Shown: piece after piece, positions 1-64,000 of the stretch
Numbering within the stretch: the first letter of the stretch is position 1
Layout: each line of letters begins with the position of its first letter
Assembly (NCBI GenBank): GCA_013177935.1
Contig: JABLXZ010000001.1
Location: 161,794 to 225,793 of the forward strand
Reading direction: 5' to 3'
DNA length: 64,000 bases
Source: a candidate division WOR-3 bacterium
GTDB lineage: Bacteria > Hydrothermota > Tepidihabitantia > Tepidihabitantales > Tepidihabitantaceae
Notes under the pieces: model-generated
Seen by the model: the letters and a program-made list of their open reading frames with translations, nothing else
Told to the model about the DNA's origin: nothing
Database searches by the model: none
Made by a program: the position numbers and the translations under genes

Positions 1-921
1 GGAGATCGGATACTGGTCGGAATTTCAGGCGGAGCGGATTCCGTTTGTCTTCTCGACCTTTTCCGAGTGGTGGCAAAGAAGTGGCGGCTTGAACTGTTTG
101 GGGTTCATATCAATCATCAATTGCGGGAGAATGCAGCGCGGGATGAGCGGTTTGTAAAAGAACTCTTGGAGTTATGGGGTATACCGTTAACTTTGGTGCG
201 GGTTAATGTCACGGGCTATGCACGGCGTTACAAATTGGGGGTTGAGGATGCGGCAAGGCAGTTACGGTACAAAAATTATTACCGGGTAGCAAAAAAACTG
301 CGTTGCAACCGGGTGGCGCTGGGGCATAATGCGGATGATAATCTTGAAACGATAATCCTCAATCTGGTTCGCGGGGCTGGTTTGCGAGGACTGTCCGGCA
401 TTCCAATACGAAGGGATATTTTTATCCGGCCGCTTCTAAAAATTGGGCGCGATGCGATTCGCGATTACCTGCGGGCGCGGGAGATAAACTGGGTTGAGGA
501 TGAGACCAATGAGGATGTAAGATTTCGCCGGAACCTTATTCGGCAGGAGGTTGTGCCGGTCTTGAAGCAATTGAATCCAGCACTGGTTGATACCGTTGCC
601 CGGAGCGCGGCAATTATTAGCGCCGAGGATAGTTTTCTTGACTTTCTTGCGACCCGGGTGCTGGAGAAAATCGCTCACTCCGAGCAGCGGCAAGTGCTGA
701 TTGACATTAAGGAGTTTAACAGTTATAATAATGTTTTGAAGCGGCGAATGATAAAAGTTTTAGTTTCGCAGATTGATGCCGATGCCACCGAGCGGCTGAT
801 TTTTTTAATGGAGCGGGGTAAGGGTGGAAAATATCTACTGCCGGGTGGTACTGAGGTTGAAATCAGGAGAGGTGTTTTAAAAGTGCCGGTGTTCCGGCAA
901 AGGATTTTTGATGCCGATTAA
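1..921 (+). CDS. tilS: tRNA(Ile)-lysidine synthase TilS, 5' end cut by window
   Basis: Open from the first base, so the gene begins upstream of the window. TilS converts the wobble C of the CAU-anticodon tRNA-Ile to lysidine with ATP and lysine. The N-type ATP pyrophosphatase loop SGGADS is visible at bases 25-42, followed by HINHQLRE, LGHNADDNLET and RRNLIRQE, all typical of the family. The visible part is 306 codons. An internal GTG at 67 lies after the P-loop and cannot be the true start. The stop overlaps the start of ftsH by 11 bases, the tilS-ftsH order seen in many bacteria. The C-terminal substrate-binding region looks short compared with the E. coli enzyme. Function is confident. Confidence 0.93.
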   Translation, partial: GDRILVGISGGADSVCLLDLFRVVAKKWRLELFGVHINHQLRENAARDERFVKELLELWGIPLTLVRVNVTGYARRYKLGVEDAARQLRYKNYYRVAKKLRCNRVALGHNADDNLETIILNLVRGAGLRGLSGIPIRRDIFIRPLLKIGRDAIRDYLRAREINWVEDETNEDVRFRRNLIRQEVVPVLKQLNPALVDTVARSAAIISAEDSFLDFLATRVLEKIAHSEQRQVLIDIKEFNSYNNVLKRRMIKVLVSQIDADATERLIFLMERGKGGKYLLPGGTEVEIRRGVLKVPVFRQRIFDAD

Positions 922-2782
922 GCCGTCAGCGAGTAAGGCAATAGGTTCAATTGTTGTCTGGATTTTCATTTTTGTTGCCGCCTGGTTGGTCTGGACAATT
1001 TTTTCCCAGCGTCAGACTGGTGCCGCGCGGATAACTTATACCGAGTTCATCAAGCAGGTTGAGGCGAAGAATGTAGTGCGCGTGGTGCTGACGGAGCAGG
1101 ACATTTCCGGAACACTGCGTACGCCGATTGAGCTCGGTACCGATAAGGGTAAAAGGAGTTTTACCGAGTTTCGAACTACCGTTCCGAAGAATGACCCAGA
1201 ACTCGTTTCCCGGCTTCTGAAGAGCGATGTTTATATCGACGCCCGGGAACGCTCCCAGTGGCCCACGATTCTTATTTCAATTTTGCCCTGGGTGCTGGTG
1301 ATTGGCATCTGGGTGCTTTTTATGCGGCGAATGACATCGGGTCAGGACCGGGCTTTTACTTTTGGCCGTTCCCGGGCACGGTTGGTTACTTCTGACCGAC
1401 CTCAGGTTACATTTCAGGATGTTGCCGGCGTTGAAGAAGCAAAAGAGGAGTTACAGGAGGTAATCGCCTTTCTGAAATCGCCCCAGAAGTTTCAACGGCT
1501 GGGGGGCAGAATTCCTAAGGGGGTACTGCTGGTTGGACCTACCGGTACCGGTAAGACATTGCTTGCCAAAGCGGTGGCGGGCGAAGCCGGGGTACCATTT
1601 CTTTCCATCTCCGGCTCCGATTTTGTTGAGATGTTTGTGGGTGTCGGCGCGGCACGGGTGCGAGACCTGTTTGAACAGGGTAAACGAAATGCTCCCTGTA
1701 TTATCTTTATTGATGAGATTGATGCGGTTGGCAGACAGCGGGGCGCAGGGTTAGGTGGTGGGCATGATGAGCGGGAGCAGACTTTAAATCAACTACTGGT
1801 TGAGATGGATGGATTTGAGGCGGCTGATGGTGTTATCATTATGGCGGCGACGAACCGCCCTGATATTCTTGACCCGGCACTGTTACGGCCCGGAAGGTTT
1901 GACCGCCGGATTGTTGTTGACCTGCCTGATGTTGTGGGTCGTGAGGGGATTTTACAGGTGCATATCCGGAAGATTGCGGTGGCTCCGGATGTTGATGTTA
2001 AGGTTTTAGCCCGGGGTACACCGGGCTTTTCCGGTGCCGATTTAGCGAATATGGTCAATGAAGCGGCACTTCTGGCAGCACGACGGGGACGTTCCGCTGT
2101 AACAATGCAGGATTTCGAAGACGCAAAAGATAAGGTATTGATGGGTGTTGAACGGAGAAGTTTGCTGATCAGCGAACAGGAGCGAAGATGGATTGCCTAT
2201 CACGAGTCAGGGCATGCTCTGGTGTCAAGGTTGATTCCTGGTACCGACCCGATACATAAGGTAACGATTATTCCCCGGGGCAGGGCGCTTGGTGTTACGC
2301 AGCAGCTACCGCTCGATGACAAGCGGATTTATTCCCGGGAGTACTGTCTTAATCAACTGGCAATTATGCTTGGGGGCCGCGCCGCCGAGATGATTGTTTT
2401 TGGTGATATTTCAACCGGTTCCCGGGACGATATTGATCGGGCAACGATGCTTGCCCGGAGGATGGTTACTGAATGGGGAATGAGTGAGAAACTCGGTCCT
2501 TTGACTTTTGGTAAAGGGGAAGAGGAGATTTTTCTCGGCCGGGAGCTGGGTTTGCACCGGACTTTTTCGGAGGAGACGGCTCAGTTGATCGACTCCGAAA
2601 TCAAGCGATTTGTTGACAGTCAGGCAGAAAAGGCGTTCCGGCTGGTGAACGAAAACCGTGAGAAACTTGAGGCTCTGGCAAAGGCGCTACTTGAGAAAGA
2701 GGTTTTAACCGGCACGGATGTTGACCGGATTCTGGGCATTGTCTCTGAAGGAGATAGTAGTTCAATTGCCGCGCCGCTTTAA
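911..2782 (+). CDS. ftsH: ATP-dependent zinc metalloprotease FtsH
   Basis: Membrane-anchored AAA+ protease that degrades misfolded membrane proteins and regulators. Two transmembrane segments flank a short external domain (about residues 12-30 and 117-137). The AAA module has Walker A GPTGTGKT near residue 209, Walker B with IDEID near 269, and the second region of homology ([20 protein letters not shown]). The zinc site HESGH is near 431. Length (623 residues) is usual. The start is either TTG at 908 or the ATG directly after it at 911; the ATG is preferred. It overlaps tilS and has no clear ribosome binding site of its own, so translation is probably coupled. Confidence 0.97.
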
Positions 2783-2801
2783 AAATTTCAGGAGGTGGTG
2801 A

Positions 2802-3689
2802 ATGTTTTCTGGTTGTATAACCGCTTTGATTACGCCGTTTAAAGACGGGGTATTAGATGTTGATGGGTTAAGAGCCAATATCAAATTTCAACTGGCGGCA
2901 GGTGTTAGCGGCGTACTGGTGTGTGGTTCTACCGGTGAGGCACCAAGTCTTACTGAAGAGGAATGGGAGGAGGTGGTAGGAATTGCCGTTTCGGAAGTGA
3001 AGGGAAAGATAAAGGTGCTTGCCGGCGCCGGGACGAATAGTACCCAAAAATCAATAAAGCAGGTTAAAAAGGCTGAGGAGCTGAAGGTTGATGGTGTGCT
3101 AATTGTTGCTCCTTACTACAATAAACCTACCCAGGAAGGGCTTTACCGTCATTTCCGTGCCTGTGCTGAGGCAACAAAACTGCCAGTGATAATTTACAAC
3201 ATTCCACCTCGAAGTGTTGTGAATGTTCTGCCGGCGACAGTTGAAAGACTGGCAAAGGATTGTCCGAATATTGTAGCGGTAAAGGAGGCATCGGGTAGTA
3301 TTGACCAATCCAGCGAGATAATTGTTAGGTGCCGAGAAAGAGTCGTTGTGCTCTCCGGAGACGATTCGCTGACTCTGCCGATTCTCGCAGTGGGTGGTAA
3401 AGGGGTGATTTCGGTGGTCTCCAATATTGTGCCCAAAGATGTTGAACAGATGGTTCGTGATTATCTCGGCGGGAAGGTTGATGCGGCACGGCAGAAACAC
3501 CTGAAGTTGTTTCCTTTAATAAAGGCGCTGTTTGTGGAAACCAATCCGATACCGGTTAAGGCGGCAATGAACTTTCTCGGAATGGCAGCCGGTGAGCCGC
3601 GATTACCGCTCTGTCCACTGAGCCCAGAAGCTTCAGCGATTTTGCACCGGTCACTGGTTGAGTATGGATTAATGTCGGGAGATAGATGA
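2802..3689 (+). CDS. dapA: 4-hydroxy-tetrahydrodipicolinate synthase
   Basis: Condenses pyruvate with aspartate semialdehyde in the lysine/diaminopimelate pathway. This is a class I aldolase TIM barrel of 295 residues, the usual length. Visible signatures are GSTGE at residues 42-46, the YYNKPTQEGL segment near 105, the catalytic Tyr in IIYNIPPRS (Y132) and the Schiff-base lysine K161 in VAVKEASG. A strong AGGAGGTGGTGA ribosome binding site sits just before the ATG. The stop overlaps the start of dapB by 4 bases, so the two successive steps of the pathway are translationally coupled. It probably supplies meso-DAP for peptidoglycan as well as lysine. Confidence 0.97.
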   Translation: MFSGCITALITPFKDGVLDVDGLRANIKFQLAAGVSGVLVCGSTGEAPSLTEEEWEEVVGIAVSEVKGKIKVLAGAGTNSTQKSIKQVKKAEELKVDGVLIVAPYYNKPTQEGLYRHFRACAEATKLPVIIYNIPPRSVVNVLPATVERLAKDCPNIVAVKEASGSIDQSSEIIVRCRERVVVLSGDDSLTLPILAVGGKGVISVVSNIVPKDVEQMVRDYLGGKVDAARQKHLKLFPLIKALFVETNPIPVKAAMNFLGMAAGEPRLPLCPLSPEASAILHRSLVEYGLMSGDR

Positions 3690-4408
3690 TAAAAATTGTT
3701 GTGGTGGGCGTTTGTGGTCGGATGGGAAGCGAAATTGTCCGTCTTATCAGCGGGCAGTCGGATATGGAAGTTGTTGCTGGGGTTGAGGCGATGGGACATC
3801 CGCTGGTTGGAACGCCGGTTGGTAGTGGATTGATAGTTACCGAACTCACGCCAATTGTTGATAAATGCGATGTGGTAGTGGACTTTTCGACTCCTAATTC
3901 GGTGCTGGGGAATGTTCAGGTTTGCGTTCGGGCAGGAAAACCTCTGGTTACCGGTGTTACCGGTTTTCAGAAAGAGGAGATTGAGGCGCTGAAAGATGCC
4001 GGGCAAAAAATACCAATACTGTATGCACCAAACTTTTCAACCGGTGTAGCGGTTCTGGCGAAGTTGGTTGAAGAAACTGCTCGGTTACTCGGGAGAGATT
4101 GGGATATTCATATTGTAGAAGCTCATCATACGAAGAAAAGAGACGCACCATCAGGCACGGCTAAAATGCTTGTAGAAATGATTAAGAAACAACAGGAAAA
4201 TAAGATAGTCGGGGTCAGCAGTATTCGTGCAGGTGATATTGTTGGGGTGCATCGGGTACTGTTTGCTGGTCCGGGTGAACATGTCGAGTTGATTCACCAG
4301 GCTGAGAGCCGTGTTGCCTTTGGATGGGGTGTTGTCCTCGGGATTCGCTGGATAATTGGTAAAGCGCCCGGTTTTTATTCAGTCAATGATGTGCTGGGTT
4401 TGAGTTAA
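3686..4408 (+). CDS. dapB: 4-hydroxy-tetrahydrodipicolinate reductase
   Basis: Reduces the DapA product with NAD(P)H. The 240-residue protein starts with a Rossmann motif, GVCGRMG (residues 8-14), and has the catalytic signature [15 protein letters not shown], containing the acid/base His and substrate-binding Lys of the family. It overlaps dapA by 4 bases (ATGA) and converges with hslV, also overlapping it by 4 bases at the 3' ends. No terminator is seen between the convergent genes. No sign of degeneration; it is somewhat shorter than the about 270-residue E. coli enzyme. Confidence 0.96.
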
Positions 4409-4944
4409 ATTGTTTCGACGAAAATTTCCGTGTTAGTGTAAACGCAGACCTGCGCTGCTGCTTCAATTGCGCTCCGGGCGATCATATCGGCGGGTAATTG
4501 AGTATGCTTAAGTAACAGTCGGGCAGCAATCAGGGCATAGGCGCCACCGGAGCCGATGGCGACAATGCCGTCGTCCGGTTCAATAACATCACCCGAACCC
4601 GACACAATGAAGGAAAACTGATGGTCAATGATGCCGAGTAGTGCTTCAAGGCGGCGGAGGATTCGGTCGGTACGCCAGTCTTTTGCCAGTTCGACAACGG
4701 CACGAGGCAGGTTGCCCGAGAATTCATCTAATTTTGCCTCAAAGCGTTCGAACAGGGTAAAGGCGTCGGCGGTGGCACCAGCAAAACCAACCAGCACCTT
4801 ACCATTGTGGAGCTTACGAATCTTCCGGGCGCCATGTTTGAGAATGGTATCCCCCATTGTTACCTGACCGTCAGAAGCCATGGCGACGATGTTATCGCGG
4901 CGCACACCGATTATCGTCGTGTGGTGAAAATTACCATTTCCCAT
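4405..4944 (-). CDS. hslV: ATP-dependent protease subunit HslV
   Basis: Proteasome-like threonine peptidase that normally works as a dodecamer capped by the HslU ATPase. The 179-residue protein has the HTT N-terminal region in which the Thr exposed by processing is the nucleophile (T9 or T10). It also has the family signatures [21 protein letters not shown] and [17 protein letters not shown]. No hslU lies beside it or anywhere in the window, although the two are usually neighbours. Transcription probably starts at the divergent promoter region shared with metG. The -10 lies 7 bases before the ATG and no ribosome binding site is present, so the mRNA is probably leaderless. Confidence 0.95.
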
Positions 4945-4951
4945 TAGGTTA

Positions 4952-4980
4952 ATTTTAACGGCTTAAGGGGTGGTTGTAAA
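4952..4980 (-). promoter_or_regulatory. hslV promoter, probably leaderless
   Basis: Read on the minus strand: TTTACA (4980-4975), 17-base spacer, TAAAAT (4957-4952), then 7 bases to the hslV ATG at 4944. The short distance would place transcription start at or next to the start codon. Confidence 0.6.
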
Positions 4981-4989
4981 GCGTAACGC

Positions 4990-5017
4990 TTGACTTTATT
5001 CAGGCAATAGTTATCCT
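4990..5017 (+). promoter_or_regulatory. metG promoter, probably leaderless
   Basis: TTGACT at 4990-4995, 16-base spacer, TATCCT at 5012-5017, then 8 bases to the GTG start of metG at 5026. It lies back to back with the hslV promoter, with 9 bases between the two -35 elements. There is no ribosome binding site between the -10 and the GTG. Confidence 0.65.
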
Positions 5018-5025
5018 TTAACGCT

Positions 5026-7029
5026 GTGAAGATACTGGTAACAAGTGCGTTGCCTTACGCAAACGGAGAGATTCATTTTGGACATCTTGCGGGTGCTTAT
5101 CTTCCTGCGGACATTTATGTAAAATACCACCGGCTGAAGGGGTCAGATATTGTTTTTATCTGCGGTTCTGATGAGCACGGTGTGCCAATTACCATTGCGG
5201 CTCAGCAGGCGGGTATCTCACCGCGCGAACTGGTTGATCGGTATCATCCTTCAATTAAAAAGTCGTTCCAAGAGTTCGGCATTGAATTTGACAACTATTC
5301 CCGGACCTCGTTGCCCATTCATTACGAGACAGCGCAGGATTTCTTTCTCAAGGTTTACCGAAACGGATTTATTGCTCCCAAAACAACAAAGCAGTTGTAC
5401 TGTCCCAGATGTCGGATGTTTCTTGCTGACCGTTATGTTGAAGGCGTCTGTCCGGCGTGTGGTACTGCCGGGGCAAGAGGCGACCAGTGTGAAGCCTGCG
5501 GTAAGTGGCTTGAGCCGTTTGAACTGGTCGAACCTAAGTGCAAGACCTGTGGCGCCACACCGGAAGTTAAAGAGACAACCCACTGGTTTTTTGCCCTTTC
5601 CAAAATTGAAGACCGTTTAAAAGCTTGGTTGGAAACGAAACAGCACTGGAAGCCCAATGTTAAACGATTCTGCGAGGGGTGGTTTAAGCGCGGTTTGCAA
5701 GACCGTCCCATTACCCGGGATTTAAGCTGGGGGGTTCCGGTACCGCTGCCTGAAGCAAAGAATAAGGTGATGTATGTATGGTTTGATGCTCCGATTGGCT
5801 ACATATCGTCAACAAAAGAGTGGGCGAAAAATACAGGGAAACCAGATAAGTGGCAGGAGTACTGGTTGGATCCGAAGACGAAACTGGTTCACTTTATTGG
5901 CAAGGACAATATCGTTTTTCATGCTATTGTCTGGCCCGCAATGTTGATGGCGCACGGCGATTATGTACTGCCCGCGGAGATTCCCGCCAATGAGTTTCTC
6001 AATCTTGAAGGGGCAAAGTTGTCCACTTCTCGGAACTGGGCGATATGGTTACCCGATTATCTTAAACGATATCAAGCCGACCCGTTAAGATACTCCTTAG
6101 CAGTGAATCTGCCGGAGAATCGCGATGTGGACTTCACTTGGGCAGATTTTCTTGCTCGTAACAACAACGAACTGGCAGATGTTTTCGGGAATTTTGTAAA
6201 TCGGGTGGCGGTATTCATCAAAAAGAATTACGGTGGTAGGGTTCCGAGCGCTCCTGTAATTGATGAACCAGCCGAAGAAGTGTTGACCGCACTTAGTAAA
6301 GCAACGCAGGAGATTGGTCAATTAATTGAGTCGTTTCAGATTAAGGATGCGACACGGCTACTGATGACCTTGCCGGCATTGGGAAATCGCTATTTTGACC
6401 ACGAGACGCCGTGGCGGACATTCAAGGAAAATCGCGCTCGTTGTGACCGAACGATAAATGTCTGTACCCGATTGGTATCGGCGCTGGAAATTTTGACCTT
6501 CCCGTTTATGCCTGAGACGAGCAGAAAAATCGGACGAATGCTTAGTCTTGGGAAAAGGTCCTGGAATGATGCAGCGAATCCAGCTCTTCCCGGAGAGTTA
6601 ACCGGACCAGTTGAGATTCTGTTTGAGAAACTGGACGAGGCGATTGTCATTCGGGAAAGAGCGCGTCTGGGCGCAGGGTCGGTAAATGAGGCAAAGGAGG
6701 AGAAGGATATGATAACAATTGACGATTTTAAAAGGGTGGAATTGCGGGTTGCCCGCATCGTCAGTGCCGAACGTGTTGTCGGTACAACGAAATTAATAAA
6801 GATGATGATTGACCTGGGAAATGAACAACGGCAGATTGTTGCCGGAATCGGTGAAGCGTATCAACCTGAGGAGTTGATTGGCCGCAATGTTGTTGTGGTC
6901 GCTAATCTCCAGCCGGCACGAATCCGCGGGGTTGAGTCAAACGGTATGCTACTGGCGGCGGTTGATGGGTCGAAAGTTGCACTTGTTACGATTGACCAGG
7001 AGGTTACTCCGGGTGCTTTAGTTTCGTAG
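5026..7029 (+). CDS. metG: Methionyl-tRNA synthetase with fused C-terminal tRNA-binding domain
   Basis: Charges tRNA-Met with methionine. It is a class I synthetase of 667 residues. It has HFGH (HIGH motif) at residues 17-20 and a zinc knuckle region with several CxxC pairs at about 125-180 (CPRC, CPAC, CEAC, CKTC). AKLSTS stands for KMSKS near 333, and an anticodon-binding helical region follows. The last about 105 residues form a Trbp111/EMAP-type tRNA-binding OB fold (DFKRVELRVARIV). The start is GTG at 5026, directly before the conserved ILVTSALPYANG; no earlier start fits. It lacks a ribosome binding site and follows a -10 by 8 bases, so it is probably leaderless. tatD follows after 4 bases. 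Confidence 0.97.
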   Translation: MKILVTSALPYANGEIHFGHLAGAYLPADIYVKYHRLKGSDIVFICGSDEHGVPITIAAQQAGISPRELVDRYHPSIKKSFQEFGIEFDNYSRTSLPIHYETAQDFFLKVYRNGFIAPKTTKQLYCPRCRMFLADRYVEGVCPACGTAGARGDQCEACGKWLEPFELVEPKCKTCGATPEVKETTHWFFALSKIEDRLKAWLETKQHWKPNVKRFCEGWFKRGLQDRPITRDLSWGVPVPLPEAKNKVMYVWFDAPIGYISSTKEWAKNTGKPDKWQEYWLDPKTKLVHFIGKDNIVFHAIVWPAMLMAHGDYVLPAEIPANEFLNLEGAKLSTSRNWAIWLPDYLKRYQADPLRYSLAVNLPENRDVDFTWADFLARNNNELADVFGNFVNRVAVFIKKNYGGRVPSAPVIDEPAEEVLTALSKATQEIGQLIESFQIKDATRLLMTLPALGNRYFDHETPWRTFKENRARCDRTINVCTRLVSALEILTFPFMPETSRKIGRMLSLGKRSWNDAANPALPGELTGPVEILFEKLDEAIVIRERARLGAGSVNEAKEEKDMITIDDFKRVELRVARIVSAERVVGTTKLIKMMIDLGNEQRQIVAGIGEAYQPEELIGRNVVVVANLQPARIRGVESNGMLLAAVDGSKVALVTIDQEVTPGALVS

Positions 7030-7033
7030 CGTT

Positions 7034-7834
7034 ATGCCGCGTCGAAGTAAAGAAAACCCCGATGGTCTTGTGATTTTTGATTCTCACTGTCACTTAACCG
7101 ATAACCAGTTTATCGCCGATTTAAGCGATGTTCTACGCCGCGCCCGACAGGCTGGTGTAAGGGAGATGTTGACGGTCAGTATGAATGTTCCGGACAGTCA
7201 GGAGGCGATAGAGTTGTGTCGGGGACGGGAAGGGCTTTATTGCACAGTGGGCATTCATCCTCATGAGGCGGATTCTTTCCGGAGTATGGATATTCAAAGT
7301 TTGAAAGAGATGTGTATTGAACCGCAGGTCAAGGCGATTGGCGAAACCGGGCTGGATTTCTTTAGAGGATTTTCTACCCGGGCTAATCAAGAGACGGCAT
7401 TTCGAGCCCAGATTGAACTTGCCCGGATGCTCAATCTGCCCTTGGTAATTCATATTCGTGATGCAGCGCAGACGGCGATGGCGGTGCTTGAAGAACACGG
7501 ATATTTCCGAGGTGTTTTACACTGCTTTTCCGAAGGGAGGAAATTTGCAGAATGGGCAATTGAGAAGGGGTTTTATATTTCATTTTCGGGAACTTTGACC
7601 TATGGCGATAAGAAATTGATTGATGTTGCCCGGGCGATTCCTCAGGAGCGGATACTCGTAGAAACCGATGCGCCTTATTTAGTGCCGGAACCAGAAAGAG
7701 GCCCGGGTAAGCGCAATGAGCCAGCGTTCATCAGACTGACGGTTAAAGCGTTAGGTGATATTTTGGGCCTTACACCGATTGAAGTTGCCCGGGTTACTCG
7801 CAATAACGCCCGAAGATGTTTTCAGATAGGGTAA
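7034..7834 (+). CDS. TatD/YcfH-family metal-dependent hydrolase
   Basis: Predicted magnesium-dependent deoxyribonuclease-type hydrolase of the TatD family, 266 residues, amidohydrolase-like TIM barrel. Visible metal-ligand signatures are DSHCHL near residue 16, GIHPHEAD, IGETGLDF, LVIHIRDA, LHCFSEG and LVETDAPYL. The metG-tatD-rsmA order is common in bacteria, which supports a housekeeping role. The physiological substrate of this subgroup is not settled (DNA 3' ends or D-aminoacyl-tRNA have been proposed). The gene starts 4 bases after metG and has no good ribosome binding site, so it is likely read from the metG transcript. Confidence 0.93.
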   Translation: MPRRSKENPDGLVIFDSHCHLTDNQFIADLSDVLRRARQAGVREMLTVSMNVPDSQEAIELCRGREGLYCTVGIHPHEADSFRSMDIQSLKEMCIEPQVKAIGETGLDFFRGFSTRANQETAFRAQIELARMLNLPLVIHIRDAAQTAMAVLEEHGYFRGVLHCFSEGRKFAEWAIEKGFYISFSGTLTYGDKKLIDVARAIPQERILVETDAPYLVPEPERGPGKRNEPAFIRLTVKALGDILGLTPIEVARVTRNNARRCFQIG

Positions 7835-7856
7835 AATACAGTAGTTATCCTATTTA

Positions 7857-8654
7857 GTGGCGGCTATTCGTCCAATAAAATCTTTAGGTCAGGTTTTTTT
7901 AACTCACAGTAAAACCGCAGATGCGATTGTTGAAGCACTTGAGATTGAAGCAGGAGAGATAGTTCTGGAAATTGGGCCCGGGAAAGGGATTTTAACGCGG
8001 CGATTGGTGGACAAGGGGTGCAGCGTCATCGGAGTGGAGATTGACCCGCGGTTGGTGAGTTTGCTTAAAATGACAATCGGCGCAGCGCCTAATTTGACGC
8101 TGGTAAATGACGACTTTCTGCAGTTTGATATGAGGCGGTTTTCCGGAATAAAAATAGTGGGTAATTTGCCCTATTACCTATCCACGGAAATTCTTTTGAA
8201 ACTTCTCGAACACAGTTCGGCATGGGAGCGTGCGGTACTTACTACCCAGAGAGAGTTTGCGGAACGGGTTTTGGGAAAGCCCGGAACAAAGCATTATTGC
8301 GCTCTAAGCGTAATCTGTTCTTATTTATGTTTAGGTCGTCGGTTGTTCAATATTCCTCCAAGGTTTTTTAAGCCCAGCCCCGGGGTAATGTCAACGACAT
8401 TTGTTTTGACCAGGCGTTCACCACCAATTTCCCTTTTGGATGATAAATGGTTTTATCAGGTAGTTCAAGCTGCGTTTAGCCCCCAGCGGCGCAAAACCGT
8501 TTTAAATAACATATGTGTTAATCTCAATCTAAAAAAAGAAACGGCAATTAAAATCTTTTCCCAAATTAATCTCGACCAGAAACTCCGGGCAGAAAAGTTG
8601 AGTCTGGAGCAGTTTGGGTTATTGAGTGAGGCGCTGAGGACGGTTTGCAAGTAG
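7857..8654 (+). CDS. rsmA: 16S rRNA adenine dimethyltransferase RsmA (KsgA)
   Basis: Dimethylates the two adjacent adenines in the 3' terminal hairpin of 16S rRNA during small-subunit assembly. The 265-residue protein shows SLGQVFL near residue 9, the S-adenosylmethionine site LEIGPGKGILTRRL, the acidic GVEID at the end of strand 2, and the catalytic NLPYYLST. Start is GTG at 7857 with no ribosome binding site. TATCCT, the same hexamer as the metG -10, lies 5 bases upstream, but its -35 is poor. The 3' end overlaps the convergent GT4 gene by 36 bases. Confidence 0.96.
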   Translation: MAAIRPIKSLGQVFLTHSKTADAIVEALEIEAGEIVLEIGPGKGILTRRLVDKGCSVIGVEIDPRLVSLLKMTIGAAPNLTLVNDDFLQFDMRRFSGIKIVGNLPYYLSTEILLKLLEHSSAWERAVLTTQREFAERVLGKPGTKHYCALSVICSYLCLGRRLFNIPPRFFKPSPGVMSTTFVLTRRSPPISLLDDKWFYQVVQAAFSPQRRKTVLNNICVNLNLKKETAIKIFSQINLDQKLRAEKLSLEQFGLLSEALRTVCK

Positions 8655-9782
8655 TTCGTAGTAATAATCAAGGGTTTTTTGGGCAATTACAGGCCAGTCA
8701 TAGCGCCGAACTGTTTCCAATCCTGCGGAAACCAATTGGTTTCTAAGTTCTGGTTCAGTAAGTACTTTGACCACTGATTGAGAAAGTGCTTCGATATCGT
8801 TTGGGGGAAACAGGATGCCGTTTACATTGTGTTGAACCGTTTCGTTGTAGCCGGGGATATTAGAAGCAACAACCGGTGTACCGCATGCCATTGCTTCGAG
8901 GAGCACGATGCCCTGTGTTTCACCGCCGAGTGTCGGTGCGCAGTACACATCACAGTTCTGGTAGTAAAAAGGCAGGTCTTTCCGGGGCACGGCGCCGACC
9001 AGTTGTACTATTTCGGTCAATCGCAGCTCCTTGATTATCTGGCGACATTTTTTTTCCATTATGCCGGTACCAACTACTGTAAGGCGGATGTTGGGTACTG
9101 ACTTTTGAATCAACGGTAAAGCCCGGAGAAGGATATCGATTCCTTTTCTCTTGTCAAGGCGACCGAGAAATAGTATTGTTGGCGGTCGATTGGTTTTATT
9201 TTGATGGGTTGGTGAGTGGAAAAGACTTAGGTCTATTCCCGATGGGATGATGCGGTATTCACCAGGAATGTACGGTTCTATTGCTGCGCGGGCGCGTTGC
9301 GATATGGCAATTTTGCCGTGGATTTTTTTTATCTGATTGCGGAAGAGCGATTGAAAAAGGGTGCTGCCAAAACGGTGCAGGCGAAACCCGGCGGTGAGAA
9401 ATGTAATTAAATTTATGCTCCGGCTGTAGCGTAAAGCCCAGTAGGAGATTTCGGGCCAAAATACCCCCTGGCAGTGAACAATATCAAACTCATAAGACTC
9501 GAGAAAATGTGCGATCTGAGAAGGGAGTTTTAAACCAACTGGCAGGGTGGCATAGGAACGGTTAAGGGGCACAAGGACCGCCCGGCCAAACCGGTACACC
9601 GGAATTTCCTCCGGTGTTTCGCTGGAAAGGTAGTCGAATTGCGGAAATCTCGTGGTTAGAATAGAAACCTCGTGTCCCGCCTTTTTTAAATTCAAAGCAA
9701 GGTTGTGGGTGTGTTCGCTGACGCCTGATGGATAAGGACGATAAGCAGCAGAAACCAGCAGGATTCTGAGTGGGCGGCTCAT
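8619..9782 (-). CDS. GT4-family glycosyltransferase (second of tandem pair)
   Basis: Predicted retaining glycosyltransferase, 387 residues, with a GT-B fold. The N-terminal half carries LVSAAYRPYPSGVSEHTHNLA, the glycine-rich acceptor-side loop. The C-terminal half has FLGRLDKRKGIDILLRALP and the nucleotide-sugar signature GIVLLEAMACGTPVVAS with its E-x7-E pattern. Its start overlaps the upstream paralogue by 4 bases (ATGA). The two paralogues align along their length in these motifs, so they arose by tandem duplication. The neighbouring acyltransferase suggests an envelope glycan or glycolipid, but donor and acceptor cannot be read from the sequence. The ORF runs 36 bases into the end of rsmA. 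Confidence 0.88.
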   Translation of the reverse strand: MSRPLRILLVSAAYRPYPSGVSEHTHNLALNLKKAGHEVSILTTRFPQFDYLSSETPEEIPVYRFGRAVLVPLNRSYATLPVGLKLPSQIAHFLESYEFDIVHCQGVFWPEISYWALRYSRSINLITFLTAGFRLHRFGSTLFQSLFRNQIKKIHGKIAISQRARAAIEPYIPGEYRIIPSGIDLSLFHSPTHQNKTNRPPTILFLGRLDKRKGIDILLRALPLIQKSVPNIRLTVVGTGIMEKKCRQIIKELRLTEIVQLVGAVPRKDLPFYYQNCDVYCAPTLGGETQGIVLLEAMACGTPVVASNIPGYNETVQHNVNGILFPPNDIEALSQSVVKVLTEPELRNQLVSAGLETVRRYDWPVIAQKTLDYYYELLANRPQRLTQ

Positions 9783-10894
9783 TTGCTCAACACCTCCTGA
9801 TAAACCTGTTCAACGTGCCGGGTGACTTTTTTCCAATCGAAGTCTGCGGCTCGAGCCAGTGCCGCTTGGGCTAATTCTTTTCTTAATTTGGGCGAATCTA
9901 AGACGGTGAGAATTGCTTGAGCGAGTGATTGATGTTCGCCTCGGGGGATAAGGATACCATTTACACCGTTGGTGACAATTTCGTTATAACCCGGGATATC
10001 AGACGCAATGACCGGTCTACCGCAGGCAAGAGCTTCAATCAGGACGATTCCCATTGCCTCATTACCTATTGTCGGCGCGACATATACCGTGGCGCTGGTG
10101 TAATAACCGGCAAGGAGGTCGTTGGGGATGGCGCCGGTAAAAATAACTGATGAGGCAAGATTCAAGCGAATAGCCAGTTTTTGGTAATAGTTTTGTAGTG
10201 GTCCGTAACCAACGACCACCAGTTTGGTTTCAGGGTACTGCTTGACGATTTCCGGTAAAGCCATGATGAGCGTATCCAGTCCTTTACGCTTCTCCAACCG
10301 GCCAACAAATAGAATAAGAGGTCGTTTTTCTTCTAATAGCGGCGGGATGTTGGGATGAAAGCGCTCCATGTCAACACCGTTGGGGATTACCCGAAAATCG
10401 CCGGTAAAAAATCTTTCTGCCCAGCGTTGACTTCCTCGCGTTACCGCAATCTTTATTTTAATTTTGTGGTCAATTTTTTTGAGAAAAAAGCCAACCGTTT
10501 TGCATACGGTGTTTGGTAATTCCGGAGTAACGGTGTGAAATGTTACTACAAGAGGATTTTTAGTATAGAGTGCCGCCCAGTATGCCAGTTCAGGGGGAAA
10601 TATTCCGTGGCAGTGAACGATGTCGAATTTATTGGCGGAAAAAAAGTTTCGCGTGGCCAAAGGAAGTTTGAATTCGAAAGGCAGAGTAAATTGACCTCGG
10701 GCAAAGGGCAAAAGCAAACCTTTTCCCAGTCGTGTGGCCGGTAATGCACTATTATCAGGAAACGATGTGTAACTGGTGGTTAAGATGTGTACGGAATGTC
10801 CAAGATTTTGCAGTTGTTGTGCCAGGTGGTGTACATGTTCCCCAACTCCGGAGATGTAAGGTCGATAGGCACTGGAGACGAGGCAGATGCGCAT
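9779..10894 (-). CDS. GT4-family glycosyltransferase (first of tandem pair)
   Basis: Paralogue of the gene just downstream. The ORF could open at 11002, but the conserved start MRICLVSSAYRPYISGVGEH begins at the ATG at 10894, one base after the dut stop, which gives 371 residues. Family motifs: the N-terminal glycine loop, LFVGRLEKRKGLDTLIMALP near mid-protein, and GIVLIEALACGRPVIAS with its donor-binding Glu residues. A GT-B retaining enzyme of family 4 is confident; the sugar is unknown. It lies in the operon zinc-ribbon protein, RNase H-like protein, acyltransferase, dut, GT4, GT4, so a role in lipid-linked or cell-surface glycan assembly is an inference from context. Confidence 0.88.
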   Translation of the reverse strand: MRICLVSSAYRPYISGVGEHVHHLAQQLQNLGHSVHILTTSYTSFPDNSALPATRLGKGLLLPFARGQFTLPFEFKLPLATRNFFSANKFDIVHCHGIFPPELAYWAALYTKNPLVVTFHTVTPELPNTVCKTVGFFLKKIDHKIKIKIAVTRGSQRWAERFFTGDFRVIPNGVDMERFHPNIPPLLEEKRPLILFVGRLEKRKGLDTLIMALPEIVKQYPETKLVVVGYGPLQNYYQKLAIRLNLASSVIFTGAIPNDLLAGYYTSATVYVAPTIGNEAMGIVLIEALACGRPVIASDIPGYNEIVTNGVNGILIPRGEHQSLAQAILTVLDSPKLRKELAQAALARAADFDWKKVTRHVEQVYQEVLSK

Positions 10895-10895
10895 T

Positions 10896-11333
10896 TTACC
10901 GTCCGGTGTGCCCAAAACCTCCTTGTCCTCGTTTCGTAGGGGTAAGCGAGTGCTTTTCTTCAAATTCAACTTCAACCGTTCTGCTAAATACGATTTGCGC
11001 AATCCGGTCTTTGGGTTTTATTTCAAAATCGACATCTGAGAAGTTGAAGAGAATGACTTTAACTTCTCCGCGGTAATCAGGGTCAATCGTTCCTGGACTA
11101 TTCAATACACCGATTCCGTGGCGAAGGGCAAGCCCGGACCGGGCACGAACCTGGCCTTCAATACCGTGGGGTAGTTCAATGGCAATGCCGGTTCGGACTA
11201 CTCCAAAACTGCGGGATTTGATGATTGTGGCTTCGGCAGCGTGAAGGTCAAAGCCGACCGAGTCCGGTGTTGCCCGCGAGGGCAAAGGGATGTCTTTTTT
11301 TAGTCGTAAAACACGAATTTTGATTTTTTTCAT
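10896..11333 (-). CDS. dut: dUTP diphosphatase (dUTPase)
   Basis: Hydrolyses dUTP to dUMP and pyrophosphate, keeping uracil out of DNA and feeding thymidylate synthesis. All five trimeric-dUTPase motifs are present in order: SVGFDLHA, RARSGLA, GVLNSPGTIDPDYRGE with the catalytic Asp, KDRIAQIVF, and the C-terminal RGQGGFGHTG arm. The ORF extends upstream to 11360, but the ATG at 11333 overlaps the stop of the preceding acyltransferase gene as ATGA. It gives the usual length (145 residues) and is preferred. One base separates its stop from the ATG of the downstream GT4 gene. Confidence 0.95.
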   Translation of the reverse strand: MKKIKIRVLRLKKDIPLPSRATPDSVGFDLHAAEATIIKSRSFGVVRTGIAIELPHGIEGQVRARSGLALRHGIGVLNSPGTIDPDYRGEVKVILFNFSDVDFEIKPKDRIAQIVFSRTVEVEFEEKHSLTPTKRGQGGFGHTGR

Positions 11334-12205
11334 TGCCAGCCGGCGTTGAATACGAGCCACTGCTCAGGATATTGTTTAATAACCTGGTTGAGTTTTTCAG
11401 CGATGATTTGCGTCAGGGAAACAATATCTGCGTCAAGGTCACCCGTAGGGTTGAACTCAATGGGACCGGATATTACGCCGAGATATGGCGGTCGATTTTT
11501 GGTACGCTGCCGGACGAAATAACCTATTACAATTGGGATGTTGTAACGCAGCGAGTAAACGGCTGGGCCTTTGGGAAAAGAGCGTTTGGCATCAAAAGCC
11601 GGGCAGACGATACCTCGTCCTGTAAGGTCGCGGTCAGCAACCAGTGCCAGAATCCGTTTTTTTTCGAGGGCTTGAATGATGCGATAGCGTTCCGGAATTG
11701 GAATTGTTTCCATCGCCAGAGCCTTGCGGTAACGATTAAAGGTTTTCATCCAGCCACCGGGCACCGGTTCTACTACCGCAGAAAGCGGATAGCCAAGGGC
11801 GGTTAGAAATACTCCGGCGAGGTCCCAGTTGCCAATGTGACCGGTAACGAGAATTGCGCCCTTGCCTCTGGACAGAACCCGGTCAAATTGTTTCCGATCA
11901 AGTTCACCAAGGAGAGCGGTTCGTTTTTTCATCACGGGAATACGAAGCAGGTCAGCGTAAAAAATCGCCATATTCTCGAAAGCCTGACGGGCGGTTTGCA
12001 AAATCTTTTTTTCTGTAGCGTCGGGTCCCAAAATATGGCGATAGTTTTCGATAAGCCGCAGCCGCTGGCGGTTGTTTAACCGGAAGGCGACTTTTCCCAA
12101 AAGCAGAGCGATTCGGATCGCTAAAAAACGGGGCAACATAAATTGAATAAGTGTTCCCAGTGGCATCAACCAGGTTACTGCAGCTTTACGGTTTCTTCTT
12201 TTCAT
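11330..12205 (-). CDS. LpxL/HtrB-family lipid A-type acyltransferase
   Basis: Predicted inner-membrane enzyme adding a secondary acyl chain to lipid A or a related glycolipid. From the ATG at 12205 the protein has 291 residues. It has a hydrophobic N-terminal segment (about residues 11-40), the HX4D catalytic pair in GHIGNWD (H123, D128) and a conserved glycine/arginine region (VADRDLTGRGI). An open frame reaches back to 12352 but would lie inside the RNase H-like gene, so the later start is chosen. It overlaps that gene by 20 bases and dut by 4. The presence of this family supports an LPS-like outer leaflet and a diderm envelope. Confidence 0.88.
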   Translation of the reverse strand: MKRRNRKAAVTWLMPLGTLIQFMLPRFLAIRIALLLGKVAFRLNNRQRLRLIENYRHILGPDATEKKILQTARQAFENMAIFYADLLRIPVMKKRTALLGELDRKQFDRVLSRGKGAILVTGHIGNWDLAGVFLTALGYPLSAVVEPVPGGWMKTFNRYRKALAMETIPIPERYRIIQALEKKRILALVADRDLTGRGIVCPAFDAKRSFPKGPAVYSLRYNIPIVIGYFVRQRTKNRPPYLGVISGPIEFNPTGDLDADIVSLTQIIAEKLNQVIKQYPEQWLVFNAGWQ

Positions 12206-12659
12206 TCCAGGAGCCAAATTTGTCTGAAGCAGATTTTGCCAGTTTGTCCGTAGTTTTGTTCTCGTCCCGCGGAACAAATACAATCTGCACTTCGGGCAAT
12301 GTGTTAAGAAGCCCAACTGCCTGTCGGTAAAGTGGCTTAAGATTTTCATCACGGACCCGATATTCGCCTTTTAACTGGCGATAAACAAGTTCTGAGTCGG
12401 TTTTTATCACCACGGGCTGATTGGGGCAAAGGGTGCGGATTTCCTTTAAAGCAGTGATGAGTGCCTCGTACTCTGCCTGATTGTTCGTTTTTATCCCGAT
12501 AAAACGGCTAATTTCCTTCAATACGCTCTGGTCCGGTCTCAATATTCTTATTCCGATTCCAGCTGGTCCTGGGTTATAACGCGCTGAACCGTCCACTTCA
12601 ACCAAATAAGGTGCAGAAGAACTTTCGGGCAATTTGCGATTTTTAGGTTCTGAGGTCAA
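12186..12659 (-). CDS. RNase HI-like protein (RVT_3-type)
   Basis: 157-residue protein with an RNase H fold. It has VEVDGSARYNPGPAG (first Asp), NNQAEYEAL (Glu), IKTDSELVYRQL (second Asp) and a final Asp in DENKTTDKLAKSA. The catalytic D-E-D-D set is therefore present, so it may cut RNA in RNA-DNA hybrids. The form matches the plant/archaeal-type RVT_3 branch more than E. coli RnhA, so the gene symbol is left empty. It overlaps the upstream zinc-ribbon gene by 4 bases; this zinc-ribbon/RNase H pairing is common. Confidence 0.9.
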   Translation of the reverse strand: MTSEPKNRKLPESSSAPYLVEVDGSARYNPGPAGIGIRILRPDQSVLKEISRFIGIKTNNQAEYEALITALKEIRTLCPNQPVVIKTDSELVYRQLKGEYRVRDENLKPLYRQAVGLLNTLPEVQIVFVPRDENKTTDKLAKSASDKFGSWNEKKKP

Positions 12660-13384
12660 TTTTTCTTTGGTTGAGAGTCCAGCTGGGCAGGAAGTAATAT
12701 TCTGCCACAGGCTTCACAAAGGTAGAGTTTATTCTGCTTTTCAATTTCAAGTATGCGTTGCGGTGGGATTGGACTGAGACATCCATTACAACGCTCGTTT
12801 TCGGTAGTGGTTACTGCCAATCCGCCTTTACTCTTGCGAATTCTCTCGTAACGCTGTAAAAGTTCTGGAGGCAGCGAGCGGGCAATTTCCTGGCGTCTGG
12901 TTTCTCTTTCAGAAATTGCCTTCTGCAGTTCATTTTTTTCTCCTTGCAGTGCCTCGATTTTTTTCATCGTCTGGCTTTCGTTTTCGGCAACATTTTTTTC
13001 TAAGGCTTTTATTTCTTTTTCGAGCACTTCCAGTTCTTCCATGAGGACAATCATCCTGTCTTCAATCTCCGTTTTAATTCGTTTCTGGGTTTCAATCTCC
13101 TTTAAAAATGCCTTATATTGCTCATTGGTTTTAGCCGAATACAACTGAACCGAATAGCTGGCGATTTTTTCCTCAGCGGCTCGCAGGTCAACCTCGGCAA
13201 GTTTGTACTGTTTTTTGTGTTCCACGACGCCCTGTTTGCGGGATTCAAGGGCTTTTTTATATTCGTCCACTTGCCGGTGGAGTTCTTCAATGCTTTTTGG
13301 GATTTCCTTCAGCCTCTCGTTCAGGCTCTTAAGTTCGGTGTCTATTTCCTGTAATGTTCGCAGGAGGAGAAAGTTCTCTTTCAT
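12656..13384 (-). CDS. Coiled-coil protein with C4-type zinc ribbon
   Basis: 242 residues. About residues 5-180 form a long antiparallel coiled coil rich in Glu, Lys and Leu. The C-terminal 50 residues form a zinc ribbon with CNGC and CEAC pairs (family once called DUF164, zf-RING_7). The family resembles bacterial helical hairpin proteins that bind nucleic acid or act as scaffolds, but no firm function is established. It is the first protein gene of a minus-strand unit and begins 28 bases after the 3' end of tRNA-Val on the same strand. No ribosome binding site is visible. It may be read from the tRNA promoter. Confidence 0.88.
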   Translation of the reverse strand: MKENFLLLRTLQEIDTELKSLNERLKEIPKSIEELHRQVDEYKKALESRKQGVVEHKKQYKLAEVDLRAAEEKIASYSVQLYSAKTNEQYKAFLKEIETQKRIKTEIEDRMIVLMEELEVLEKEIKALEKNVAENESQTMKKIEALQGEKNELQKAISERETRRQEIARSLPPELLQRYERIRKSKGGLAVTTTENERCNGCLSPIPPQRILEIEKQNKLYLCEACGRILLPAQLDSQPKKN

Positions 13385-13412
13385 TGGCGATTGGATTTAT
13401 TTAAGATAAAAA

Positions 13413-13488
<76 letters not shown>

Positions 13489-13517
13489 GATTGTGGTTGA
13501 ACAGTTCAAGTTAAATT

Positions 13518-13545
13518 AATATATTAATTCTTATTCCGTTGTCAA
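13518..13545 (-). promoter_or_regulatory. Promoter of the tRNA-Val transcript
   Basis: Minus strand: TTGACA (13545-13540), 16-base spacer, TATATT (13523-13518), about 30 bases before the tRNA 5' end. A near-consensus sigma-70-type promoter that probably also serves the downstream zinc-ribbon to GT4 genes. Confidence 0.75.
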
Positions 13546-13973
13546 GAAATCAAATTTGTGTTAGAAATCGCAATCAAGTAAGAACCTCAACTGAACTTGC
13601 AAAACCATCTCACCGGTAAAGAGTTAAGTATCTCGGGGTTTTGACCGGTTAAAGTCAAGCAGTGTATTTAAATGGGCAGGTTTGCGGTGTTATACGAAAA
13701 TTATGTTATATTAGAACAAAAAGGCGGTTGGTCCAGAATCCTGGACATCACCAGGTCTGTTTTCAAGAATCAGGATTGCAATGGTGTATAGTTCATAACC
13801 GTATTAATTCTCAATGAGATAGACCGTAAAACGGCATTGGTAACCGTGGTTAGGGTGTTGATAATGATGGCAAAAAGGGCAAATCATCAAAGGGTGTTGA
13901 AGGCTATCCCCGGAACTGTATCCGGGCTGGGGAGGTATAGGAAACCAATTTTTGTGTTAACTGCTGTTCTTTC
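13546..13973 (+). other. Long non-coding stretch with hairpins, upstream of the Cys-rich gene
   Basis: No convincing ORF on either strand. It contains a perfect 6-base-pair hairpin GTCCAG-AATC-CTGGAC (13731-13746), a CCCGGA/TCCGGG hairpin near 13908-13926 and two copies of AGGGTGTTGA about 38 bases apart (near 13851 and 13889). An AT-rich TATATT-like stretch is near 13709. It could hold an untranslated leader or a small RNA, but it does not match any riboswitch, tmRNA, RNase P or SRP RNA core I can recognise by eye. Confidence 0.35.
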
Positions 13974-14002
13974 TTGCATTTAATGATTATATGTGGTAAT
14001 AT
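13974..14002 (+). promoter_or_regulatory. Possible promoter of the Cys-rich gene
   Basis: TTGCAT (13974-13979), 17-base spacer, TAATAT (13997-14002). The second of two tandem ATG codons (14009) lies 6 bases after the -10, matching the leaderless pattern of other genes here. If real, the long upstream stretch is not part of this mRNA. Confidence 0.45.
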
Positions 14003-14008
14003 TTTATG

Positions 14009-14623
14009 ATGGTTCCAGAAGTTTGCAGTTACTGTGGTCGGCATCGGCCCAATCGTTTCTGTCCGGTTCTCGGTAAGCCCTTGTGTTCCCAGTGTTGTGG
14101 TAGAAATCGACGTAAGTCGATAACCTGTTCTGACGACTGCCGTTACCTGCTGGAAAGTCGGCGTCAGGCGCTGAAAAGGCTGATAAACTTCAGTGGCGAT
14201 GGTTCGTTTGAACTGAAGATGTTTTCGGTTTTGCACGACCTTCGTTTGGCTTTAGTAAAATTTCGTGAAGGTCAAAAAGAGTCGATATCGGATGTCGAGA
14301 TAGTTTCGGCGATTGGTAATGCGATAGAGACCCTGAGGGTTCGCGCGCGTGGGCTTATCTACCACTTTCATTCTACGAACCCTATTATCCAGCAGGCAAC
14401 AGATGTGTTGCTTGGCATCGCGGAACTTTATCAGAATGATGGCAGAGCGAATATGCGGATTGCGCCCGAAGATATAGTTGCCTGTTTAAGGTATCTGGAG
14501 AAACAGATTACCGGTGTTAAGGCAAGGGGCGGCAGTTTCTGGGACCTGACAAGAGAAACTGTTGGTATGCGTTTGATTGTAAAAACTCCTGAGAAGGAAG
14601 AAAGTAAAATTTTGAAACCCTGA
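14009..14623 (+). CDS. Unknown protein with eight-cysteine N-terminal zinc-binding region
   Basis: Not a family I recognise. Tandem ATGs at 14006 and 14009; the second gives 204 residues. Residues 6-44 hold eight cysteines (6, 9, 18, 26, 29, 30, 40, 44) spaced like a double zinc finger of treble-clef or MYND/HIT style, rich in Arg and His. The rest (about 50-204) is predicted helical without signal peptide or membrane segment, so the protein is probably cytoplasmic. It is flanked by a long non-coding stretch and by htrA on the same strand. Nucleic-acid or protein binding is a guess from the finger only. A promoter of leaderless type lies just upstream. Confidence 0.75.
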   Translation: MVPEVCSYCGRHRPNRFCPVLGKPLCSQCCGRNRRKSITCSDDCRYLLESRRQALKRLINFSGDGSFELKMFSVLHDLRLALVKFREGQKESISDVEIVSAIGNAIETLRVRARGLIYHFHSTNPIIQQATDVLLGIAELYQNDGRANMRIAPEDIVACLRYLEKQITGVKARGGSFWDLTRETVGMRLIVKTPEKEESKILKP

Positions 14624-14647
14624 CTTCGGGGTTGAAGTTGCTATATA
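14620..14647 (+). promoter_or_regulatory. Possible htrA promoter
   Basis: CTGACT (14620-14625), 16-base spacer, TATATA (14642-14647). It overlaps the stop codon of the preceding gene and leaves a leader of about 40 bases that contains the AAAGGAGG ribosome binding site of htrA. The -35 is imperfect. Confidence 0.35.
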
Positions 14648-14695
14648 CTTGAAACGACCGGGGACCCAGATGAGTCTATTGTATACAAAGGAGGT

Positions 14696-16132
14696 ATGAT
14701 GAAAAGAGAATTTACACTAACGCGCAAATTTCTGGTGTTAGTAGCCTGTACACTTTTCAGTTGGGGATTGGTCTATGCTGAAGCCGACTCTCTCGCTGTA
14801 AATCAGAGTCCTTTTGTGAAAGCGGTAGAACGCGCTATGCCTGCGGTAGTTAACATTTCGGCTGAGAAAGTGGTAAAAGTTTCCCGAGACGAGATATTTC
14901 CCGATTTTGGCGGACCTTTTGATGAGTTTTTCAGGGAGTTTTTTCGGGGGATGCCAATTCCAGAACAGAATATCCGTTCACTGGGCTCTGGGGTGATTGT
15001 CAGTTCTGAAGGTTATATTGTGACCAATAACCATGTTATTGCTGGCTATGAAGATATCGTGGTAAAACTGGCAGATGGCACAGTTTTCAAGGGTGACGAG
15101 GTTAAAGTTGTCGGCAGGGACCCGCAAACTGACCTGGCGGTCTTAAAGGTTAATTCTGATAAGCCGTTGATGGCAATAAAGTATGCGGACCCGGCAAGTA
15201 TTAAGGTCGGTGATTGGGCGATAGCGATTGGTAACCCCTTTGGGTTGCAGGGAACGGTTACGGTTGGTGTGGTTTCCGCAATTGGCCGTTCGGGAATTCC
15301 TTTGCCTGAAGGACCAACACGCCAGGATTTTATTCAGACCGATGCGGCGATAAATCCTGGTAATTCCGGAGGCGCACTGGTAAATATTAGGGGTGAGTTG
15401 ATTGGAATTAACACCGCATTGAGTTCTCCGGTGGGCGCTAATGTTGGTGTTGGTTTTGCAGTGCCGGTTAGTTATGTTAAGCCGGTTGTTGAGCAATTGA
15501 TTACGTATGGTAAGGTAATAAGAGGGTATTTGGGTGTTAGGCCTCAGGTGATTAACGAGAAAATCCGGCAGGCTTTGAAACTTGATGACACAACCGGGGT
15601 ATTAATAAGTGAGGTTGTTGCGAATACACCCGCGGAAAAGGCGGGGTTGAAGCCCGGGGATGTTATCGTGGCGATAAATGGCGAAAGTTTTGCCGGTGTT
15701 GAGGGTTTTCGCAAACTGATAGCGGAATTTAAGCCGGGAACAGAAGTTGTGTTAACCGTAATACGAAATGGCAAACGGATGACAAAAAGGGCGGTTCTGA
15801 CCGAATTTCCCGAAGAGAGGGCAGAAAATATACCGACTGATGTTGAGAAAGGTAAAGGCTGGTTGGGAATTAAAGTGAGCGAACTTTCGTCTGATGAAAA
15901 GAAGGCGGCTGATGTGAGCGACGGTGTGAAGGTTATTGGGGTTGAGAGAGGTAGTCCGGCAGATAAAGCGGGAATTGAAGTTGGTGATTTGATTCTGAAG
16001 GTGGGAGATGAAACGATAAAAGGGGTGGACGAGTTTTACCGGCTTACCGAAAAGTTGTCCGGCGCAAAGGAGCCCTTACTTTTGTATATTAAACGCGGGA
16101 GCCAGCCGATGTTCGTTGCTGTTGAACCATAA
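14696..16132 (+). CDS. HtrA/DegP-family periplasmic serine protease
   Basis: 478-residue envelope quality-control protease. A signal peptide spans about residues 1-29 (basic start, hydrophobic core, VYAEA end). The trypsin-like domain has its triad at H113 (TNNHVIA), D146 (TDLAVLK) and S224 (GNSGGALVN). Two PDZ domains follow, at about 275-360 and 385-478, each with a GLKPGD or GIEVGD carboxylate-binding loop. This is the full DegP/DegQ architecture. AAAGGAGG lies 4 bases before tandem ATG codons (14696 and 14699). It is likely exported to the periplasm; a role in handling exported surface proteins is inference. Confidence 0.95.
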   Translation: MMKREFTLTRKFLVLVACTLFSWGLVYAEADSLAVNQSPFVKAVERAMPAVVNISAEKVVKVSRDEIFPDFGGPFDEFFREFFRGMPIPEQNIRSLGSGVIVSSEGYIVTNNHVIAGYEDIVVKLADGTVFKGDEVKVVGRDPQTDLAVLKVNSDKPLMAIKYADPASIKVGDWAIAIGNPFGLQGTVTVGVVSAIGRSGIPLPEGPTRQDFIQTDAAINPGNSGGALVNIRGELIGINTALSSPVGANVGVGFAVPVSYVKPVVEQLITYGKVIRGYLGVRPQVINEKIRQALKLDDTTGVLISEVVANTPAEKAGLKPGDVIVAINGESFAGVEGFRKLIAEFKPGTEVVLTVIRNGKRMTKRAVLTEFPEERAENIPTDVEKGKGWLGIKVSELSSDEKKAADVSDGVKVIGVERGSPADKAGIEVGDLILKVGDETIKGVDEFYRLTEKLSGAKEPLLLYIKRGSQPMFVAVEP

Positions 16133-16314
16133 ACAGATTAGTTCAATGTTGACGAGCGGCTTAATTTTTGCCACAATATGCCAATAAAAGGAGGTTTAAT
16201 AGCGTAGTTGTTCGTTTTGAATGACAGAAGGTATTTATTTTATTTGTTGTTTGAGTAAAATAGAAATTGTTTTTTCCAATTTTTCCCCGAAAAAAGAAGG
16301 GTGGTTTTTATATT

Positions 16315-17196
16315 ATGGATGGTATAAAAGAAAAACCATTAATACTTGATGGCAAAAAGGTATCCCAACTTATCAGGGAAGAACTTAAAAACAGGGTTGT
16401 TACACTGAGAGAAAAAGGAATTGTTCCGAAACTGGCTATTGTCCTTGTTGGCGAATATGAACCATCGCTAATCTATGTAACAAATAAAGAACGAGCATGT
16501 CGGTCTGCTGGAATTGAAGCAGAAACTTTCCGTCTCGGTGCCGATGTCGAAGAGTCAAGAGTGGTTGAAATAATCAATCGGTGTAATGAAGACAGGAAAA
16601 TTCATGGCATTATTTTGCAATTACCATTGCCCGGACATTTAGATAAGGATAAGTTGCTTGAAGTTATTAAGCCGGAAAAGGATGTCGACGGTCTAACGCC
16701 GGTAAATTTAGGAAAACTGGCAGCGGGAAAACCGAGGTTCATTCCAGCAACACCAAGTGGGATTGTTGAACTACTGCTACGGTATTCTATTTCTCCAAAG
16801 GGGCGTCGAGTAGTAATTGTCGGTCGTGGCGAGCTTGTGGGCAAGCCGCTCGCAAATCTTTTACTTATAAAAGGAGAACGCGGAGATGCCACGGTAACGG
16901 TGTGCCATAGCCAGACGCCCAATCTAAAATCGGTTTGCCGCGCGGCAGAAATTTTAGTAGTCGCGGCGGGAAAGCCAGGATTGATTAAAGGTGATATGGT
17001 TTCAGAAGGTGCAGTGGTGGTTGACGCTGGTATTCATCGGACAGAACAGGGTATCATTGGAGATGTTGATTTTGACAGTGTCGCGAAAGTTGCAGGGGCA
17101 ATTACACCGGTTCCCGGTGGCGTAGGTCCGATGACGGTAGCGATGTTGTTGTACAATACAGTGGAGGCGGCAGATGGAAGCGGTAATGGAAATTGA
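16315..17196 (+). CDS. folD: Bifunctional methylenetetrahydrofolate dehydrogenase/cyclohydrolase FolD
   Basis: Interconverts methylene-, methenyl- and formyl-tetrahydrofolate. The frame is open from 16267, but the ATG at 16315, after a weak AGAAGGGTGG site, gives the usual 293 residues and starts right at the conserved region. Signatures: SLIYVTNKERACRSAGI with the catalytic Tyr/Lys, LPLPGHLDKDKLL, KDVDGLTPVNLGKL, PATPSGI and the NADP-binding VGRGELVGKPLANLL. It is the first gene of the folD-ispA-dxs-sprA-comEA run and overlaps ispA by 23 bases. Confidence 0.95.
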   Translation: MDGIKEKPLILDGKKVSQLIREELKNRVVTLREKGIVPKLAIVLVGEYEPSLIYVTNKERACRSAGIEAETFRLGADVEESRVVEIINRCNEDRKIHGIILQLPLPGHLDKDKLLEVIKPEKDVDGLTPVNLGKLAAGKPRFIPATPSGIVELLLRYSISPKGRRVVIVGRGELVGKPLANLLLIKGERGDATVTVCHSQTPNLKSVCRAAEILVVAAGKPGLIKGDMVSEGAVVVDAGIHRTEQGIIGDVDFDSVAKVAGAITPVPGGVGPMTVAMLLYNTVEAADGSGNGN

Positions 17197-18001
17197 AGCA
17201 GTTTTAACAAAGGACCAGATACTAATCAATAAAGAACTGCGCCGAACTTTTCACGGATTCCGAAATATGCCAGCTCGGTTGCGGGCTGCAATGCGTTATG
17301 CGGTATTTTCCGGAGGCAAGCGTTTGCGGCCAATACTGGCATTAGAAAGTTATCGAGCATGTGGTGGGAAAAACATCAACTGGATTATACCTTTTTGTTG
17401 CGGAATAGAATTAATTCATACCTTTTCTCTCGTTCACGACGACCTTCCGGCAATGGATAATGATGATTTTCGTCGAGGGAAACCTTCAGTTCATCGTCAG
17501 TTCGATGAGGGGACAGCGATTCTGGCGGGTGACGCTCTGATTGCTTGTGCTTTTGAGTTATTTGCCGTCAGCCCTGCCCCTCTTGCCAATCGCTTAAAGG
17601 CAATTCACCTCATCGCGCATGCTATAGGGCCCAAAGGAATGGCGGGTGGTCAGATGTTTGACCTTGAAGGGTCGCAAGAAACCGAGCGGGTTGCACGGCT
17701 GAAAACCGCCGAATTTATTGCTGCTTCAATCAGCGTTGGGGCAATAATTGCCGGAGCACCGGTGAAACTGCAGAAAAAGTTACACCATCTTGGTTTGATT
17801 ACCGGCGTGCTTTTTCAACTTACCGATGACCTCCTTGATATTGAGCAAGATGCCGTCAGGAATAGCAGGAAAATACAACCCAATCTTATTCGAAGGGCAA
17901 ATCTACTTTCCCGGCGGGCGGAGAAAGGATTTGCATCTCTGGGGCGCAATTTCTCCTTTTTTTCTCATCTGGCTAACTTTATTCTTCGGCGGAATGCGTA
18001 G
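17174..18001 (+). CDS. Trans-isoprenyl diphosphate synthase (FPP/GGPP type)
   Basis: Builds short-chain isoprenyl diphosphates from IPP and DMAPP. It has 275 residues. The first aspartate-rich motif is VHDDLPAMDNDD, followed by RRGKP. GGQMFDLE and a second aspartate-rich motif, QLTDDLLDIE, are present. Length is a little below the usual 290-300, with a basic C-terminus. ATG at 17174 follows GTGGAGGCGG; a later ATG at 17186 is also possible. The gene sits between folD and dxs, the source of its substrates, matching the frequent ispA-dxs pairing. Chain length cannot be decided by eye. Confidence 0.93.
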   Translation: MEAVMEIEAVLTKDQILINKELRRTFHGFRNMPARLRAAMRYAVFSGGKRLRPILALESYRACGGKNINWIIPFCCGIELIHTFSLVHDDLPAMDNDDFRRGKPSVHRQFDEGTAILAGDALIACAFELFAVSPAPLANRLKAIHLIAHAIGPKGMAGGQMFDLEGSQETERVARLKTAEFIAASISVGAIIAGAPVKLQKKLHHLGLITGVLFQLTDDLLDIEQDAVRNSRKIQPNLIRRANLLSRRAEKGFASLGRNFSFFSHLANFILRRNA

Positions 18002-19873
18002 ATGGCTGTATTAAAATCCGTCAATTCACCAGAGGACATTCGCAAACTATCGCTTGATGAACTAAGGCAACTTGCCAGCGAGATTAGAGATTTGATAATT
18101 ACAACTACATCACTTACTGGAGGTCATGTAGCCCCAAACCTTGGGGTTGTTGAGCTAACTTTAGCGCTGCATTACGTTTTTAATACACCGGACGATCGGA
18201 TTATTTGGGATGTGGGACATCAATGTTACGCTCATAAAATAATTACAGGCCGTAAGGAAAAATTTTCCACATTGCGCCAATACGGCGGAATCGCAGGTTT
18301 TCCTAAAAAGTCGGAAAGTGTTTACGATGTTTTTGATACGGGACATTCTGGTAATTCAATCTCGGTTTCCCTCGGAATGGCAACGGCAGATTATTTACTT
18401 GGTAATAACACTCGGCGCACAGTGGCAGTAATCGGGGATGGTTCAATTGTCAGTGGAATGGCGCTTGAGGCCCTCAACCATGCGGGGATGTTGAAGCGAG
18501 ATATTATAGTTGTTCTTAACGATAACGAGATGTCAATTGCCCGTTCGACCGGCGCCATTGCTGCCTATCTTAATCGGGTGATTACGGGAAGGGTTTACAA
18601 TAGGTTGCGGGAGGATGCCTGGTCCCTACTCGGACATCTACCGAAAGATTTAAGTGCCCGTGCCCGACTTGCGGCAAGAAAACTTGAAGAAGGGTTAAAA
18701 AATCTTGTTGTCCCCAGTCTTCTTTTTGAGGAGTTGGGTTTTAGGTATATTGGGCCGGTAGACGGGCATAGTATTCCCGAATTGATAGAGACCTTTCGTC
18801 GAGTAAGAGGGCTTAAAGGTCCGGTATTGATTCATACAGTAACTAAAAAAGGTCAAGGTTACTCGATAGCGATGGAGCAACCAGAACGCTTTCATGGCAT
18901 CGGTCCTTTTGATGTAAAGACCGGTGCCTCCAGCGTGTCCTCGGGACCAACATTCACCGAAAGTTTCGGCAGAAAAGTTGTTGAGCTTGCGGAGCGAAAC
19001 CCACGAGTGGTTACAATAACCGCGGGGATGTGTTTGGGAACTGGGTTGGAGCAATTTAGAGAGAAGTTCCCTGATAGGTTTTTTGATGTGGGGATTTGCG
19101 AGCAGCATGCGGTGAGTTTTGCAGCGGGGTTAGCGCAAAATGGATTAAGACCGGTGGTGGCGATATATTCTACTTTTTTGATGCGGGCAATTGACCAGTT
19201 ACTGCAAGATGTGTGTTTACAGAATCTGCCGGTGGTATTTGCGATAGACCGAGCGGGTCTGGTTGGTGAGGATGGGCCAACTCATCATGGGGTTTATGAC
19301 CTTTCGTACCTGACAATGCTCCCCGGCATAAAAATATTTGCTCCACGAGATGAGTTTGATATGGCGCGGATGTTGGAGTATGCGGTTGAATGTGTTAATG
19401 GTCCAGTAGCACTTCGTTATCCTCGCGGTGGTTCGGAATTAACTCTTTCGTCCACCGAAAGAAGTCCGATTGAACCCGGGAAGGGAGAATTGTTACGGTA
19501 CGGAGAGGACGGCGCGGTTCTCGCTGTAGGCTCGATGGTAAAATATGCCCTCGATGCCGCAGAACTTCTTGCCCAGCAGGGTCTGGACTTGGCGGTTGCG
19601 GATGCTCGTTCAGTTAAACCCGTTGATGAGGAACTTATAACGCGACTAGCACGGATAAAAGGTAAACTGGTTACACTTGAGGAAAATACTCTATTGGGCG
19701 GGTTTGGGAACCTCGTGAGTTTAGTTCTTGAAAAAAGAGCTGTTGACTGCAAGTTACGCCGGATTGGGCTGGAAGATAGATTTTTCGGTCACGGCCCACG
19801 GAAGAAGTTGTTAGAAGAATGTGGGTTGAGCGTTGATAAGATTAGCAGCAATTTGATGCAGTTTTTCCGATGA
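18002..19873 (+). CDS. dxs: 1-deoxy-D-xylulose-5-phosphate synthase
   Basis: First enzyme of the MEP isoprenoid pathway; joins pyruvate and glyceraldehyde 3-phosphate with thiamine diphosphate. It has 623 residues. N-terminal GGHVAPNLGVVELTLALH and WDVGHQCYAHK carry catalytic His residues, and the thiamine-binding GDGSIVSGMALEALN follows. The pyrimidine domain has CEQHAVSFAAG, and the family signature EDGPTHHGVYDL and a transketolase C-terminal domain complete the protein. It begins on the base after the ispA stop and overlaps sprA by 4 bases (ATGA). ispF of the same pathway is elsewhere in the window (46352). Confidence 0.97.
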   Translation: MAVLKSVNSPEDIRKLSLDELRQLASEIRDLIITTTSLTGGHVAPNLGVVELTLALHYVFNTPDDRIIWDVGHQCYAHKIITGRKEKFSTLRQYGGIAGFPKKSESVYDVFDTGHSGNSISVSLGMATADYLLGNNTRRTVAVIGDGSIVSGMALEALNHAGMLKRDIIVVLNDNEMSIARSTGAIAAYLNRVITGRVYNRLREDAWSLLGHLPKDLSARARLAARKLEEGLKNLVVPSLLFEELGFRYIGPVDGHSIPELIETFRRVRGLKGPVLIHTVTKKGQGYSIAMEQPERFHGIGPFDVKTGASSVSSGPTFTESFGRKVVELAERNPRVVTITAGMCLGTGLEQFREKFPDRFFDVGICEQHAVSFAAGLAQNGLRPVVAIYSTFLMRAIDQLLQDVCLQNLPVVFAIDRAGLVGEDGPTHHGVYDLSYLTMLPGIKIFAPRDEFDMARMLEYAVECVNGPVALRYPRGGSELTLSSTERSPIEPGKGELLRYGEDGAVLAVGSMVKYALDAAELLAQQGLDLAVADARSVKPVDEELITRLARIKGKLVTLEENTLLGGFGNLVSLVLEKRAVDCKLRRIGLEDRFFGHGPRKKLLEECGLSVDKISSNLMQFFR

Positions 19874-22800
19874 ACAAAATTAAATTTTGGGCATTTTGGG
19901 GAGCATTACTTTTTTCGTCAAATTATCTTTTTGGTTACTCTTTGGTTGAAGAGTCAAAGGTTGTTGCTCGACCTGATTATGTACTGGGTGTTGTTTTTCT
20001 TGAAAAGTGGCGGGATGATGTTTATTTGGGAGTGGAAAAGGTAATTCCCCTTGAAGAGTACTTAGATTATTCGATTAAGGAGGCAGTGATTGCTACCTGG
20101 CAAAGTGAGGCACGTCAGACGATGGAGCGACGAGAACTGGCTGCAGAGCCAAGCGGGTTAATTCCTGACATTGAAATACCAAAATTACCGATATTAGGGG
20201 AAGGCTCTAAGATAGATATCACGGGAAGCGACCGAATAACACTTGGTGGTAGTCAGACGGTAGTTACCGGTGTGACTCAGACGGCAAATCAACCTTCGCT
20301 TTTCCCCGAGTTGAAAATGGAACAACAATTGGCGGTCAGCGTTAATGGGACGATTGGCGAGCGCGTGAAGGTTACCATTGATCATAATTCAGAAAGAGAA
20401 GAGCAGCAGAATAAAATTAGACTGCAGTACACAGGAACCGAGGACGATGCGGTTCGTTCAATTGAGCTGGGCGATACCAAACTGGATATTCCTGGAACCA
20501 GTTACACGGGAGACCTGCCAGCGCGGCAAGGGCTTTTTGGTATTTCGGCAAAGGGTAAAATGGGTCCAGTTGACTTATATGCTGTTGCCTCGCGGGAAGG
20601 CTCACAAAGTCAAAGTCAAAGTTTTACTGGTAAGAGACGAGTGAAGACCGATACCATCTGGGATGTTGACTTTGTCCCACGGCGTTTTTATCGACTTCCG
20701 GGCGTAGATACAAGCGAGCGGTTGGTTGGTTTGAGAATTTACATCGATGACCGAAATTCTGGTAACAACCAGGCGGCGGTGAAAGCAATCGCGACGGTAT
20801 TTCCCAACGCACCCGATTCGGTAGTTGAAGACACTACTACTTGGTGGAGTTATGACCGGGCAGGCGGTGATTTTGACCTCAAAGCTCCGGGTATCGACTA
20901 TGTTGTTCAGCCCAATAATATAGTTGAATTCCTGAGCCCGATTGAACGCAATTATATCATCGGGGCTGTTATTTATAAGGCGACCGATACGCTGGGGGGG
21001 CAACTGTTACGCGATTCTTTAGTCCTGTGTTTGCTTAAACCGGAAGTGAGTGATTCTCTTTCTCGAGCCTGGGATTTGGAACTTCGGAACAGTTATCAGT
21101 TACCAGAAACCGATGTTAAATTGGACGCGATTCAAATATTCCGTTATGACCCTCAGGGTCAACATGCCGATTATGAAACCGACCCGGCCAATCCATACTT
21201 CGGAATGAAATTTCTTCAGATTTTGAAATTGGACCCCGACGGTGATGGTAAACTTCAATACCCCGAGTTTGACAGTAAAACAGGTATTATCAGATTTCCC
21301 GGGTTAAAGCCATTTGCCGCAGGAGAGCTTTCGGTAAAAGATTCAATTATCTACCGTGTCAATACCGATATTTTGCCACCCGGTTTGGGTAGAAAATATT
21401 TTCTCGTTGCTTCTTATTACTCGGTTACCGAGACTTATTATCTGGGTCAGACGGACATTATGGAAAATTCCGAGAAAATCCTTGTCAATGGGCAATTGAA
21501 AACACGAAATGTGGATTACTCGATTGATTATAAAACTGGTATCATCACTTTTTTAACTCCTTTACCTCCCGACGCCGACATTCAAGTAACATTTGAATAC
21601 CAGCCATGGTTTTCTCTTACCCAGAGTTCGTTGGTGGGTACCCGGGCAGAATGGGTTTTTGCACCGCAGGGTAAAGTTGGTTCCAGTTTTTTCTTCCGGG
21701 ACGAAGGCGTCCGGGAAGATAAACCAATCCTTGGTTCGGAACCTTTTCAGCGCACTATTGCCGAAACCGATATTGGATACAGTGTTACATCAGATGCGGT
21801 CACGGCGTTTCTCGACCGGCTTCCCATTCTCTGGGCACAGGCTCCATCCCGTCTTGATTTTCGAACCGAAGGGGCCGTATCTCTGCCGAATCCCAACACC
21901 CGGGGGGTGGCTTATCTTGATGATTTTGAGGGTACAACAATCACACGAGATATTCCCAATACGGCATTGCTCTGGTCATTGGCATCTGTACCGGTTGGCA
22001 AAGACACCAGTCAGTTTGCCCGTACTCCACTGAAATGGATTAACCCAGCGAAGAAGATTCGTAAGGACAGTGTGTTTGGTACCAATATCGGCGATGAAGC
22101 GAGTGAGACGCAAGATATTCTGCAAGTTATTGTTACTCCTGACAACTCGGCAAGCTGGGCCGGGATAATGCAGGCACCACCTGGGGCGCAAATTGGGATG
22201 AATTTTACCGACATCGAAAACCTTGAATTGATTGTGAGGTCGCGACAAGGGCGAGGTAATTTACACATCTCAGTTGGAATGGCAATCGATGAGGATGCAC
22301 CGCGCCGCGCAAAAGATGGCACGATTAAAGGGCTCAATGGCCGTCTTGATACCGAGGACCGAAATGGCAATGGTATCCTTGACGAGGATGAAGATACCGG
22401 GCTTGATAGTGTTTTCGGTTCAGATTCTCTCTGGAGCCCAGGTTCATTAGACGATGGCACTGACGACTACGATCCGTATACCAATCAACAGGGAACCGAA
22501 AGGAATCGTCGTCTTGATGCAGAAGATCTGGATCGCAATGGGTTTTCTCGTTACAACCATTACTTTGAATATACCATTTCCCTACAAGATGATAAGTTTC
22601 TGACGCCCCTTTACAACAACTGGCGCCTCTACCGACTTTCTTTACGCGACAGCACCCTTTTTAACAAAATCGGTACTCCGAAGTGGGAGGATATACGTGT
22701 AGTTCGGGTTTGGTTTGATGAATTTGACAGTTTGGATACGTTAGAGATATATTCAATTCAATTTGTTGGCAGCAAATGGCGCGACCCCAGGATTACCGAC

Positions 22801-25512
22801 AAGATGGACAACCGGATTGTTATTGCTGATACCACGGAAAAAGTTTGGGTCGGTCAGGTTTCCAAGAAAACAGATACTACTTATAACTCACCGTTTGAAC
22901 TCAAACGAGATATAACCGGACGATTAGAAACTGAAGCAGCACTTTTGTTTGGGTACAGCAACTTAGATACTTCGCATCAGGCGTTTGTTAGTAAGACAAT
23001 TACCACTGGCGAAGATTATCGCGATTACGAAGAGTTGCGGTGGTTTGTCCACGACGATGGAAACGGACTCAACACTTTTATTAGACTTGGTTCCGATTCG
23101 GCAAACTATTATGAATTTCGAGCTCCGATTGCATCAGGAAGAAAGATAGCATACGGAGATGGCAGATGGTTTGAATTTTCGATAAAACTGGAATCGTTGC
23201 CTTTTCTTAAGTTGAAGCGCGATTCATTAAGGATAGCACCGGAGTCAATTTTGACCCTAAAGATGGGCGAGCATTATTACCGAATTAAAGGAATGCCTCT
23301 TTTAGCCAATATCCGCTGGACCGCCTTGGGTGTTGAAAACACCGGCACTGAAAGAGTGAGCGGCGGTGTTTGGTTTAATGACCTTCGACTGACGACTCCC
23401 CGTAAAGACCCGGGGTATGGATTCACAGCGCAAACGAACTTCCAGCTGGCAGATTTTGCGGCAATTGATTTGAGGTACTCATATTCCGATCCCAACTTTC
23501 GCCGTTTTTCCGATGGGAGGGGTGTAAAAACTGGTGGTTTTGAGCAAAACTTCGGCACTAATGTCCGGATAAGTTTTGATCACTTCTTTCCCCGAGATTG
23601 GAAATTATCAATTCCTTTTGGATATTCAATGTCGCGTCAGGTTTCTGTCCCGAAGTTTTCTCCAACATATCCTGACCTAAGGTTGAAGCTGGAAGATGGG
23701 ACACGGGTAATCGGCAGGGGGGTTGCACAGGAAATTAATCTAACAAATATTTCTAAGGGTAAGTCCAACAATAAATTGCTTAATTATACTATTGAAGCAA
23801 TGAGTTTCTCTTGGTATGAGCGTTGGGCGGCAAGTCGTAGATATCCTTTTTTTGATTCCAGTAATGCGCGGGGATGGCAATGGCGGTACGGTATCAATCC
23901 GGATGTAAAAATTTCCCTCGGCAAAGATAAAGAACTTTATCCTTTACCTCGTGACATTCGGTTTGCAATAACTCAGGGGAAACGTATTGATATTCGAGGG
24001 GATACGATTCGCTCTTATCCTGATACGCTGCGCGGTAACGGAATTTCCGGAGATTTTAGTATTGGTTTTTCTCCTGTAGAAGACCTTAATATCGAATATG
24101 GATGGGAAACAGAGCGAGATTTAATTACCTCCAACCCTGATACGATTTTCCGTTTTCCACTGGGAGCAGAAGGTCGCCGAAATGAAGACTTCAATGTTTC
24201 CTATGAATTACAGATTGGGGAAATTTTCAATCCGTCTATTGAGTTCAACGGCGAGTATAACCACGAACGTCCTAAAATTGGCACCACCTATGCAGATTAT
24301 CGGAATATCGATAATTCGGGCGAAATAGCACTCAGTGCGACATTAGAACTGCCAGATATATTGGACAAGCTTGCCACTGCTCCCAAGAGACAACCCGTCT
24401 CTCCGCAAAAACCTATCAGGGAAACCGGGAGGCCATTAAGAAAATCAGGCGAGCAAGAACAAGCAGAAGATACGACCGCGTTGGAATCAAATGGAGATAC
24501 CATTTCCGTTGTACCTCCAGTAGCGAAAAAATCCACACTATTTTTTGATCTAAAGTCGGTCGTTAGTGAACTTGCAAAAAATATTGAGCCCCTGGAAGTA
24601 AGTTACTCAATTTCGCGCAATAGTGATTATCAGGTGTTTCCTGGAGCAGCGCCCTGGTATTATCGATTTGGATTTCTCGATACATTTCCAATTGATACCA
24701 TAATTGGCAGACTTCCACGCACGAGAGAACTTGATAACAACTTCCGATTTTCAACGGGTGGTGGTTACCGAGACTTTTCGATTAGGTTGGATTACAGCCT
24801 CAGTTGGGGGAAAAACGCTGCTCTTGTGGGTGCAACTGCAGACCGTAATTTGGTCTGGCCTAACATTCAAATTAATATCAATCGGGTACACAATTTATTC
24901 AGTGCATTTGCTACTGATTCTCGAATTTCTTCCAGCTATCGAAAGAGCTGGGATATGAGAGGCGAGCTACTGCCAACTTCTTATGGTGGCGAAACACTTG
25001 CAATATTTGGTCGTACCGAAACAAGGTCGATTGATTTAAACCCTCTTTTCTCTTGGCAAACTTCTTGGAAAAAGAGAATTTCGACAACATTTAACATAAA
25101 TTACAGCACGGTCAGTAACATTTCCTATCTCAGTGAAACCGGTGTCAATCGCAGCCAGACGGATTCTCGAACTCAGGGTGCCAACTTTTCTGTTTCATAT
25201 GCCTTTTCTGCTCCTCAGGGTTTGAAATTGCCATTTTTAAGACGGGTTCGATTTTCTTCAGATCTGAACCTTACCGGCCAGCTGCGAATATCTCAAACAT
25301 TGCGGGACCAGAAAGTCTGGAGTTCTATTGGCGAACCTTCGGTTGTACCCCAACAAAAAGACAATGCATTTGGCACAACTATTGGTGCATCTTACCGTTT
25401 TTCCCGAGCTATTGAAGCAGGGTTGAATACCGGCTACAGCCACAACCGGGGATTGAGCGGTATTACTACCCGTCGAACCGATCTAAGCTGCTGGGTACTG
25501 TTTCGCTTTTAA
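19870..25512 (+). CDS. sprA: SprA/Sov-like giant outer-membrane protein (type IX secretion translocon)
   Basis: 1880 residues with a signal peptide (about 1-24). In Bacteroidetes, SprA forms the very large outer-membrane beta-barrel channel through which type IX secretion cargo passes. Recognisable features: an N-terminal repeat block with LAVSVNGTIGERVKVTIDHN and IRLQYTGTEDDAVRSIELGD. The hallmark AYLDDFEGT is at residues 681-689, and NNWRLYRLSL follows. Calcium-binding-like DRNGNGILDEDED is near 836. Many alternating aromatic/hydrophilic strands run to the C-terminal WVLFRF, a typical outer-membrane protein ending. A Pro/Glu-rich linker at about 1500-1555 looks disordered, and there is a short SQSQSQS run near 240. 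It is shorter than Flavobacterium SprA (about 2400). It overlaps dxs by 4 bases and comEA by 1. The family call rests on motifs recalled, not on an alignment. Confidence 0.85.
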   Translation: MNKIKFWAFWGALLFSSNYLFGYSLVEESKVVARPDYVLGVVFLEKWRDDVYLGVEKVIPLEEYLDYSIKEAVIATWQSEARQTMERRELAAEPSGLIPDIEIPKLPILGEGSKIDITGSDRITLGGSQTVVTGVTQTANQPSLFPELKMEQQLAVSVNGTIGERVKVTIDHNSEREEQQNKIRLQYTGTEDDAVRSIELGDTKLDIPGTSYTGDLPARQGLFGISAKGKMGPVDLYAVASREGSQSQSQSFTGKRRVKTDTIWDVDFVPRRFYRLPGVDTSERLVGLRIYIDDRNSGNNQAAVKAIATVFPNAPDSVVEDTTTWWSYDRAGGDFDLKAPGIDYVVQPNNIVEFLSPIERNYIIGAVIYKATDTLGGQLLRDSLVLCLLKPEVSDSLSRAWDLELRNSYQLPETDVKLDAIQIFRYDPQGQHADYETDPANPYFGMKFLQILKLDPDGDGKLQYPEFDSKTGIIRFPGLKPFAAGELSVKDSIIYRVNTDILPPGLGRKYFLVASYYSVTETYYLGQTDIMENSEKILVNGQLKTRNVDYSIDYKTGIITFLTPLPPDADIQVTFEYQPWFSLTQSSLVGTRAEWVFAPQGKVGSSFFFRDEGVREDKPILGSEPFQRTIAETDIGYSVTSDAVTAFLDRLPILWAQAPSRLDFRTEGAVSLPNPNTRGVAYLDDFEGTTITRDIPNTALLWSLASVPVGKDTSQFARTPLKWINPAKKIRKDSVFGTNIGDEASETQDILQVIVTPDNSASWAGIMQAPPGAQIGMNFTDIENLELIVRSRQGRGNLHISVGMAIDEDAPRRAKDGTIKGLNGRLDTEDRNGNGILDEDEDTGLDSVFGSDSLWSPGSLDDGTDDYDPYTNQQGTERNRRLDAEDLDRNGFSRYNHYFEYTISLQDDKFLTPLYNNWRLYRLSLRDSTLFNKIGTPKWEDIRVVRVWFDEFDSLDTLEIYSIQFVGSKWRDPRITDKMDNRIVIADTTEKVWVGQVSKKTDTTYNSPFELKRDITGRLETEAALLFGYSNLDTSHQAFVSKTITTGEDYRDYEELRWFVHDDGNGLNTFIRLGSDSANYYEFRAPIASGRKIAYGDGRWFEFSIKLESLPFLKLKRDSLRIAPESILTLKMGEHYYRIKGMPLLANIRWTALGVENTGTERVSGGVWFNDLRLTTPRKDPGYGFTAQTNFQLADFAAIDLRYSYSDPNFRRFSDGRGVKTGGFEQNFGTNVRISFDHFFPRDWKLSIPFGYSMSRQVSVPKFSPTYPDLRLKLEDGTRVIGRGVAQEINLTNISKGKSNNKLLNYTIEAMSFSWYERWAASRRYPFFDSSNARGWQWRYGINPDVKISLGKDKELYPLPRDIRFAITQGKRIDIRGDTIRSYPDTLRGNGISGDFSIGFSPVEDLNIEYGWETERDLITSNPDTIFRFPLGAEGRRNEDFNVSYELQIGEIFNPSIEFNGEYNHERPKIGTTYADYRNIDNSGEIALSATLELPDILDKLATAPKRQPVSPQKPIRETGRPLRKSGEQEQAEDTTALESNGDTISVVPPVAKKSTLFFDLKSVVSELAKNIEPLEVSYSISRNSDYQVFPGAAPWYYRFGFLDTFPIDTIIGRLPRTRELDNNFRFSTGGGYRDFSIRLDYSLSWGKNAALVGATADRNLVWPNIQININRVHNLFSAFATDSRISSSYRKSWDMRGELLPTSYGGETLAIFGRTETRSIDLNPLFSWQTSWKKRISTTFNINYSTVSNISYLSETGVNRSQTDSRTQGANFSVSYAFSAPQGLKLPFLRRVRFSSDLNLTGQLRISQTLRDQKVWSSIGEPSVVPQQKDNAFGTTIGASYRFSRAIEAGLNTGYSHNRGLSGITTRRTDLSCWVLFRF

Positions 25513-25853
25513 TGAACGACCGCGAGAAGACCGTTGTTATCTTTTTGGTAAGTGTGCTTGTGGTTGGAGCGGGAATAAGTTTTTTCAAAAAAAGCCAGCG
25601 TTCTCGAGTGGTTTCTGAGGTGAACATTATCGGAGGGGAAAGGTCGGGAGATGAGAAGTTGGATATCAATCAGGCGACGGCAGAACAGTTGGAAGCTTTG
25701 CCGGGCATAGGGTCAGTGATTGCACAAAGGATCGTTGAGTACCGTGAAAAGCACGGAGGATTTAAAACGGTGGATGAGCTTCTTGAAGTGACTGGTATTG
25801 GGCCTAAAAGGTTGGCAGGAATTAAGGATTTTGTAGTTTGTAATCCACCTTAA
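25512..25853 (+). CDS. ComEA-like membrane-anchored helix-hairpin-helix protein
   Basis: 113 residues. One N-terminal transmembrane anchor (about 7-24) is followed by a short linker and two helix-hairpin-helix motifs: LDINQATAEQLEALPGIG and GFKTVDELLEVTGIGPKRL. This is the ComEA layout, which binds double-stranded DNA at the cell surface or periplasm during natural transformation. It could also be one of the many short HhH proteins without a competence role. Its ATG shares one base with the sprA stop, so translation is probably coupled. No other competence gene is in the window. Confidence 0.85.
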   Translation: MNDREKTVVIFLVSVLVVGAGISFFKKSQRSRVVSEVNIIGGERSGDEKLDINQATAEQLEALPGIGSVIAQRIVEYREKHGGFKTVDELLEVTGIGPKRLAGIKDFVVCNPP

Positions 25854-25875
25854 TTTTAAAAAGTTGGTTTATGGA

Positions 25876-26952
25876 TTACCTCTTTTCTGTGTCGATGTTA
25901 TAAAGTAAAGAAAATATTGAGAGTGTGGGATTGGTGTTTAAGTTTGTGTCTTTTAATCTGGCAATAAGAAACTGAAGCCTTTTGAGTATCTCGGCGGGGT
26001 GAAGGTGAGTGAAATCGCGAGGGAGAAAAAGGTCGAAGTGCGAACAGCCAAATCGAGCTCGGAGTGCATTCTCTAATACAAAAATCGCGGTGTTGATTGC
26101 GGTGCTGAGCGATATTTTTTCTGTAACTATGACATCAGTAGTATTAAGAAGAGATGTTTTTTGAGGAGTTGGTATTTTTACGTTAGCCGGCTTATCACTC
26201 AGAAATTGAATAATTGCGGTTGAGAAGTACTCATCTGGGTTGGAGGCGATTACATAAGCTTTTCCTAACGAGCCTTGGGCAAGGGCAGCAACGAGGTCCA
26301 GGGGAAATTGAGATTGATTGAACCGATTTACCAACCAGCTTTTGACTTCCCCGTCAGGAATGTTGGCGAATCGAATAAGATGGCAACGGGATCGTATCGT
26401 TGTAAACAGCGCTTCGGGAACATCGGTTGTTAATAAAAAAATAGTATTTCGCTGTGGCTCTTCCAGCATTTTTAATAATGCATTCTGTGCTTCGGCGGTC
26501 ATCTGGTGTGAGTTGAGGATGATAAAGATTCGCATTTTTGCTAATAAGGGTGGTTTTGCCATTTCTTTTCTAATCCACCGGATTGCTTCGATACTTATCT
26601 GGTAGTTGGGAGGAATCGGCGGCTGCGGTTTGTCAATGGTATATGATTCATAGAGATGGGCGGTTGCTTCCATCACGCCTTCGGGAGTTGCATCCTTTGG
26701 CTTACGGATTGGGAAAATGAGCCTTACATCAGGATGAGTGAGGTGGGCAATATTACGACAAGCAGAGCATTCGCCGCAAGCGGCTCCGGGCGATTTTTCA
26801 CAATTTATTTCTTGGGCGAATTTGATAGCTACTGTCCTTTTTCCTACTCCGGCTTGACCAACAAAGAGGAGAGAAGAGTAATGTCCGGTAGCAATTACTC
26901 TCTGGAGAATACGACAGACTCTTTCTTGGCCGATTATCCCGGTAAAAGACAT
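25876..26952 (-). CDS. holB: DNA polymerase III delta' subunit-like clamp-loader protein
   Basis: 358 residues; AAA+ clamp-loader subunit that helps place the sliding clamp. It has a P-loop, GQAGVGKRT (residues 32-40), and a zinc-binding set C51, C59, C62, C65 typical of delta' and DnaX. A Walker B-like IILNSHQMTAEAQNALLKMLEEP and a sensor region, FLLTTDVPEALFTTIRSRC, follow. The retained SRC motif fits delta'. It is the last gene of the minus-strand unit that starts at ugd, 15 bases after the EnvC-like gene. The C-terminal collar domain is poorly conserved. Confidence 0.9.
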   Translation of the reverse strand: MSFTGIIGQERVCRILQRVIATGHYSSLLFVGQAGVGKRTVAIKFAQEINCEKSPGAACGECSACRNIAHLTHPDVRLIFPIRKPKDATPEGVMEATAHLYESYTIDKPQPPIPPNYQISIEAIRWIRKEMAKPPLLAKMRIFIILNSHQMTAEAQNALLKMLEEPQRNTIFLLTTDVPEALFTTIRSRCHLIRFANIPDGEVKSWLVNRFNQSQFPLDLVAALAQGSLGKAYVIASNPDEYFSTAIIQFLSDKPANVKIPTPQKTSLLNTTDVIVTEKISLSTAINTAIFVLENALRARFGCSHFDLFLPRDFTHLHPAEILKRLQFLIARLKDTNLNTNPTLSIFSLLYNIDTEKR

Positions 26953-26967
26953 CTTGAGTTCAGTAGT

Positions 26968-28104
26968 TTATTCAGGAACAAGGTATTCCAATGGGTTTAC
27001 GGGCTGTCCTTCTTTTCTGATTTCGAAGTGGAGATAGTCATCAATCGTTCCGATAATTGTGCCGGTGTTCAGTTCAGCATTTACTGTTGTGCTGATATTG
27101 GTTAAGTTTCCGTAGAGAGTGTAAAATCCTGCTCCATGGTCGACGATTATCAAATTGCCGTAGCCGATAAACCGGTCCGCATAGACGACTTTACCAGGGG
27201 CAACTACTTGTACTGATGTTGGTTGCTTGACTTTGATGTCTATGCCCGGGTTGTTAGTCTTGGTTCGGTATCGAGGATGCATTTGTGAACCAAACCGAGC
27301 AATTAGTGTTCCGGAAACGGGCCACGGTACATTCCCCTTGTTTCGTTCAAAATAATGGTTATTTTCGTTGATTTTTGATTTACGGGCGAGAAGGTCATTG
27401 ATCAGTTGGCGTAACTTTTCGCTGGCCACTTCCAATTCATGTTGGATGCGTTGATTGGTTTCTTTTTCTTGTCGGATTCTTTTCAAAAGTGTTGCTTCTT
27501 CGTCTCGAATCGATTCTAATGATGACTGCTTCTCTTCAGTTTCTTTTTTTAACTTTTCCAAATCGCTACGGGCTTTTAAAAGCATTTGACGTTTTTGTTC
27601 AGATTGTTTCAGAAGCGCTGACATTTCGCTGATTAGCTTTTTATCGTGTCGGCTAATTAAACGGAGGTTAAGGGCACGACGGTAAAGTTCCGGCATATTT
27701 TTACTGGTAAGTAAAGCTTGTAAGGGAAAAACTCGTGAATACTTATAAATGGCAAAAACCCTTTTTCTAAGTAGTTCCTGGTGTTGTTCAATTTGTTGGT
27801 TTACCTGAATTAATTGAGCGGACAGTTCATTTATTTCCCGGTTGCGAAGTTCAATCTGCGTGTTCAATCGTTTAAGCAGTTCCTGGGTAACTTCAATTTT
27901 CCTCTGCAGTGCATCAAGTTGGGCGAGAGTAGTTGTTTCTTTACGTGCAAGTTCTTCAAGGTGGGCTGAGAGTTTATTTAGTTTGCTCTGTATTGAGTCC
28001 AGTTGATGCTGGAATAGCTTTATAGAATCTTCGAGTGTGGAGTTGGTACCCCTGCTGATAGCAAATAAAAAAAGCAGTACTACTAAAGCGCTACTTTTCA
28101 TCAT
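26968..28104 (-). CDS. EnvC-like murein hydrolase activator with degenerate LytM domain
   Basis: 378 residues: signal peptide (about 1-19), long coiled coil (about 25-235), and a C-terminal M23/LytM domain (about 255-378). The zinc-binding positions of active M23 enzymes are altered. The usual H in HxGxDI is Asn (NNPGIDI), the HLHFEI motif reads YLHFEI, and the YxHL motif reads YGNL. Such loss is characteristic of EnvC, which activates amidases rather than cutting peptidoglycan, and is recruited by FtsEX. The gene overlaps ftsX by 4 bases with ftsE just upstream, which strongly supports an EnvC role in periplasmic septum splitting. Confidence 0.9.
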   Translation of the reverse strand: MMKSSALVVLLFLFAISRGTNSTLEDSIKLFQHQLDSIQSKLNKLSAHLEELARKETTTLAQLDALQRKIEVTQELLKRLNTQIELRNREINELSAQLIQVNQQIEQHQELLRKRVFAIYKYSRVFPLQALLTSKNMPELYRRALNLRLISRHDKKLISEMSALLKQSEQKRQMLLKARSDLEKLKKETEEKQSSLESIRDEEATLLKRIRQEKETNQRIQHELEVASEKLRQLINDLLARKSKINENNHYFERNKGNVPWPVSGTLIARFGSQMHPRYRTKTNNPGIDIKVKQPTSVQVVAPGKVVYADRFIGYGNLIIVDHGAGFYTLYGNLTNISTTVNAELNTGTIIGTIDDYLHFEIRKEGQPVNPLEYLVPE

Positions 28105-29015
28105 CCGATTTGTACTGTTCGTCCTGACGGGCGTTTCGAACCCGTGGGAATTGTCGTAAGTGTTGAAGGAATGCGAGTGAGTGCGAGATAAGCTCCACCC
28201 AGACCGAATAATAAGCCGAGAAAGATGTTACCTAAAAGTATTAGACAAACCGGAAATAATGGTGCCGGGATGAAGGAAGAGACAATTCGGTAGAGAAGAA
28301 ATGTCAACCCAAAAGATAAAATACCACCAAGTAGACCTTGCAATGCTCCTTGAACTAAAAACGGAAACCAGACGGCGGCGCGACTGGCTCCAACCAGTTC
28401 CATTATTTCTATTTCCTGGGTGCGACTAAAGATTGAATTTTCAACTGTTTGGAACACAATAAATAAGAGTGATATGGTAACGATTGTAAATAAGATTAGG
28501 TCCAAGAGAAAAGCGGTATTAAGAGCACGGTTAAGCTGGGCGAGTAGCTCTTTTCCGGACCAGACTTCAGTTACGCCGGGCAACAAAAGCAGTTTTTGTT
28601 CAGTTGCATTGACATTTTCCACGGTAGCGTAGTTAGGCTGAAGCCGGATGCGGATTGAGGCAGGGAGGGGGTTTTCACCAATCGCTGTGAGGAGGGAGGT
28701 GTCGGAACCTAAATCTTGGCGTAATTCTTCAAGGGCGTCTTCTTTTGAAATATAACGAATTTCGGCAACTCCGGCGATGCTGGCGATACGCTGTTTTAAA
28801 GGCGCCGGGTTCTCGGCGGCTTCCTCGGAGATAAAGGCGTAGATTTCTGCCCGTTCACTTGCGGCACGAATGACCGTCATTATATTAAAGGTGAGCAGGG
28901 CAAATAATGAAAGGAGAAGCAAGCATATTGCTTGAACCGCGCCAGACAAAAGGAATTGTTGCCGGCTTCGGTTAATAGTACGGAATGATTCCTTTAAAAG
29001 ATAAAGTGCATTCAT
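28101..29015 (-). CDS. ftsX: Cell division protein FtsX
   Basis: 304 residues, integral membrane partner of FtsE. There is one N-terminal transmembrane segment (about 23-46), then a periplasmic domain of about 120 residues (EIYAFISEEA to EVWSGKELL). Three more membrane segments lie in the C-terminal FtsX/MacB permease part, with the family-typical EIEIMELVGASRAAVWFPF loop. FtsX transmits ATP binding by FtsE to EnvC-type activators outside. It sits 8 bases downstream of ftsE and overlaps the EnvC-like gene by 4, so the three-part machine is co-encoded. Confidence 0.94.
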   Translation of the reverse strand: MNALYLLKESFRTINRSRQQFLLSGAVQAICLLLLSLFALLTFNIMTVIRAASERAEIYAFISEEAAENPAPLKQRIASIAGVAEIRYISKEDALEELRQDLGSDTSLLTAIGENPLPASIRIRLQPNYATVENVNATEQKLLLLPGVTEVWSGKELLAQLNRALNTAFLLDLILFTIVTISLLFIVFQTVENSIFSRTQEIEIMELVGASRAAVWFPFLVQGALQGLLGGILSFGLTFLLYRIVSSFIPAPLFPVCLILLGNIFLGLLFGLGGAYLALTRIPSTLTTIPTGSKRPSGRTVQIG

Positions 29016-29023
29016 AATAATCG

Positions 29024-29734
29024 CTAAACCTCGTCACGCACAATTCTACCAGCATCAAGGGTGACGCGTCGGCGCCTGGTTCTTTCGGCAAGGAGGGCAT
29101 CATGGGTTGCCATCAGGACCGTTGTGCCCTGGTAATTTATATCTTTTAGGATGTTAAGGATATCGTCCGAAGCTTTGGGGTCTATATTTCCGGTTGGTTC
29201 ATCGGCGAGTATGATGTCGGGTGATTTTACCAGTGCCCTGGCAATTGCGACTTTCTGTTGTTCGCCGCCGGATAGTTCATATGGATAGGAGTTTTTCTTG
29301 TGGGCGAGTCCCAGTTGGTTCAGAGTTTCTTGTATGCGTCCCGGGATTGTGTCGGGTTGAACATTGATTGCACGCAAGACAAACTCTAAATTCTCATAGA
29401 CCGTTCGTTCGGGCAATAACCTAAAGTCCTGGAAAATAATACCCAGCCGCCGCCTCAGAAGAGGGATTTCTTTTGCCTTCATTGTTAAAATATCATAGCC
29501 CAGTACCCTTATTTCTCCTTCGTCGGGCAGTTCCTGTCGATAAAGAAGTCTGAGTAAAGTAGTTTTGCCGGCGCCGGTAGCACCAAGTAAAAATAGGAAA
29601 TCACCTTGATAGACTGTGAGACTGATGTCTGTCAGCGCTGGCCAGTCCCCCTGGTAGTATTTAAAGACGCCGGAGAGTTCAATTACCGGCGTTGTTTGGG
29701 TATTACTACTATTATTAAAGTTTTCAGCAGACAT
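29024..29734 (-). CDS. ftsE: Cell division ATP-binding protein FtsE
   Basis: 236-residue ABC ATPase. It has Walker A GATGAGKTT, a Q-loop region with FQDFRLLPERTVYENL (highly typical of FtsE), signature LSGGEQQKVAIARAL, Walker B IILADEPTG and switch His in MATHDALL. It works with FtsX as a mechanotransmission complex for septal peptidoglycan hydrolysis, not as a transporter. About 15 extra polar residues precede the usual start. The N-terminus overlaps the GT2 gene by 11 bases. Confidence 0.95.
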   Translation of the reverse strand: MSAENFNNSSNTQTTPVIELSGVFKYYQGDWPALTDISLTVYQGDFLFLLGATGAGKTTLLRLLYRQELPDEGEIRVLGYDILTMKAKEIPLLRRRLGIIFQDFRLLPERTVYENLEFVLRAINVQPDTIPGRIQETLNQLGLAHKKNSYPYELSGGEQQKVAIARALVKSPDIILADEPTGNIDPKASDDILNILKDINYQGTTVLMATHDALLAERTRRRRVTLDAGRIVRDEV

Positions 29735-30383
29735 ACCACCTTAGAAGCGTTTTAATCGCGGCTACTCCGTCTTGCCAACCAATTTTTTTGCCTTTGGTTC
29801 GGGCAGTGTAGTGGATTGGAACTTCAGCAATACGAACACGAAAGCGCAAGAGTTTTGCTGTGATCTCTGGTTCGATATCAAACTGATTGGCGACCAATGC
29901 CAGTTTTTGTAACAAAGGCCGCCGGATTACTTTGTAACAAGTTTCCATATCAGTTATTTTACCACCAAATAAAGCGTTTGTAAAAAAAGTCAGTAAAATA
30001 TTTGCCAGCTGGCTGTAGAGGAGAAATCTTCCACGACCCCGGAAGCGCGAACCGAATACCGCTCCAACATTTTTATCAGCGAATGGCACAAGCAATTGGG
30101 GATAATCAGCGGGGTCGTATTCCAGATCGGCATCCTGGATTATAACTACATCACCGCGGGCGTATTTTAATCCGGTGCGTATTGCAGCTCCTTTACCTTG
30201 ATTGCGGGAATGCGTGAGTACGCGTATGTCCGGAATTGTGCGCAATAACTCAGGCGTGCGGTCTTGGGAACAATCATCGACCACAATGATTTCTTTTGCA
30301 ACAGGAACTCTTTGAACTTTCTCTATTAAATTAACTATTGATTCTTCCTCGTTGAAAACCGGGATTATAACAGAGAGTAGCAT
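29724..30383 (-). CDS. GT2 glycosyltransferase, dolichol/polyprenyl-phosphate sugar transferase-like
   Basis: About 219 residues from the ATG at 30383. A longer frame from 30413 overlaps the preceding gene and is less likely, because MLLSVIIPVFNEEES is the canonical family start. Signatures: IIVVDDCSQDRT, NQGKGAAIRTGLKYARGD, and QDADLEYDP with the metal-binding DxD-like residues. C-terminal TKGKKIGWQDGV is typical of DPM1/Ppm1-like enzymes. There is no membrane domain. It probably moves a sugar from a nucleotide donor to a polyprenyl phosphate. Given ugd and uxs upstream, a UDP-glucuronate or UDP-xylose donor is possible but unproven. Confidence 0.87.
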   Translation of the reverse strand: MLLSVIIPVFNEEESIVNLIEKVQRVPVAKEIIVVDDCSQDRTPELLRTIPDIRVLTHSRNQGKGAAIRTGLKYARGDVVIIQDADLEYDPADYPQLLVPFADKNVGAVFGSRFRGRGRFLLYSQLANILLTFFTNALFGGKITDMETCYKVIRRPLLQKLALVANQFDIEPEITAKLLRFRVRIAEVPIHYTARTKGKKIGWQDGVAAIKTLLRWYVC

Positions 30384-30384
30384 A

Positions 30385-31260
30385 TCATTCGCTTCGCTGA
30401 TATTTTTCTCCATCCGATTTTAATCGATAGATAGATTGAGTAACCTTAAGCCCCAATGTTCCATCACTTACGGGGCTTTTGCGGGTGCGGCAACAGGATA
30501 TAAAATCGCGACATTCACGAGTAAGCGGAAGGTTATTGAAATGAAGGCTATATCCGGTCAGTTCATCACAAATTGCTGATTGTTTTGAACCAGAGACGGT
30601 AAATCGGCGGATAAAAGGCGGTTCCTGCCAGCATGCGGTACCGTTAAGTACCTCACCACCGGCAAAATTCATCTGATATAAAACCCTGTTTTTGGTGATT
30701 TCTTTTAAGGAAACGGCGACCGGTTCACCCCAAAGCTTAATTGCCATTGCCAGACAATGGGGAAGCAAGTCATTGAAAATGTCAACTTCATCCCTTCCTC
30801 TTGATGTCCGGACGGCTTCGGCGTGAAGGATTCTTCCCAAACTGTTAGTTGCAATAAGATGTTGCAATTTTTCAAAGCCGGGTGTATAAACTGCGGTGTG
30901 TCCAACAGCCAGAATTAGTTCGCGCTCCTGACTCAATTTAAGCATTTCGTGAGCTTCGTTTGGGTCTATCGCCATGGGCTTTTCGACCAAGACATCTTTT
31001 CCCTGCCGGAGTGCCTGACAGGCAAGTTGATAATGGGTTTTATCAGGAGTGGCGATAATCACGGCTTTTATTTTAGAGTCAGCGAGCATATCCTCAAATG
31101 TGATGATGTTGACGTCAGGGTAATTATTGTGAAGATTCGCAAGATTATCGGGATTGGTATCGGCAACAAAAATTCGAGAGTTATTAAGCATGGTAACGGT
31201 CCGTAGGTAGTTTTTACCCCACTTACCAATCCCAACAATCCCAATGTACAATTCAGCCAT
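30385..31260 (-). CDS. Gfo/Idh/MocA-family oxidoreductase
   Basis: 291 residues. The N-terminal Rossmann motif is GIVGIGKWGKNYLRT. The family signature EKPMA (about residue 94, conserved Lys) is preceded by VIIATPDKTHYQLACQAL. The C-terminal half is the alpha/beta substrate domain. These enzymes oxidise or reduce sugars and nucleotide sugars such as UDP-N-acetylglucosaminuronate. Location between uxs and a GT2 gene suggests modification of a nucleotide sugar for surface polysaccharide; the exact substrate is not deducible. Spacing to uxs is 3 bases. Confidence 0.88.
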   Translation of the reverse strand: MAELYIGIVGIGKWGKNYLRTVTMLNNSRIFVADTNPDNLANLHNNYPDVNIITFEDMLADSKIKAVIIATPDKTHYQLACQALRQGKDVLVEKPMAIDPNEAHEMLKLSQERELILAVGHTAVYTPGFEKLQHLIATNSLGRILHAEAVRTSRGRDEVDIFNDLLPHCLAMAIKLWGEPVAVSLKEITKNRVLYQMNFAGGEVLNGTACWQEPPFIRRFTVSGSKQSAICDELTGYSLHFNNLPLTRECRDFISCCRTRKSPVSDGTLGLKVTQSIYRLKSDGEKYQRSE

Positions 31261-31263
31261 AAC

Positions 31264-32202
31264 CTAAATTAGCATTTGGTCTTTAAACCATTTTATTGTC
31301 ATTGTTAATCCCTTTGTCAAATTGACTTTTGGTTCCCACTTGAGAAGTCTTTTTGCCCGGGTTATATCAGGACAGCGTCGTTTGGGGTCATCGGGAGGAA
31401 TAGGCATAAATACCAGAGGACTTTTTGAACCGGTAAGTTTTTTTACCAGCTGGGCAAATTTGATAATCGTGAATTCTTGAGGATTGCCAAGATTTACGGG
31501 TTCGGCTATCGGACAATAAATCATCTTGTAAAGACCTGCGATTAAATCACTCACATAGCAAAAACTACGTGTTTGTTTACCGGTACCGTAGATTGTGAGA
31601 GGTTGGCCATTGAGCGCCTGATAAATTAGGTTAGGGACAACACGGCCGTCGTTTAGTTTCATACGGGGTCCATAGGTGTTGAAGATTCGCGCAATCCGTA
31701 CCGGTAAGTGAAAGATTCGATGGTAGGTCATTATCAAAGCCTCGGCATATCTTTTTGACTCGTCGTAAACAGCACGGGGGCCTATCGGATTTACATTTCC
31801 TTGGTAAGATTCGGATTGTGGGTGTTCTTCGGGGTCGCCATAAACCTCTGAAGTGGAGGCGTGAATGAAAATCGTTCCTTTTTTGCGAGCGATTTCCAGT
31901 AAATTATGTGTACCATAGGCGCCCGCCGCCATTGTCTCGAGGGGATAGGCAAAATAGTCTCGGGGGGAAGCAGGTGAAGCCAAATTAAAGATTACATCTA
32001 TATGACCCGATACCCGGAAAGGGCATACGATATCTTTCTGCATAAACTTGAATCGAGGGTGGTTTATTAGATGCGCGATGTTCTCCTTTCTGCCGGTAAT
32101 AAGGTTGTCAACACATATCACCCGCCAGCCTTTTTTCAAGAGGAAATCACAGAGGTGGGAGCCGATAAAGCCTGCCCCCCCAGCCACTAAACCTACTTTC
32201 AA
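31264..32202 (-). CDS. UDP-glucuronate decarboxylase-like epimerase/dehydratase
   Basis: 312-residue extended SDR protein. It has the GGAGFIGSHL NAD-binding loop, the NLASPASPRDY segment, ASTSEVYGDP, Y146xxxK150 in YDESKRYAE and RIFNTYGPRM. The combination LASPASP, VYGDPEEHPQ and NPIGPRAVYDESKR is characteristic of UDP-xylose synthase (UXS), which converts UDP-glucuronate to UDP-xylose. Its partner ugd, which makes UDP-glucuronate, overlaps it by 4 bases upstream, which supports the call. A dTDP-glucose dehydratase is the main alternative but fits less well. Confidence 0.9.
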   Translation of the reverse strand: MKVGLVAGGAGFIGSHLCDFLLKKGWRVICVDNLITGRKENIAHLINHPRFKFMQKDIVCPFRVSGHIDVIFNLASPASPRDYFAYPLETMAAGAYGTHNLLEIARKKGTIFIHASTSEVYGDPEEHPQSESYQGNVNPIGPRAVYDESKRYAEALIMTYHRIFHLPVRIARIFNTYGPRMKLNDGRVVPNLIYQALNGQPLTIYGTGKQTRSFCYVSDLIAGLYKMIYCPIAEPVNLGNPQEFTIIKFAQLVKKLTGSKSPLVFMPIPPDDPKRRCPDITRAKRLLKWEPKVNLTKGLTMTIKWFKDQMLI

Positions 32203-33497
32203 TCCCGACCCCTTCCCATTCCGATATAGGTGAATCCTTGTTTTCTTACGGCATCCGGGTCGAAGATATTTCTGCCATCACAGATGATGGGTAAACGCAT
32301 TTTTTCCTTTATCTCTTTAAGGTCAAGGTTCTTAAATTCTTCCCATTCGGTTATAACGGCCAGAAGGTCAGCATCAACCGCGACTTCAAGGGCGTTGTTG
32401 CAATAATCAATATCGGGCAGGATTTTTCGGGCATTTTTCATCGCTTGGGGGTCATAGGCCCGAATCCTCGCACCTTCGGCGATTAGTGCGTTGATAATAT
32501 CGATTGAAGGTGCAAATCGCATATCATCGGTATTGGGTTTAAAAGCCAAGCCCAGAATCCCGATGTTTTTCCCTTTTAGATTCCACAGTGCTTTACGGAT
32601 TTTACGGACAAACCTTTGTTTGGTCTCTTGATTAATTTTCTCGACTTCTTTTAACAGCTGAAAATCATAACCCAGCTCTTCGGCAATACGGATAAAAGCC
32701 CTTAAATCTTTTGGGAAGCAAAAGCCACCATAACCAACACCAGCGTCGAGAAATGCCCGTCCGATTCTTTTGTCCATGCCCATTCCATCGACAACCAGAC
32801 GAACATCAGCACCTGATGCTTCGCAGATAACCGCTAAGGCGTTTGCAAAAGAAATTTTCATAGCCAGAAAAGCATTCGAAGCATGTTTGATTAATTCCGC
32901 TGATTCAATGTCAGTAACAATTATGGGTGCGTTAATCGGACGGTATATTTCTGTCAGTATGTCCCGCGCTCGGGTAGTTTCTACCCCGATGACAATACGG
33001 TCGGGATGTAAGAAATCGTGGACGGCAGAGCCTTCGCGTAAAAATTCTGGGTTACTGGCAACATCGAAGGGAATGTTAGCACGGTTGTAACGTTCAACTG
33101 TTTTTTTTATCCACTTTCCTGTTTGGACGGGGACGGTAGACTTTTCGACGATTAAACGGTAACCATCCATACTGGCGGCGATATCGCGCACAACCCTTTC
33201 CACATAAGTCAAATCGGGTTCACCATTTTCCAGAGGTGGCGTACCCACGGCAATAAAACACACCTCACTTTCCAGAACCGCTCTCTTAATGTCTGTTACA
33301 AAACTTAAACGGTTTTCCCGGATAGCATCAGCAACGATTTCTTTCAACCCTGGTTCATAAATGGGCATTTCACCGCGTTTCAGCAGGTCAATTTTGTCAA
33401 CATCACTATCGACGCAAACTACTTTATGACCAATTTTTGCAAGACAGGCGCCGGAAGTAAGTCCCACATAACCCGTCCCAATCATCGCAATTTTCAT
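32199..33497 (-). CDS. ugd: UDP-glucose 6-dehydrogenase
   Basis: 432 residues. Oxidises UDP-glucose twice to UDP-glucuronate. The N-terminal NAD motif is GTGYVGL, then VEKSTVPVQTG, NPEFLREGSA, the central LIKHASNAFLAMKISFAN and the catalytic cysteine C260 in GYGGFCFPKDL. A C-terminal UDP-binding domain (GLAFKPNTDDMRFAPS) completes it. It heads a minus-strand unit running to holB. The ATG lies 7 bases after a clear -10, with no ribosome binding site, so it is predicted leaderless. Confidence 0.96.
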   Translation of the reverse strand: MKIAMIGTGYVGLTSGACLAKIGHKVVCVDSDVDKIDLLKRGEMPIYEPGLKEIVADAIRENRLSFVTDIKRAVLESEVCFIAVGTPPLENGEPDLTYVERVVRDIAASMDGYRLIVEKSTVPVQTGKWIKKTVERYNRANIPFDVASNPEFLREGSAVHDFLHPDRIVIGVETTRARDILTEIYRPINAPIIVTDIESAELIKHASNAFLAMKISFANALAVICEASGADVRLVVDGMGMDKRIGRAFLDAGVGYGGFCFPKDLRAFIRIAEELGYDFQLLKEVEKINQETKQRFVRKIRKALWNLKGKNIGILGLAFKPNTDDMRFAPSIDIINALIAEGARIRAYDPQAMKNARKILPDIDYCNNALEVAVDADLLAVITEWEEFKNLDLKEIKEKMRLPIICDGRNIFDPDAVRKQGFTYIGMGRGRD

Positions 33498-33504
33498 ATC
33501 GATA

Positions 33505-33532
33505 AATATATTAGTAGCGGAGATAAAGTCAA
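33505..33532 (-). promoter_or_regulatory. ugd promoter, leaderless type
   Basis: Minus strand: TTGACT (33532-33527), 16-base spacer, TATATT (33510-33505), 7 bases to the ugd ATG at 33497. This is one of the cleanest examples of the leaderless arrangement in the window. Confidence 0.75.
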
Positions 33533-33637
33533 GTGTAAATTCAACCTGCCAATAGGACGACTGGTAATGCCTTTTTCGCAGTCGAATTTCAAGGAGTTCA
33601 ATCAGGGAATCTTTTAAAAATTTTATTAATGGAGTTC

Positions 33638-33665
33638 TTGACTTTGCGTTATTTTTGTTTAATTA
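33638..33665 (+). promoter_or_regulatory. Possible livH promoter
   Basis: TTGACT (33638-33643), 16-base spacer, TAATTA (33660-33665), directly next to the TTG at 33666. With the alternative in-frame TTG at 33675 the distance would be 9 bases, as for other leaderless genes here. The promoter and the true start need each other to be decided. Confidence 0.4.
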
Positions 33666-34559
33666 TTGAACCAATTGACTTATTTTCTTCAACAGTTAAT
33701 TAACGGCTTACAACTTGGCTTTGTGTATGCCCTGATTGCACTGGGCTATACCATGGTTTATGGAATTGTCCGTTTAATTAACTTTGCCCATGGCGATGTT
33801 TTTATGGTGGGTGCCTATTTGGGTTTCTTCGCACTGACCAGCTGGCGTTTGCCTTTTCCCCTTGCAATAATCACGGCGATGGTTGGTTGCGCTCTGTTGG
33901 GGGTTTTTATTGAACGGCTGGCATATAAACCATTACGGCGGGCACCCAGAATCTCTTCCTTGATTACTGCGATTGGGGTGTCGCTTTTCCTCGAGTATTT
34001 TACCAGTTTGAAGTTTGTGTTCGGACCTTATTTTCGAGCGTATCCGCGCCCATTCGCAATCAGAACTTATAATCTGGGGGGCGTTACGGTTTCAAACATC
34101 CAAATCATCGTTTTCGGTGTGGCAATTTTATTGATGGCGGCTTTAACACTGTTCGTTAACCGCACAAAAACTGGTATGGCAATGCGGGCTGTTTCTTTTG
34201 ACCGGGATGCAGCAGCGTTGATGGGAATAAATGTTGACAATATTATCTCAATTACTTTCGGTATTGGTGCGGCACTTGCCGGCGCGGGTGGTGTGCTCTA
34301 TGGTATTGCCTATCCGCAGATTAATCCGTTTATGGGAATTATGCCCGGATTAAAGGCATTTGTTGCGGCGGTGTTAGGTGGAATTGGCATTATTCCGGGG
34401 GCGATGTTGGGCGCAGTGATTATGGGTATCGTAGAAAAGTTAACCGAGGTTTACATTTCTTCAACTTTGAGAGATGCCGCAGCATTTGCAATATTGATTA
34501 TTGTTCTTCTGGTTCGTCCTACAGGCATAATGGGAAAGCGAGAACAGGAAAAGGTGTAA
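33666..34559 (+). CDS. livH: Branched-chain amino acid-type ABC transporter permease LivH
   Basis: 297 residues, eight or so membrane segments. Family signatures: YALIALGYTMVYGIVRLINFAHGDVFMVGAY near the N-terminus and GIGAALAGAGGVLYGI near 210. Together with LivM it forms the membrane channel of a high-affinity hydrophobic amino-acid importer; related systems carry urea or amides. TTG at 33666 gives an N-terminus of normal length (NQLTYFLQQLINGLQLG); TTG at 33675 is possible. No ribosome binding site. First of livHMGF. Confidence 0.92.
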   Translation: MNQLTYFLQQLINGLQLGFVYALIALGYTMVYGIVRLINFAHGDVFMVGAYLGFFALTSWRLPFPLAIITAMVGCALLGVFIERLAYKPLRRAPRISSLITAIGVSLFLEYFTSLKFVFGPYFRAYPRPFAIRTYNLGGVTVSNIQIIVFGVAILLMAALTLFVNRTKTGMAMRAVSFDRDAAALMGINVDNIISITFGIGAALAGAGGVLYGIAYPQINPFMGIMPGLKAFVAAVLGGIGIIPGAMLGAVIMGIVEKLTEVYISSTLRDAAAFAILIIVLLVRPTGIMGKREQEKV

Positions 34560-34565
34560 GGGAAA

Positions 34566-35552
34566 ATGGCGCCGGAGAATAAATCGAGGATTGACCCCGG
34601 TATTGTAGTATTTTTAGTCACGTTAGGAGTGTTTGGGGTTCTGGAGTTTTTGATTGTGTCCGGTGTGATTAATCCTTATGTTCATACAATACTTTGTTAT
34701 GCTGGTATCGTCGTAATTTCGGCATTAGGGCTGAATTTGATTTACGGATATACCGGACAATTTTCTTTGGGTCACGCTGCCTTTTATGGCATCGGTGCAT
34801 ATACTGCAGCGCTAATGACCCGGGTGATATCCTCAAAAGGTTTATGGGTGCTTCCCGTCGGTTTAATTGCCGGCGCGTTGACGGCGGGAGTTATTGCTTG
34901 GTTAATCGGGCTGCCGATTTTACGATTAAAGTCCGATTATCTGGGTATTGCGACGCTGGGTTTTGGTATGATTATCAATGTACTGCTCAAAAACTCCGAC
35001 AAAGTAATTAAATCAATGGGTGGCGCTGCCGGGATGAGAGGAATTGAAAAATTAACGACATTCCCCTGGGTGTTTCTTTTCGGGTTGCTGGCTGTAATCG
35101 TCATCCGTAATCTGGTTTTTTCGGGTGTAGGACGGGCACTGATTTCAATTCGTGAGGATGAATTAGCCGCCGAAGCGGTTGGGGTGAACGCTACGCGCTA
35201 CAAAACATTGGGGTTTGTCATCGGATGTATGTTCGCCGGTGTTGCGGGAGCACTTTATGCCCATCTCTACACCTACCTCAATCCCGACAATTTCGACTTT
35301 TTAAAGTCAATTGATGTGTTGCTGATTGTCGTGATTGGTGGTCTGGGTAGCATATCCGGCACGATTATCGCCGGTGCCGGCTGGGCATTTTTACTCGAAG
35401 GTCTCCGGATAATTCTCCCTTCAGCGGTACAGGAGTGGCGAATGGTTGTTTATCCCTTGATTTTAATCGTAATAATGCTCTTCCGCTCCAGTGGGATAAC
35501 GGGCGGGAGCGAATTCAATTTTCTAAAACCCCAGGAGTATCGCCGACGGTGA
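34566..35552 (+). CDS. livM: Branched-chain amino acid-type ABC transporter permease LivM
   Basis: 328 residues, about nine to ten membrane segments. It has GLNLIYGYTGQFSLGHAAFYGIGAY, the LivM signature, SDYLGIATLGFGMI, and the EAA-like loop ALISIREDELAAEAVGVN with its conserved Glu/Asp. It starts 6 bases after livH, and its stop overlaps the livG GTG start by 4 bases. It would pair with LivH as the second permease subunit. Confidence 0.93.
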   Translation: MAPENKSRIDPGIVVFLVTLGVFGVLEFLIVSGVINPYVHTILCYAGIVVISALGLNLIYGYTGQFSLGHAAFYGIGAYTAALMTRVISSKGLWVLPVGLIAGALTAGVIAWLIGLPILRLKSDYLGIATLGFGMIINVLLKNSDKVIKSMGGAAGMRGIEKLTTFPWVFLFGLLAVIVIRNLVFSGVGRALISIREDELAAEAVGVNATRYKTLGFVIGCMFAGVAGALYAHLYTYLNPDNFDFLKSIDVLLIVVIGGLGSISGTIIAGAGWAFLLEGLRIILPSAVQEWRMVVYPLILIVIMLFRSSGITGGSEFNFLKPQEYRRR

Positions 35553-36319
35553 GTGCGCTACTGGAAATTGCTGGGTTAACCAAGGCATTTGGTGGGCTTA
35601 TTGCAGTAAAAGACTTTTCACTTACGCTTGAGCCTGGTGCTCTTACCGGATTGATTGGGCCCAATGGGGCGGGAAAGACTACGGTGTTTAACCTAATCAC
35701 CGGGATGATTGCCCCGAGTGGCGGTTCAATAATCTTTTCAGGCCGTCCGATTACTGGATTGAAGCCTTATCAAATATACCGTTTGGGAATTGGTAGGACA
35801 TTTCAGAACATCAGATTGTTTAAGGAACTTTCGGTTCTGGATAATGTCCGGGTGGCTTATCACCATCGAGGTAATGCCAGTGTTTTCGATGCGATTGTCC
35901 GCACCCCGCGTTTTTACTCCGAGGAAAAAACGGTAACAGAAAAAGCCCGCGAGTTGCTGTCAATCTTAGGACTGGAAACAAGGGAAAAAGAGATGGCGAA
36001 AAATCTTCCCTATGGAGAGCAACGGCGGCTGGAAATTGCCCGGGCATTAATTGCCGAGCCAAAGTTACTACTTTTGGACGAACCGGCGGCGGGTATGAAC
36101 CCCGCAGAGGTTGGTCGATTGATGGATTTGATTCTTTTCATCCAGGAACGATTTAAGGTGACCATACTTCTAATAGAACATCAGATGAAAGTGGTGATGG
36201 GTATTTGTCGCTGGGTGGTAGTGATGGATTTTGGCGAATTAATTGCCCAGGGTGTACCTTCTGATGTGCAGAATAATCCTAAGGTTATCGAGGCTTATCT
36301 GGGAAAGTCGGGAGGGTAA
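35549..36319 (+). CDS. livG: Branched-chain amino acid-type ABC transporter ATPase LivG
   Basis: The frame is open from 35435, but the conserved N-terminus SALLEIAGLTKAFGGLIAV begins at the GTG at 35549, which overlaps the livM stop (GTGA). This gives 256 residues, the usual length. Motifs: Walker A GPNGAGKTT, FQNIRLFKELSVLDNV, signature YGEQRRLEIARAL (LSGG-type Ser replaced, normal for LivG), Walker B LLLLDEPAAGMNP and H-loop IEHQMKVVM. It energises import together with LivF. Confidence 0.94.
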   Translation: MSALLEIAGLTKAFGGLIAVKDFSLTLEPGALTGLIGPNGAGKTTVFNLITGMIAPSGGSIIFSGRPITGLKPYQIYRLGIGRTFQNIRLFKELSVLDNVRVAYHHRGNASVFDAIVRTPRFYSEEKTVTEKARELLSILGLETREKEMAKNLPYGEQRRLEIARALIAEPKLLLLDEPAAGMNPAEVGRLMDLILFIQERFKVTILLIEHQMKVVMGICRWVVVMDFGELIAQGVPSDVQNNPKVIEAYLGKSGG

Positions 36320-37024
36320 GTGTTGCTGGAAGTGCAGGATTTAGTTGTGGACTATGGAGCAATTCGGGCATTACGGGGGATATCTTTTAGTGTTGGAGAA
36401 GGGGAAATTGTTACTCTCATTGGGGCAAATGGGGCGGGGAAGACAACAACATTAAAGACAATTTCTGGATTGCAAAAGCCATCGACCGGAAAGATTGTAT
36501 TTTTGGGCAAGAGAATTGATGGATTAAGTGGGCACCAAATCGCAAAATTAGGTGTCGTTCATGTTCCAGAGGGCCGCCGGCCATTTGCTGATATGACAGT
36601 GCGAGAAAATCTACTTCTCGGTGCTTTCAATCGCCCCCGTTCTGAAATTGATAAATCTTTTGAACGGGTTTTCAAATCTTTCCCGAGATTAAAAGAGCGG
36701 CTTAACCAACGTGCCGGAACGCTTTCGGGAGGCGAATTACAGATGCTTGCGATGGGCCGGGGCTTGATGGCGAAGCCAAAATTGTTGATGCTCGACGAAC
36801 CTTCAATGGGGCTCTCGCCGATTCTCGTTCAGGAGATTTTTTCTATAATCCAAGAGATTAATCGCCAGGGGACAGCGATACTACTTGTGGAACAGAATGC
36901 GTACATGGCGCTTCAGATTGCCCATCGGGCATATGTTCTGGAAACAGGACAGATTGTTCTTGAAGGCAAAGCGGATGAACTGCGAAATGCACCTGAAGTC
37001 AAAGCCGCATATCTCGGTGAATGA
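36320..37024 (+). CDS. livF: Branched-chain amino acid-type ABC transporter ATPase LivF
   Basis: 234 residues from a GTG immediately after the livG stop. Walker A GANGAGKTTTLKTISGL, the LivF-typical VPEGRRPFADMTVRENLLLGA, signature LSGGELQMLAMGRGL, Walker B LLMLDEPSMGLSP and H-loop-equivalent LLVEQN. Its C-terminus (KAAYLGE) matches family ends. No periplasmic binding protein gene (LivJ/K) lies next to this cluster; instead a DUF2723 membrane protein overlaps it by 8 bases. Confidence 0.94.
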   Translation: MLLEVQDLVVDYGAIRALRGISFSVGEGEIVTLIGANGAGKTTTLKTISGLQKPSTGKIVFLGKRIDGLSGHQIAKLGVVHVPEGRRPFADMTVRENLLLGAFNRPRSEIDKSFERVFKSFPRLKERLNQRAGTLSGGELQMLAMGRGLMAKPKLLMLDEPSMGLSPILVQEIFSIIQEINRQGTAILLVEQNAYMALQIAHRAYVLETGQIVLEGKADELRNAPEVKAAYLGE

Positions 37025-38759
37025 GCAAACCAAAAATAACCGGGCCGAGAATGCTTTCTGGTTGGCAGTCCCGCTGGTTTTCGTTGTTTACCTCATTACC
37101 CGAACACCCACAGTTGGACTAATTGATTCTGGCGAACTGGCTGCGGGGTGTTACCTGCTTAACATACTTCATCCCACAGGCTATCCGCTCTGGACATTAC
37201 TGGGTAGAATAGCTTCGCTTTTTCCTCTTGGTTCGGTAGTCAACCGCGTTGCATTGATGAGCGCATTTTTCTCCACGGTAAGTATTGCATTGTTCATACT
37301 CCTATTGAAGCGGTTGGGATGCAGTTTTTCGGTTTCCAACGCATTGGGCATGGTTCTCGGTTTTTCGATTCCGGTTTGGTCGGTGAGCACCGATGTTGAG
37401 GTTTACAGTCTGTCTTTAGCATTGATTATTATTGTCTGGCTAACGGTTGCGGCTTCTGATACAAGAACTGCTTATCTTTTTTTTGCCTACATTGCTGGTC
37501 TAACGCTTACTAATCATATGTTCGCTCTGAGTGTTGTTATCGGTGCGGGAGTTGTTTTACTGCTGCGGGAAAAAAGTCAAATTGTAAAGCGATTGCCTTT
37601 GATGTTGGTACTATTTTTATTGGGTTTATCGCCTTATTTATTTCTCATTTTACGGGCACGTTCTGAACCGATTTTAGCATGGGGAAATCCGGTGGATTTA
37701 GAAAGGTTCTGGTGGCATATTACCGGAAAGCAGTATCGAGTATGGATGTTTTCTTCTTCGCTAAATGAAGTTTTAAGAAATGCGGGTAAAGGGACATTAC
37801 TTTTGCTGGGAGCCTTAGGTTATGTTCTATTCCCTTTTGCACTATACGGATGGGCGAGGTTATTTAGACAACGCAAAGCAGTTGCATCGGGATTAACAAT
37901 CAGTTTCTTGCTCAGTTTCCTGTATGCGGTAAATTACAGTATCCCGGACATCGAGGCTTATTTTATTCCACCGTTGGTGTCTTTGCTCATTTTTACCGCG
38001 GTCGGGATTGAGGGTCTCAGAGGATACCTTCGCAAGTTTCGTCATTTAATATGGCTGGTCGCGATTGGCATCTTGATATTCAATTTTCCGTCTCAGAATC
38101 GTGCTGATGACTGGGTGGCTTACAACCAGGCGTTAAATACGCTTAACTCTGCGGATTCAAATGCGATAATCATTACCGATTGGTGGGACATTTACGCCCC
38201 AATTTTCTATTTGCAACAGGTAGAGGGAGTAAGACCGGATGTTTGTATCATTGACAAAGAGTTGGTGCGGCGTTCCTGGTATTTTAAATACTTAGAGAAG
38301 CAATATCCCTGGTTAATTGAACGGTCACAAGTGGAGAAGGACCGTTTTCTTGAGCATCTGTACCGATTCGAGCGCAACCAGCCCTACAATCCGATGGCAA
38401 TTCAGGAAAGTTATATTTCACTCTTGAAAAGTTTTTTCTTAAAATCTCCGGAACGCCCTGTTTATACAACTTTTTCTATGATGAACAATGAAGATGCTCG
38501 CCAGATGTTGACTGGTTTTAACCTAGTGCCGATGGGGATACTTATTCAGGTCCGGCAAGACACATTGGTGCCGGTATTTGATTACAATCGTTTACGGGTT
38601 CGTATCCCCAAGAGAAGGTTGGATGAGCGAACTCAGGTTAACCTGCAGCGGTACCGGTTTTTTGTTCAGCAGCGGTTCGATTTATTAAGAAGTCGGGGCA
38701 GATTACAAGAGGCAGCGGCTGTGGTTGATTGGTATCAACGAAATTTTACGGCGCGTTAA
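37017..38759 (+). CDS. DUF2723 polytopic membrane protein (PMT-like glycosyltransferase)
   Basis: 580 residues from the GTG at 37017, which overlaps the livF stop; the open frame before it is the shadow of livF. About ten to eleven membrane segments occupy the first 380 residues, and a soluble C-terminal part follows. The N-terminal signature GLIDSGELAAGCYLLNILHP continues as TGYPLW. It matches DUF2723, related to protein O-mannosyltransferases and human TMEM260, with acidic residues in the first external loop as catalytic candidates. Probably transfers a sugar from a polyprenyl-phosphate donor to proteins or lipids outside the cytoplasm. The donor could come from the GT2 enzyme at 29724; this link is inference. 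Confidence 0.85.
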   Translation: MNEQTKNNRAENAFWLAVPLVFVVYLITRTPTVGLIDSGELAAGCYLLNILHPTGYPLWTLLGRIASLFPLGSVVNRVALMSAFFSTVSIALFILLLKRLGCSFSVSNALGMVLGFSIPVWSVSTDVEVYSLSLALIIIVWLTVAASDTRTAYLFFAYIAGLTLTNHMFALSVVIGAGVVLLLREKSQIVKRLPLMLVLFLLGLSPYLFLILRARSEPILAWGNPVDLERFWWHITGKQYRVWMFSSSLNEVLRNAGKGTLLLLGALGYVLFPFALYGWARLFRQRKAVASGLTISFLLSFLYAVNYSIPDIEAYFIPPLVSLLIFTAVGIEGLRGYLRKFRHLIWLVAIGILIFNFPSQNRADDWVAYNQALNTLNSADSNAIIITDWWDIYAPIFYLQQVEGVRPDVCIIDKELVRRSWYFKYLEKQYPWLIERSQVEKDRFLEHLYRFERNQPYNPMAIQESYISLLKSFFLKSPERPVYTTFSMMNNEDARQMLTGFNLVPMGILIQVRQDTLVPVFDYNRLRVRIPKRRLDERTQVNLQRYRFFVQQRFDLLRSRGRLQEAAAVVDWYQRNFTAR

Positions 38760-38762
38760 TTT

Positions 38763-39824
38763 ATGGTTCCGTATTTAATACAGATTCTTGCCAACGCCGG
38801 TTTAATGGCAGGAGTTGTTTACATCCCTCTTCTGGCAAAGGAGTTGGGAGCCAGTGCAGCATCAATTGGTCTTCTGGTAGGAGTTTACCAGGGGGCAATG
38901 TTTTTTTCCAATTTGTTGTTTGGTAGATGGGCAGATTTTGGCAACAGGAAAATTTTTGTCGTTGTTGGGCTGGCGGTTTCTGCATTAGCCCTTGCCCTGC
39001 ACATTCCAGTTAGAAACCTGTCTTGGCTTTTCGGGGTTCGATTTCTTACCGGACTTTGTGCCGGTGTTTTTCCGGCTGCGCTGGTTGCCTATTTCTATGA
39101 GAACAATAAGAGGTTGGGAAGGTTCAGTGGATTTGGTTCACTGGGTTGGGCAACAGGGGCGTTGATTTTTGGCTTGGTTAGCAAAAAGGTAATATTTGTT
39201 GTCGCAGCACTGGCGATTGCGTTAACCAGCGTAATCGCCTTGTTGGGACTGCGCAGTCAGAAAGTTGAATTGGGGCGGACATTTTTTGATTTAAGGGTGT
39301 TAAAAAGAAACTGGCGGATTTACATTTCTTTTCTTTTACGGCACTTAGGGGCATTTAGCATCTGGACGATTTTCCCGGTTTATCTTTCCAGCCTCGGGGC
39401 AAACCGGTTTTGGGTGGGGTTGGTTTATGCGCTCAACCCATTGGGACAGTTTGTGTTTATGAACCTCCTCGAGCATTATGAGGAGGAAAGGCTTATTAAG
39501 AGTGGACTGTTGTTTTCTATTTTAGTATTTATCGCATTTGGGCTGGCAAACGACTTTCGTCAGGTAATTCCTGTACAATTGGTGCTGGCACTTTCCTGGT
39601 CCTGCCTTTATCTTGGTTCATTAAAACAGCTAATGCGAACTAACCCAGAGAGGTCAACGGCAGCTGGTATGCTCCAATCGGTTTTAAGTCTTGCTGCAGT
39701 ACTGGGTGCGCTCCTTGAGGGTGTGACAGGTAATTTTGGTTACCGAGCAGTTATGTTTGTCGCTGCCGGTCTGGCGTTAATTGGTGCCCTCATCTACTTA
39801 TTAACTCCAGAAAAATCTGGTTAA
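38763..39824 (+). CDS. Major facilitator superfamily transporter
   Basis: 353 residues with about ten to twelve predicted membrane segments. The first loop carries LLFGRWADFGNRKIFVVVG, the MFS motif A (GxxaDrxGrr/k). An internal weak repeat of that motif fits the two-halves design. It is shorter than typical 400-residue members because of tight loops. Substrate unknown. It begins 3 bases after the DUF2723 gene with no ribosome binding site, so it is co-transcribed, and its end overlaps the convergent EamA gene by 4 bases. Confidence 0.87.
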   Translation: MVPYLIQILANAGLMAGVVYIPLLAKELGASAASIGLLVGVYQGAMFFSNLLFGRWADFGNRKIFVVVGLAVSALALALHIPVRNLSWLFGVRFLTGLCAGVFPAALVAYFYENNKRLGRFSGFGSLGWATGALIFGLVSKKVIFVVAALAIALTSVIALLGLRSQKVELGRTFFDLRVLKRNWRIYISFLLRHLGAFSIWTIFPVYLSSLGANRFWVGLVYALNPLGQFVFMNLLEHYEEERLIKSGLLFSILVFIAFGLANDFRQVIPVQLVLALSWSCLYLGSLKQLMRTNPERSTAAGMLQSVLSLAAVLGALLEGVTGNFGYRAVMFVAAGLALIGALIYLLTPEKSG

Positions 39825-40219
39825 GCGAGAAACAGGACCGCTAAAATGGCAAAGCCCAATCCAATGAGGTGTTTTAAATTTAACGGCTCTTTAAGGATGA
39901 TATAACCGAGGACAGCGGGAATGATGATGTACATTCCGGTTAAAGGGATGACGACCGAAGCGGGTCCTTTTTTCATCGCCAGATAGAAGAAAATGGTTGC
40001 TAATCCGGCGGCGGCACCGGAGAGAAAGGCGACCGGTGTTGACTTCACCCAGTGCATTGTTCCGACCGACAGAGTGTAGATAAGAATCGGAATAACACTG
40101 GCGATTGTTGACCAGAGGGCAATGGTTTCTGCCGGGGTGTCACGGGTCAGGACTTTTGTCAGAAATCCCCAAATACCCCAGAGGAGTAAGGTGAAAATAG
40201 ACAACAACCGGTAGTCCAT
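39821..40219 (-). CDS. Single-domain EamA/DMT-type membrane transporter
   Basis: 132 residues with five predicted membrane helices. It has a single EamA unit, ending in the family pattern AVLGYIILKEPLNLKHLIGLGFAILAVLFLA. Most drug/metabolite transporters carry two such units, so this one probably works as a homodimer, like small multidrug-type relatives. Substrate unknown. The ATG lies 6 bases after a -10 element and has no ribosome binding site (leaderless type). Confidence 0.87.
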   Translation of the reverse strand: MDYRLLSIFTLLLWGIWGFLTKVLTRDTPAETIALWSTIASVIPILIYTLSVGTMHWVKSTPVAFLSGAAAGLATIFFYLAMKKGPASVVIPLTGMYIIIPAVLGYIILKEPLNLKHLIGLGFAILAVLFLA

Positions 40220-40225
40220 AATAAA

Positions 40226-40254
40226 AGCCTAACAACCTTTTAATCTGAAGTCAA
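40226..40254 (-). promoter_or_regulatory. EamA gene promoter, leaderless type
   Basis: Minus strand: TTGACT (40254-40249), 17-base spacer, TAGGCT (40231-40226), 6 bases to the ATG at 40219. Confidence 0.6.
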
Positions 40255-40274
40255 AGGTGTAAGGGGTTCTAATA

Positions 40275-41234
40275 TTAAAGGTTAATATTGACCGGTGTCC
40301 AGTTGTAGCCGCCGTCCCGACTTTGCAAAAGGGTAAGTTCGTCACCACCAATGATGCCGACAATCCCGTCTGGGAAAAATCGGATGGTATACAGGTCATA
40401 GGTTGTTGCCGCGTTAATCCTTTCCCAGGTTTCGCCGCCATCAATGGTGTGAATCACCGTTCCTTTTGCGCCGACACAGAAACCAGCCATCGTGTCGTGT
40501 CGCATATCAAGCGAGTAAAGTGGCGGAAGAACCATTTCAATGGGCAGAGGACGCCAGATTTCACCGCCGTTCGGGGTAAAGAAAACTTTTCCGGAAGTGG
40601 TGGTCATAAATCCGACGACATCATCGGCGGGAAAATGCACAGCGGTAAAATGGGTGTTGGCAACAAGCCCCTGGACATTTTCCTGCTGGGAAAACCACAA
40701 TTGTCCGCTCGTCGAGGTCTTCAGTACTGTTCCATTAAGCCCTACTGCATAGCCGGTCATATCGTCGGCAGGGAAGTGGATATCCATAATTTTTTCGTTC
40801 GTGGCGGTCAGCAGTTTTTCCCATGTTTTACCACTATCGCCGGTGCGGAGGATTGTGCCACTATCTCCGGCAACAAAACCGATTTCGTCTGAGACAGGAA
40901 ATTTTATCGCTCGCAAGTCCACATCTGTACCAGAATTCAAGGGAAACCAGGTTTTGCCACCGTCTTCAGTTTTTAGGATTGTACCTGCATCGCCGCAGAT
41001 GTAACCGATGTCTGACTCCCTGGGAAAACAGATACTGTAAAGATTGACCGTAACCGGTGCATTAAGCCTTTCCCAGTTTGCGCCGCCATCACGGGTGAAA
41101 ATGATAAGCCCATTGTCCCCGACAGCGTATGCAATCAGGGAGTTTTCAAATGCAAACACCGAGTTAATACGATTCGGCATCGGATTATAAGATATTGTAA
41201 AAAGCAGGGTGCTGTCAAGAATTTCATCACGCAA
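40275..41234 (-). CDS. Ycf48/BNR-repeat beta-propeller protein, start uncertain
   Basis: About 319 residues made of repeated units of about 43 residues, each ending in a variant of DGGxTW. Seven are visible: RDGGANW, EDGGKTW, GDSGKTW, STSGQLW, PNGGEIW, IDGGETW and RDGGYNW. This fits a seven-bladed propeller of the Ycf48/sialidase-repeat type. Such proteins often bind and help assemble membrane or surface proteins. The frame opens with TTG at 41234, without ribosome binding site or signal peptide. An ATG at 41227 in another frame would begin with a hydrophobic, signal-like stretch (MKFLTAPCFLQYLII) but stops soon. So the 5' end is either frameshifted or unusual. No sorting domain at the C-terminus. 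Confidence 0.75.
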   Translation of the reverse strand: MRDEILDSTLLFTISYNPMPNRINSVFAFENSLIAYAVGDNGLIIFTRDGGANWERLNAPVTVNLYSICFPRESDIGYICGDAGTILKTEDGGKTWFPLNSGTDVDLRAIKFPVSDEIGFVAGDSGTILRTGDSGKTWEKLLTATNEKIMDIHFPADDMTGYAVGLNGTVLKTSTSGQLWFSQQENVQGLVANTHFTAVHFPADDVVGFMTTTSGKVFFTPNGGEIWRPLPIEMVLPPLYSLDMRHDTMAGFCVGAKGTVIHTIDGGETWERINAATTYDLYTIRFFPDGIVGIIGGDELTLLQSRDGGYNWTPVNINL

Positions 41235-41268
41235 TCGATAATAAAAGGAGATATTAATAAATACCCTA

Positions 41269-41296
41269 TTGACAAAAGGTGATTAATAATTATACT
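41269..41296 (+). promoter_or_regulatory. Promoter of the CARDB/sorting-domain protein gene
   Basis: TTGACA (41269-41274), 16-base spacer, TATACT (41291-41296). It leaves a leader of about 48 bases with AAAGGAGG before the ATG at 41352. Near-perfect sigma-70 consensus, suggesting strong expression. Confidence 0.8.
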
Positions 41297-41351
41297 CAAA
41301 CCTGGTAACTGTTTAGGCTAAAGGACGATAAGCAAACCAAAGGAGGTAAAG

Positions 41352-43475
41352 ATGAAGTACTGTCGTGTCGGGGTGGTCTTTTTCCTTGCGCTGGGAATTG
41401 CCCTTGCGGCATTACCCGAAAGCGAGCAAGGAGTAAATACCCCTATCATCAGCCGGTCGGAAGCGGTTATCGCACCGGTCGAATTGCCGGGAGGAAGCCA
41501 TGCGGTTGAGTTCCCGTTGCCCTTTGCTCCGGATGAGACGCTACATTACGACGGCACGCCTTATACCGGTGTGGGTTTAACCAATGGCGGGACATTCTAC
41601 ACTGCGGCGCGTTTTACACCGACGACCGCCTGCACACTCAAAGCGGTTTTGTTTTATCAGTGGGGTCAGTCTTCGAATGATTATGTCTTTATCTTTGGTG
41701 AAGAGAACGATACGACCCCGGGTGCGAAACTGGAGTCGATACCTTATAGCGGAACCGATACTATGCGCTGGAAGCGAATCGATTTGAATCCGCCGCTTAT
41801 TATGCAAGCCGGAACCGACTTCTGGGCTTGTGTTCGGTTAACGCACGCTGCGGGCAGATATCCGATAGGATGCGATGCAGGACCAATGGTGCGCAACCGG
41901 GGTGGTTTTATCTCCACTAATGGTACCCGGTGGCAGCAGTTAGCCGACCTTGGACTGGATTACAACTGTAACATCCGGGCGGTCATCAGCCGGATTCCGG
42001 GTCTGGCACATGATGTCGGAGTCTCAAAGATTGTGGTTCCCGGGGCTAATATTGGACCTGGTTCTTATCCACCGGTTGCTCGTGTGACGAATTTTGGGAC
42101 GAGCGCCGAATCCAACATACCGGTTTACTGCTGGATTGATTCCGGCGCAACCCGAATTTACAATCAGACCGTAACAATCCCTGGTCCGTTGCAACCGGGT
42201 AATAGAACAGAAGTGACCTTTCCAACCTGGAACACTGGACCTGGTGGTGCCCAGTATACGGTTACGATGTTTACCGACCTTTCTTCAGACCTGAATCGTG
42301 CCAATGACTCCTTACGTCAGCAAACACGCATTGCCAATGTGTTTGCTGTTATGGACCACGACACCGGCTATTGTAAACTGAGCGTCTCCTGCTTCGGTTC
42401 GATTGGTTACGACAACCCGCAAGCCGACCTCGGTTCTGGCTTCTGCTATCCCAAGACCGCGGCTTCCTGTCTGTTCTATGGTTCGTTTGCGATGGGTACT
42501 GATGCCAACTATGTTGCTGACCGGCATTTTGGTCAACCGGCAAGTGGTCCGGTCAACAACGACCTGCGGGCAGTGGATTCACTGCGGGCGATTGTTCCAC
42601 CGGTGATTGGCGATGAGCACTTCTATGGTAGTTTTTCTGATGCCGGTCATTCGACTCCGAAAAATTTAAAGGTTACCCAGAACAGTTATATGAGTGCCGG
42701 CACCAACTATGACGACTTTATCGTGATTATCTACGATATTGAGAATCAAGGTTCCAGTGCGGTGAATGGACTGTACGCTGGTGTGTTTATGGACTTTGAT
42801 ATCGGCTCTTCGCCCGCTACAAACCAGGGCGCCTCGGATACGGTGCGGCGTTTGACCTATATGCGGCAGGCAAGTTCGGCTAACCCTTCAGTTGGGGTTA
42901 AAATTCTTGAGCCGGCTTCGTTTGCCAATCTGAGCCTGGTTGACCACGCAATTTATGTGTACCCGGATTCGGCGATGACCGATAATATGAAGTGGCGGTT
43001 CTTGAACGGAACAATTCGGCAGCGTAACTCCAACCGTGCCTATGACTGGTCGATCGTTACTTCGGCTGGACCGTTTAATATCGACCCGGGCGCGACGCAG
43101 CGATTTGCGATTGCGGTGGTCGGCGGAACCGACGAAACTGCAATTCGGAACAATGCCGATGCGGCACAGCAGTGGTACAATGCCAATGTTGGCGTGGCGG
43201 AAAATTCCGGGGTTAATCTTATGGATAAGGTCCACATCGCCCCTAATCCCTTCCGCAAGAAAACCGCAATTTCTTACAATGTAACCCAACCCGGCAGGTT
43301 CGTGTTTGAAGCCTATGATGCATCAGGACGGATGGTTGATAAAGTAGCGTTTGAAGTTGCGGCTGGTAAAGGGGTCTTTGTGTGGCAGCCGCGAACTCTT
43401 GCCCGGGGTGTTTACTTCTTGAATATCAGCACGCCTGATGTCAACATTAGAACGAAGGCGTTGGTTCTCGAATAG
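41352..43475 (+). CDS. Secreted CARDB-domain protein with type A C-terminal sorting domain
   Basis: 707 residues. The signal peptide is about 1-20 (hydrophobic core, ALA-type end). The N-terminal domain (about 60-215) is rich in Gly, Thr and aromatic residues and looks all-beta. A CARDB-like Ig domain spans about 218-330 (DVGVSKIVVPGANI, then SNIPVYCWIDSGATR). A large unclassified domain spans about 330-620, and a terminal domain of about 80 residues follows: APNPFRKKTAISYN, YDASGRMVDK, LARGVYFLNIS, ending KALVLE. This last part is the type A sorting signal of Por/T9SS cargo, so it is probably exported and left at the surface. A strong ribosome binding site, consensus promoter and perfect terminator suggest an abundant protein. 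Function otherwise unknown. Confidence 0.85.
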   Translation: MKYCRVGVVFFLALGIALAALPESEQGVNTPIISRSEAVIAPVELPGGSHAVEFPLPFAPDETLHYDGTPYTGVGLTNGGTFYTAARFTPTTACTLKAVLFYQWGQSSNDYVFIFGEENDTTPGAKLESIPYSGTDTMRWKRIDLNPPLIMQAGTDFWACVRLTHAAGRYPIGCDAGPMVRNRGGFISTNGTRWQQLADLGLDYNCNIRAVISRIPGLAHDVGVSKIVVPGANIGPGSYPPVARVTNFGTSAESNIPVYCWIDSGATRIYNQTVTIPGPLQPGNRTEVTFPTWNTGPGGAQYTVTMFTDLSSDLNRANDSLRQQTRIANVFAVMDHDTGYCKLSVSCFGSIGYDNPQADLGSGFCYPKTAASCLFYGSFAMGTDANYVADRHFGQPASGPVNNDLRAVDSLRAIVPPVIGDEHFYGSFSDAGHSTPKNLKVTQNSYMSAGTNYDDFIVIIYDIENQGSSAVNGLYAGVFMDFDIGSSPATNQGASDTVRRLTYMRQASSANPSVGVKILEPASFANLSLVDHAIYVYPDSAMTDNMKWRFLNGTIRQRNSNRAYDWSIVTSAGPFNIDPGATQRFAIAVVGGTDETAIRNNADAAQQWYNANVGVAENSGVNLMDKVHIAPNPFRKKTAISYNVTQPGRFVFEAYDASGRMVDKVAFEVAAGKGVFVWQPRTLARGVYFLNISTPDVNIRTKALVLE

Positions 43476-43495
43476 AAAAGGCAGCGATAACTATC

Positions 43496-43523
43496 GGGCG
43501 CCCGTCTCCGGGCGCCCTTTTTT
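43496..43523 (+). terminator. Rho-independent terminator
   Basis: Perfect 9-base-pair stem GGGCGCCCG (43496-43504) and CGGGCGCCC (43509-43517) with a TCTC loop, followed by six T. It ends the CARDB/sorting-domain gene. Confidence 0.93.
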
Positions 43524-43540
43524 ATTTCGAATACCTTTAC

Positions 43541-43568
43541 TTGACTCAATTAGCAATTTAGTTATATT
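43541..43568 (+). promoter_or_regulatory. Promoter of the EF-G-like gene
   Basis: TTGACT (43541-43546), 16-base spacer, TATATT (43563-43568), about 35 bases before the GTG start. The leader contains AGGAGG at 43592-43597. Confidence 0.75.
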
Positions 43569-43602
43569 ACCAGAATAATAAATAAATTTTCAGGAGGAAA
43601 TT

Positions 43603-45687
43603 GTGAAGGATTATAAAGCAGAGCAAATTCGCAATATCGGTTTTCTTGGACACGGCGGCTCGGGCAAAACCTCGTTATGCGAGTCGCTACTTTTCACGAT
43701 GAAGCAGAATAACCGACTGGGTTCGGTTGATGCCGGTACTTCTTTGCTCGATTATGATGAGGATGAAATTGCCCGGAAAATCAGCATTAACCTTTCTCTG
43801 GGGTATGGCGAGTACCGGGATGTTCTGATAAATCTTGTTGACACGCCGGGTTACGCGGACTTTTTTGGCAATGTTGTATCCGCGGTTCGGGCAATTGACT
43901 GTGCGGTGGTGGTTGTGGACGCAACCTCTGGTGTTGAGGTTGGTACCGAAATGGCATGGCGCCGACTTGAAGAGTTGCAACTGCCCCGGGTTGTTTTTAT
44001 CAATAAATTAACAAGGGAAAATACCAGTTTTGATACGATTGCCGAAGAGGTAAGAAAAATCTTTGGTAGCAAAGTCACCCCGGTGTACATACCGATTGGA
44101 AAGGAAAGCGGATTAAAAGGGGTGGTAGACCTTTTGAACGATAAAGCCTATCTTTACGAAAATGGCGCACGCAAGGAGATTCCGGTACCGGCAGAAATGA
44201 ATGAGGCGATTCGTCAGTGGAAAGAGCGATTGATTGAGGCGGCGGCTGAGGTTGACGAAACGCTTATGGAGAAGTTTCTTGAAGGAGCGGAAATCACGCC
44301 CGACGAGATGCGGACCGCAGTGCGCCAGGGTATTAAGGCAGGGGTGGTTTATCCGTTGATGGGTGGCGATGCGCTTACCCAGGTCGGTGTTGACCAGATA
44401 CTGGACCTGGCGGTTGATGTTTTACCCAGTCCGGTTGAGATTCCGGCGTTGAAAGGAACCCGGCTCGGAACCGATGAGGTAATTGAGATTAAACCCGAAC
44501 CCGATGGTCCGGTGTGCGCGCTGGTGTTTAAGACAATTTCCGAAGCCCATGTTGGTGATATGCACTATGTGCGAGTTTTTCGAGGGAAACTGGAGCCGGG
44601 AATGGTGGTGGTGAATGGGACGAACCAGCGGGACGAGAAAATCAACCAGATTTACATTGTCAAAGGCAAGGAACGGAGTGAAGTGGCGCGCTTGACAACA
44701 GGAATGATTGGGGCACTGGTTAAGTTGCGCGATACCCACACCGGCGATACCCTTTCTGATAAGAAGGAGCCGGTGCGGCTGGCACCGATTGTTTTCCCCA
44801 AGCCATCAATTTCGGTTGCGATTGTTCCTCAAAGTAAAGGAGATGAAGAGCGAGTTTCTAATGGACTCGCCCGACTTCATGAAGAAGACCCGACCTTTTC
44901 TTATGAATACAATGCCGAGTTAGGCCAGCAATTGATTAACGGTATGGGTGAGTTGCATCTTGATGTCATTATCGGTCGGCTCAAACGGCGGTTCGATGTG
45001 AATGTCGATATTGAGAAACCCCGAATTCCTTATCGTGAAACAATTACCCGCAAAGCCGAGGCGCAGGGGAAGCACAAAAAACAGACTGGTGGTAGAGGTC
45101 AGTATGGCGATGTCTGGCTCAGAATCGAACCAAAGGGCAGGGGTGAGGGTTTTGAGTTTGTCGATGAGATTTATGGCGGTGCGATACCGGCGAAGTACAT
45201 CCCTTCGGTTGAGAAAGGTGTTGTTGAAGCGATGGAGAAGGGTGTGCTTGCCGGGTACCGGATGATGGACATCAAAGCCACCGTTTACGACGGTTCCTAC
45301 CATGAGGTCGACTCCTCGGATATCGCGTTTAAAATTGCGGGCGGTTTGGCGTTCAAAAATGCCTGCGAGAAGGCGGGCGTTGTGCTGCTTGAGCCAATTA
45401 TGAGGATTGAAGTGACTGTACCGGACCGCTACACCGGAGATGTGATTGGTGATTTGAACGCGCGCCGGGGCAGGATAATGGGTATGGAAATGCAGGGTGG
45501 ATTACAGGTAATCAAGGCGCAGGTGCCGCTTGCGGAAATGTATAAATACTCCAACAGTCTTCGTTCAATGACCCAGGGTCGAGGATTTTTCACGATGGAG
45601 TTTGACCATTACGAGGAAGTGCCCCGTGAGATTGCCGCTAAGATAATTGAAGAGGCAAAACGGGTAAAAGAAGAGGCGAAGGAGTAA
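43603..45687 (+). CDS. Elongation factor G-like translational GTPase with altered G4 motif
   Basis: 694 residues with all five EF-G domains. GTPase motifs: P-loop GHGGSGKT (16-23), switch I RKISI, and G3 DTPGYADF (80-87) where the catalytic His of EF-G is Tyr. G4 reads NKLT (134-137) instead of NKxD, checked in the DNA as AAT AAA TTA ACA. Domain IV (KKQTGGRGQYGDV) and domain V are intact. It belongs to the EF-G-like paralogue group (often called EF-G2 or FusA-like) rather than the canonical translocase. Start GTG at 43603 after AGGAGG. Role unknown; loss of the Asp that reads guanine suggests changed or relaxed nucleotide use. Single-gene transcript. Confidence 0.92.
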   Translation: MKDYKAEQIRNIGFLGHGGSGKTSLCESLLFTMKQNNRLGSVDAGTSLLDYDEDEIARKISINLSLGYGEYRDVLINLVDTPGYADFFGNVVSAVRAIDCAVVVVDATSGVEVGTEMAWRRLEELQLPRVVFINKLTRENTSFDTIAEEVRKIFGSKVTPVYIPIGKESGLKGVVDLLNDKAYLYENGARKEIPVPAEMNEAIRQWKERLIEAAAEVDETLMEKFLEGAEITPDEMRTAVRQGIKAGVVYPLMGGDALTQVGVDQILDLAVDVLPSPVEIPALKGTRLGTDEVIEIKPEPDGPVCALVFKTISEAHVGDMHYVRVFRGKLEPGMVVVNGTNQRDEKINQIYIVKGKERSEVARLTTGMIGALVKLRDTHTGDTLSDKKEPVRLAPIVFPKPSISVAIVPQSKGDEERVSNGLARLHEEDPTFSYEYNAELGQQLINGMGELHLDVIIGRLKRRFDVNVDIEKPRIPYRETITRKAEAQGKHKKQTGGRGQYGDVWLRIEPKGRGEGFEFVDEIYGGAIPAKYIPSVEKGVVEAMEKGVLAGYRMMDIKATVYDGSYHEVDSSDIAFKIAGGLAFKNACEKAGVVLLEPIMRIEVTVPDRYTGDVIGDLNARRGRIMGMEMQGGLQVIKAQVPLAEMYKYSNSLRSMTQGRGFFTMEFDHYEEVPREIAAKIIEEAKRVKEEAKE

Positions 45688-45689
45688 AA

Positions 45690-46355
45690 TCAGTAAATTT
45701 CGTACCAGGGACGCTGGACCCGTTTCCTGACCAGTAACGCAATTAATACGCCACAGACAAAACCGCCAATGTGCACGAAATAAGCCACGCCACCACCGGT
45801 TCCCGGTGAAGAGGAGCAACCGTACAGGATTTGGAACAGTATCCAGAATCCTAAGAGAAGTGAAGCGGGAAGATAGATTAAACGGATAAAGAAAAAGAAG
45901 GGGACCAGGGTTAAAATCCGGGCACGCGGAAAGAAAACAAAATAGGCGCCCATTATTCCAGAAATTGCACCGGAGGCACCGATGGTAGGGATGCGCGAAA
46001 AAGGAGCGACCAACACCTGGAGTAGATTGCCGGCAAGTCCGGAGATGATATAAACAAAGAGGTAAAAGAAATGGCCCAGAGTGTCTTCGACATTGTCACC
46101 AAATATCCAGAGGTAGAGCATATTGCCTAAAAAGTGAAACCAACCGCCATGCATAAACATAGAACTGAAAAGGGTCCAGAGGCTCTGTCCCTGGACGATT
46201 TTTGCCGGTATCATACCAAACTGCCTTATCTGCCATTCAAAAGCCTCGGGCGAACGGGTGAACTGTAATATCCAAACCACCGAACAGGCACCGATGAGAC
46301 AGTAGTTAATATAGGGCCGATGCCGGGATTTGATGTCATCGTAAAGTGGAATCAT
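45690..46355 (-). CDS. Rhomboid-family intramembrane serine protease
   Basis: 221 residues, six or seven membrane segments. The catalytic pair is visible: Ser128 in GASGAISG and His195 in YFVHIGGFVCG. The N-terminal HGGWFHFLGNMLYLWIFGDNVED block is typical of the group, with the GxxxG in helix 6. Cuts membrane proteins within the bilayer; natural substrates unknown. The start overlaps ispF by 4 bases and the 3' end nearly touches the EF-G-like gene. Confidence 0.92.
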   Translation of the reverse strand: MIPLYDDIKSRHRPYINYCLIGACSVVWILQFTRSPEAFEWQIRQFGMIPAKIVQGQSLWTLFSSMFMHGGWFHFLGNMLYLWIFGDNVEDTLGHFFYLFVYIISGLAGNLLQVLVAPFSRIPTIGASGAISGIMGAYFVFFPRARILTLVPFFFFIRLIYLPASLLLGFWILFQILYGCSSSPGTGGGVAYFVHIGGFVCGVLIALLVRKRVQRPWYEIY

Positions 46356-46849
46356 CGTTTTTGGGGAACAAGGAGCGCAATACTGAGTGCGGCGATGCTC
46401 TTACGTTTAAGGGCAATCCTGGTGCCTTCGGTTGTCTTTGCCTTTAACCCAATGAGTACCGGAGCAATTTTTAACTGTTTCGCAACATTTTCTCTAATTG
46501 CAACAACAAAGGGCGTAAGGCGCGGGATGTCGGTGATTAGTATTGAGTCAATCTGTGCCACCTGCCAGCGAGACCGTTTGATTCGTTTAACAACGGTTTG
46601 TAACAATTCGGTACTGCAGGCGTTTTGGTACTTCGGGTCACTGTCCGGGAACAGGGTGCCGATGTCGGGCAGCGCCAGCGCGCCGAGCAGGGCATCAATG
46701 ATGGAATGAACGAGTACATCGGCATCAGAGTAGCCCATCAATCCATAAGAGCAGGGGATATGTATACCGCCCAGTATCAAAGGGCGTCCTTTTTTTAGAA
46801 GATGGGCGTCAAAACCGAGGCCGACACGGTAGGGAAGAATATGCTTCAA
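46352..46849 (-). CDS. ispF: 2-C-methyl-D-erythritol 2,4-cyclodiphosphate synthase
   Basis: 165 residues. Fifth committed step of the MEP pathway, forming the cyclic diphosphate. Zinc ligands D14 and H16 (GFDAH) and H48 (DADVLVH) are present, and the C-terminal KAKTTEG matches the CDP-binding loop. The His usual before SDAD is Tyr here (Y40). Start is TTG at 46849, 9 bases after a TAAAAT element, with no ribosome binding site. It is separated from dxs but works in the same pathway. Confidence 0.95.
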   Translation of the reverse strand: MKHILPYRVGLGFDAHLLKKGRPLILGGIHIPCSYGLMGYSDADVLVHSIIDALLGALALPDIGTLFPDSDPKYQNACSTELLQTVVKRIKRSRWQVAQIDSILITDIPRLTPFVVAIRENVAKQLKIAPVLIGLKAKTTEGTRIALKRKSIAALSIALLVPQKR

Positions 46850-46858
46850 GATGGCTAT

Positions 46859-46886
46859 ATTTTACTCGTTTGGTCTTGATGGTCAA
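46859..46886 (-). promoter_or_regulatory. ispF promoter, leaderless type
   Basis: Minus strand: TTGACC (46886-46881), 16-base spacer, TAAAAT (46864-46859), 9 bases to the TTG start at 46849. Confidence 0.6.
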
Positions 46887-46911
46887 GGATTCGGGAAAGG
46901 TAAATTTCTTC

Positions 46912-46940
46912 TTGACAAATGGGTTTAACTGGTGTTTAAT
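46912..46940 (+). promoter_or_regulatory. Promoter of the 46998 gene
   Basis: TTGACA (46912-46917), 17-base spacer, TTTAAT (46935-46940). It leaves a leader of about 50 bases with AGGAGG before the ATG. Divergent from the ispF promoter. Confidence 0.6.
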
Positions 46941-46997
46941 TAAATCGAGGTTGAGTTCGGCGCCGATTCTCTATTAGTGATAAAGAGGAGGTGTGAG

Positions 46998-47417
46998 ATG
47001 GCGGAGCGAGATGTTGAGGAACAGGTTAAGCATGACCATCTAATAAATGTGTTGAGCAAGCGGTGTTATCATTACCCAAATCCGGCTCATCCGCACCTTA
47101 TCACTTTTGCGAACCATCCGGTAAAGACCAAAGCGGTTCGGGACGAGATGGGAAAAGAGTTGTTTCCAGACATCGTGGTTCTGAACGGCGAGACAGGCAA
47201 GTTGGTGATGATTGTTGAGGTTGAAACTGAAACGACCGTTGAACAAGAAGAGGCGCAGGAATGGCAAAGGTTCGCGGCGTTAGGGCCGAGGTTCTATCTT
47301 TATGTTCCAAGAGGCCTGGGCGCCCAAGCTGATGTGTTGTGCCGCAATATAACGATAAGTGAGATTGTTCAATATTACTATGATGGCAAGCACTATGTCC
47401 TCGAGCGGTTTCGATAG
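46998..47417 (+). CDS. Small protein of unknown function, possible PD-(D/E)XK-like fold
   Basis: 139 residues from the ATG at 46998, which follows AGGAGGTGTGAG. An earlier in-frame ATG at 46977 lies before that site and is not used. No signal peptide or membrane segment. The core FPDIVV (D58) followed by a strand with IVEVETET (E74, E76) resembles the D...ExK half of PD-(D/E)XK nucleases, with Glu in place of Lys. A later AALGPRFYLYVPRG strand resembles the last core strand of that fold. Nuclease activity is uncertain. Monocistronic, between ispF and the Kelch protein. Confidence 0.72.
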   Translation: MAERDVEEQVKHDHLINVLSKRCYHYPNPAHPHLITFANHPVKTKAVRDEMGKELFPDIVVLNGETGKLVMIVEVETETTVEQEEAQEWQRFAALGPRFYLYVPRGLGAQADVLCRNITISEIVQYYYDGKHYVLERFR

Positions 47418-47454
47418 CAAAATGAGTCAAATCGGTTTGACGGATAAAAACAAT

Positions 47455-47482
47455 TTGACATTGGGACTTTGAAGTGTAGACT
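47455..47482 (+). promoter_or_regulatory. Promoter of the Kelch surface-protein gene
   Basis: TTGACA (47455-47460), 16-base spacer, TAGACT (47477-47482). The leader of about 75 bases ends with GCAGGAGGA before the ATG at 47565. Confidence 0.7.
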
Positions 47483-47564
47483 TTCGGTAGTTAGGGAGTC
47501 AAAGGTTCCAGTGTATTTTGGAACCGGACTCAAAGTAGATAAACAAAAAAGCAGGAGGAAAGAT

Positions 47565-50177
47565 ATGAGGAAGAATGTCGCGCTCCTCGCTCTGGTTAGT
47601 CTATTGGGACTGGTGTTTGCTGCTGGTTCTGATGTAACCACGAGCGACTTGAGCCAGAGTGCACCCCAGAAGGTAAAACTGTACTATGGCACTTATGGCT
47701 CAAACGACTATGTCTGGGGGACAGTAAATCCGTCCCTTCCGAACGATGCCTGGATGTTGCACAGCGAAATGCCGGGCAGGATGATGGACAACACCTGTGC
47801 CACTGATGGCAACTATGTTTATGTCCTTGCCGGTTATGGTACCACCAATGTGCTTTATCGGCATGCGATTGGTTCAACAACCTGGGAAACGAGGGCGCCC
47901 TGTCCGCTTGATATCTCCAATGGTGGTGCGGCAATTATTGGCGATACGCTGTATTACTGTTCGGGTTATTCTTATTCACTGGGCACGACCGTTGACACGA
48001 TGTTTAAGTACTGTATCAGCACCAACACCTGGACGAGTGGTCCTGGTCCTTTTACCGGTACAACCTATAACTGGCAGCCGCTTGTGTTAGCCTGTGGTGG
48101 CAAGCTGTATTACATCAGCGGTTGCAACCAGCCTGGAGCGACCAACCCGACCCGTAATGTCTGGTGCTATACGCCGGGCAGTGGCTGGGCTCAGGTTGCG
48201 GATATGAACCAGGGCAGGGTTTTTGCGATGGGCTGTGTTTACCACGATACCATCTGGGTTACTGGTGGCTATCAGAACACGACCGTTTTGAACCACTCTG
48301 AGTTCTACGACCCGGTTTCAAACACCTGGACGGTTGACAACACCCGTTTTCCGCAGTTGCCGATTGCGACTTGGGCAGCAGCGAGCGGTGTTGTTGGTCA
48401 GACGATGTTTGTCCATTCGGGCGTGAGTTCTGCTATGGCGCTGATGGACACGACTCAGTACTTTGACTTTGGTACAAGAAACTGGACTGTGACACCGACA
48501 GTGCTATTAAAGGTTTACCGCGGCACTGGAGTTGGTAATGCTGATGGCAAGGCGGTGGTTTACGGTGGTTCAACTGGTGGTTTTACACCAACCGACACCT
48601 GTCAGTATGAGGTCCTCGCTACCGGGAATACCAACGATGTGGGTGTGATTCAGATTGTCAGTCCGGCGAGCGTCATTACACCGGGTAACATCACCCCTCG
48701 GGCAAAGATTAAAAACTTTGGTACTGCTGCGCAGTCAAACATACCTGTTTACTGCTGGATTGATTCCGGTGCAACCCGGGTGTACAACCAGAGTGTGACT
48801 TATCCTGGACCACTGGCACCGGGTGCAACTGCTGATGTGGACTTCACCCCTCAATGGCGCGCGGTTGGTGGGACTTATAATGTCACAATGTTTACCGATT
48901 TGTCGGGTGATGAAGCGCGATCCAACGACACGTTGCGCGGAACCGCTCAGGTGATGCAGTATACTATTGACTGGTATCAGAGCGATACGATTCGACCCGA
49001 CCGTGTGAGCCGTGTTGCCTGTGTCAACGATGCCCAGGGCAATCTCCATGTTATCTGCGGCAACTGCTTCCCACACTCCTCCCATCCTTATGACCAGGTT
49101 TACGACACGGTTGCAAATACCTGGTCACAGGGATTGCAGCATCCAGCAGGCGGTGGCGTCGGAGTTCATAACCACGATGCGGTTATAATTGGTGATGTTA
49201 TCTGGGTAGGCGGTGGTAGCAGTGGCAGCGGGTTTTACAACTACCTGACCAAACTTGACCTTGGTGCCAACACCTGGACGCAAGCCGCAGCAATGCCTCA
49301 GTCCAATCTGCTCTACTACTCGTTTGGTGAGTATGCGGATTCGGGCTGGGTGTACTGCTTTGGCGGTTCACCGGACGGAACCTCGGGTCCGATTAACAAC
49401 ACTTATCGGTATGATCCATCCACTAACTCCTGGACAGCGATGGCAAATATGCCAGATGTCCGGCGGAATCCGATGGTTGCTCGGGTTGGCGACACCATCT
49501 ATGTGATTGGCGGAATGTCAGCCAATGACTATACCTCTACGCGTGGCACTATGTGGAAGTACTCGGTATTGGGTAATACCTGGACCGTAGCGGCTGATTC
49601 GATGCCCGACAAATTAGGCTGGGGTCGGGCGGTTGCCTACTCTTATTCGGGCGGAACATATATTTATGTATTTGGTGGTTATCGCACCGGTTCGATTGTT
49701 AACGCCTGCTGGCGCTATGATGTGAATAATCATACCTGGACTGCAGACCGTCCTCTTCTCACTCCAGTGCGTTCCCACGGTGGGTCGATTTCTGGAAACT
49801 ACATCTGGGTTGCTGGTGGTTACGGCACCGCAATTATGCCCAATGTTCAAAAAGGTATCATTTCCCTTACCGGGGTTGAAGAAGGTAAACCGAGCATCAA
49901 CTGGGAAGGGATTGATGGTATTGCTCCGACATTGGTGCGGGATTTCTGCCGAATCAGTTACAATGTTCCTTCTACGGGACGGGTCAATCTGAGTGTTTAT
50001 GATGCATCGGGCTCACTGGTCAGGACTCTGGTGAATGAGATTTCAAATCCGGGTAATAAGACCGTTACCTGGGACCGGCGTGATGCTTCAGGCAAGCGGG
50101 TTGCGAACGGCACCTACTTCTACCGGCTGACGATTGATGGTAAGTCGGTTTCTGCCAAGGCGATAGTGCTGCAATAA
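47565..50177 (+). CDS. Secreted Kelch-CARDB-Kelch protein with type A C-terminal sorting domain
   Basis: 870 residues from the ATG at 47565 with its AGGAGG site; the frame is open earlier from 47469 but without signal peptide. A signal peptide (about 1-19) is followed by a first block of Kelch-type repeats (about 50-340; units such as NYVYVLAGYG, DTLYYCSGYS, DTIWVTGGYQ). A CARDB-like Ig domain follows (about 358-465, SNIPVYCWIDSGATR again), then a second Kelch block (about 490-765, with FGGSPDG, VIGGMSAND, VFGGYRTGS, VAGGYGTA). The final about 80-residue domain has YDASGSLVRTL, VTWDRRDASGKRV and GTYFYRLTIDGKS, ending KAIVLQ. The end matches a T9SS type A or FlgD-like sorting domain, so surface export is likely. 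Confidence 0.85.
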   Translation: MRKNVALLALVSLLGLVFAAGSDVTTSDLSQSAPQKVKLYYGTYGSNDYVWGTVNPSLPNDAWMLHSEMPGRMMDNTCATDGNYVYVLAGYGTTNVLYRHAIGSTTWETRAPCPLDISNGGAAIIGDTLYYCSGYSYSLGTTVDTMFKYCISTNTWTSGPGPFTGTTYNWQPLVLACGGKLYYISGCNQPGATNPTRNVWCYTPGSGWAQVADMNQGRVFAMGCVYHDTIWVTGGYQNTTVLNHSEFYDPVSNTWTVDNTRFPQLPIATWAAASGVVGQTMFVHSGVSSAMALMDTTQYFDFGTRNWTVTPTVLLKVYRGTGVGNADGKAVVYGGSTGGFTPTDTCQYEVLATGNTNDVGVIQIVSPASVITPGNITPRAKIKNFGTAAQSNIPVYCWIDSGATRVYNQSVTYPGPLAPGATADVDFTPQWRAVGGTYNVTMFTDLSGDEARSNDTLRGTAQVMQYTIDWYQSDTIRPDRVSRVACVNDAQGNLHVICGNCFPHSSHPYDQVYDTVANTWSQGLQHPAGGGVGVHNHDAVIIGDVIWVGGGSSGSGFYNYLTKLDLGANTWTQAAAMPQSNLLYYSFGEYADSGWVYCFGGSPDGTSGPINNTYRYDPSTNSWTAMANMPDVRRNPMVARVGDTIYVIGGMSANDYTSTRGTMWKYSVLGNTWTVAADSMPDKLGWGRAVAYSYSGGTYIYVFGGYRTGSIVNACWRYDVNNHTWTADRPLLTPVRSHGGSISGNYIWVAGGYGTAIMPNVQKGIISLTGVEEGKPSINWEGIDGIAPTLVRDFCRISYNVPSTGRVNLSVYDASGSLVRTLVNEISNPGNKTVTWDRRDASGKRVANGTYFYRLTIDGKSVSAKAIVLQ

Positions 50178-50196
50178 CACCTCCTTATCTACAACA

Positions 50197-50230
50197 GGGG
50201 CTGCCATTGCGCAGCCCCTTCTATTTTTAT
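50197..50230 (+). terminator. Rho-independent terminator
   Basis: GGGGCTGC (50197-50204), loop CATTGC, GCAGCCCC (50211-50218), then a T-rich run. Closes the Kelch protein gene. Confidence 0.88.
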
Positions 50231-50675
50231 CAGACCAGGGGTTAAAAAGTTGTCGTTATTCGGTCATTGTTAATTAGACCCCAAAACAATTAAAAATTAA
50301 CTGTAATCTTTCAACAATAGCGGCTTAACCTGCGGAGTATCAACAGGAAAGGTTTATACCTGATACCGTCTAGGGAACGACCCACTCGGCCCTTTCCGGG
50401 ATGGTATCCGATAGCGGGGTTGGTATGATGTCGTCAACTGAGGATATCTGAGCATTAAGTTATGGTATCCTAACTGGTTATCGGTAAATTGTAGAATTTA
50501 CATCGGAGAGAAACTTGAATGTAATTTTGTCCAGCGTGCCTTTCTTTGCCAGCCCGCCTTTTTTCTAATTGCTGTTAGTGGCGGCTTTAGGCGACAGTCA
50601 TAAATCAAGTTCTTTGTGGGTACTCTGGAATAAAAATAAAGGGGACTGGTAATAATAATTAAACCTGAAACAAAA
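50231..50675. other. Long intergenic stretch without recognisable gene
   Basis: About 445 bases with no ORF of coding character. It shows a GATACC/GGTATC inverted pair (50362-50367 and 50402-50407), an AGGT-TTAT-ACCT hairpin near 50349-50360 and a repeated ATGGTATCC (near 50401 and 50472). It may encode a structured RNA or be surface-gene spacer. No match to tmRNA, RNase P, SRP or known riboswitch cores was recognised by eye. Confidence 0.3.
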
Positions 50676-50748
50676 CTCCAGCGGCAGGGCTCGAACCTGC
50701 GACCCTCCGGTTAACAGCCGGATGCTCTACCGATTGAGCTACGCTGGA
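50676..50748 (-). tRNA. tRNA-Asn (anticodon GTT)
   Basis: Minus-strand cloverleaf. Acceptor TCCAGCG (50748-50742) pairs with CGCTGGA (50683-50677). The anticodon arm is TCCGG-CTGTTAA-CCGGA with anticodon GTT, and the T-arm carries GGTTCGAGCCC. Discriminator G at 50676, CCA not encoded. Confidence 0.95.
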
Positions 50749-50757
50749 ACAGAATGA

Positions 50758-50786
50758 AATATACCGAATAATAACCCAAAAATCAA
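50758..50786 (-). promoter_or_regulatory. tRNA-Asn promoter
   Basis: Minus strand: TTGATT (50786-50781), 17-base spacer, TATATT (50763-50758), 10 bases before the tRNA. The -35 lies over the stop codon of the protease gene. Confidence 0.6.
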
Positions 50787-53599
50787 GGTTTGCGTATCAG
50801 GGCAAATTTTGAAGCACTTCTACCAAAGGTTGTTTTAAGAACTGCGATGTACAAGCCCGACGCTACCGGTTTGCCCGCATCGTTTTTGCCATCCCAGCAG
50901 GCGCCGATGTCCTCAAGAAATGGGATTTCGTAGTACCTGCCCGGACTTGATAGTTTCAGAGCGTTAAGCGTGATGGTTTTGACCAATGTGCCACCAGTTG
51001 TGTAGATGCTGATACTCGCATCCGGAGTAACCCGTGCGATATTTAAGCCGAAATAGATGCGGTTGTTGTCTTCCGACATAAATGGATTGGGGAAGATTTT
51101 GCCGATTTCATTTTGGGAAACCGGAGGCGCCTGAGGCGTGGGCGGAAAGATTTTGAATGCCGAGTCAACCCGCGGAACACCAAAGCCGAAGGTACAACTT
51201 TTTACCGGCAGAGTGGCGGTCATAAATAGTGCTGCCTTGATTGAGTCGGCATTCCAGTTGGGATGGGCTTCTTTTAAGAGCGCGGCACAACCGGCAATGA
51301 GTGCGGTGGCGCAGGATGTGCCAACACTGCCTTCAAGGAGGTTTTCTGAGTCGGGCGCAGCAACGGCAACGGTGTCAGCAAGGGCAACAAGGTCGGGTTT
51401 AATTCTACCGTCCGCGGTTGGCCCGATGCCGGTACCGCGCCAGGGTAGCATATTTTTCTCAACGCCGCCGCAGGTGATAACGCCTTCCGCATCACCTGGG
51501 GCAACAATGTAAGGCTGGGGCCAGGGATGAGTGGTGGAGTCGCGGTTGCCCATTGCGGTAACAACAAGTAGCCCCTTTTTGGTTGCAAGGTCAGCAGCGA
51601 TGGAGACCGGAATCGTTTTGCCGTCAAACTGTGCATCCTGATAAAAATCGCGGTAGCCAAGCGACGTTGAGACGATGTCAGCGCCACATTTTGCCGCCCA
51701 TTCCAGTGCCTGAATATAGGTGTCTTCTTCCATATTGTATTCGTAGTAGCGGTTGCTGGCGGTTTTGTGAAGTTCGGTCCGGGCGACAAGCAGGTCAACC
51801 GCCGGAGCGATGCCCATTAAGGAGTAGGGTTGATAGCCGGCGATGATTGACGCCATTCTTGTTCCATGATTGGGTTGTTCCCGGGAAAATTTTAAGGTGT
51901 CGGCATCTTCCCAGACCGCATTTTCGTCGCCCCGACGGAACCAGAGGCAGAAGTCGTCGTTGTTTATTCCTACCAAACGGGGGGCAGCCGAAAATCCAAT
52001 CGTGTCAATGGGTGCCGCATTTTGCCAGGTGGCACCATAATCGGTACTCGCGCACCGGTATAAAATGCCATCTGATTCGTAGATTAGTTTTATCTCATCA
52101 CCGATGTGCGCGGTAAAGTCGCCAATGTTTAAGGTGCTGTCAACGACCGTGCCATTGTTCCAGTTTGTACCGTAGTCGGTAGATAGTTTTGCTATCAGCC
52201 GGGTGAAGGGCAGACTGTGTTCATCAAGGTAGAGGAGGAGTTTGGTTGAGTCGGCGAGATGATGGGAGAAAAGTTTTGTCATTCGGGCAGATTGGGAGAC
52301 GAGGTCACCGGTAGGAACGAATGTGTTACCACCATCGGTGGAGCGAAACTGGGTAATTTTACCTGAAGTCCGGTACAGGGCGATTAGATTGATAAGTCCG
52401 TTGGGTCCAGCGGTTATCTGTAACTCACTGACTGGTTCAAGAACATTTATCTGAGTGGTTAGCAACAGGTTCGGGTCGGGCTGAGTAATATCGTATTTTT
52501 TTAGTGTGATGAGGGAGTCGTTAGTAATATAAACAAGGTACAGGGTGTCTGCATATACAGTCAGGGCAGGATATCTACCGGTGCCGACTGTTAATCGGTT
52601 GCGCCAGGTGGTGTTGGTGAAGTAACCGAGATAACAAACCGGTTGGCCTCCGGGGTTCAGGTTTACTTCGTTATAGGCGAGGTAGGTTAATGAGTCCCGG
52701 GAAATCATTTTGAGATTTTCATAGGTGTAGTAGTAAGGTCGGGAAATGTGAAGGGCACGGGCTGGGGTCCAGGTTTCGCCCTGGTCTGTAGAATAAGAGA
52801 AAAACAGGGCACGGGCTGGTAAGCCGTACGGGTAGTTAAAACTGTCGGCGACAAATGTGAGCATCAGGGTGTTCTGAGTATTGGTCAGCGCCGGGTCTTT
52901 AACCAATCCGAGATAGCGCAGCGAGGAAATTTCCGCAGGTGGGAAGGTAAGACCCCGCTGGTAGTAGAAATTGTCACCGGAGAGAAAGTCAAACTGTCGG
53001 GTGATGCGTATTCCTTTTACAGCGGTGTGTTTCAGTTTTATACCGGTATCAAAAAGTGCCAGTTTTACTCCGGAACCGAGATAACCGCGGTAAAATATCT
53101 CAGGGACGCCCAGCATTTGCGCCTGGTCGTAGGATGCACCATAGAATCGATGGGCTTCGGCGGTATCGACCTTGCGCACCGGTGGCAATGGTTGAGGAAT
53201 TGGGAATGTGATTTCTCGGTCCAATTCGGCGCGAACTCCGACCGGTTTGATGTCATAAACAAATGGAAGATGATAGACTTGCGCAACCAGTTCCGAAGGC
53301 ATATCAAAACTCGCGGCGTTTAGCCAGTTGGAAATGTGCCGTACGCGAGCTCCGAGCGCTTCAATCTGGCGGATGTAAGCGGTACGCACCGGCAGGTCGG
53401 CGAAGTCCGGTTGACCAATCAGGGGCGATTTTCTTTTTAATTCGGTCAGCGCCTTCTGGTACTGGTTTTCATCGAATACGCCTTTGTCGGTAAAAAAGAC
53501 CCAGACTTTTCGACTGTTTAGTTGCGGCGCGGTGGTTTTTTGTGCACTGCGGACAAACTCCGGACTGAGCAGGGCGAGAAGGTAAAATAAAGTTAACAT
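50783..53599 (-). CDS. Subtilisin-family protease with inserted BNR propeller and type A sorting domain
   Basis: 938 residues from the ATG at 53599 (TTG at 53605 also possible). Signal peptide about 1-19. An inhibitor-like propeptide region precedes the catalytic domain. The S8 triad is present: D184 (LALFDTGI), H578 (NHGTRMAS), S762 (GTSCATA), with oxyanion Asn N685. Between Asp and His lie almost 400 residues instead of the usual 30-60. This insert has sialidase/BNR-type repeats (STDQGETW, STDGGNTF, STDYGTNW, STDYGATW). The C-terminal about 90 residues (IFPNPF, GKPVASGLYIAVLK) are a type A sorting domain. Predicted secreted, surface-anchored protease with a binding propeller. No ribosome binding site; it starts 13 bases after tRNA-Lys. 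Confidence 0.9.
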   Translation of the reverse strand: MLTLFYLLALLSPEFVRSAQKTTAPQLNSRKVWVFFTDKGVFDENQYQKALTELKRKSPLIGQPDFADLPVRTAYIRQIEALGARVRHISNWLNAASFDMPSELVAQVYHLPFVYDIKPVGVRAELDREITFPIPQPLPPVRKVDTAEAHRFYGASYDQAQMLGVPEIFYRGYLGSGVKLALFDTGIKLKHTAVKGIRITRQFDFLSGDNFYYQRGLTFPPAEISSLRYLGLVKDPALTNTQNTLMLTFVADSFNYPYGLPARALFFSYSTDQGETWTPARALHISRPYYYTYENLKMISRDSLTYLAYNEVNLNPGGQPVCYLGYFTNTTWRNRLTVGTGRYPALTVYADTLYLVYITNDSLITLKKYDITQPDPNLLLTTQINVLEPVSELQITAGPNGLINLIALYRTSGKITQFRSTDGGNTFVPTGDLVSQSARMTKLFSHHLADSTKLLLYLDEHSLPFTRLIAKLSTDYGTNWNNGTVVDSTLNIGDFTAHIGDEIKLIYESDGILYRCASTDYGATWQNAAPIDTIGFSAAPRLVGINNDDFCLWFRRGDENAVWEDADTLKFSREQPNHGTRMASIIAGYQPYSLMGIAPAVDLLVARTELHKTASNRYYEYNMEEDTYIQALEWAAKCGADIVSTSLGYRDFYQDAQFDGKTIPVSIAADLATKKGLLVVTAMGNRDSTTHPWPQPYIVAPGDAEGVITCGGVEKNMLPWRGTGIGPTADGRIKPDLVALADTVAVAAPDSENLLEGSVGTSCATALIAGCAALLKEAHPNWNADSIKAALFMTATLPVKSCTFGFGVPRVDSAFKIFPPTPQAPPVSQNEIGKIFPNPFMSEDNNRIYFGLNIARVTPDASISIYTTGGTLVKTITLNALKLSSPGRYYEIPFLEDIGACWDGKNDAGKPVASGLYIAVLKTTFGRSASKFALIRKP

Positions 53600-53612
53600 A
53601 TTCAATTTTAAG

Positions 53613-53686
53613 TACCCCGCGCAGGACTTGAACCTGCAACCCGCGGATTAAGAATCCGCTGCTCTGCCAAGTTGAGCTAGCGGGGT
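53613..53686 (-). tRNA. tRNA-Lys (anticodon CTT)
   Basis: Minus strand: acceptor ACCCCGC (53686-53680) with GCGGGGT (53620-53614). Anticodon arm GCGGA-TTCTTAA-TCCGC with anticodon CTT. T-arm contains GGTTCAAGTCC. Discriminator A, CCA not encoded. Last of a three-tRNA run; the protease gene starts 13 bases after its 3' end. Confidence 0.95.
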
Positions 53687-53705
53687 ATAATTTTTCTCTT
53701 TTTCC

Positions 53706-53779
53706 TGCGTCCGGCGCGACTCGAACGCGCAGCCTACGGGTTCGAAGCCCGGCGCTCTATCCAGTTGAGCTACGGACGC
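53706..53779 (-). tRNA. tRNA-Arg (anticodon TCG)
   Basis: Minus strand: acceptor GCGTCCG (53779-53773) with CGGACGC (53713-53707). Anticodon loop CTTCGAA with anticodon TCG. Discriminator A at 53706, CCA not encoded. Middle tRNA of the run. Confidence 0.94.
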
Positions 53780-53798
53780 ATCACTCATTTAAGTTCAG

Positions 53799-53874
53799 GG
53801 TGAGTGAGGGGATTCGAACCCCCAACATCCTGATCCACAGTCAGGTGCTCTAACCAGGTTGAGCTACACTCACC
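53799..53874 (-). tRNA. tRNA-His (anticodon GTG)
   Basis: Minus strand: acceptor GTGAGTG (53873-53867) with CACTCAC (53806-53800). An extra 5' G at 53874 sits opposite discriminator C at 53799, the identity element of tRNA-His. Anticodon loop CTGTGGA gives GTG. CCA not encoded. Confidence 0.95.
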
Positions 53875-53898
53875 GTGATAACCTGCTGTTCATTCTGG

Positions 53899-53926
53899 AG
53901 TATAGCAAAACAAGGCTCGTTGTCTA
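53899..53926 (-). promoter_or_regulatory. Promoter of the tRNA-His/Arg/Lys run
   Basis: Minus strand: TAGACA (53926-53921), 16-base spacer, TATACT (53904-53899), 24 bases before tRNA-His. It lies back to back with the tdh promoter, with 3 bases between the two -35 elements. Confidence 0.7.
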
Positions 53927-53929
53927 TAC

Positions 53930-53957
53930 TTGCATTTTATCTTCCGGTGGTTAATAT
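53930..53957 (+). promoter_or_regulatory. tdh promoter
   Basis: TTGCAT (53930-53935), 16-base spacer, TAATAT (53952-53957). The leader of about 35 bases contains AAAGGAG just before the ATG at 53997. Confidence 0.55.
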
Positions 53958-53996
53958 TTTGTAAAAGATTTAATTAATCCAATCGGAAAGGAGAAA

Positions 53997-54992
53997 ATGA
54001 TGAGTAAAACAAGAGAGATGAAGAAAATCCTTGTTACCGGTGCCGTAGGTCAGATTGGTTCGGAACTGACCCTGGCACTGAGGGAACGCTATGGTGCGGA
54101 AAATGTTATCGCCACGGGCAGAAAGACCCAGCCCAGTAAGGAGTTGCTGGAGTCCGGTCCATTTTATTTCATCGATGTGGCGAAGCGAGAGACGATTGAG
54201 GAGGTTGTTAAGAAGCACAATATAGATACCATTTTCCATCTGGCGGCGATTCTTTCTGCTGCCGGCGAGAAAAACCCGCAACTGGCGTGGGATGTTAATA
54301 TCAACGGGCTTTACAATGTCCTGGAAGTGGCGCGGGAGCACAATATGGCACGGGTGATTGTGCCCAGTTCAATCGCGGTCTTTGGACCGGAAACCCCGCG
54401 GCAGAATACACCTAACGAGACGATTCTCAAGCCGCGCACGATGTACGGTATTACCAAAGTGGCAGGAGAGTTGTTAGGTGATTACTATTTCCGCCGGTTC
54501 GGGCTTGATGTGCGCGGGTTACGCTATCCCGGCATTATCTCCAATGTTACCCTACCGGGTGGTGGAACTACCGACTATGCGGTGGAAATTTTCTATGCGG
54601 CGATTAAGTTTAAGCGCTATAAATGTTTCCTGCGTGCCGATACCCGATTGCCAATGATGTATATGCCGGACTGTATCAAGTCGACGATTATGCTTGCTGA
54701 GGCGCCGGTGGAAAAGTTAAAGCATCACTGCGACTTTAATGTTACGGCGATGAGTTTCTCCGCCGAAGAACTGGCGGCAGAGATTAAGCGTTACATTCCG
54801 GAGTTCGAGATTACCTATGAACCGGATTTCCGGCAGGCGATTGCTGACTCCTGGCCCGAATCAATTGACGATTCCGCGGCACGAGAGGAGTGGGGCTGGA
54901 AACCGGATTACGACCTAAAGGCAATGGTCAAAGATATGCTGGAGGTTTTAGGTAAGCGGCATCAGGAAGGGAAACTGGGCTGGCCGCAATAG
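53997..54992 (+). CDS. tdh: SDR-type L-threonine 3-dehydrogenase
   Basis: 331 residues. Oxidises L-threonine to 2-amino-3-ketobutyrate with NAD, the first step of threonine breakdown to glycine and acetyl-CoA. It has the Rossmann loop GAVGQIG (15-21), NVNINGLYN-like region, SSIAVFGP, Y150xxxK154 in YGITK, and the subgroup signatures LRYPGIIS, PGGGTTDYAVEIFYAA and MMYMPDC. These match the short-chain TDH group of Flavobacterium and Thermoplasma, not the zinc medium-chain enzyme. Tandem ATGs at 53997 and 54000 after AAAGGAG. It begins a run with folE2 and an amidotransferase. Confidence 0.9.
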   Translation: MMSKTREMKKILVTGAVGQIGSELTLALRERYGAENVIATGRKTQPSKELLESGPFYFIDVAKRETIEEVVKKHNIDTIFHLAAILSAAGEKNPQLAWDVNINGLYNVLEVAREHNMARVIVPSSIAVFGPETPRQNTPNETILKPRTMYGITKVAGELLGDYYFRRFGLDVRGLRYPGIISNVTLPGGGTTDYAVEIFYAAIKFKRYKCFLRADTRLPMMYMPDCIKSTIMLAEAPVEKLKHHCDFNVTAMSFSAEELAAEIKRYIPEFEITYEPDFRQAIADSWPESIDDSAAREEWGWKPDYDLKAMVKDMLEVLGKRHQEGKLGWPQ

Positions 54993-55012
54993 AGCGGCAG
55001 TATGGTTGAGTA

Positions 55013-55786
55013 ATGGACGACCTGCGCGGGCGAACGCCCGAATCTTCGGTGCCGATTGACAAGGTTGGTGTCAAGGGGTTACGGTACCCGATTGTTCTCC
55101 TTGACAAGGCACACCGGCAGCAGCATACAATTGCTACTATCAGTATGTTTGTTGACCTGCCGCGCGGTCAGCGGGGCACCTATATGGGGCGGTTTGTCGA
55201 GGTGTTGAATCGTCATCACCGCGAGATTGATGTGCACAAAATCGGTACGATTCTTAAGGAAATGCGGGAGGTACTCGGTGCCAGTTCGGCTCATCTTGAG
55301 ATGGAGTTTCCCTATTTCGTGGAGAAGCAGGCACCGGTTTCGGGCGCCCGGGCGCAGATGGATTACCGTTGCTGGATAAACGCCAGTCTGAAAGACAAGT
55401 TCCGATTACGGCTGGGAGTGGCGGTGCCGGTTACAACCCTTTGTCCCTGTTCTAAGGAGATGGTTGGTAAAGGAGGACATAATCAACGCGCTGAGATTAG
55501 AGCGGTGGTTGAGTTTAAGGGTTTTCTCTGGCTGGAAGATTTAATCGACCTGCTTGAGGAGTGCGGTTCCAGCGAGGTATATGCGCTTCTGGAACGGGAG
55601 GATGAAAGGCATCTAACCAACCAGGCGTATGAGAATCCGGTGTTTGTGGAAGATGTCGTACGCCGCGTTGCCCAGCGGTTGAATGAACACCCTTTGATTA
55701 CCGGTTATGAGGTGGAGGTGGAGAGTTTTGAGTCGATTCATCATCACGAAGCATATGCGTGTATCAGCCGGTTTTGTGATGAATGA
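55013..55786 (+). CDS. folE2: GTP cyclohydrolase FolE2
   Basis: 257 residues. Alternative, zinc-independent-type GTP cyclohydrolase I (old DUF198), making dihydroneopterin triphosphate for folate and sometimes queuosine. Signatures: SMFVDLPRGQRGTYMGRF, TLCPCSKEM with metal-site cysteines C144 and C146, GHNQRA, and ESIHHHEAYA near the C-terminus. Starts 20 bases after tdh and overlaps the amidotransferase gene by 4 bases. No standard folE is in the window; folD (16315) uses the folate made from its product. Confidence 0.95.
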   Translation: MDDLRGRTPESSVPIDKVGVKGLRYPIVLLDKAHRQQHTIATISMFVDLPRGQRGTYMGRFVEVLNRHHREIDVHKIGTILKEMREVLGASSAHLEMEFPYFVEKQAPVSGARAQMDYRCWINASLKDKFRLRLGVAVPVTTLCPCSKEMVGKGGHNQRAEIRAVVEFKGFLWLEDLIDLLEECGSSEVYALLEREDERHLTNQAYENPVFVEDVVRRVAQRLNEHPLITGYEVEVESFESIHHHEAYACISRFCDE

Positions 55787-56370
55787 GAACATTACTGGTT
55801 AACTGTTACAAGGAAAAGCCCGAAACAAGAATGCCTTTTTACCGCGCGCTCTGCGCACGGTATTCAAAGGTTGCGGAAATCGTGATATCCGAACTCAAGC
55901 CCGATTACAATCTGAACGGTGTTGATGCGGTTGTTTTCTCCGGTTCGCAATGGATGCTTTCGGAGCAGGAGCTACCATCAGAAGTAGTTGAGTTTGTACG
56001 TGGTTTAAAACTGCCAACGCTCGGAATCTGTTTTGGACATCAGTTACTTGCCCGTTCTTTCGGAGCAGAGGTTAAAAAAGGTAACATCTTGATTGAGCGC
56101 GACGAAAAAATTAAAGTCGTCAGGGAGTGGGAGATTTTTTTCGGGCTTTTTCCAGAAACAACAATGCGCGAGAGCCATCAGGAGTTTGTGACCCCGGAGT
56201 CGATTGTGAAAACTGGCTGGGAGATTGGCGCGATTTCTGAATCGTGTCCGGTGGAGGCAATACGCCACCCAGAATTGCCACTTTTCGGTGTTCAATTTCA
56301 TCCGGAAAGGTCGGGTGAAAATGGCGCGAAACTATTTGAAAACTTCTTTTTGAGGGTAGTGCGAAGGTAG
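55783..56370 (+). CDS. Class I glutamine amidotransferase-like protein
   Basis: 195 residues with a complete GATase-I triad: C83 in GICFGHQ, H173 and E175 in VQFHPERS. The form resembles the GMP synthase amidotransferase subunit (GuaA-N) but lacks a fused synthetase domain. Single-domain relatives include YvdE-like or gamma-glutamyl hydrolase-type proteins. It follows folE2 with a 4-base overlap, so it may act on a pterin, folate polyglutamate or purine derivative; this is inference. No signal peptide, so cytoplasmic. Confidence 0.85.
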   Translation: MRTLLVNCYKEKPETRMPFYRALCARYSKVAEIVISELKPDYNLNGVDAVVFSGSQWMLSEQELPSEVVEFVRGLKLPTLGICFGHQLLARSFGAEVKKGNILIERDEKIKVVREWEIFFGLFPETTMRESHQEFVTPESIVKTGWEIGAISESCPVEAIRHPELPLFGVQFHPERSGENGAKLFENFFLRVVRR

Positions 56371-56505
56371 ATGTTTTAAGCCGTTAATCTTAGAAGAATA
56401 TACAATTTGTAACAAAATGTTGTAACACTTAATATAAAGGCAACTTGTCTTTCTATATTCCCCAAATAATCTGGTTAATAATGGCGTAGTTTGGTTATGC
56501 CTTGA

Positions 56506-57684
56506 CTATACCTGGTCAAGCGCCTGTTTCAGGTCGTTGATGAGGTCCTGGGCGTCTTCAATGCCTATTGAGAGCCGAATTAAGCCGTCGGTAATGCCTG
56601 CCTGTTTTCTAATCTCGGCTGGCATTGAGGCATGGGTCATTGATGCCGGGTGCTGAATTAAGCTTTCGACACCACCCAGGCTAACGGCAAGCAGGAAAAG
56701 TTTTGTCGCGTTTAACAAACGGCGAGCCGCTTCAAAACCGCCTTTGAGTTCAAAACTTATCAACCCACCAGGGCCAGACATCTGTTTTCGGGCGATGTTG
56801 TACTGGGGATGGCTGGCAAGTCCGGGAAAACGAATCCATTCAACTTTGGGGTGTTTTTCCAGAAATTCGGCGACGCGTTGACCGTTTTCGCAGTGGCGTG
56901 CCATTCTCAGGGCAAGGGTTTTTATTCCTCGTAAAACAAGAAACGCCTCAAAGGGCGCAAGTACGCCACCAAAGTGATTGAGCGTCTTGCGGAGTAGGTC
57001 ATAATGTTTTTCATCTTTGACAACAATTGCTCCGCCGACAACATCGGCGTGGCCATTGAGAAATTTTGTCATTGAGTGAACAACGATATCAGCGCCCAGT
57101 TTTAATGGTTGCTGGAGAACCGGACTGGCAAAGGTGTTGTCAACCGCAAGCAGGGCATCTTTTTTGTGGCAGATATCGGCAATGGCAGCGATGTCGGAAA
57201 CAACGAGCGTAGGGTTACCCGGGGTTTCAATAAACACCAGGCGGGTTTCGGGTCGGAAGGCTTGCGCAACCGCGTTGAGGTCTGATGAGTCAACAAAGGT
57301 TGATTTTATCCCGAACCGGCTGAAGTAGTTTTGAATCAATGTTGCGGTTGGTCCGTAAACCGATTCGGAGCAGATGATGTGGTCGCCACTGGTAAGTAAA
57401 CCACCAATTAAGGTTTGAATTGCTGCCATTCCTGAAGCGGTGGCAAGCGATTTTTTACCTTGTTCAAGGCGGGCAAGACAGTCTTCAAGGAGTTCGACCG
57501 TTGGATTGAGCATGCGCGAGTATATGTAACCCGTAGTTTTGCCCGCAAACAGGTCCGCGCCCTGCTCGAAATCCTTAAAGCGAAAGGTTGATGTGGCATA
57601 AATCGGACAGACAACCGGACCGGGTGCGGTTTCGGGTGAACTGGCATGAACGCAGATTGTTTTGATGTCAAGGTTTTTATTCAT
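56506..57684 (-). CDS. Cys/Met metabolism PLP-dependent enzyme (cystathionine gamma-synthase/lyase type)
   Basis: 392 residues, fold type I, trans-sulfuration family. PLP lysine K207 lies in HSMTKFLNGHADVVGG. SRMLNPTVELLE and ASGMAAI flank the cofactor site, and YGPT (110-113) sits where methionine gamma-lyase has Tyr-x-Cys. Here that Cys is Pro, so cystathionine gamma-synthase, gamma-lyase or O-acetylhomoserine sulfhydrylase fit better. The motifs do not separate these. Strong AAAGGAG ribosome binding site before the ATG. Monocistronic and divergent from DUF3108. Confidence 0.9.
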   Translation of the reverse strand: MNKNLDIKTICVHASSPETAPGPVVCPIYATSTFRFKDFEQGADLFAGKTTGYIYSRMLNPTVELLEDCLARLEQGKKSLATASGMAAIQTLIGGLLTSGDHIICSESVYGPTATLIQNYFSRFGIKSTFVDSSDLNAVAQAFRPETRLVFIETPGNPTLVVSDIAAIADICHKKDALLAVDNTFASPVLQQPLKLGADIVVHSMTKFLNGHADVVGGAIVVKDEKHYDLLRKTLNHFGGVLAPFEAFLVLRGIKTLALRMARHCENGQRVAEFLEKHPKVEWIRFPGLASHPQYNIARKQMSGPGGLISFELKGGFEAARRLLNATKLFLLAVSLGGVESLIQHPASMTHASMPAEIRKQAGITDGLIRLSIGIEDAQDLINDLKQALDQV

Positions 57685-57746
57685 CGTTTGACTCCTTTCC
57701 CATTAACGATGCCGGGAAATTTTTATTTGTCAACAGATTCTTATCC

Positions 57747-57774
57747 TTGACTTGTTAGTGAGGATTTTTATTAT
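57747..57774 (+). promoter_or_regulatory. DUF3108 gene promoter, leaderless type
   Basis: TTGACT (57747-57752), 16-base spacer, TATTAT (57769-57774), 5 bases to the GTG at 57780; no ribosome binding site. Confidence 0.65.
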
Positions 57775-57779
57775 TCGCA

Positions 57780-58442
57780 GTGGTGCTTGCGGTTTTGCTC
57801 CTGGTGCTATCAACCGGTACGGAACGGCTGGAGTATGAAATTAAGTACGGTCCGGTTGTGCTCGGGTCAATGGTTATGGAGTATCAGCCTTTAGACAGTA
57901 GCGGCGCGGATTCGTTGTCGCATATAAAGGCACAGGTTGAGATTGACCGGGCACTTTCGTTAGTTTTCTGGGCAAATTATCAACTGGAAAGCTGGTGTCG
58001 CAAGGATGATAAAGTTACGGTGCGTTCTTATAAAAAGACCCGGGAGAGGAATTACAAGGCTGAATGGTGGGCAGATTACTTTCCCGAACAGGGTTTTGTC
58101 CGCTACTCGGATGGCGTTCGGTTTCCTTTAAGCGACTCAGCCCGGGATATGCTTTCTTTGTGGTTTTATCTCCGGAGTTTGCGCTGGAGTGAGGGCGATA
58201 GCCGGATTGTAAATGCCCATATTGACCGGCGTAACTGGCGAATATGTTTTGTTGTAAACGGGACACAGTATGTGAAAACACCGCTGGGCGGATTTAACTG
58301 TTTGGTAATATCGCCCCGAACGCAGGGTCCGTTGGGAGCAGTTTTTCTTTCTCAGGACAAAAGGAGACTGCCAGTCGTGATTCGCACCCGAATCGGCGGG
58401 TTTACCGTAAGCGCGTATTTGAAAAGTATTGGCAGGAGGTAA
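57780..58442 (+). CDS. DUF3108-family exported protein
   Basis: 220 residues with an N-terminal hydrophobic signal (about 1-13, very short). The core matches DUF3108: LEYEIKYGPVVLGSM, DDKVTVRSYKKTRERNYKAEW, and a C-terminal TPLGGFNCLVISPRT. The family is periplasmic or outer-membrane associated and beta-rich, with unknown function. Start GTG at 57780, 5 bases after a -10 element. It is immediately followed by manC (1-base gap), as often seen with sugar-nucleotide genes in related genomes, which hints at an envelope role. Confidence 0.85.
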   Translation: MVLAVLLLVLSTGTERLEYEIKYGPVVLGSMVMEYQPLDSSGADSLSHIKAQVEIDRALSLVFWANYQLESWCRKDDKVTVRSYKKTRERNYKAEWWADYFPEQGFVRYSDGVRFPLSDSARDMLSLWFYLRSLRWSEGDSRIVNAHIDRRNWRICFVVNGTQYVKTPLGGFNCLVISPRTQGPLGAVFLSQDKRRLPVVIRTRIGGFTVSAYLKSIGRR

Positions 58443-58443
58443 G

Positions 58444-59517
58444 ATGGGTACTTACGCGGTAATTTTGTGTGGTGGTAAAGGCGAACGGTTCTGGCCCAAG
58501 AGCCGGGTCGATTTGCCCAAGCAGTTTATGGTGCTTTTCGGTAATCGTTCAATGGTGCGGGCAACAAGTGAAAGAATAAAAAAGGTTTGTCCGCTGGAAA
58601 GGCAGTTTTTCGTTAGCGGCGAACGGTTTGCGGCGCTGTTGAAGAAGGAACTACCGGTTAAAAAGGCGAACCTGCTGCTGGAGCCCGTAGGTAAAAATAC
58701 CGCGCCGGCAATTGGTTTTGCGGCAACGGCAATCACCAGTTTCGACCCGAATGGGGTGATGGTGGTTTTACCGGCGGACCATTTGATTGCAAATCAGGCG
58801 TCGTTTCTCAGGTCGGTTAAACTGGCGGTCAAGGCGGCACAGCAGGGCTATCTCGTGACATTTGGTATTATGCCTGCGCGACCGGACACGGGTTATGGGT
58901 ATATTCATTTTGGCAAACAGGTGATGAAGGATGCCGGCGGGTCTGTCCATCAGGTAATTGCCTTTAAGGAAAAACCGGATGCACGGACGGCACGGAAATA
59001 TGTGAGCAGCGGCGAGTATCTCTGGAATTCCGGAATGTTTGTGTGGCGGGTGGATGTGATTCTTGATGCGTTTAAGCGATATATGCCCGACTTTTACCAG
59101 GCGTTGCTCCAGTTCAAGAGACGCTGGACAGCCGGAGATAAGGAACAGGCGGTAAAGCAACTTTACAAGCGAGCGCCTTCAATTTCGATTGACTATGCAA
59201 TAATGGAGCGAGCCGAAAATGTGGCGGTTGTTAAAGCGGAATTTGACTGGGATGATGTAGGGTCGTGGCAGGCGCTTGAGCGGCATTTTCCAAAAGATGA
59301 AAATGGTAATGTTGCGGTTGGGTTGTGGTTCCAAAAAGACAGCAAAAACTGCATCGTATATTCCGATGAAGGAGTCGTTGCTGGTCTTGGTATCAATGAT
59401 CTGGTTATTGTCCGGTCCGGTGATGCGGTGTTAGTGGCGCGTCGGGATGCGCTGGATGGTTTGAAACAACTCCTCAGCGAAATCGGTAAGAATGAAAAAG
59501 GAAAAAGGTTCCTATGA
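58444..59517 (+). CDS. manC: Mannose-1-phosphate guanylyltransferase
   Basis: 357 residues from the ATG at 58444, which follows AGGAGGTAAG (a frame open from 58429 precedes the site). Makes GDP-mannose from mannose-1-phosphate and GTP. Motifs: GGKGERFWPKSR and PKQF at the nucleotide site, VLPADHLI, FKEKPD, NSGMFVW and the metal site EFDWDDVGSW. The short form lacks the phosphomannose isomerase domain. The ATG of rdgB overlaps its stop by 4 bases. Confidence 0.93.
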   Translation: MGTYAVILCGGKGERFWPKSRVDLPKQFMVLFGNRSMVRATSERIKKVCPLERQFFVSGERFAALLKKELPVKKANLLLEPVGKNTAPAIGFAATAITSFDPNGVMVVLPADHLIANQASFLRSVKLAVKAAQQGYLVTFGIMPARPDTGYGYIHFGKQVMKDAGGSVHQVIAFKEKPDARTARKYVSSGEYLWNSGMFVWRVDVILDAFKRYMPDFYQALLQFKRRWTAGDKEQAVKQLYKRAPSISIDYAIMERAENVAVVKAEFDWDDVGSWQALERHFPKDENGNVAVGLWFQKDSKNCIVYSDEGVVAGLGINDLVIVRSGDAVLVARRDALDGLKQLLSEIGKNEKGKRFL

Positions 59518-60107
59518 AGTTGCTTTTTGCAACTCGTAATCAGGGGAAGTTTCGAGAGGTAAAATATCTGTGCGAACAAGCCGGCTTGGAGGCAATCAGT
59601 CTTAACGACATCGGCTTGGATTTGTCAGTTAAGGAAGATGGCGAAACCTTCGCGGCGAATGCTTACAAAAAGGCACGCGCCGCATTTGAGTTGACCAAGA
59701 TGTGGGTCTTGGGCGAGGATTCGGGACTTGAGGTAGATGCGCTGGGTGGGAAACCAGGGATAATGTCGGCACGATTCGGTGGGGAGGGAGCGACCGATTT
59801 AGAACGCAATCAGCGACTGCTGGAGATGATTATTGCGGTGCCGTACGAGAAACGCACTGCTCGTTTCCGGTGTGTAATGTGTCTGATTAGCCCGCAAGGA
59901 GAAGAAAAATTTTTTGAGGGGGTGTGTGAGGGTAAAATCGCCCATACGATTCGCGGTATTACCGGGTTTGGCTATGACCCGATATTTATTCCGGAAGGTT
60001 ACGGTTTTACCTTTGCCGAATTGGGGTGGGCAGTGAAGAATGAAATTAGCCATCGCGCCCGAGCGCTTCGTCAAGTCATCGAGTATCTGAAGAGTATTAA
60101 CGGGTAA
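59514..60107 (+). CDS. rdgB: XTP/dITP pyrophosphatase (RdgB/HAM1)
   Basis: 197 residues. Cleaves non-canonical purine nucleoside triphosphates such as ITP and XTP to monophosphates. Signatures: FATRNQGKFREV at the N-terminus, GEDSGLEVDALGGKPGIMSARF, GFGYDPIF, and SHRARAL at the end. All key residues for metal and base binding appear intact. Overlaps manC by 4 bases. A promoter for the next tRNAs lies just downstream. Confidence 0.96.
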   Translation: MKLLFATRNQGKFREVKYLCEQAGLEAISLNDIGLDLSVKEDGETFAANAYKKARAAFELTKMWVLGEDSGLEVDALGGKPGIMSARFGGEGATDLERNQRLLEMIIAVPYEKRTARFRCVMCLISPQGEEKFFEGVCEGKIAHTIRGITGFGYDPIFIPEGYGFTFAELGWAVKNEISHRARALRQVIEYLKSING

Positions 60108-60124
60108 GAGTGTCAGGTTTACAA

Positions 60125-60153
60125 TTGACAAAACTAACGGATTGGTTTATAGT
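60125..60153 (+). promoter_or_regulatory. Promoter of tRNA-Pro/tRNA-Arg
   Basis: TTGACA (60125-60130), 17-base spacer, TATAGT (60148-60153), 8 bases before tRNA-Pro. Near-consensus. Confidence 0.8.
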
Positions 60154-60160
60154 TTTACCA

Positions 60161-60234
60161 CGGGGAGTAGCGCAGCTGGTTAGCGCACCACGCTTGGGAC
60201 GTGGGGGTCGCCCGTTCAAATCGGGTCTCCCCGA
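60161..60234 (+). tRNA. tRNA-Pro (anticodon TGG)
   Basis: Acceptor CGGGGAG (60161-60167) with CTCCCCG (60227-60233), anticodon arm CCACG-CTTGGGA-CGTGG with anticodon TGG, T-loop TTCAAAT, discriminator A. CCA not encoded. Confidence 0.95.
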
Positions 60235-60235
60235 T

Positions 60236-60309
60236 GCGCCTGTAGCTCAGCTGGATAGAGCATCGGATTTCTAATCCGATGGCCGGGGGTTCGAATCCCT
60301 CCAGGCGCG
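60236..60309 (+). tRNA. tRNA-Arg (anticodon TCT)
   Basis: Acceptor GCGCCTG (60236-60242) with CAGGCGC (60302-60308), anticodon arm TCGGA-TTTCTAA-TCCGA with anticodon TCT, T-arm GGGGGTTCGAATCCC, discriminator G. One base separates it from tRNA-Pro, so the two are co-transcribed. Confidence 0.95.
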
Positions 60310-60359
60310 CTTATTTCTTGCCGGTTATTCTAATTGTTTGAGGCTTCCAATTTTGTAGT

Positions 60360-61502
60360 TTATGCAAGGAGATTCCGGGCGATAACAATCCGCTGAATCT
60401 CGGATGTGCCTTCGTAAATCTCCATACACTTGGCATCGCGGTAATGGCGTTCGACCGGATACTCCTTGGTGTAACCGTATCCCCCGAGAATCTGAACCGC
60501 TTCTCGAGTAACTTCCACTGCGGTCGTTGCGGCAAAAAGTTTCGCCATCGCCGCTTCCTGACTGAAGCGCGGTTTGCCAGCATCTTTCTGAAATGCCGCA
60601 TAGTAAACCAGGAGTCGAGAGGCCGCGATTTTGGTTGCCATTTCGGCAAGTTTTGCCTGAATCATTTCAAATTCGCAGATGGGTTTACCAAACTGTTTTC
60701 GTTCTTTGGAGTAGGCGAGCGCCTTTTCAAAAGCCGCTTGGGCGATCCCGACCGCCTGGGCGCCGATGTCGATTCTTGAGACATCAAGGGTACCCAGCGC
60801 CACTTTAAAGCCGGCGTTGAGTTCACCGAGGACATTTTCTTTTGGGACCTCACAGTCTTCGAATATGAGTTCACAGTTGGCAGTTGCCCGGAGTCCCAAG
60901 AGGTCCTCGTGTTTTCCAAGCGAAAAGCCCGGGAAAGAACGTTCAACCAAGAATGCGGTTATGCCTTTACTGCCAAGTTCCGGTGCGGTTTTCGCAAAGA
61001 CGATGAAGATTTGGGCAGCGCCAGCGTTGGTGATGAATCGCTTGGAGCCGTTGAGGATATATTTATCTCCTTTTAGCACCGCTTTTGTCTCCATCGAAGC
61101 CGGGTCACTGCCGGCATTGGCTTCGGTTAAACCGAATGCGCCAAGCATTTCGCCGGTAGCCATGCGGGGGAGATACTTTTGTTTGAGTTCTTCACTTCCC
61201 CAGTTCACGATGGGCCAGGCAACAAGAGTGTTGTGAACAGCGGTGATGACACCGGTGGAGGCGCAACCCCGGGAGATTTCTTCAATCGCAATCGCGAGCG
61301 AGACAAAGTCAAACTTATTGCCACCGTACTGTTCGGGAATGGTCATCCCCAGAAGCCCGAGTTCTGCCAGTTTCTTTATCGTCTCGTGTGGAAATTCGGC
61401 GCTGGCATCAAGTTGGGCTGCCTTGGGTTCAAGTTCGTTAGTTGCGAAGTCGCGCACCATATTGCGTAACATTATCTGGTCTTCGGTTAAATTAAACTCC
61501 AT
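60360..61502 (-). CDS. Acyl-CoA dehydrogenase (second of pair)
   Basis: 380-residue FAD enzyme of the short/medium-chain type; oxidises acyl-CoA at the alpha-beta bond. It has [18 protein letters not shown] (first family signature), the IFIVFAKT sheet domain and the C-terminal signature [19 protein letters not shown]. Catalytic Glu E364 lies in YEGTSEIQ. Electron acceptor would be ETF, not in the window. Follows the first dehydrogenase by 9 bases. The Glu position fits butyryl- or glutaryl-type groups, but chain length is not readable. Confidence 0.95.
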
Positions 61503-61511
61503 CTGTTCCTC

Positions 61512-62630
61512 CTATACTTCTTTTAATACCTCTTTGGCAATTATTAACCGCATTATTTCGGATGTGCCTTCACCGATTTCGCCTAGTTTGGCATCCCGGT
61601 ACACCCGATTTAAATTCATCTCCTGGGTCAGAGCCGGGAAACCAATGGTAGCGATTGCGGTGTTGACCGCACGCATCGCCACTTCCGAAGCAAAAAGTTT
61701 GGCAAAGGCGCACTGTTTATCCGCCCGGACCCCGGCATCTTTGATTAATGCGGCATCGTAAACGAGGAGTCGTGCCGCTTCAACCTCCATTGCAGTATCA
61801 GCGAGCGCTTTTGCCGCCTGCTGGGACAGTTCACGGCTTTTTGCCCAACCGATTAAGGCATCAAGCGCACTCTGTGCCATTCCGAGACAGAAGGCACCGA
61901 TTGAGATTCGGCCGCCGTCGAGAGTTTCCATAAATATCCGATAGCCATCGTACTCTTTACCCAGGATGTTTTCCTCAGGCACAAACAGGTCTTCAAACGC
62001 CAGTTCAACGGTATTTGAGCCCCGCAAGCCCATTTTATTCTCTTCTTTGGCAACGGTGAAGCCACGGGATTTAGTTTCTACGATGAAGCAGGTGATACCT
62101 TTGCGGCCCAATTTACGGTCAAGGGTTGCGGCAACGACAACCGTGCCAGCAAAGGCAGCATTGGTGATAAACCTTTTTGAACCGTTGATGATATACCCCT
62201 TTTCAGTTTTTCGGGCACTGGTTTCGATACTCGCGGCGTCACTGCCGGCGTTGGGTTCGGTCAGTCCGAAGGCGCCGAGGTATTCGCCACGGGCGAGCGG
62301 CGGAATAAACTTTTTCTTCTGCTCCTCAGTGCCAAATTTGTAAATAGGATATGTGCCCAGAGATGTGTGAGCGGCAAGGGTGAGGCCAGTTGCGGCGCAG
62401 ACGCGGGACACTTCCTCAACTGCAATTGCATAGGATAGATAGTCAAGGCCCATTCCACCCAGTTCTTTGGGCCAGGGGATGCCAAGGTAGCCAGCTGATG
62501 CCAGGGTTTGGATGTTTTCCTGAACAAATTTGCCGCTGGTATCATACTCTTTTGCCCGGGGTGCGATTACCGACTGCGCCAGTTGCCGGATTTCCTTTTG
62601 AAACTTTTGGTGGTTGTTTGAAAGAATCAA
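61512..62630 (-). CDS. Acyl-CoA dehydrogenase (first of pair)
   Basis: 372-residue paralogue of the downstream gene. Signatures: AFGLTEPNAGSDAASIET, ITCFIVETKSRGF, and a C-terminal RDAKLGEIGEGTSEIMR with catalytic Glu E354. The signature GGYGY of the other enzyme reads ATIGFP here, so the two have diverged and probably differ in substrate. The start is 15 bases after the CoA-transferase beta gene. Together they suggest a fermentative acyl-CoA pathway or amino-acid degradation. Confidence 0.95.
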   Translation of the reverse strand: MILSNNHQKFQKEIRQLAQSVIAPRAKEYDTSGKFVQENIQTLASAGYLGIPWPKELGGMGLDYLSYAIAVEEVSRVCAATGLTLAAHTSLGTYPIYKFGTEEQKKKFIPPLARGEYLGAFGLTEPNAGSDAASIETSARKTEKGYIINGSKRFITNAAFAGTVVVAATLDRKLGRKGITCFIVETKSRGFTVAKEENKMGLRGSNTVELAFEDLFVPEENILGKEYDGYRIFMETLDGGRISIGAFCLGMAQSALDALIGWAKSRELSQQAAKALADTAMEVEAARLLVYDAALIKDAGVRADKQCAFAKLFASEVAMRAVNTAIATIGFPALTQEMNLNRVYRDAKLGEIGEGTSEIMRLIIAKEVLKEV

Positions 62631-62645
62631 TGCCGGCTTCCTTTC

Positions 62646-63410
62646 TTAAATATAATAATGGTCCGGGTCAACTTCTTCCCGCAGAATCCGTAACTGTTCG
62701 TCGGTAGGTTCGGGATTGGTGATAAGATGGTCGGCAACGAGCAGTTCAAAGCCGGTATTTTGTTTTACCTGCTCGACAGTAACATTCGGGTTCAGTCCAA
62801 TCAGGCGCATGCGTTTGGACTCCGGCTCAAAGTCAAGAAGGGCAAGGCTGGTCACGACGCGATAGGGTCCGGTATTCGGTGGCAATCCGGCTTTTTCCCG
62901 TGCCCCCGGACCGGTAAGATATCCCGGAGTAGTTAGAAAATCAACTTTCGGAACGAAACGCCGGGTGTCATGTTGACGAACAATGATGATATTTTTCCAG
63001 CAATGGGAGCCGACATCGTTAGCACCACCTGAACCAGGAAGGCGTACCTTTGGTGGCCAGTAGGGACCGATTATTGTGGTATTCAGATTTCCATACATAT
63101 CAATCTGCGCCGCACCGAGAAAGCCGTATTCAATAAAACCGCGTTGGGCAGTTTCCATAATGTCACAAATGCCTGAGGCAGCAACCGCTTTGTGAAAGGT
63201 TCGTGATTCACCAACCGCAAGGGGGAGTCGTTCCAGTGAGGCGCCGGTTCCGCCGAACTCAAATACCGCCACTAAGTTCGGGGCGTGCGTCTTTTTTGCC
63301 AGAGCGGCAGCAAGCATCGGTATCCCGGTACCGATAAAGGCGGTTGCACCGTCTTCCATCAGGCTGGCAGCGAGGCAGATGAGAAATTCAGTTTCATTGT
63401 ATCTCGCCAT
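62646..63410 (-). CDS. CoA-transferase family I, beta subunit (glutaconate CoA-transferase-like)
   Basis: 254 residues. Family I CoA-transferases move CoA between acids through a glutamyl-CoA intermediate. The likely catalytic Glu is E51 in VFEFGGTGAS, at the position of GctB E54. Other features: an N-terminal GATAFIGTGIPMLAA phosphate-like loop and GSGGANDVGSHCWKNIII. It overlaps the alpha subunit by one base (TAATG). Closest to GctB-like subunits of glutaconate or 3-oxoacid transferases; substrate not assigned. Confidence 0.9.
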   Translation of the reverse strand: MARYNETEFLICLAASLMEDGATAFIGTGIPMLAAALAKKTHAPNLVAVFEFGGTGASLERLPLAVGESRTFHKAVAASGICDIMETAQRGFIEYGFLGAAQIDMYGNLNTTIIGPYWPPKVRLPGSGGANDVGSHCWKNIIIVRQHDTRRFVPKVDFLTTPGYLTGPGAREKAGLPPNTGPYRVVTSLALLDFEPESKRMRLIGLNPNVTVEQVKQNTGFELLVADHLITNPEPTDEQLRILREEVDPDHYYI

Positions 63411-64000
63411 TAACGACCTCCAATCATTTTTTCCAGTTGTTTTAACCTTTCAATCCCAACTTTCTCGATATAATCATCGTGATTTTTGCATCCGTAAACC
63501 CATTTATCGAGATAGGCACGGGTTTTCTCGGGGTCGGCAGAGTCTTTGTAAAATTGAAGAAGGTGTTCTTCATCCCGCCAGTAGCGGTAACACATCTCGC
63601 CGGGATGAGAGCCGTATTTTGCTAAAACAACCGCATCGACCAGATAGTAGGGGAGGATGGTCCTTTCCGGATAACGCCGTATTTCTTCGGTGGGCACGAT
63701 TTCTTCAGTTGATACAATCAGGGTTTTTGATGCCCGGGCAAGTTCAAAGGCAAATCCAGAAATACCCTCAATCCGGCAATTTCCAAATTCATCCGCCTGA
63801 TGCACATGGATGAATCCGACATCAAGATAAAGTGCGGGAAGAAGGCAGATGGGTTTGCCCGTCCAGGGGTCTTCTACCACTTTGGCAGCAGAATATTTTA
63901 AGGTGTCGGTGCCGAGCATTGAACGGACCGGGATAAATGGAACACCCATTGCCGCAGCTTTGAATCGCCAGGAGATGGCAGCATTGGACCATTCGGTGGT
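63410..64000 (-). CDS. CoA-transferase family I, alpha subunit, 5' end beyond window
   Basis: The reading frame continues through the right edge, so the first part of the gene is missing; the visible 196 codons hold the middle and end. The text reads WSNAAISWRFKAAAMG, then PFIPVRSMLGTDTLK, GFIHVHQADEFGNCRIEG and a C-terminal helical tail ending MIGGR. These match GctA-like subunits of glutaconate CoA-transferase. An ATG inside at 63949 is not the true start. First visible gene of the unit running to 60360. Confidence 0.9.
   Translation of the reverse strand, partial: TTEWSNAAISWRFKAAAMGVPFIPVRSMLGTDTLKYSAAKVVEDPWTGKPICLLPALYLDVGFIHVHQADEFGNCRIEGISGFAFELARASKTLIVSTEEIVPTEEIRRYPERTILPYYLVDAVVLAKYGSHPGEMCYRYWRDEEHLLQFYKDSADPEKTRAYLDKWVYGCKNHDDYIEKVGIERLKQLEKMIGGR

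Follow-up and report, generated by a model that had tools for sequence, protein, structure and literature searches.

Introduction

The type IX secretion system (T9SS) of Bacteroidota, with SprA, PorV, PorU and GldKLMN as its parts, is described as needing the GldLM/PorLM proton motor for the release of cargo from SprA; in Flavobacterium johnsoniae this motor is needed to free both carrier and cargo (PMC10994853). A precedent for a T9SS set that lacks core motor genes comes from a different phylum: one published survey (PMC7323717) gives a Bacteroidetes “Incertae sedis” set with Sov, PorU, PorV, PorQ, PorZ and others, and without PorK, PorL, PorM or PorN. SprA has already been called FCB-specific (PMC12611786), the TIGR04183 sorting domain has been described as exclusive to the FCB superphylum (PMC4737851), and several FCB phyla may have a T9SS (PMC11285876). 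No publication on T9SS in candidate phylum WOR-3 was found by a literature search outside of which most subscription journals lay, and protein secretion is not mentioned in the two recent WOR-3 studies that were searched. The spread of SprA across the FCB superphylum is therefore published knowledge; the inventory for WOR-3 and the missing motor are the new part.

Here we describe a SprA gene within a stretch of 64,000 nucleotides (the window; bases 161794-225793 of contig 1, which is 715 kb long) from a WOR-3 genome of 1.96 Mb that is 98.6% complete in five contigs. Window coordinates are used unless otherwise stated.

Results and Discussion

Identification of SprA

The sprA (sov) reading frame, predicted to encode the T9SS outer-membrane translocon, lies on the forward strand at 19870..25512, begins with ATG and specifies 1880 residues. 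Using hmmscan, the protein scored 461.4 bits against TIGR04189 (surface_SprA; E=6.8e-138, curated cut-off 200), and the Pfam family SprA_N (PF14349) matched with 97.6 bits. When the PDB was searched by sequence with phmmer, the sole match was F. johnsoniae SprA (6h3i/6h3j, E=1.7e-33), over several collinear stretches. The TIGR04189 score and the PDB matches rule out chance or partial similarity; the match is also not attributable to chance because the family is missing from all 14 control genomes.

For fold comparison the protein was modeled as two halves, so the expected 36-strand barrel is covered in two pieces rather than one. The model of residues 1000-1880 has a mean pLDDT of 81.8 and contains many strands of 15 to 28 residues, and that of residues 60-1000 is of moderate quality (pLDDT 65.7). 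Four SprA chains topped the list of PDB matches for both half-models, with E values from 1e-27 to 1e-43 and all others at 2e-5 or worse; the best matches of the two halves, both SprA chains, were at 7.5e-36 and 1.3e-43. Compared with F. johnsoniae SprA (6h3i, 6h3j, 8gl6, 8gl8) and Porphyromonas gingivalis Sov, the window protein is alike in collinear sequence, in TIGR04189 and SprA_N matches and in the folds of the half-models. It differs in being shorter (1880 versus about 2400 amino acids), and its identity to the solved SprA proteins in structural alignments is 13-18%.

Judged by sequence and predicted fold, the open reading frame encodes a genuine SprA. The original prediction had named it as such from the motifs YLDDFEG (residues 682-688) and GERVKVTIDHN (residues 163-173) and from an aromatic C-terminus (...WVLFRF); all three were found as claimed, the coordinates and length were exact, and the TIGR04189 search that it had proposed as a check gave the score reported above. 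The proposed structural check was likewise favorable in that both half-models match SprA folds best, with the qualification that the models cover the expected 36-strand barrel in two halves and not in one piece.

Gene neighborhood and predicted cargo in the window

The first 4 bases of sprA overlap the end of dxs, which encodes 1-deoxy-D-xylulose-5-phosphate synthase (18002..19873, forward strand; TIGR00204, 769 bits) and which synteny marks as a conserved partner of sprA across WOR-3. Upstream on the same strand are an ispA-type polyprenyl diphosphate synthase gene (17174..18001; PF00348) and folD (16267..17196; PF02882/PF00763), which neighbor sprA in 20 and 15, respectively, of 21 WOR-3 loci. 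Downstream, a gene for a ComEA-like helix-hairpin-helix protein (25512..25853, forward strand; TIGR00426 above cut-off; 14/21 loci) overlaps the last base of sprA. A DegP/HtrA-type periplasmic serine protease gene precedes the string (14696..16132, forward strand; TIGR02037, 457 bits, above cut-off; 10/21 loci), and its product could possibly act in quality control of outer-membrane proteins. The folD-ispA-dxs-sprA-comEA string, in many cases preceded by htrA, is conserved among WOR-3 families and sets the window gene apart from those of F. johnsoniae SprA and P. gingivalis Sov. Proximity of dxs or ispA to sprA was seen only in WOR-3-like records and in one MAG (L073) whose SprA identity marks it as closely related to WOR-3. 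Among the SprA loci compared, no dxs-sprA linkage was found outside WOR-3, the SprA-bearing phyla elsewhere in FCB included.

Two forward-strand genes of the window encode predicted T9SS cargo with C-terminal type A sorting domains (TIGR04183, cut-off 23), in agreement with the sorting-domain proteins that the original prediction had mentioned elsewhere in the window. One protein has 707 amino acids with the domain at residues 629-702 (41352..43475; 28.7 bits); the other has 902 amino acids, kelch/mutarotase-like repeats and the domain at the C-terminus, residues 830-900 (47469..50177; 24.9 bits). The window also holds a gene for a 624-amino-acid membrane protein that matches TMEM260-like O-mannosyltransferases (36885-38759; PF11028).

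Distribution and inheritance of SprA

The closest named SprA locus, from a candidate division WOR-3 record (L072), is 51% identical. SprA was found in all 41 genomes searched, comprising the host and its relatives up to the level of its class, and exceeded the TIGR04189 cut-off in 39 of them. Within WOR-3, SprA is thus the rule and not an oddity of the window. A tree of 52 SprA proteins was built with FastTree, which joins long branches readily and was used for WOR-3 clustering only; in it, the 16 WOR-3 rows cluster together, along with two further MAGs. We take sprA to be an old resident of WOR-3 because of its class-wide presence, the conserved gene string and the clustering in the tree. That the gene was recently acquired from Bacteroidota, or that the contig is a contaminant, is exceedingly improbable: no evidence in favor of either was found, the 41/41 presence, the WOR-3-specific neighborhood and the clustering of WOR-3 sequences speak against both, and the contig that carries the gene is 715 kb long. 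The suggested WOR-3 host is borne out by the SprA relatives and the class-wide presence. The further suggestion of a T9SS-like system beyond Bacteroidota also holds, and is not surprising in itself, since SprA and the sorting domain are already described as FCB-specific in the literature.

Cargo, sortase and carrier genes of the host

TIGR04183 has 101 matches in the 1.96 Mb host genome, 97 of them above cut-off, although some weak ones may represent FlgD-like Ig domains unconnected with secretion. Two full-length PorU genes exceed the NF033707 cut-off (C1:432864-435992 and C2:384457-387573). Both products have GHG and GSC motifs, which hold the catalytic His and Cys, and the product of the C1 gene aligns with the P. 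gingivalis PorU structure 6za2. PorU matches are present in 31/31 class genomes, as are genes above cut-off for the PorV/PorQ family (PorV_fam), which has 11 members in the host. One of these directly adjoins the PorU gene at C1:432864-435992, a pairing that recurs in relatives; its product passes PF19572 and PorV_fam, and scores 85 bits against a cut-off of 250 for the PorV equivalog NF033710.

The outer-membrane and attachment half of a T9SS is therefore present in the host, as PorU, the PorV/PorQ family and sorting-domain matches. By every outer-membrane feature tested, whether in sequence or in predicted fold, the WOR-3 SprA is like a T9SS translocon. The original prediction had noted that PorL/M/N, PorV and PorU genes are absent from the window, which agrees with the genome searches (the host PorU and PorV matches listed lie outside it), and that the remaining components had to be encoded elsewhere or be different. 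Both apply: a genome-wide search for the partners recovered PorU, PorV and about 100 cargo proteins elsewhere, and did not recover PorL, PorM or PorN.

Besides its two PorU proteins, the host encodes further gingipain-type C25 peptidases (L052:14687-18271 and other NF033707 part-matches), and at least one of these has a sorting domain. Genes for PorV-like barrels, one or two per locus, lie within a few kb downstream of sprA in Marinimicrobia and Calditrichia (loci L099, L102, L105, L106, L116, L122, L128, L129, L137, L140 and L146).

Absence of detectable GldM

The GldM family model matched none of the 31 class genomes searched and none of 22 SprA-bearing genomes from other FCB groups (Zixibacteria, Cloacimonadota, Marinimicrobia, Krumholzibacteriota, Calditrichota, Ignavibacteria and Bacteroidetes-named MAGs), which in this respect resemble WOR-3. 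These negatives are informative because the same model gave matches in the positive control, a set of Bacteroidota-phylum genomes of which 30 of 118 responded. GldL (0/31 class genomes) and GldN (0/41) were also undetected, by models for which no positive control rang. WOR-3 has SprA, the PorV family, PorU and type A sorting domains in common with the Bacteroidota T9SS and differs in that GldL, GldM and GldN were undetected. Any one gene could be absent from a 98.6% complete, five-contig host assembly, but not from all relatives at once. Judged from these model searches, full membership in the canonical T9SS fails on GldM.

A conventional T9SS whose PorK/L/M/N proteins have diverged past recognition would look the same, as family models could miss PorLMN proteins that have diverged strongly. 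GldL and GldM could both lie beyond the reach of the models, and the GldL and GldN searches had no ringing control. We nevertheless regard this as quite unlikely: GldM is a long periplasmic protein, and its counts of 0/31 and 0/22 stand against 30/118 in the Bacteroidota phylum. Moreover, the MotA/ExbB-family genes of the host all belong to operons of tol-pal or exbB-exbD-tonB type, and none is beside a GldM-like gene. The protein is a member of a known family, and the system, as read from its gene content, is a T9SS variant with translocon, carrier and sortase and without detectable PorLMN.

Candidate motors

The host has three MotA/ExbB-family genes, at loci L155, L156 and L157. L155 is tol-pal. 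L157 (5432-13359; G000:C1:226432-234359) starts about 0.6 kb past the end of the window and contains exbB-exbD-exbD-tonB at 226.4-228.5 kb of contig 1, followed after tonB by a strong sorting-domain protein (48 bits), one further open reading frame and a SusC-like TonB-dependent receptor.

L156 is an operon of eight genes (L156:1438-10257, equivalent to G000:C3:214438-223257; orthologues at L194-L211) that encode, in order, a sorting-domain protein, a PorV/PorQ-like barrel, an 837-amino-acid TPR protein, ExbB, an ExbD with the proton-binding Asp, a second ExbD without it, TonB and a FlgD-Ig/OmpA-like protein. Its ExbB belongs to a family of its own, with members 42-93% identical, that 31 of the 41 genomes encode. 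Most WOR-3 families have the operon; of 18 loci examined, the majority preserve the gene order, which is looser in family f8. In every aligned copy the membrane Asp of ExbD1 is kept and ExbD2 lacks it. The layout of one ExbB and two ExbDs is like that of Myxococcus AglRQS. Relative to the AglRQS, ExbBD and TolQR motors, L156 differs in its linkage to a PorV/PorQ-like barrel and a sorting-domain protein, and in having one ExbD without the Asp. Two SprA-bearing families, f4 (five genomes) and f6 (four genomes), do not have the operon; their remaining ExbB and TolQ loci, in the genomes examined, are those of the ordinary two systems, and exbB-exbD-exbD-tonB is in every f4 and f6 genome examined.

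Because it combines a proton motor with a barrel of the carrier family and with a sorting-domain protein, the L156 operon is a natural candidate for a substitute motor in the 31 genomes. It might replace porP-K-L-M-N and PorW/PorE and pull carrier-cargo complexes, and the conserved gene order, the distinct ExbB and the unequal ExbD pair would suit such a role. As a general SprA motor, it fails on co-occurrence and cannot be the general answer, because f4 and f6 have SprA (and, in the genomes searched, PorU and PorV) without it; in addition, it is unlinked to sprA. We consider it unlikely that this operon is the energizer. The stronger statement that the energy chain of the WOR-3 T9SS has been swapped, with an L156-type TonB/ExbBD motor in place of PorK/L/M/N in most families, is likewise doubtful; if true, T9SS would be a translocon open to coupling with different proton motors. 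The absence from f4 and f6 implies that energizers are family-specific, or that the universal ExbBD-TonB or Tol system serves the T9SS, or that L156 does something else. The middle course, in which exbB-exbD-exbD-tonB (L157) or Tol-Pal is shared with nutrient uptake or envelope upkeep, is a tentative possibility that we would sooner doubt than accept. These are the sole 5:2-type motors found in f4 and f6, and a sorting-domain protein lies directly after tonB in the host, with a similar protein there in f4 loci. However, the operon also includes a TonB-dependent receptor, so that a role in uptake would suffice to account for it, and a physical link to SprA is not known.

Proposed mechanism

We consider it likely that SprA is the translocon of a vertically inherited WOR-3 T9SS, most probably driven by a proton motor of the ExbB-ExbD/TolQ-TolR kind other than GldLM. 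The transport steps are taken by homology from F. johnsoniae and P. gingivalis. Cargo would cross the inner membrane by Sec. At the outer membrane, the C-terminal sorting domain of the cargo would dock on a PorV-family carrier lodged in the pore of SprA; carrier and cargo would exit together by the lateral gate, and PorU would cut off the sorting domain and complete attachment. Because a motor is needed for release from SprA in F. johnsoniae, something should do the release in WOR-3. Since GldLM and the ring protein GldN were not found there, the energy step would most likely fall to another motor driven by protons, of the ExbB-ExbD/TolQ-TolR kind.

SprA without detectable GldM is thus found throughout one class of an outlying phylum, and in sampled members of several other FCB groups. 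This raises the questions of what the ancestral motor was and of whether some other means can energize the translocon. Display of proteins at the cell surface appears from the gene inventory to be a neglected trait of WOR-3.

Additional observations on sprA loci and SprA-like motifs

In one single-contig genome (G003), sprA is broken (L224 and L225; C1, about 651-654 kb and 217-227 kb). Residues of about 12-759 follow dxs, and residues of about 718-1880, together with comEA, are 430 kb away on the opposite strand, where this part of sprA continues in frame into about 2060 additional residues. Either rearrangement or misassembly could account for the break. Another genome (G025; L226, G025:C27) has two sprA loci, one cut by a contig end, which represent either a second copy or a contaminant contig. 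A Chloroflexi-named record (PASL01000033.1; L111) carries a SprA gene and is perhaps a misnamed MAG of an FCB phylum.

Many genomes contain a second, weak match to the SprA profile (positions about 601-651). It is not a second SprA, and reflects a DYxIDYxTGxIxF motif shared with another outer-membrane-like protein. Such a protein, conserved, of 1066 amino acids, without a Pfam family and with this one motif in common with SprA, is encoded in the host at L052:8672-11872 (G000:C1:113172-116372), and its relatives are open reading frames of about 900-1350 amino acids in many related genomes.
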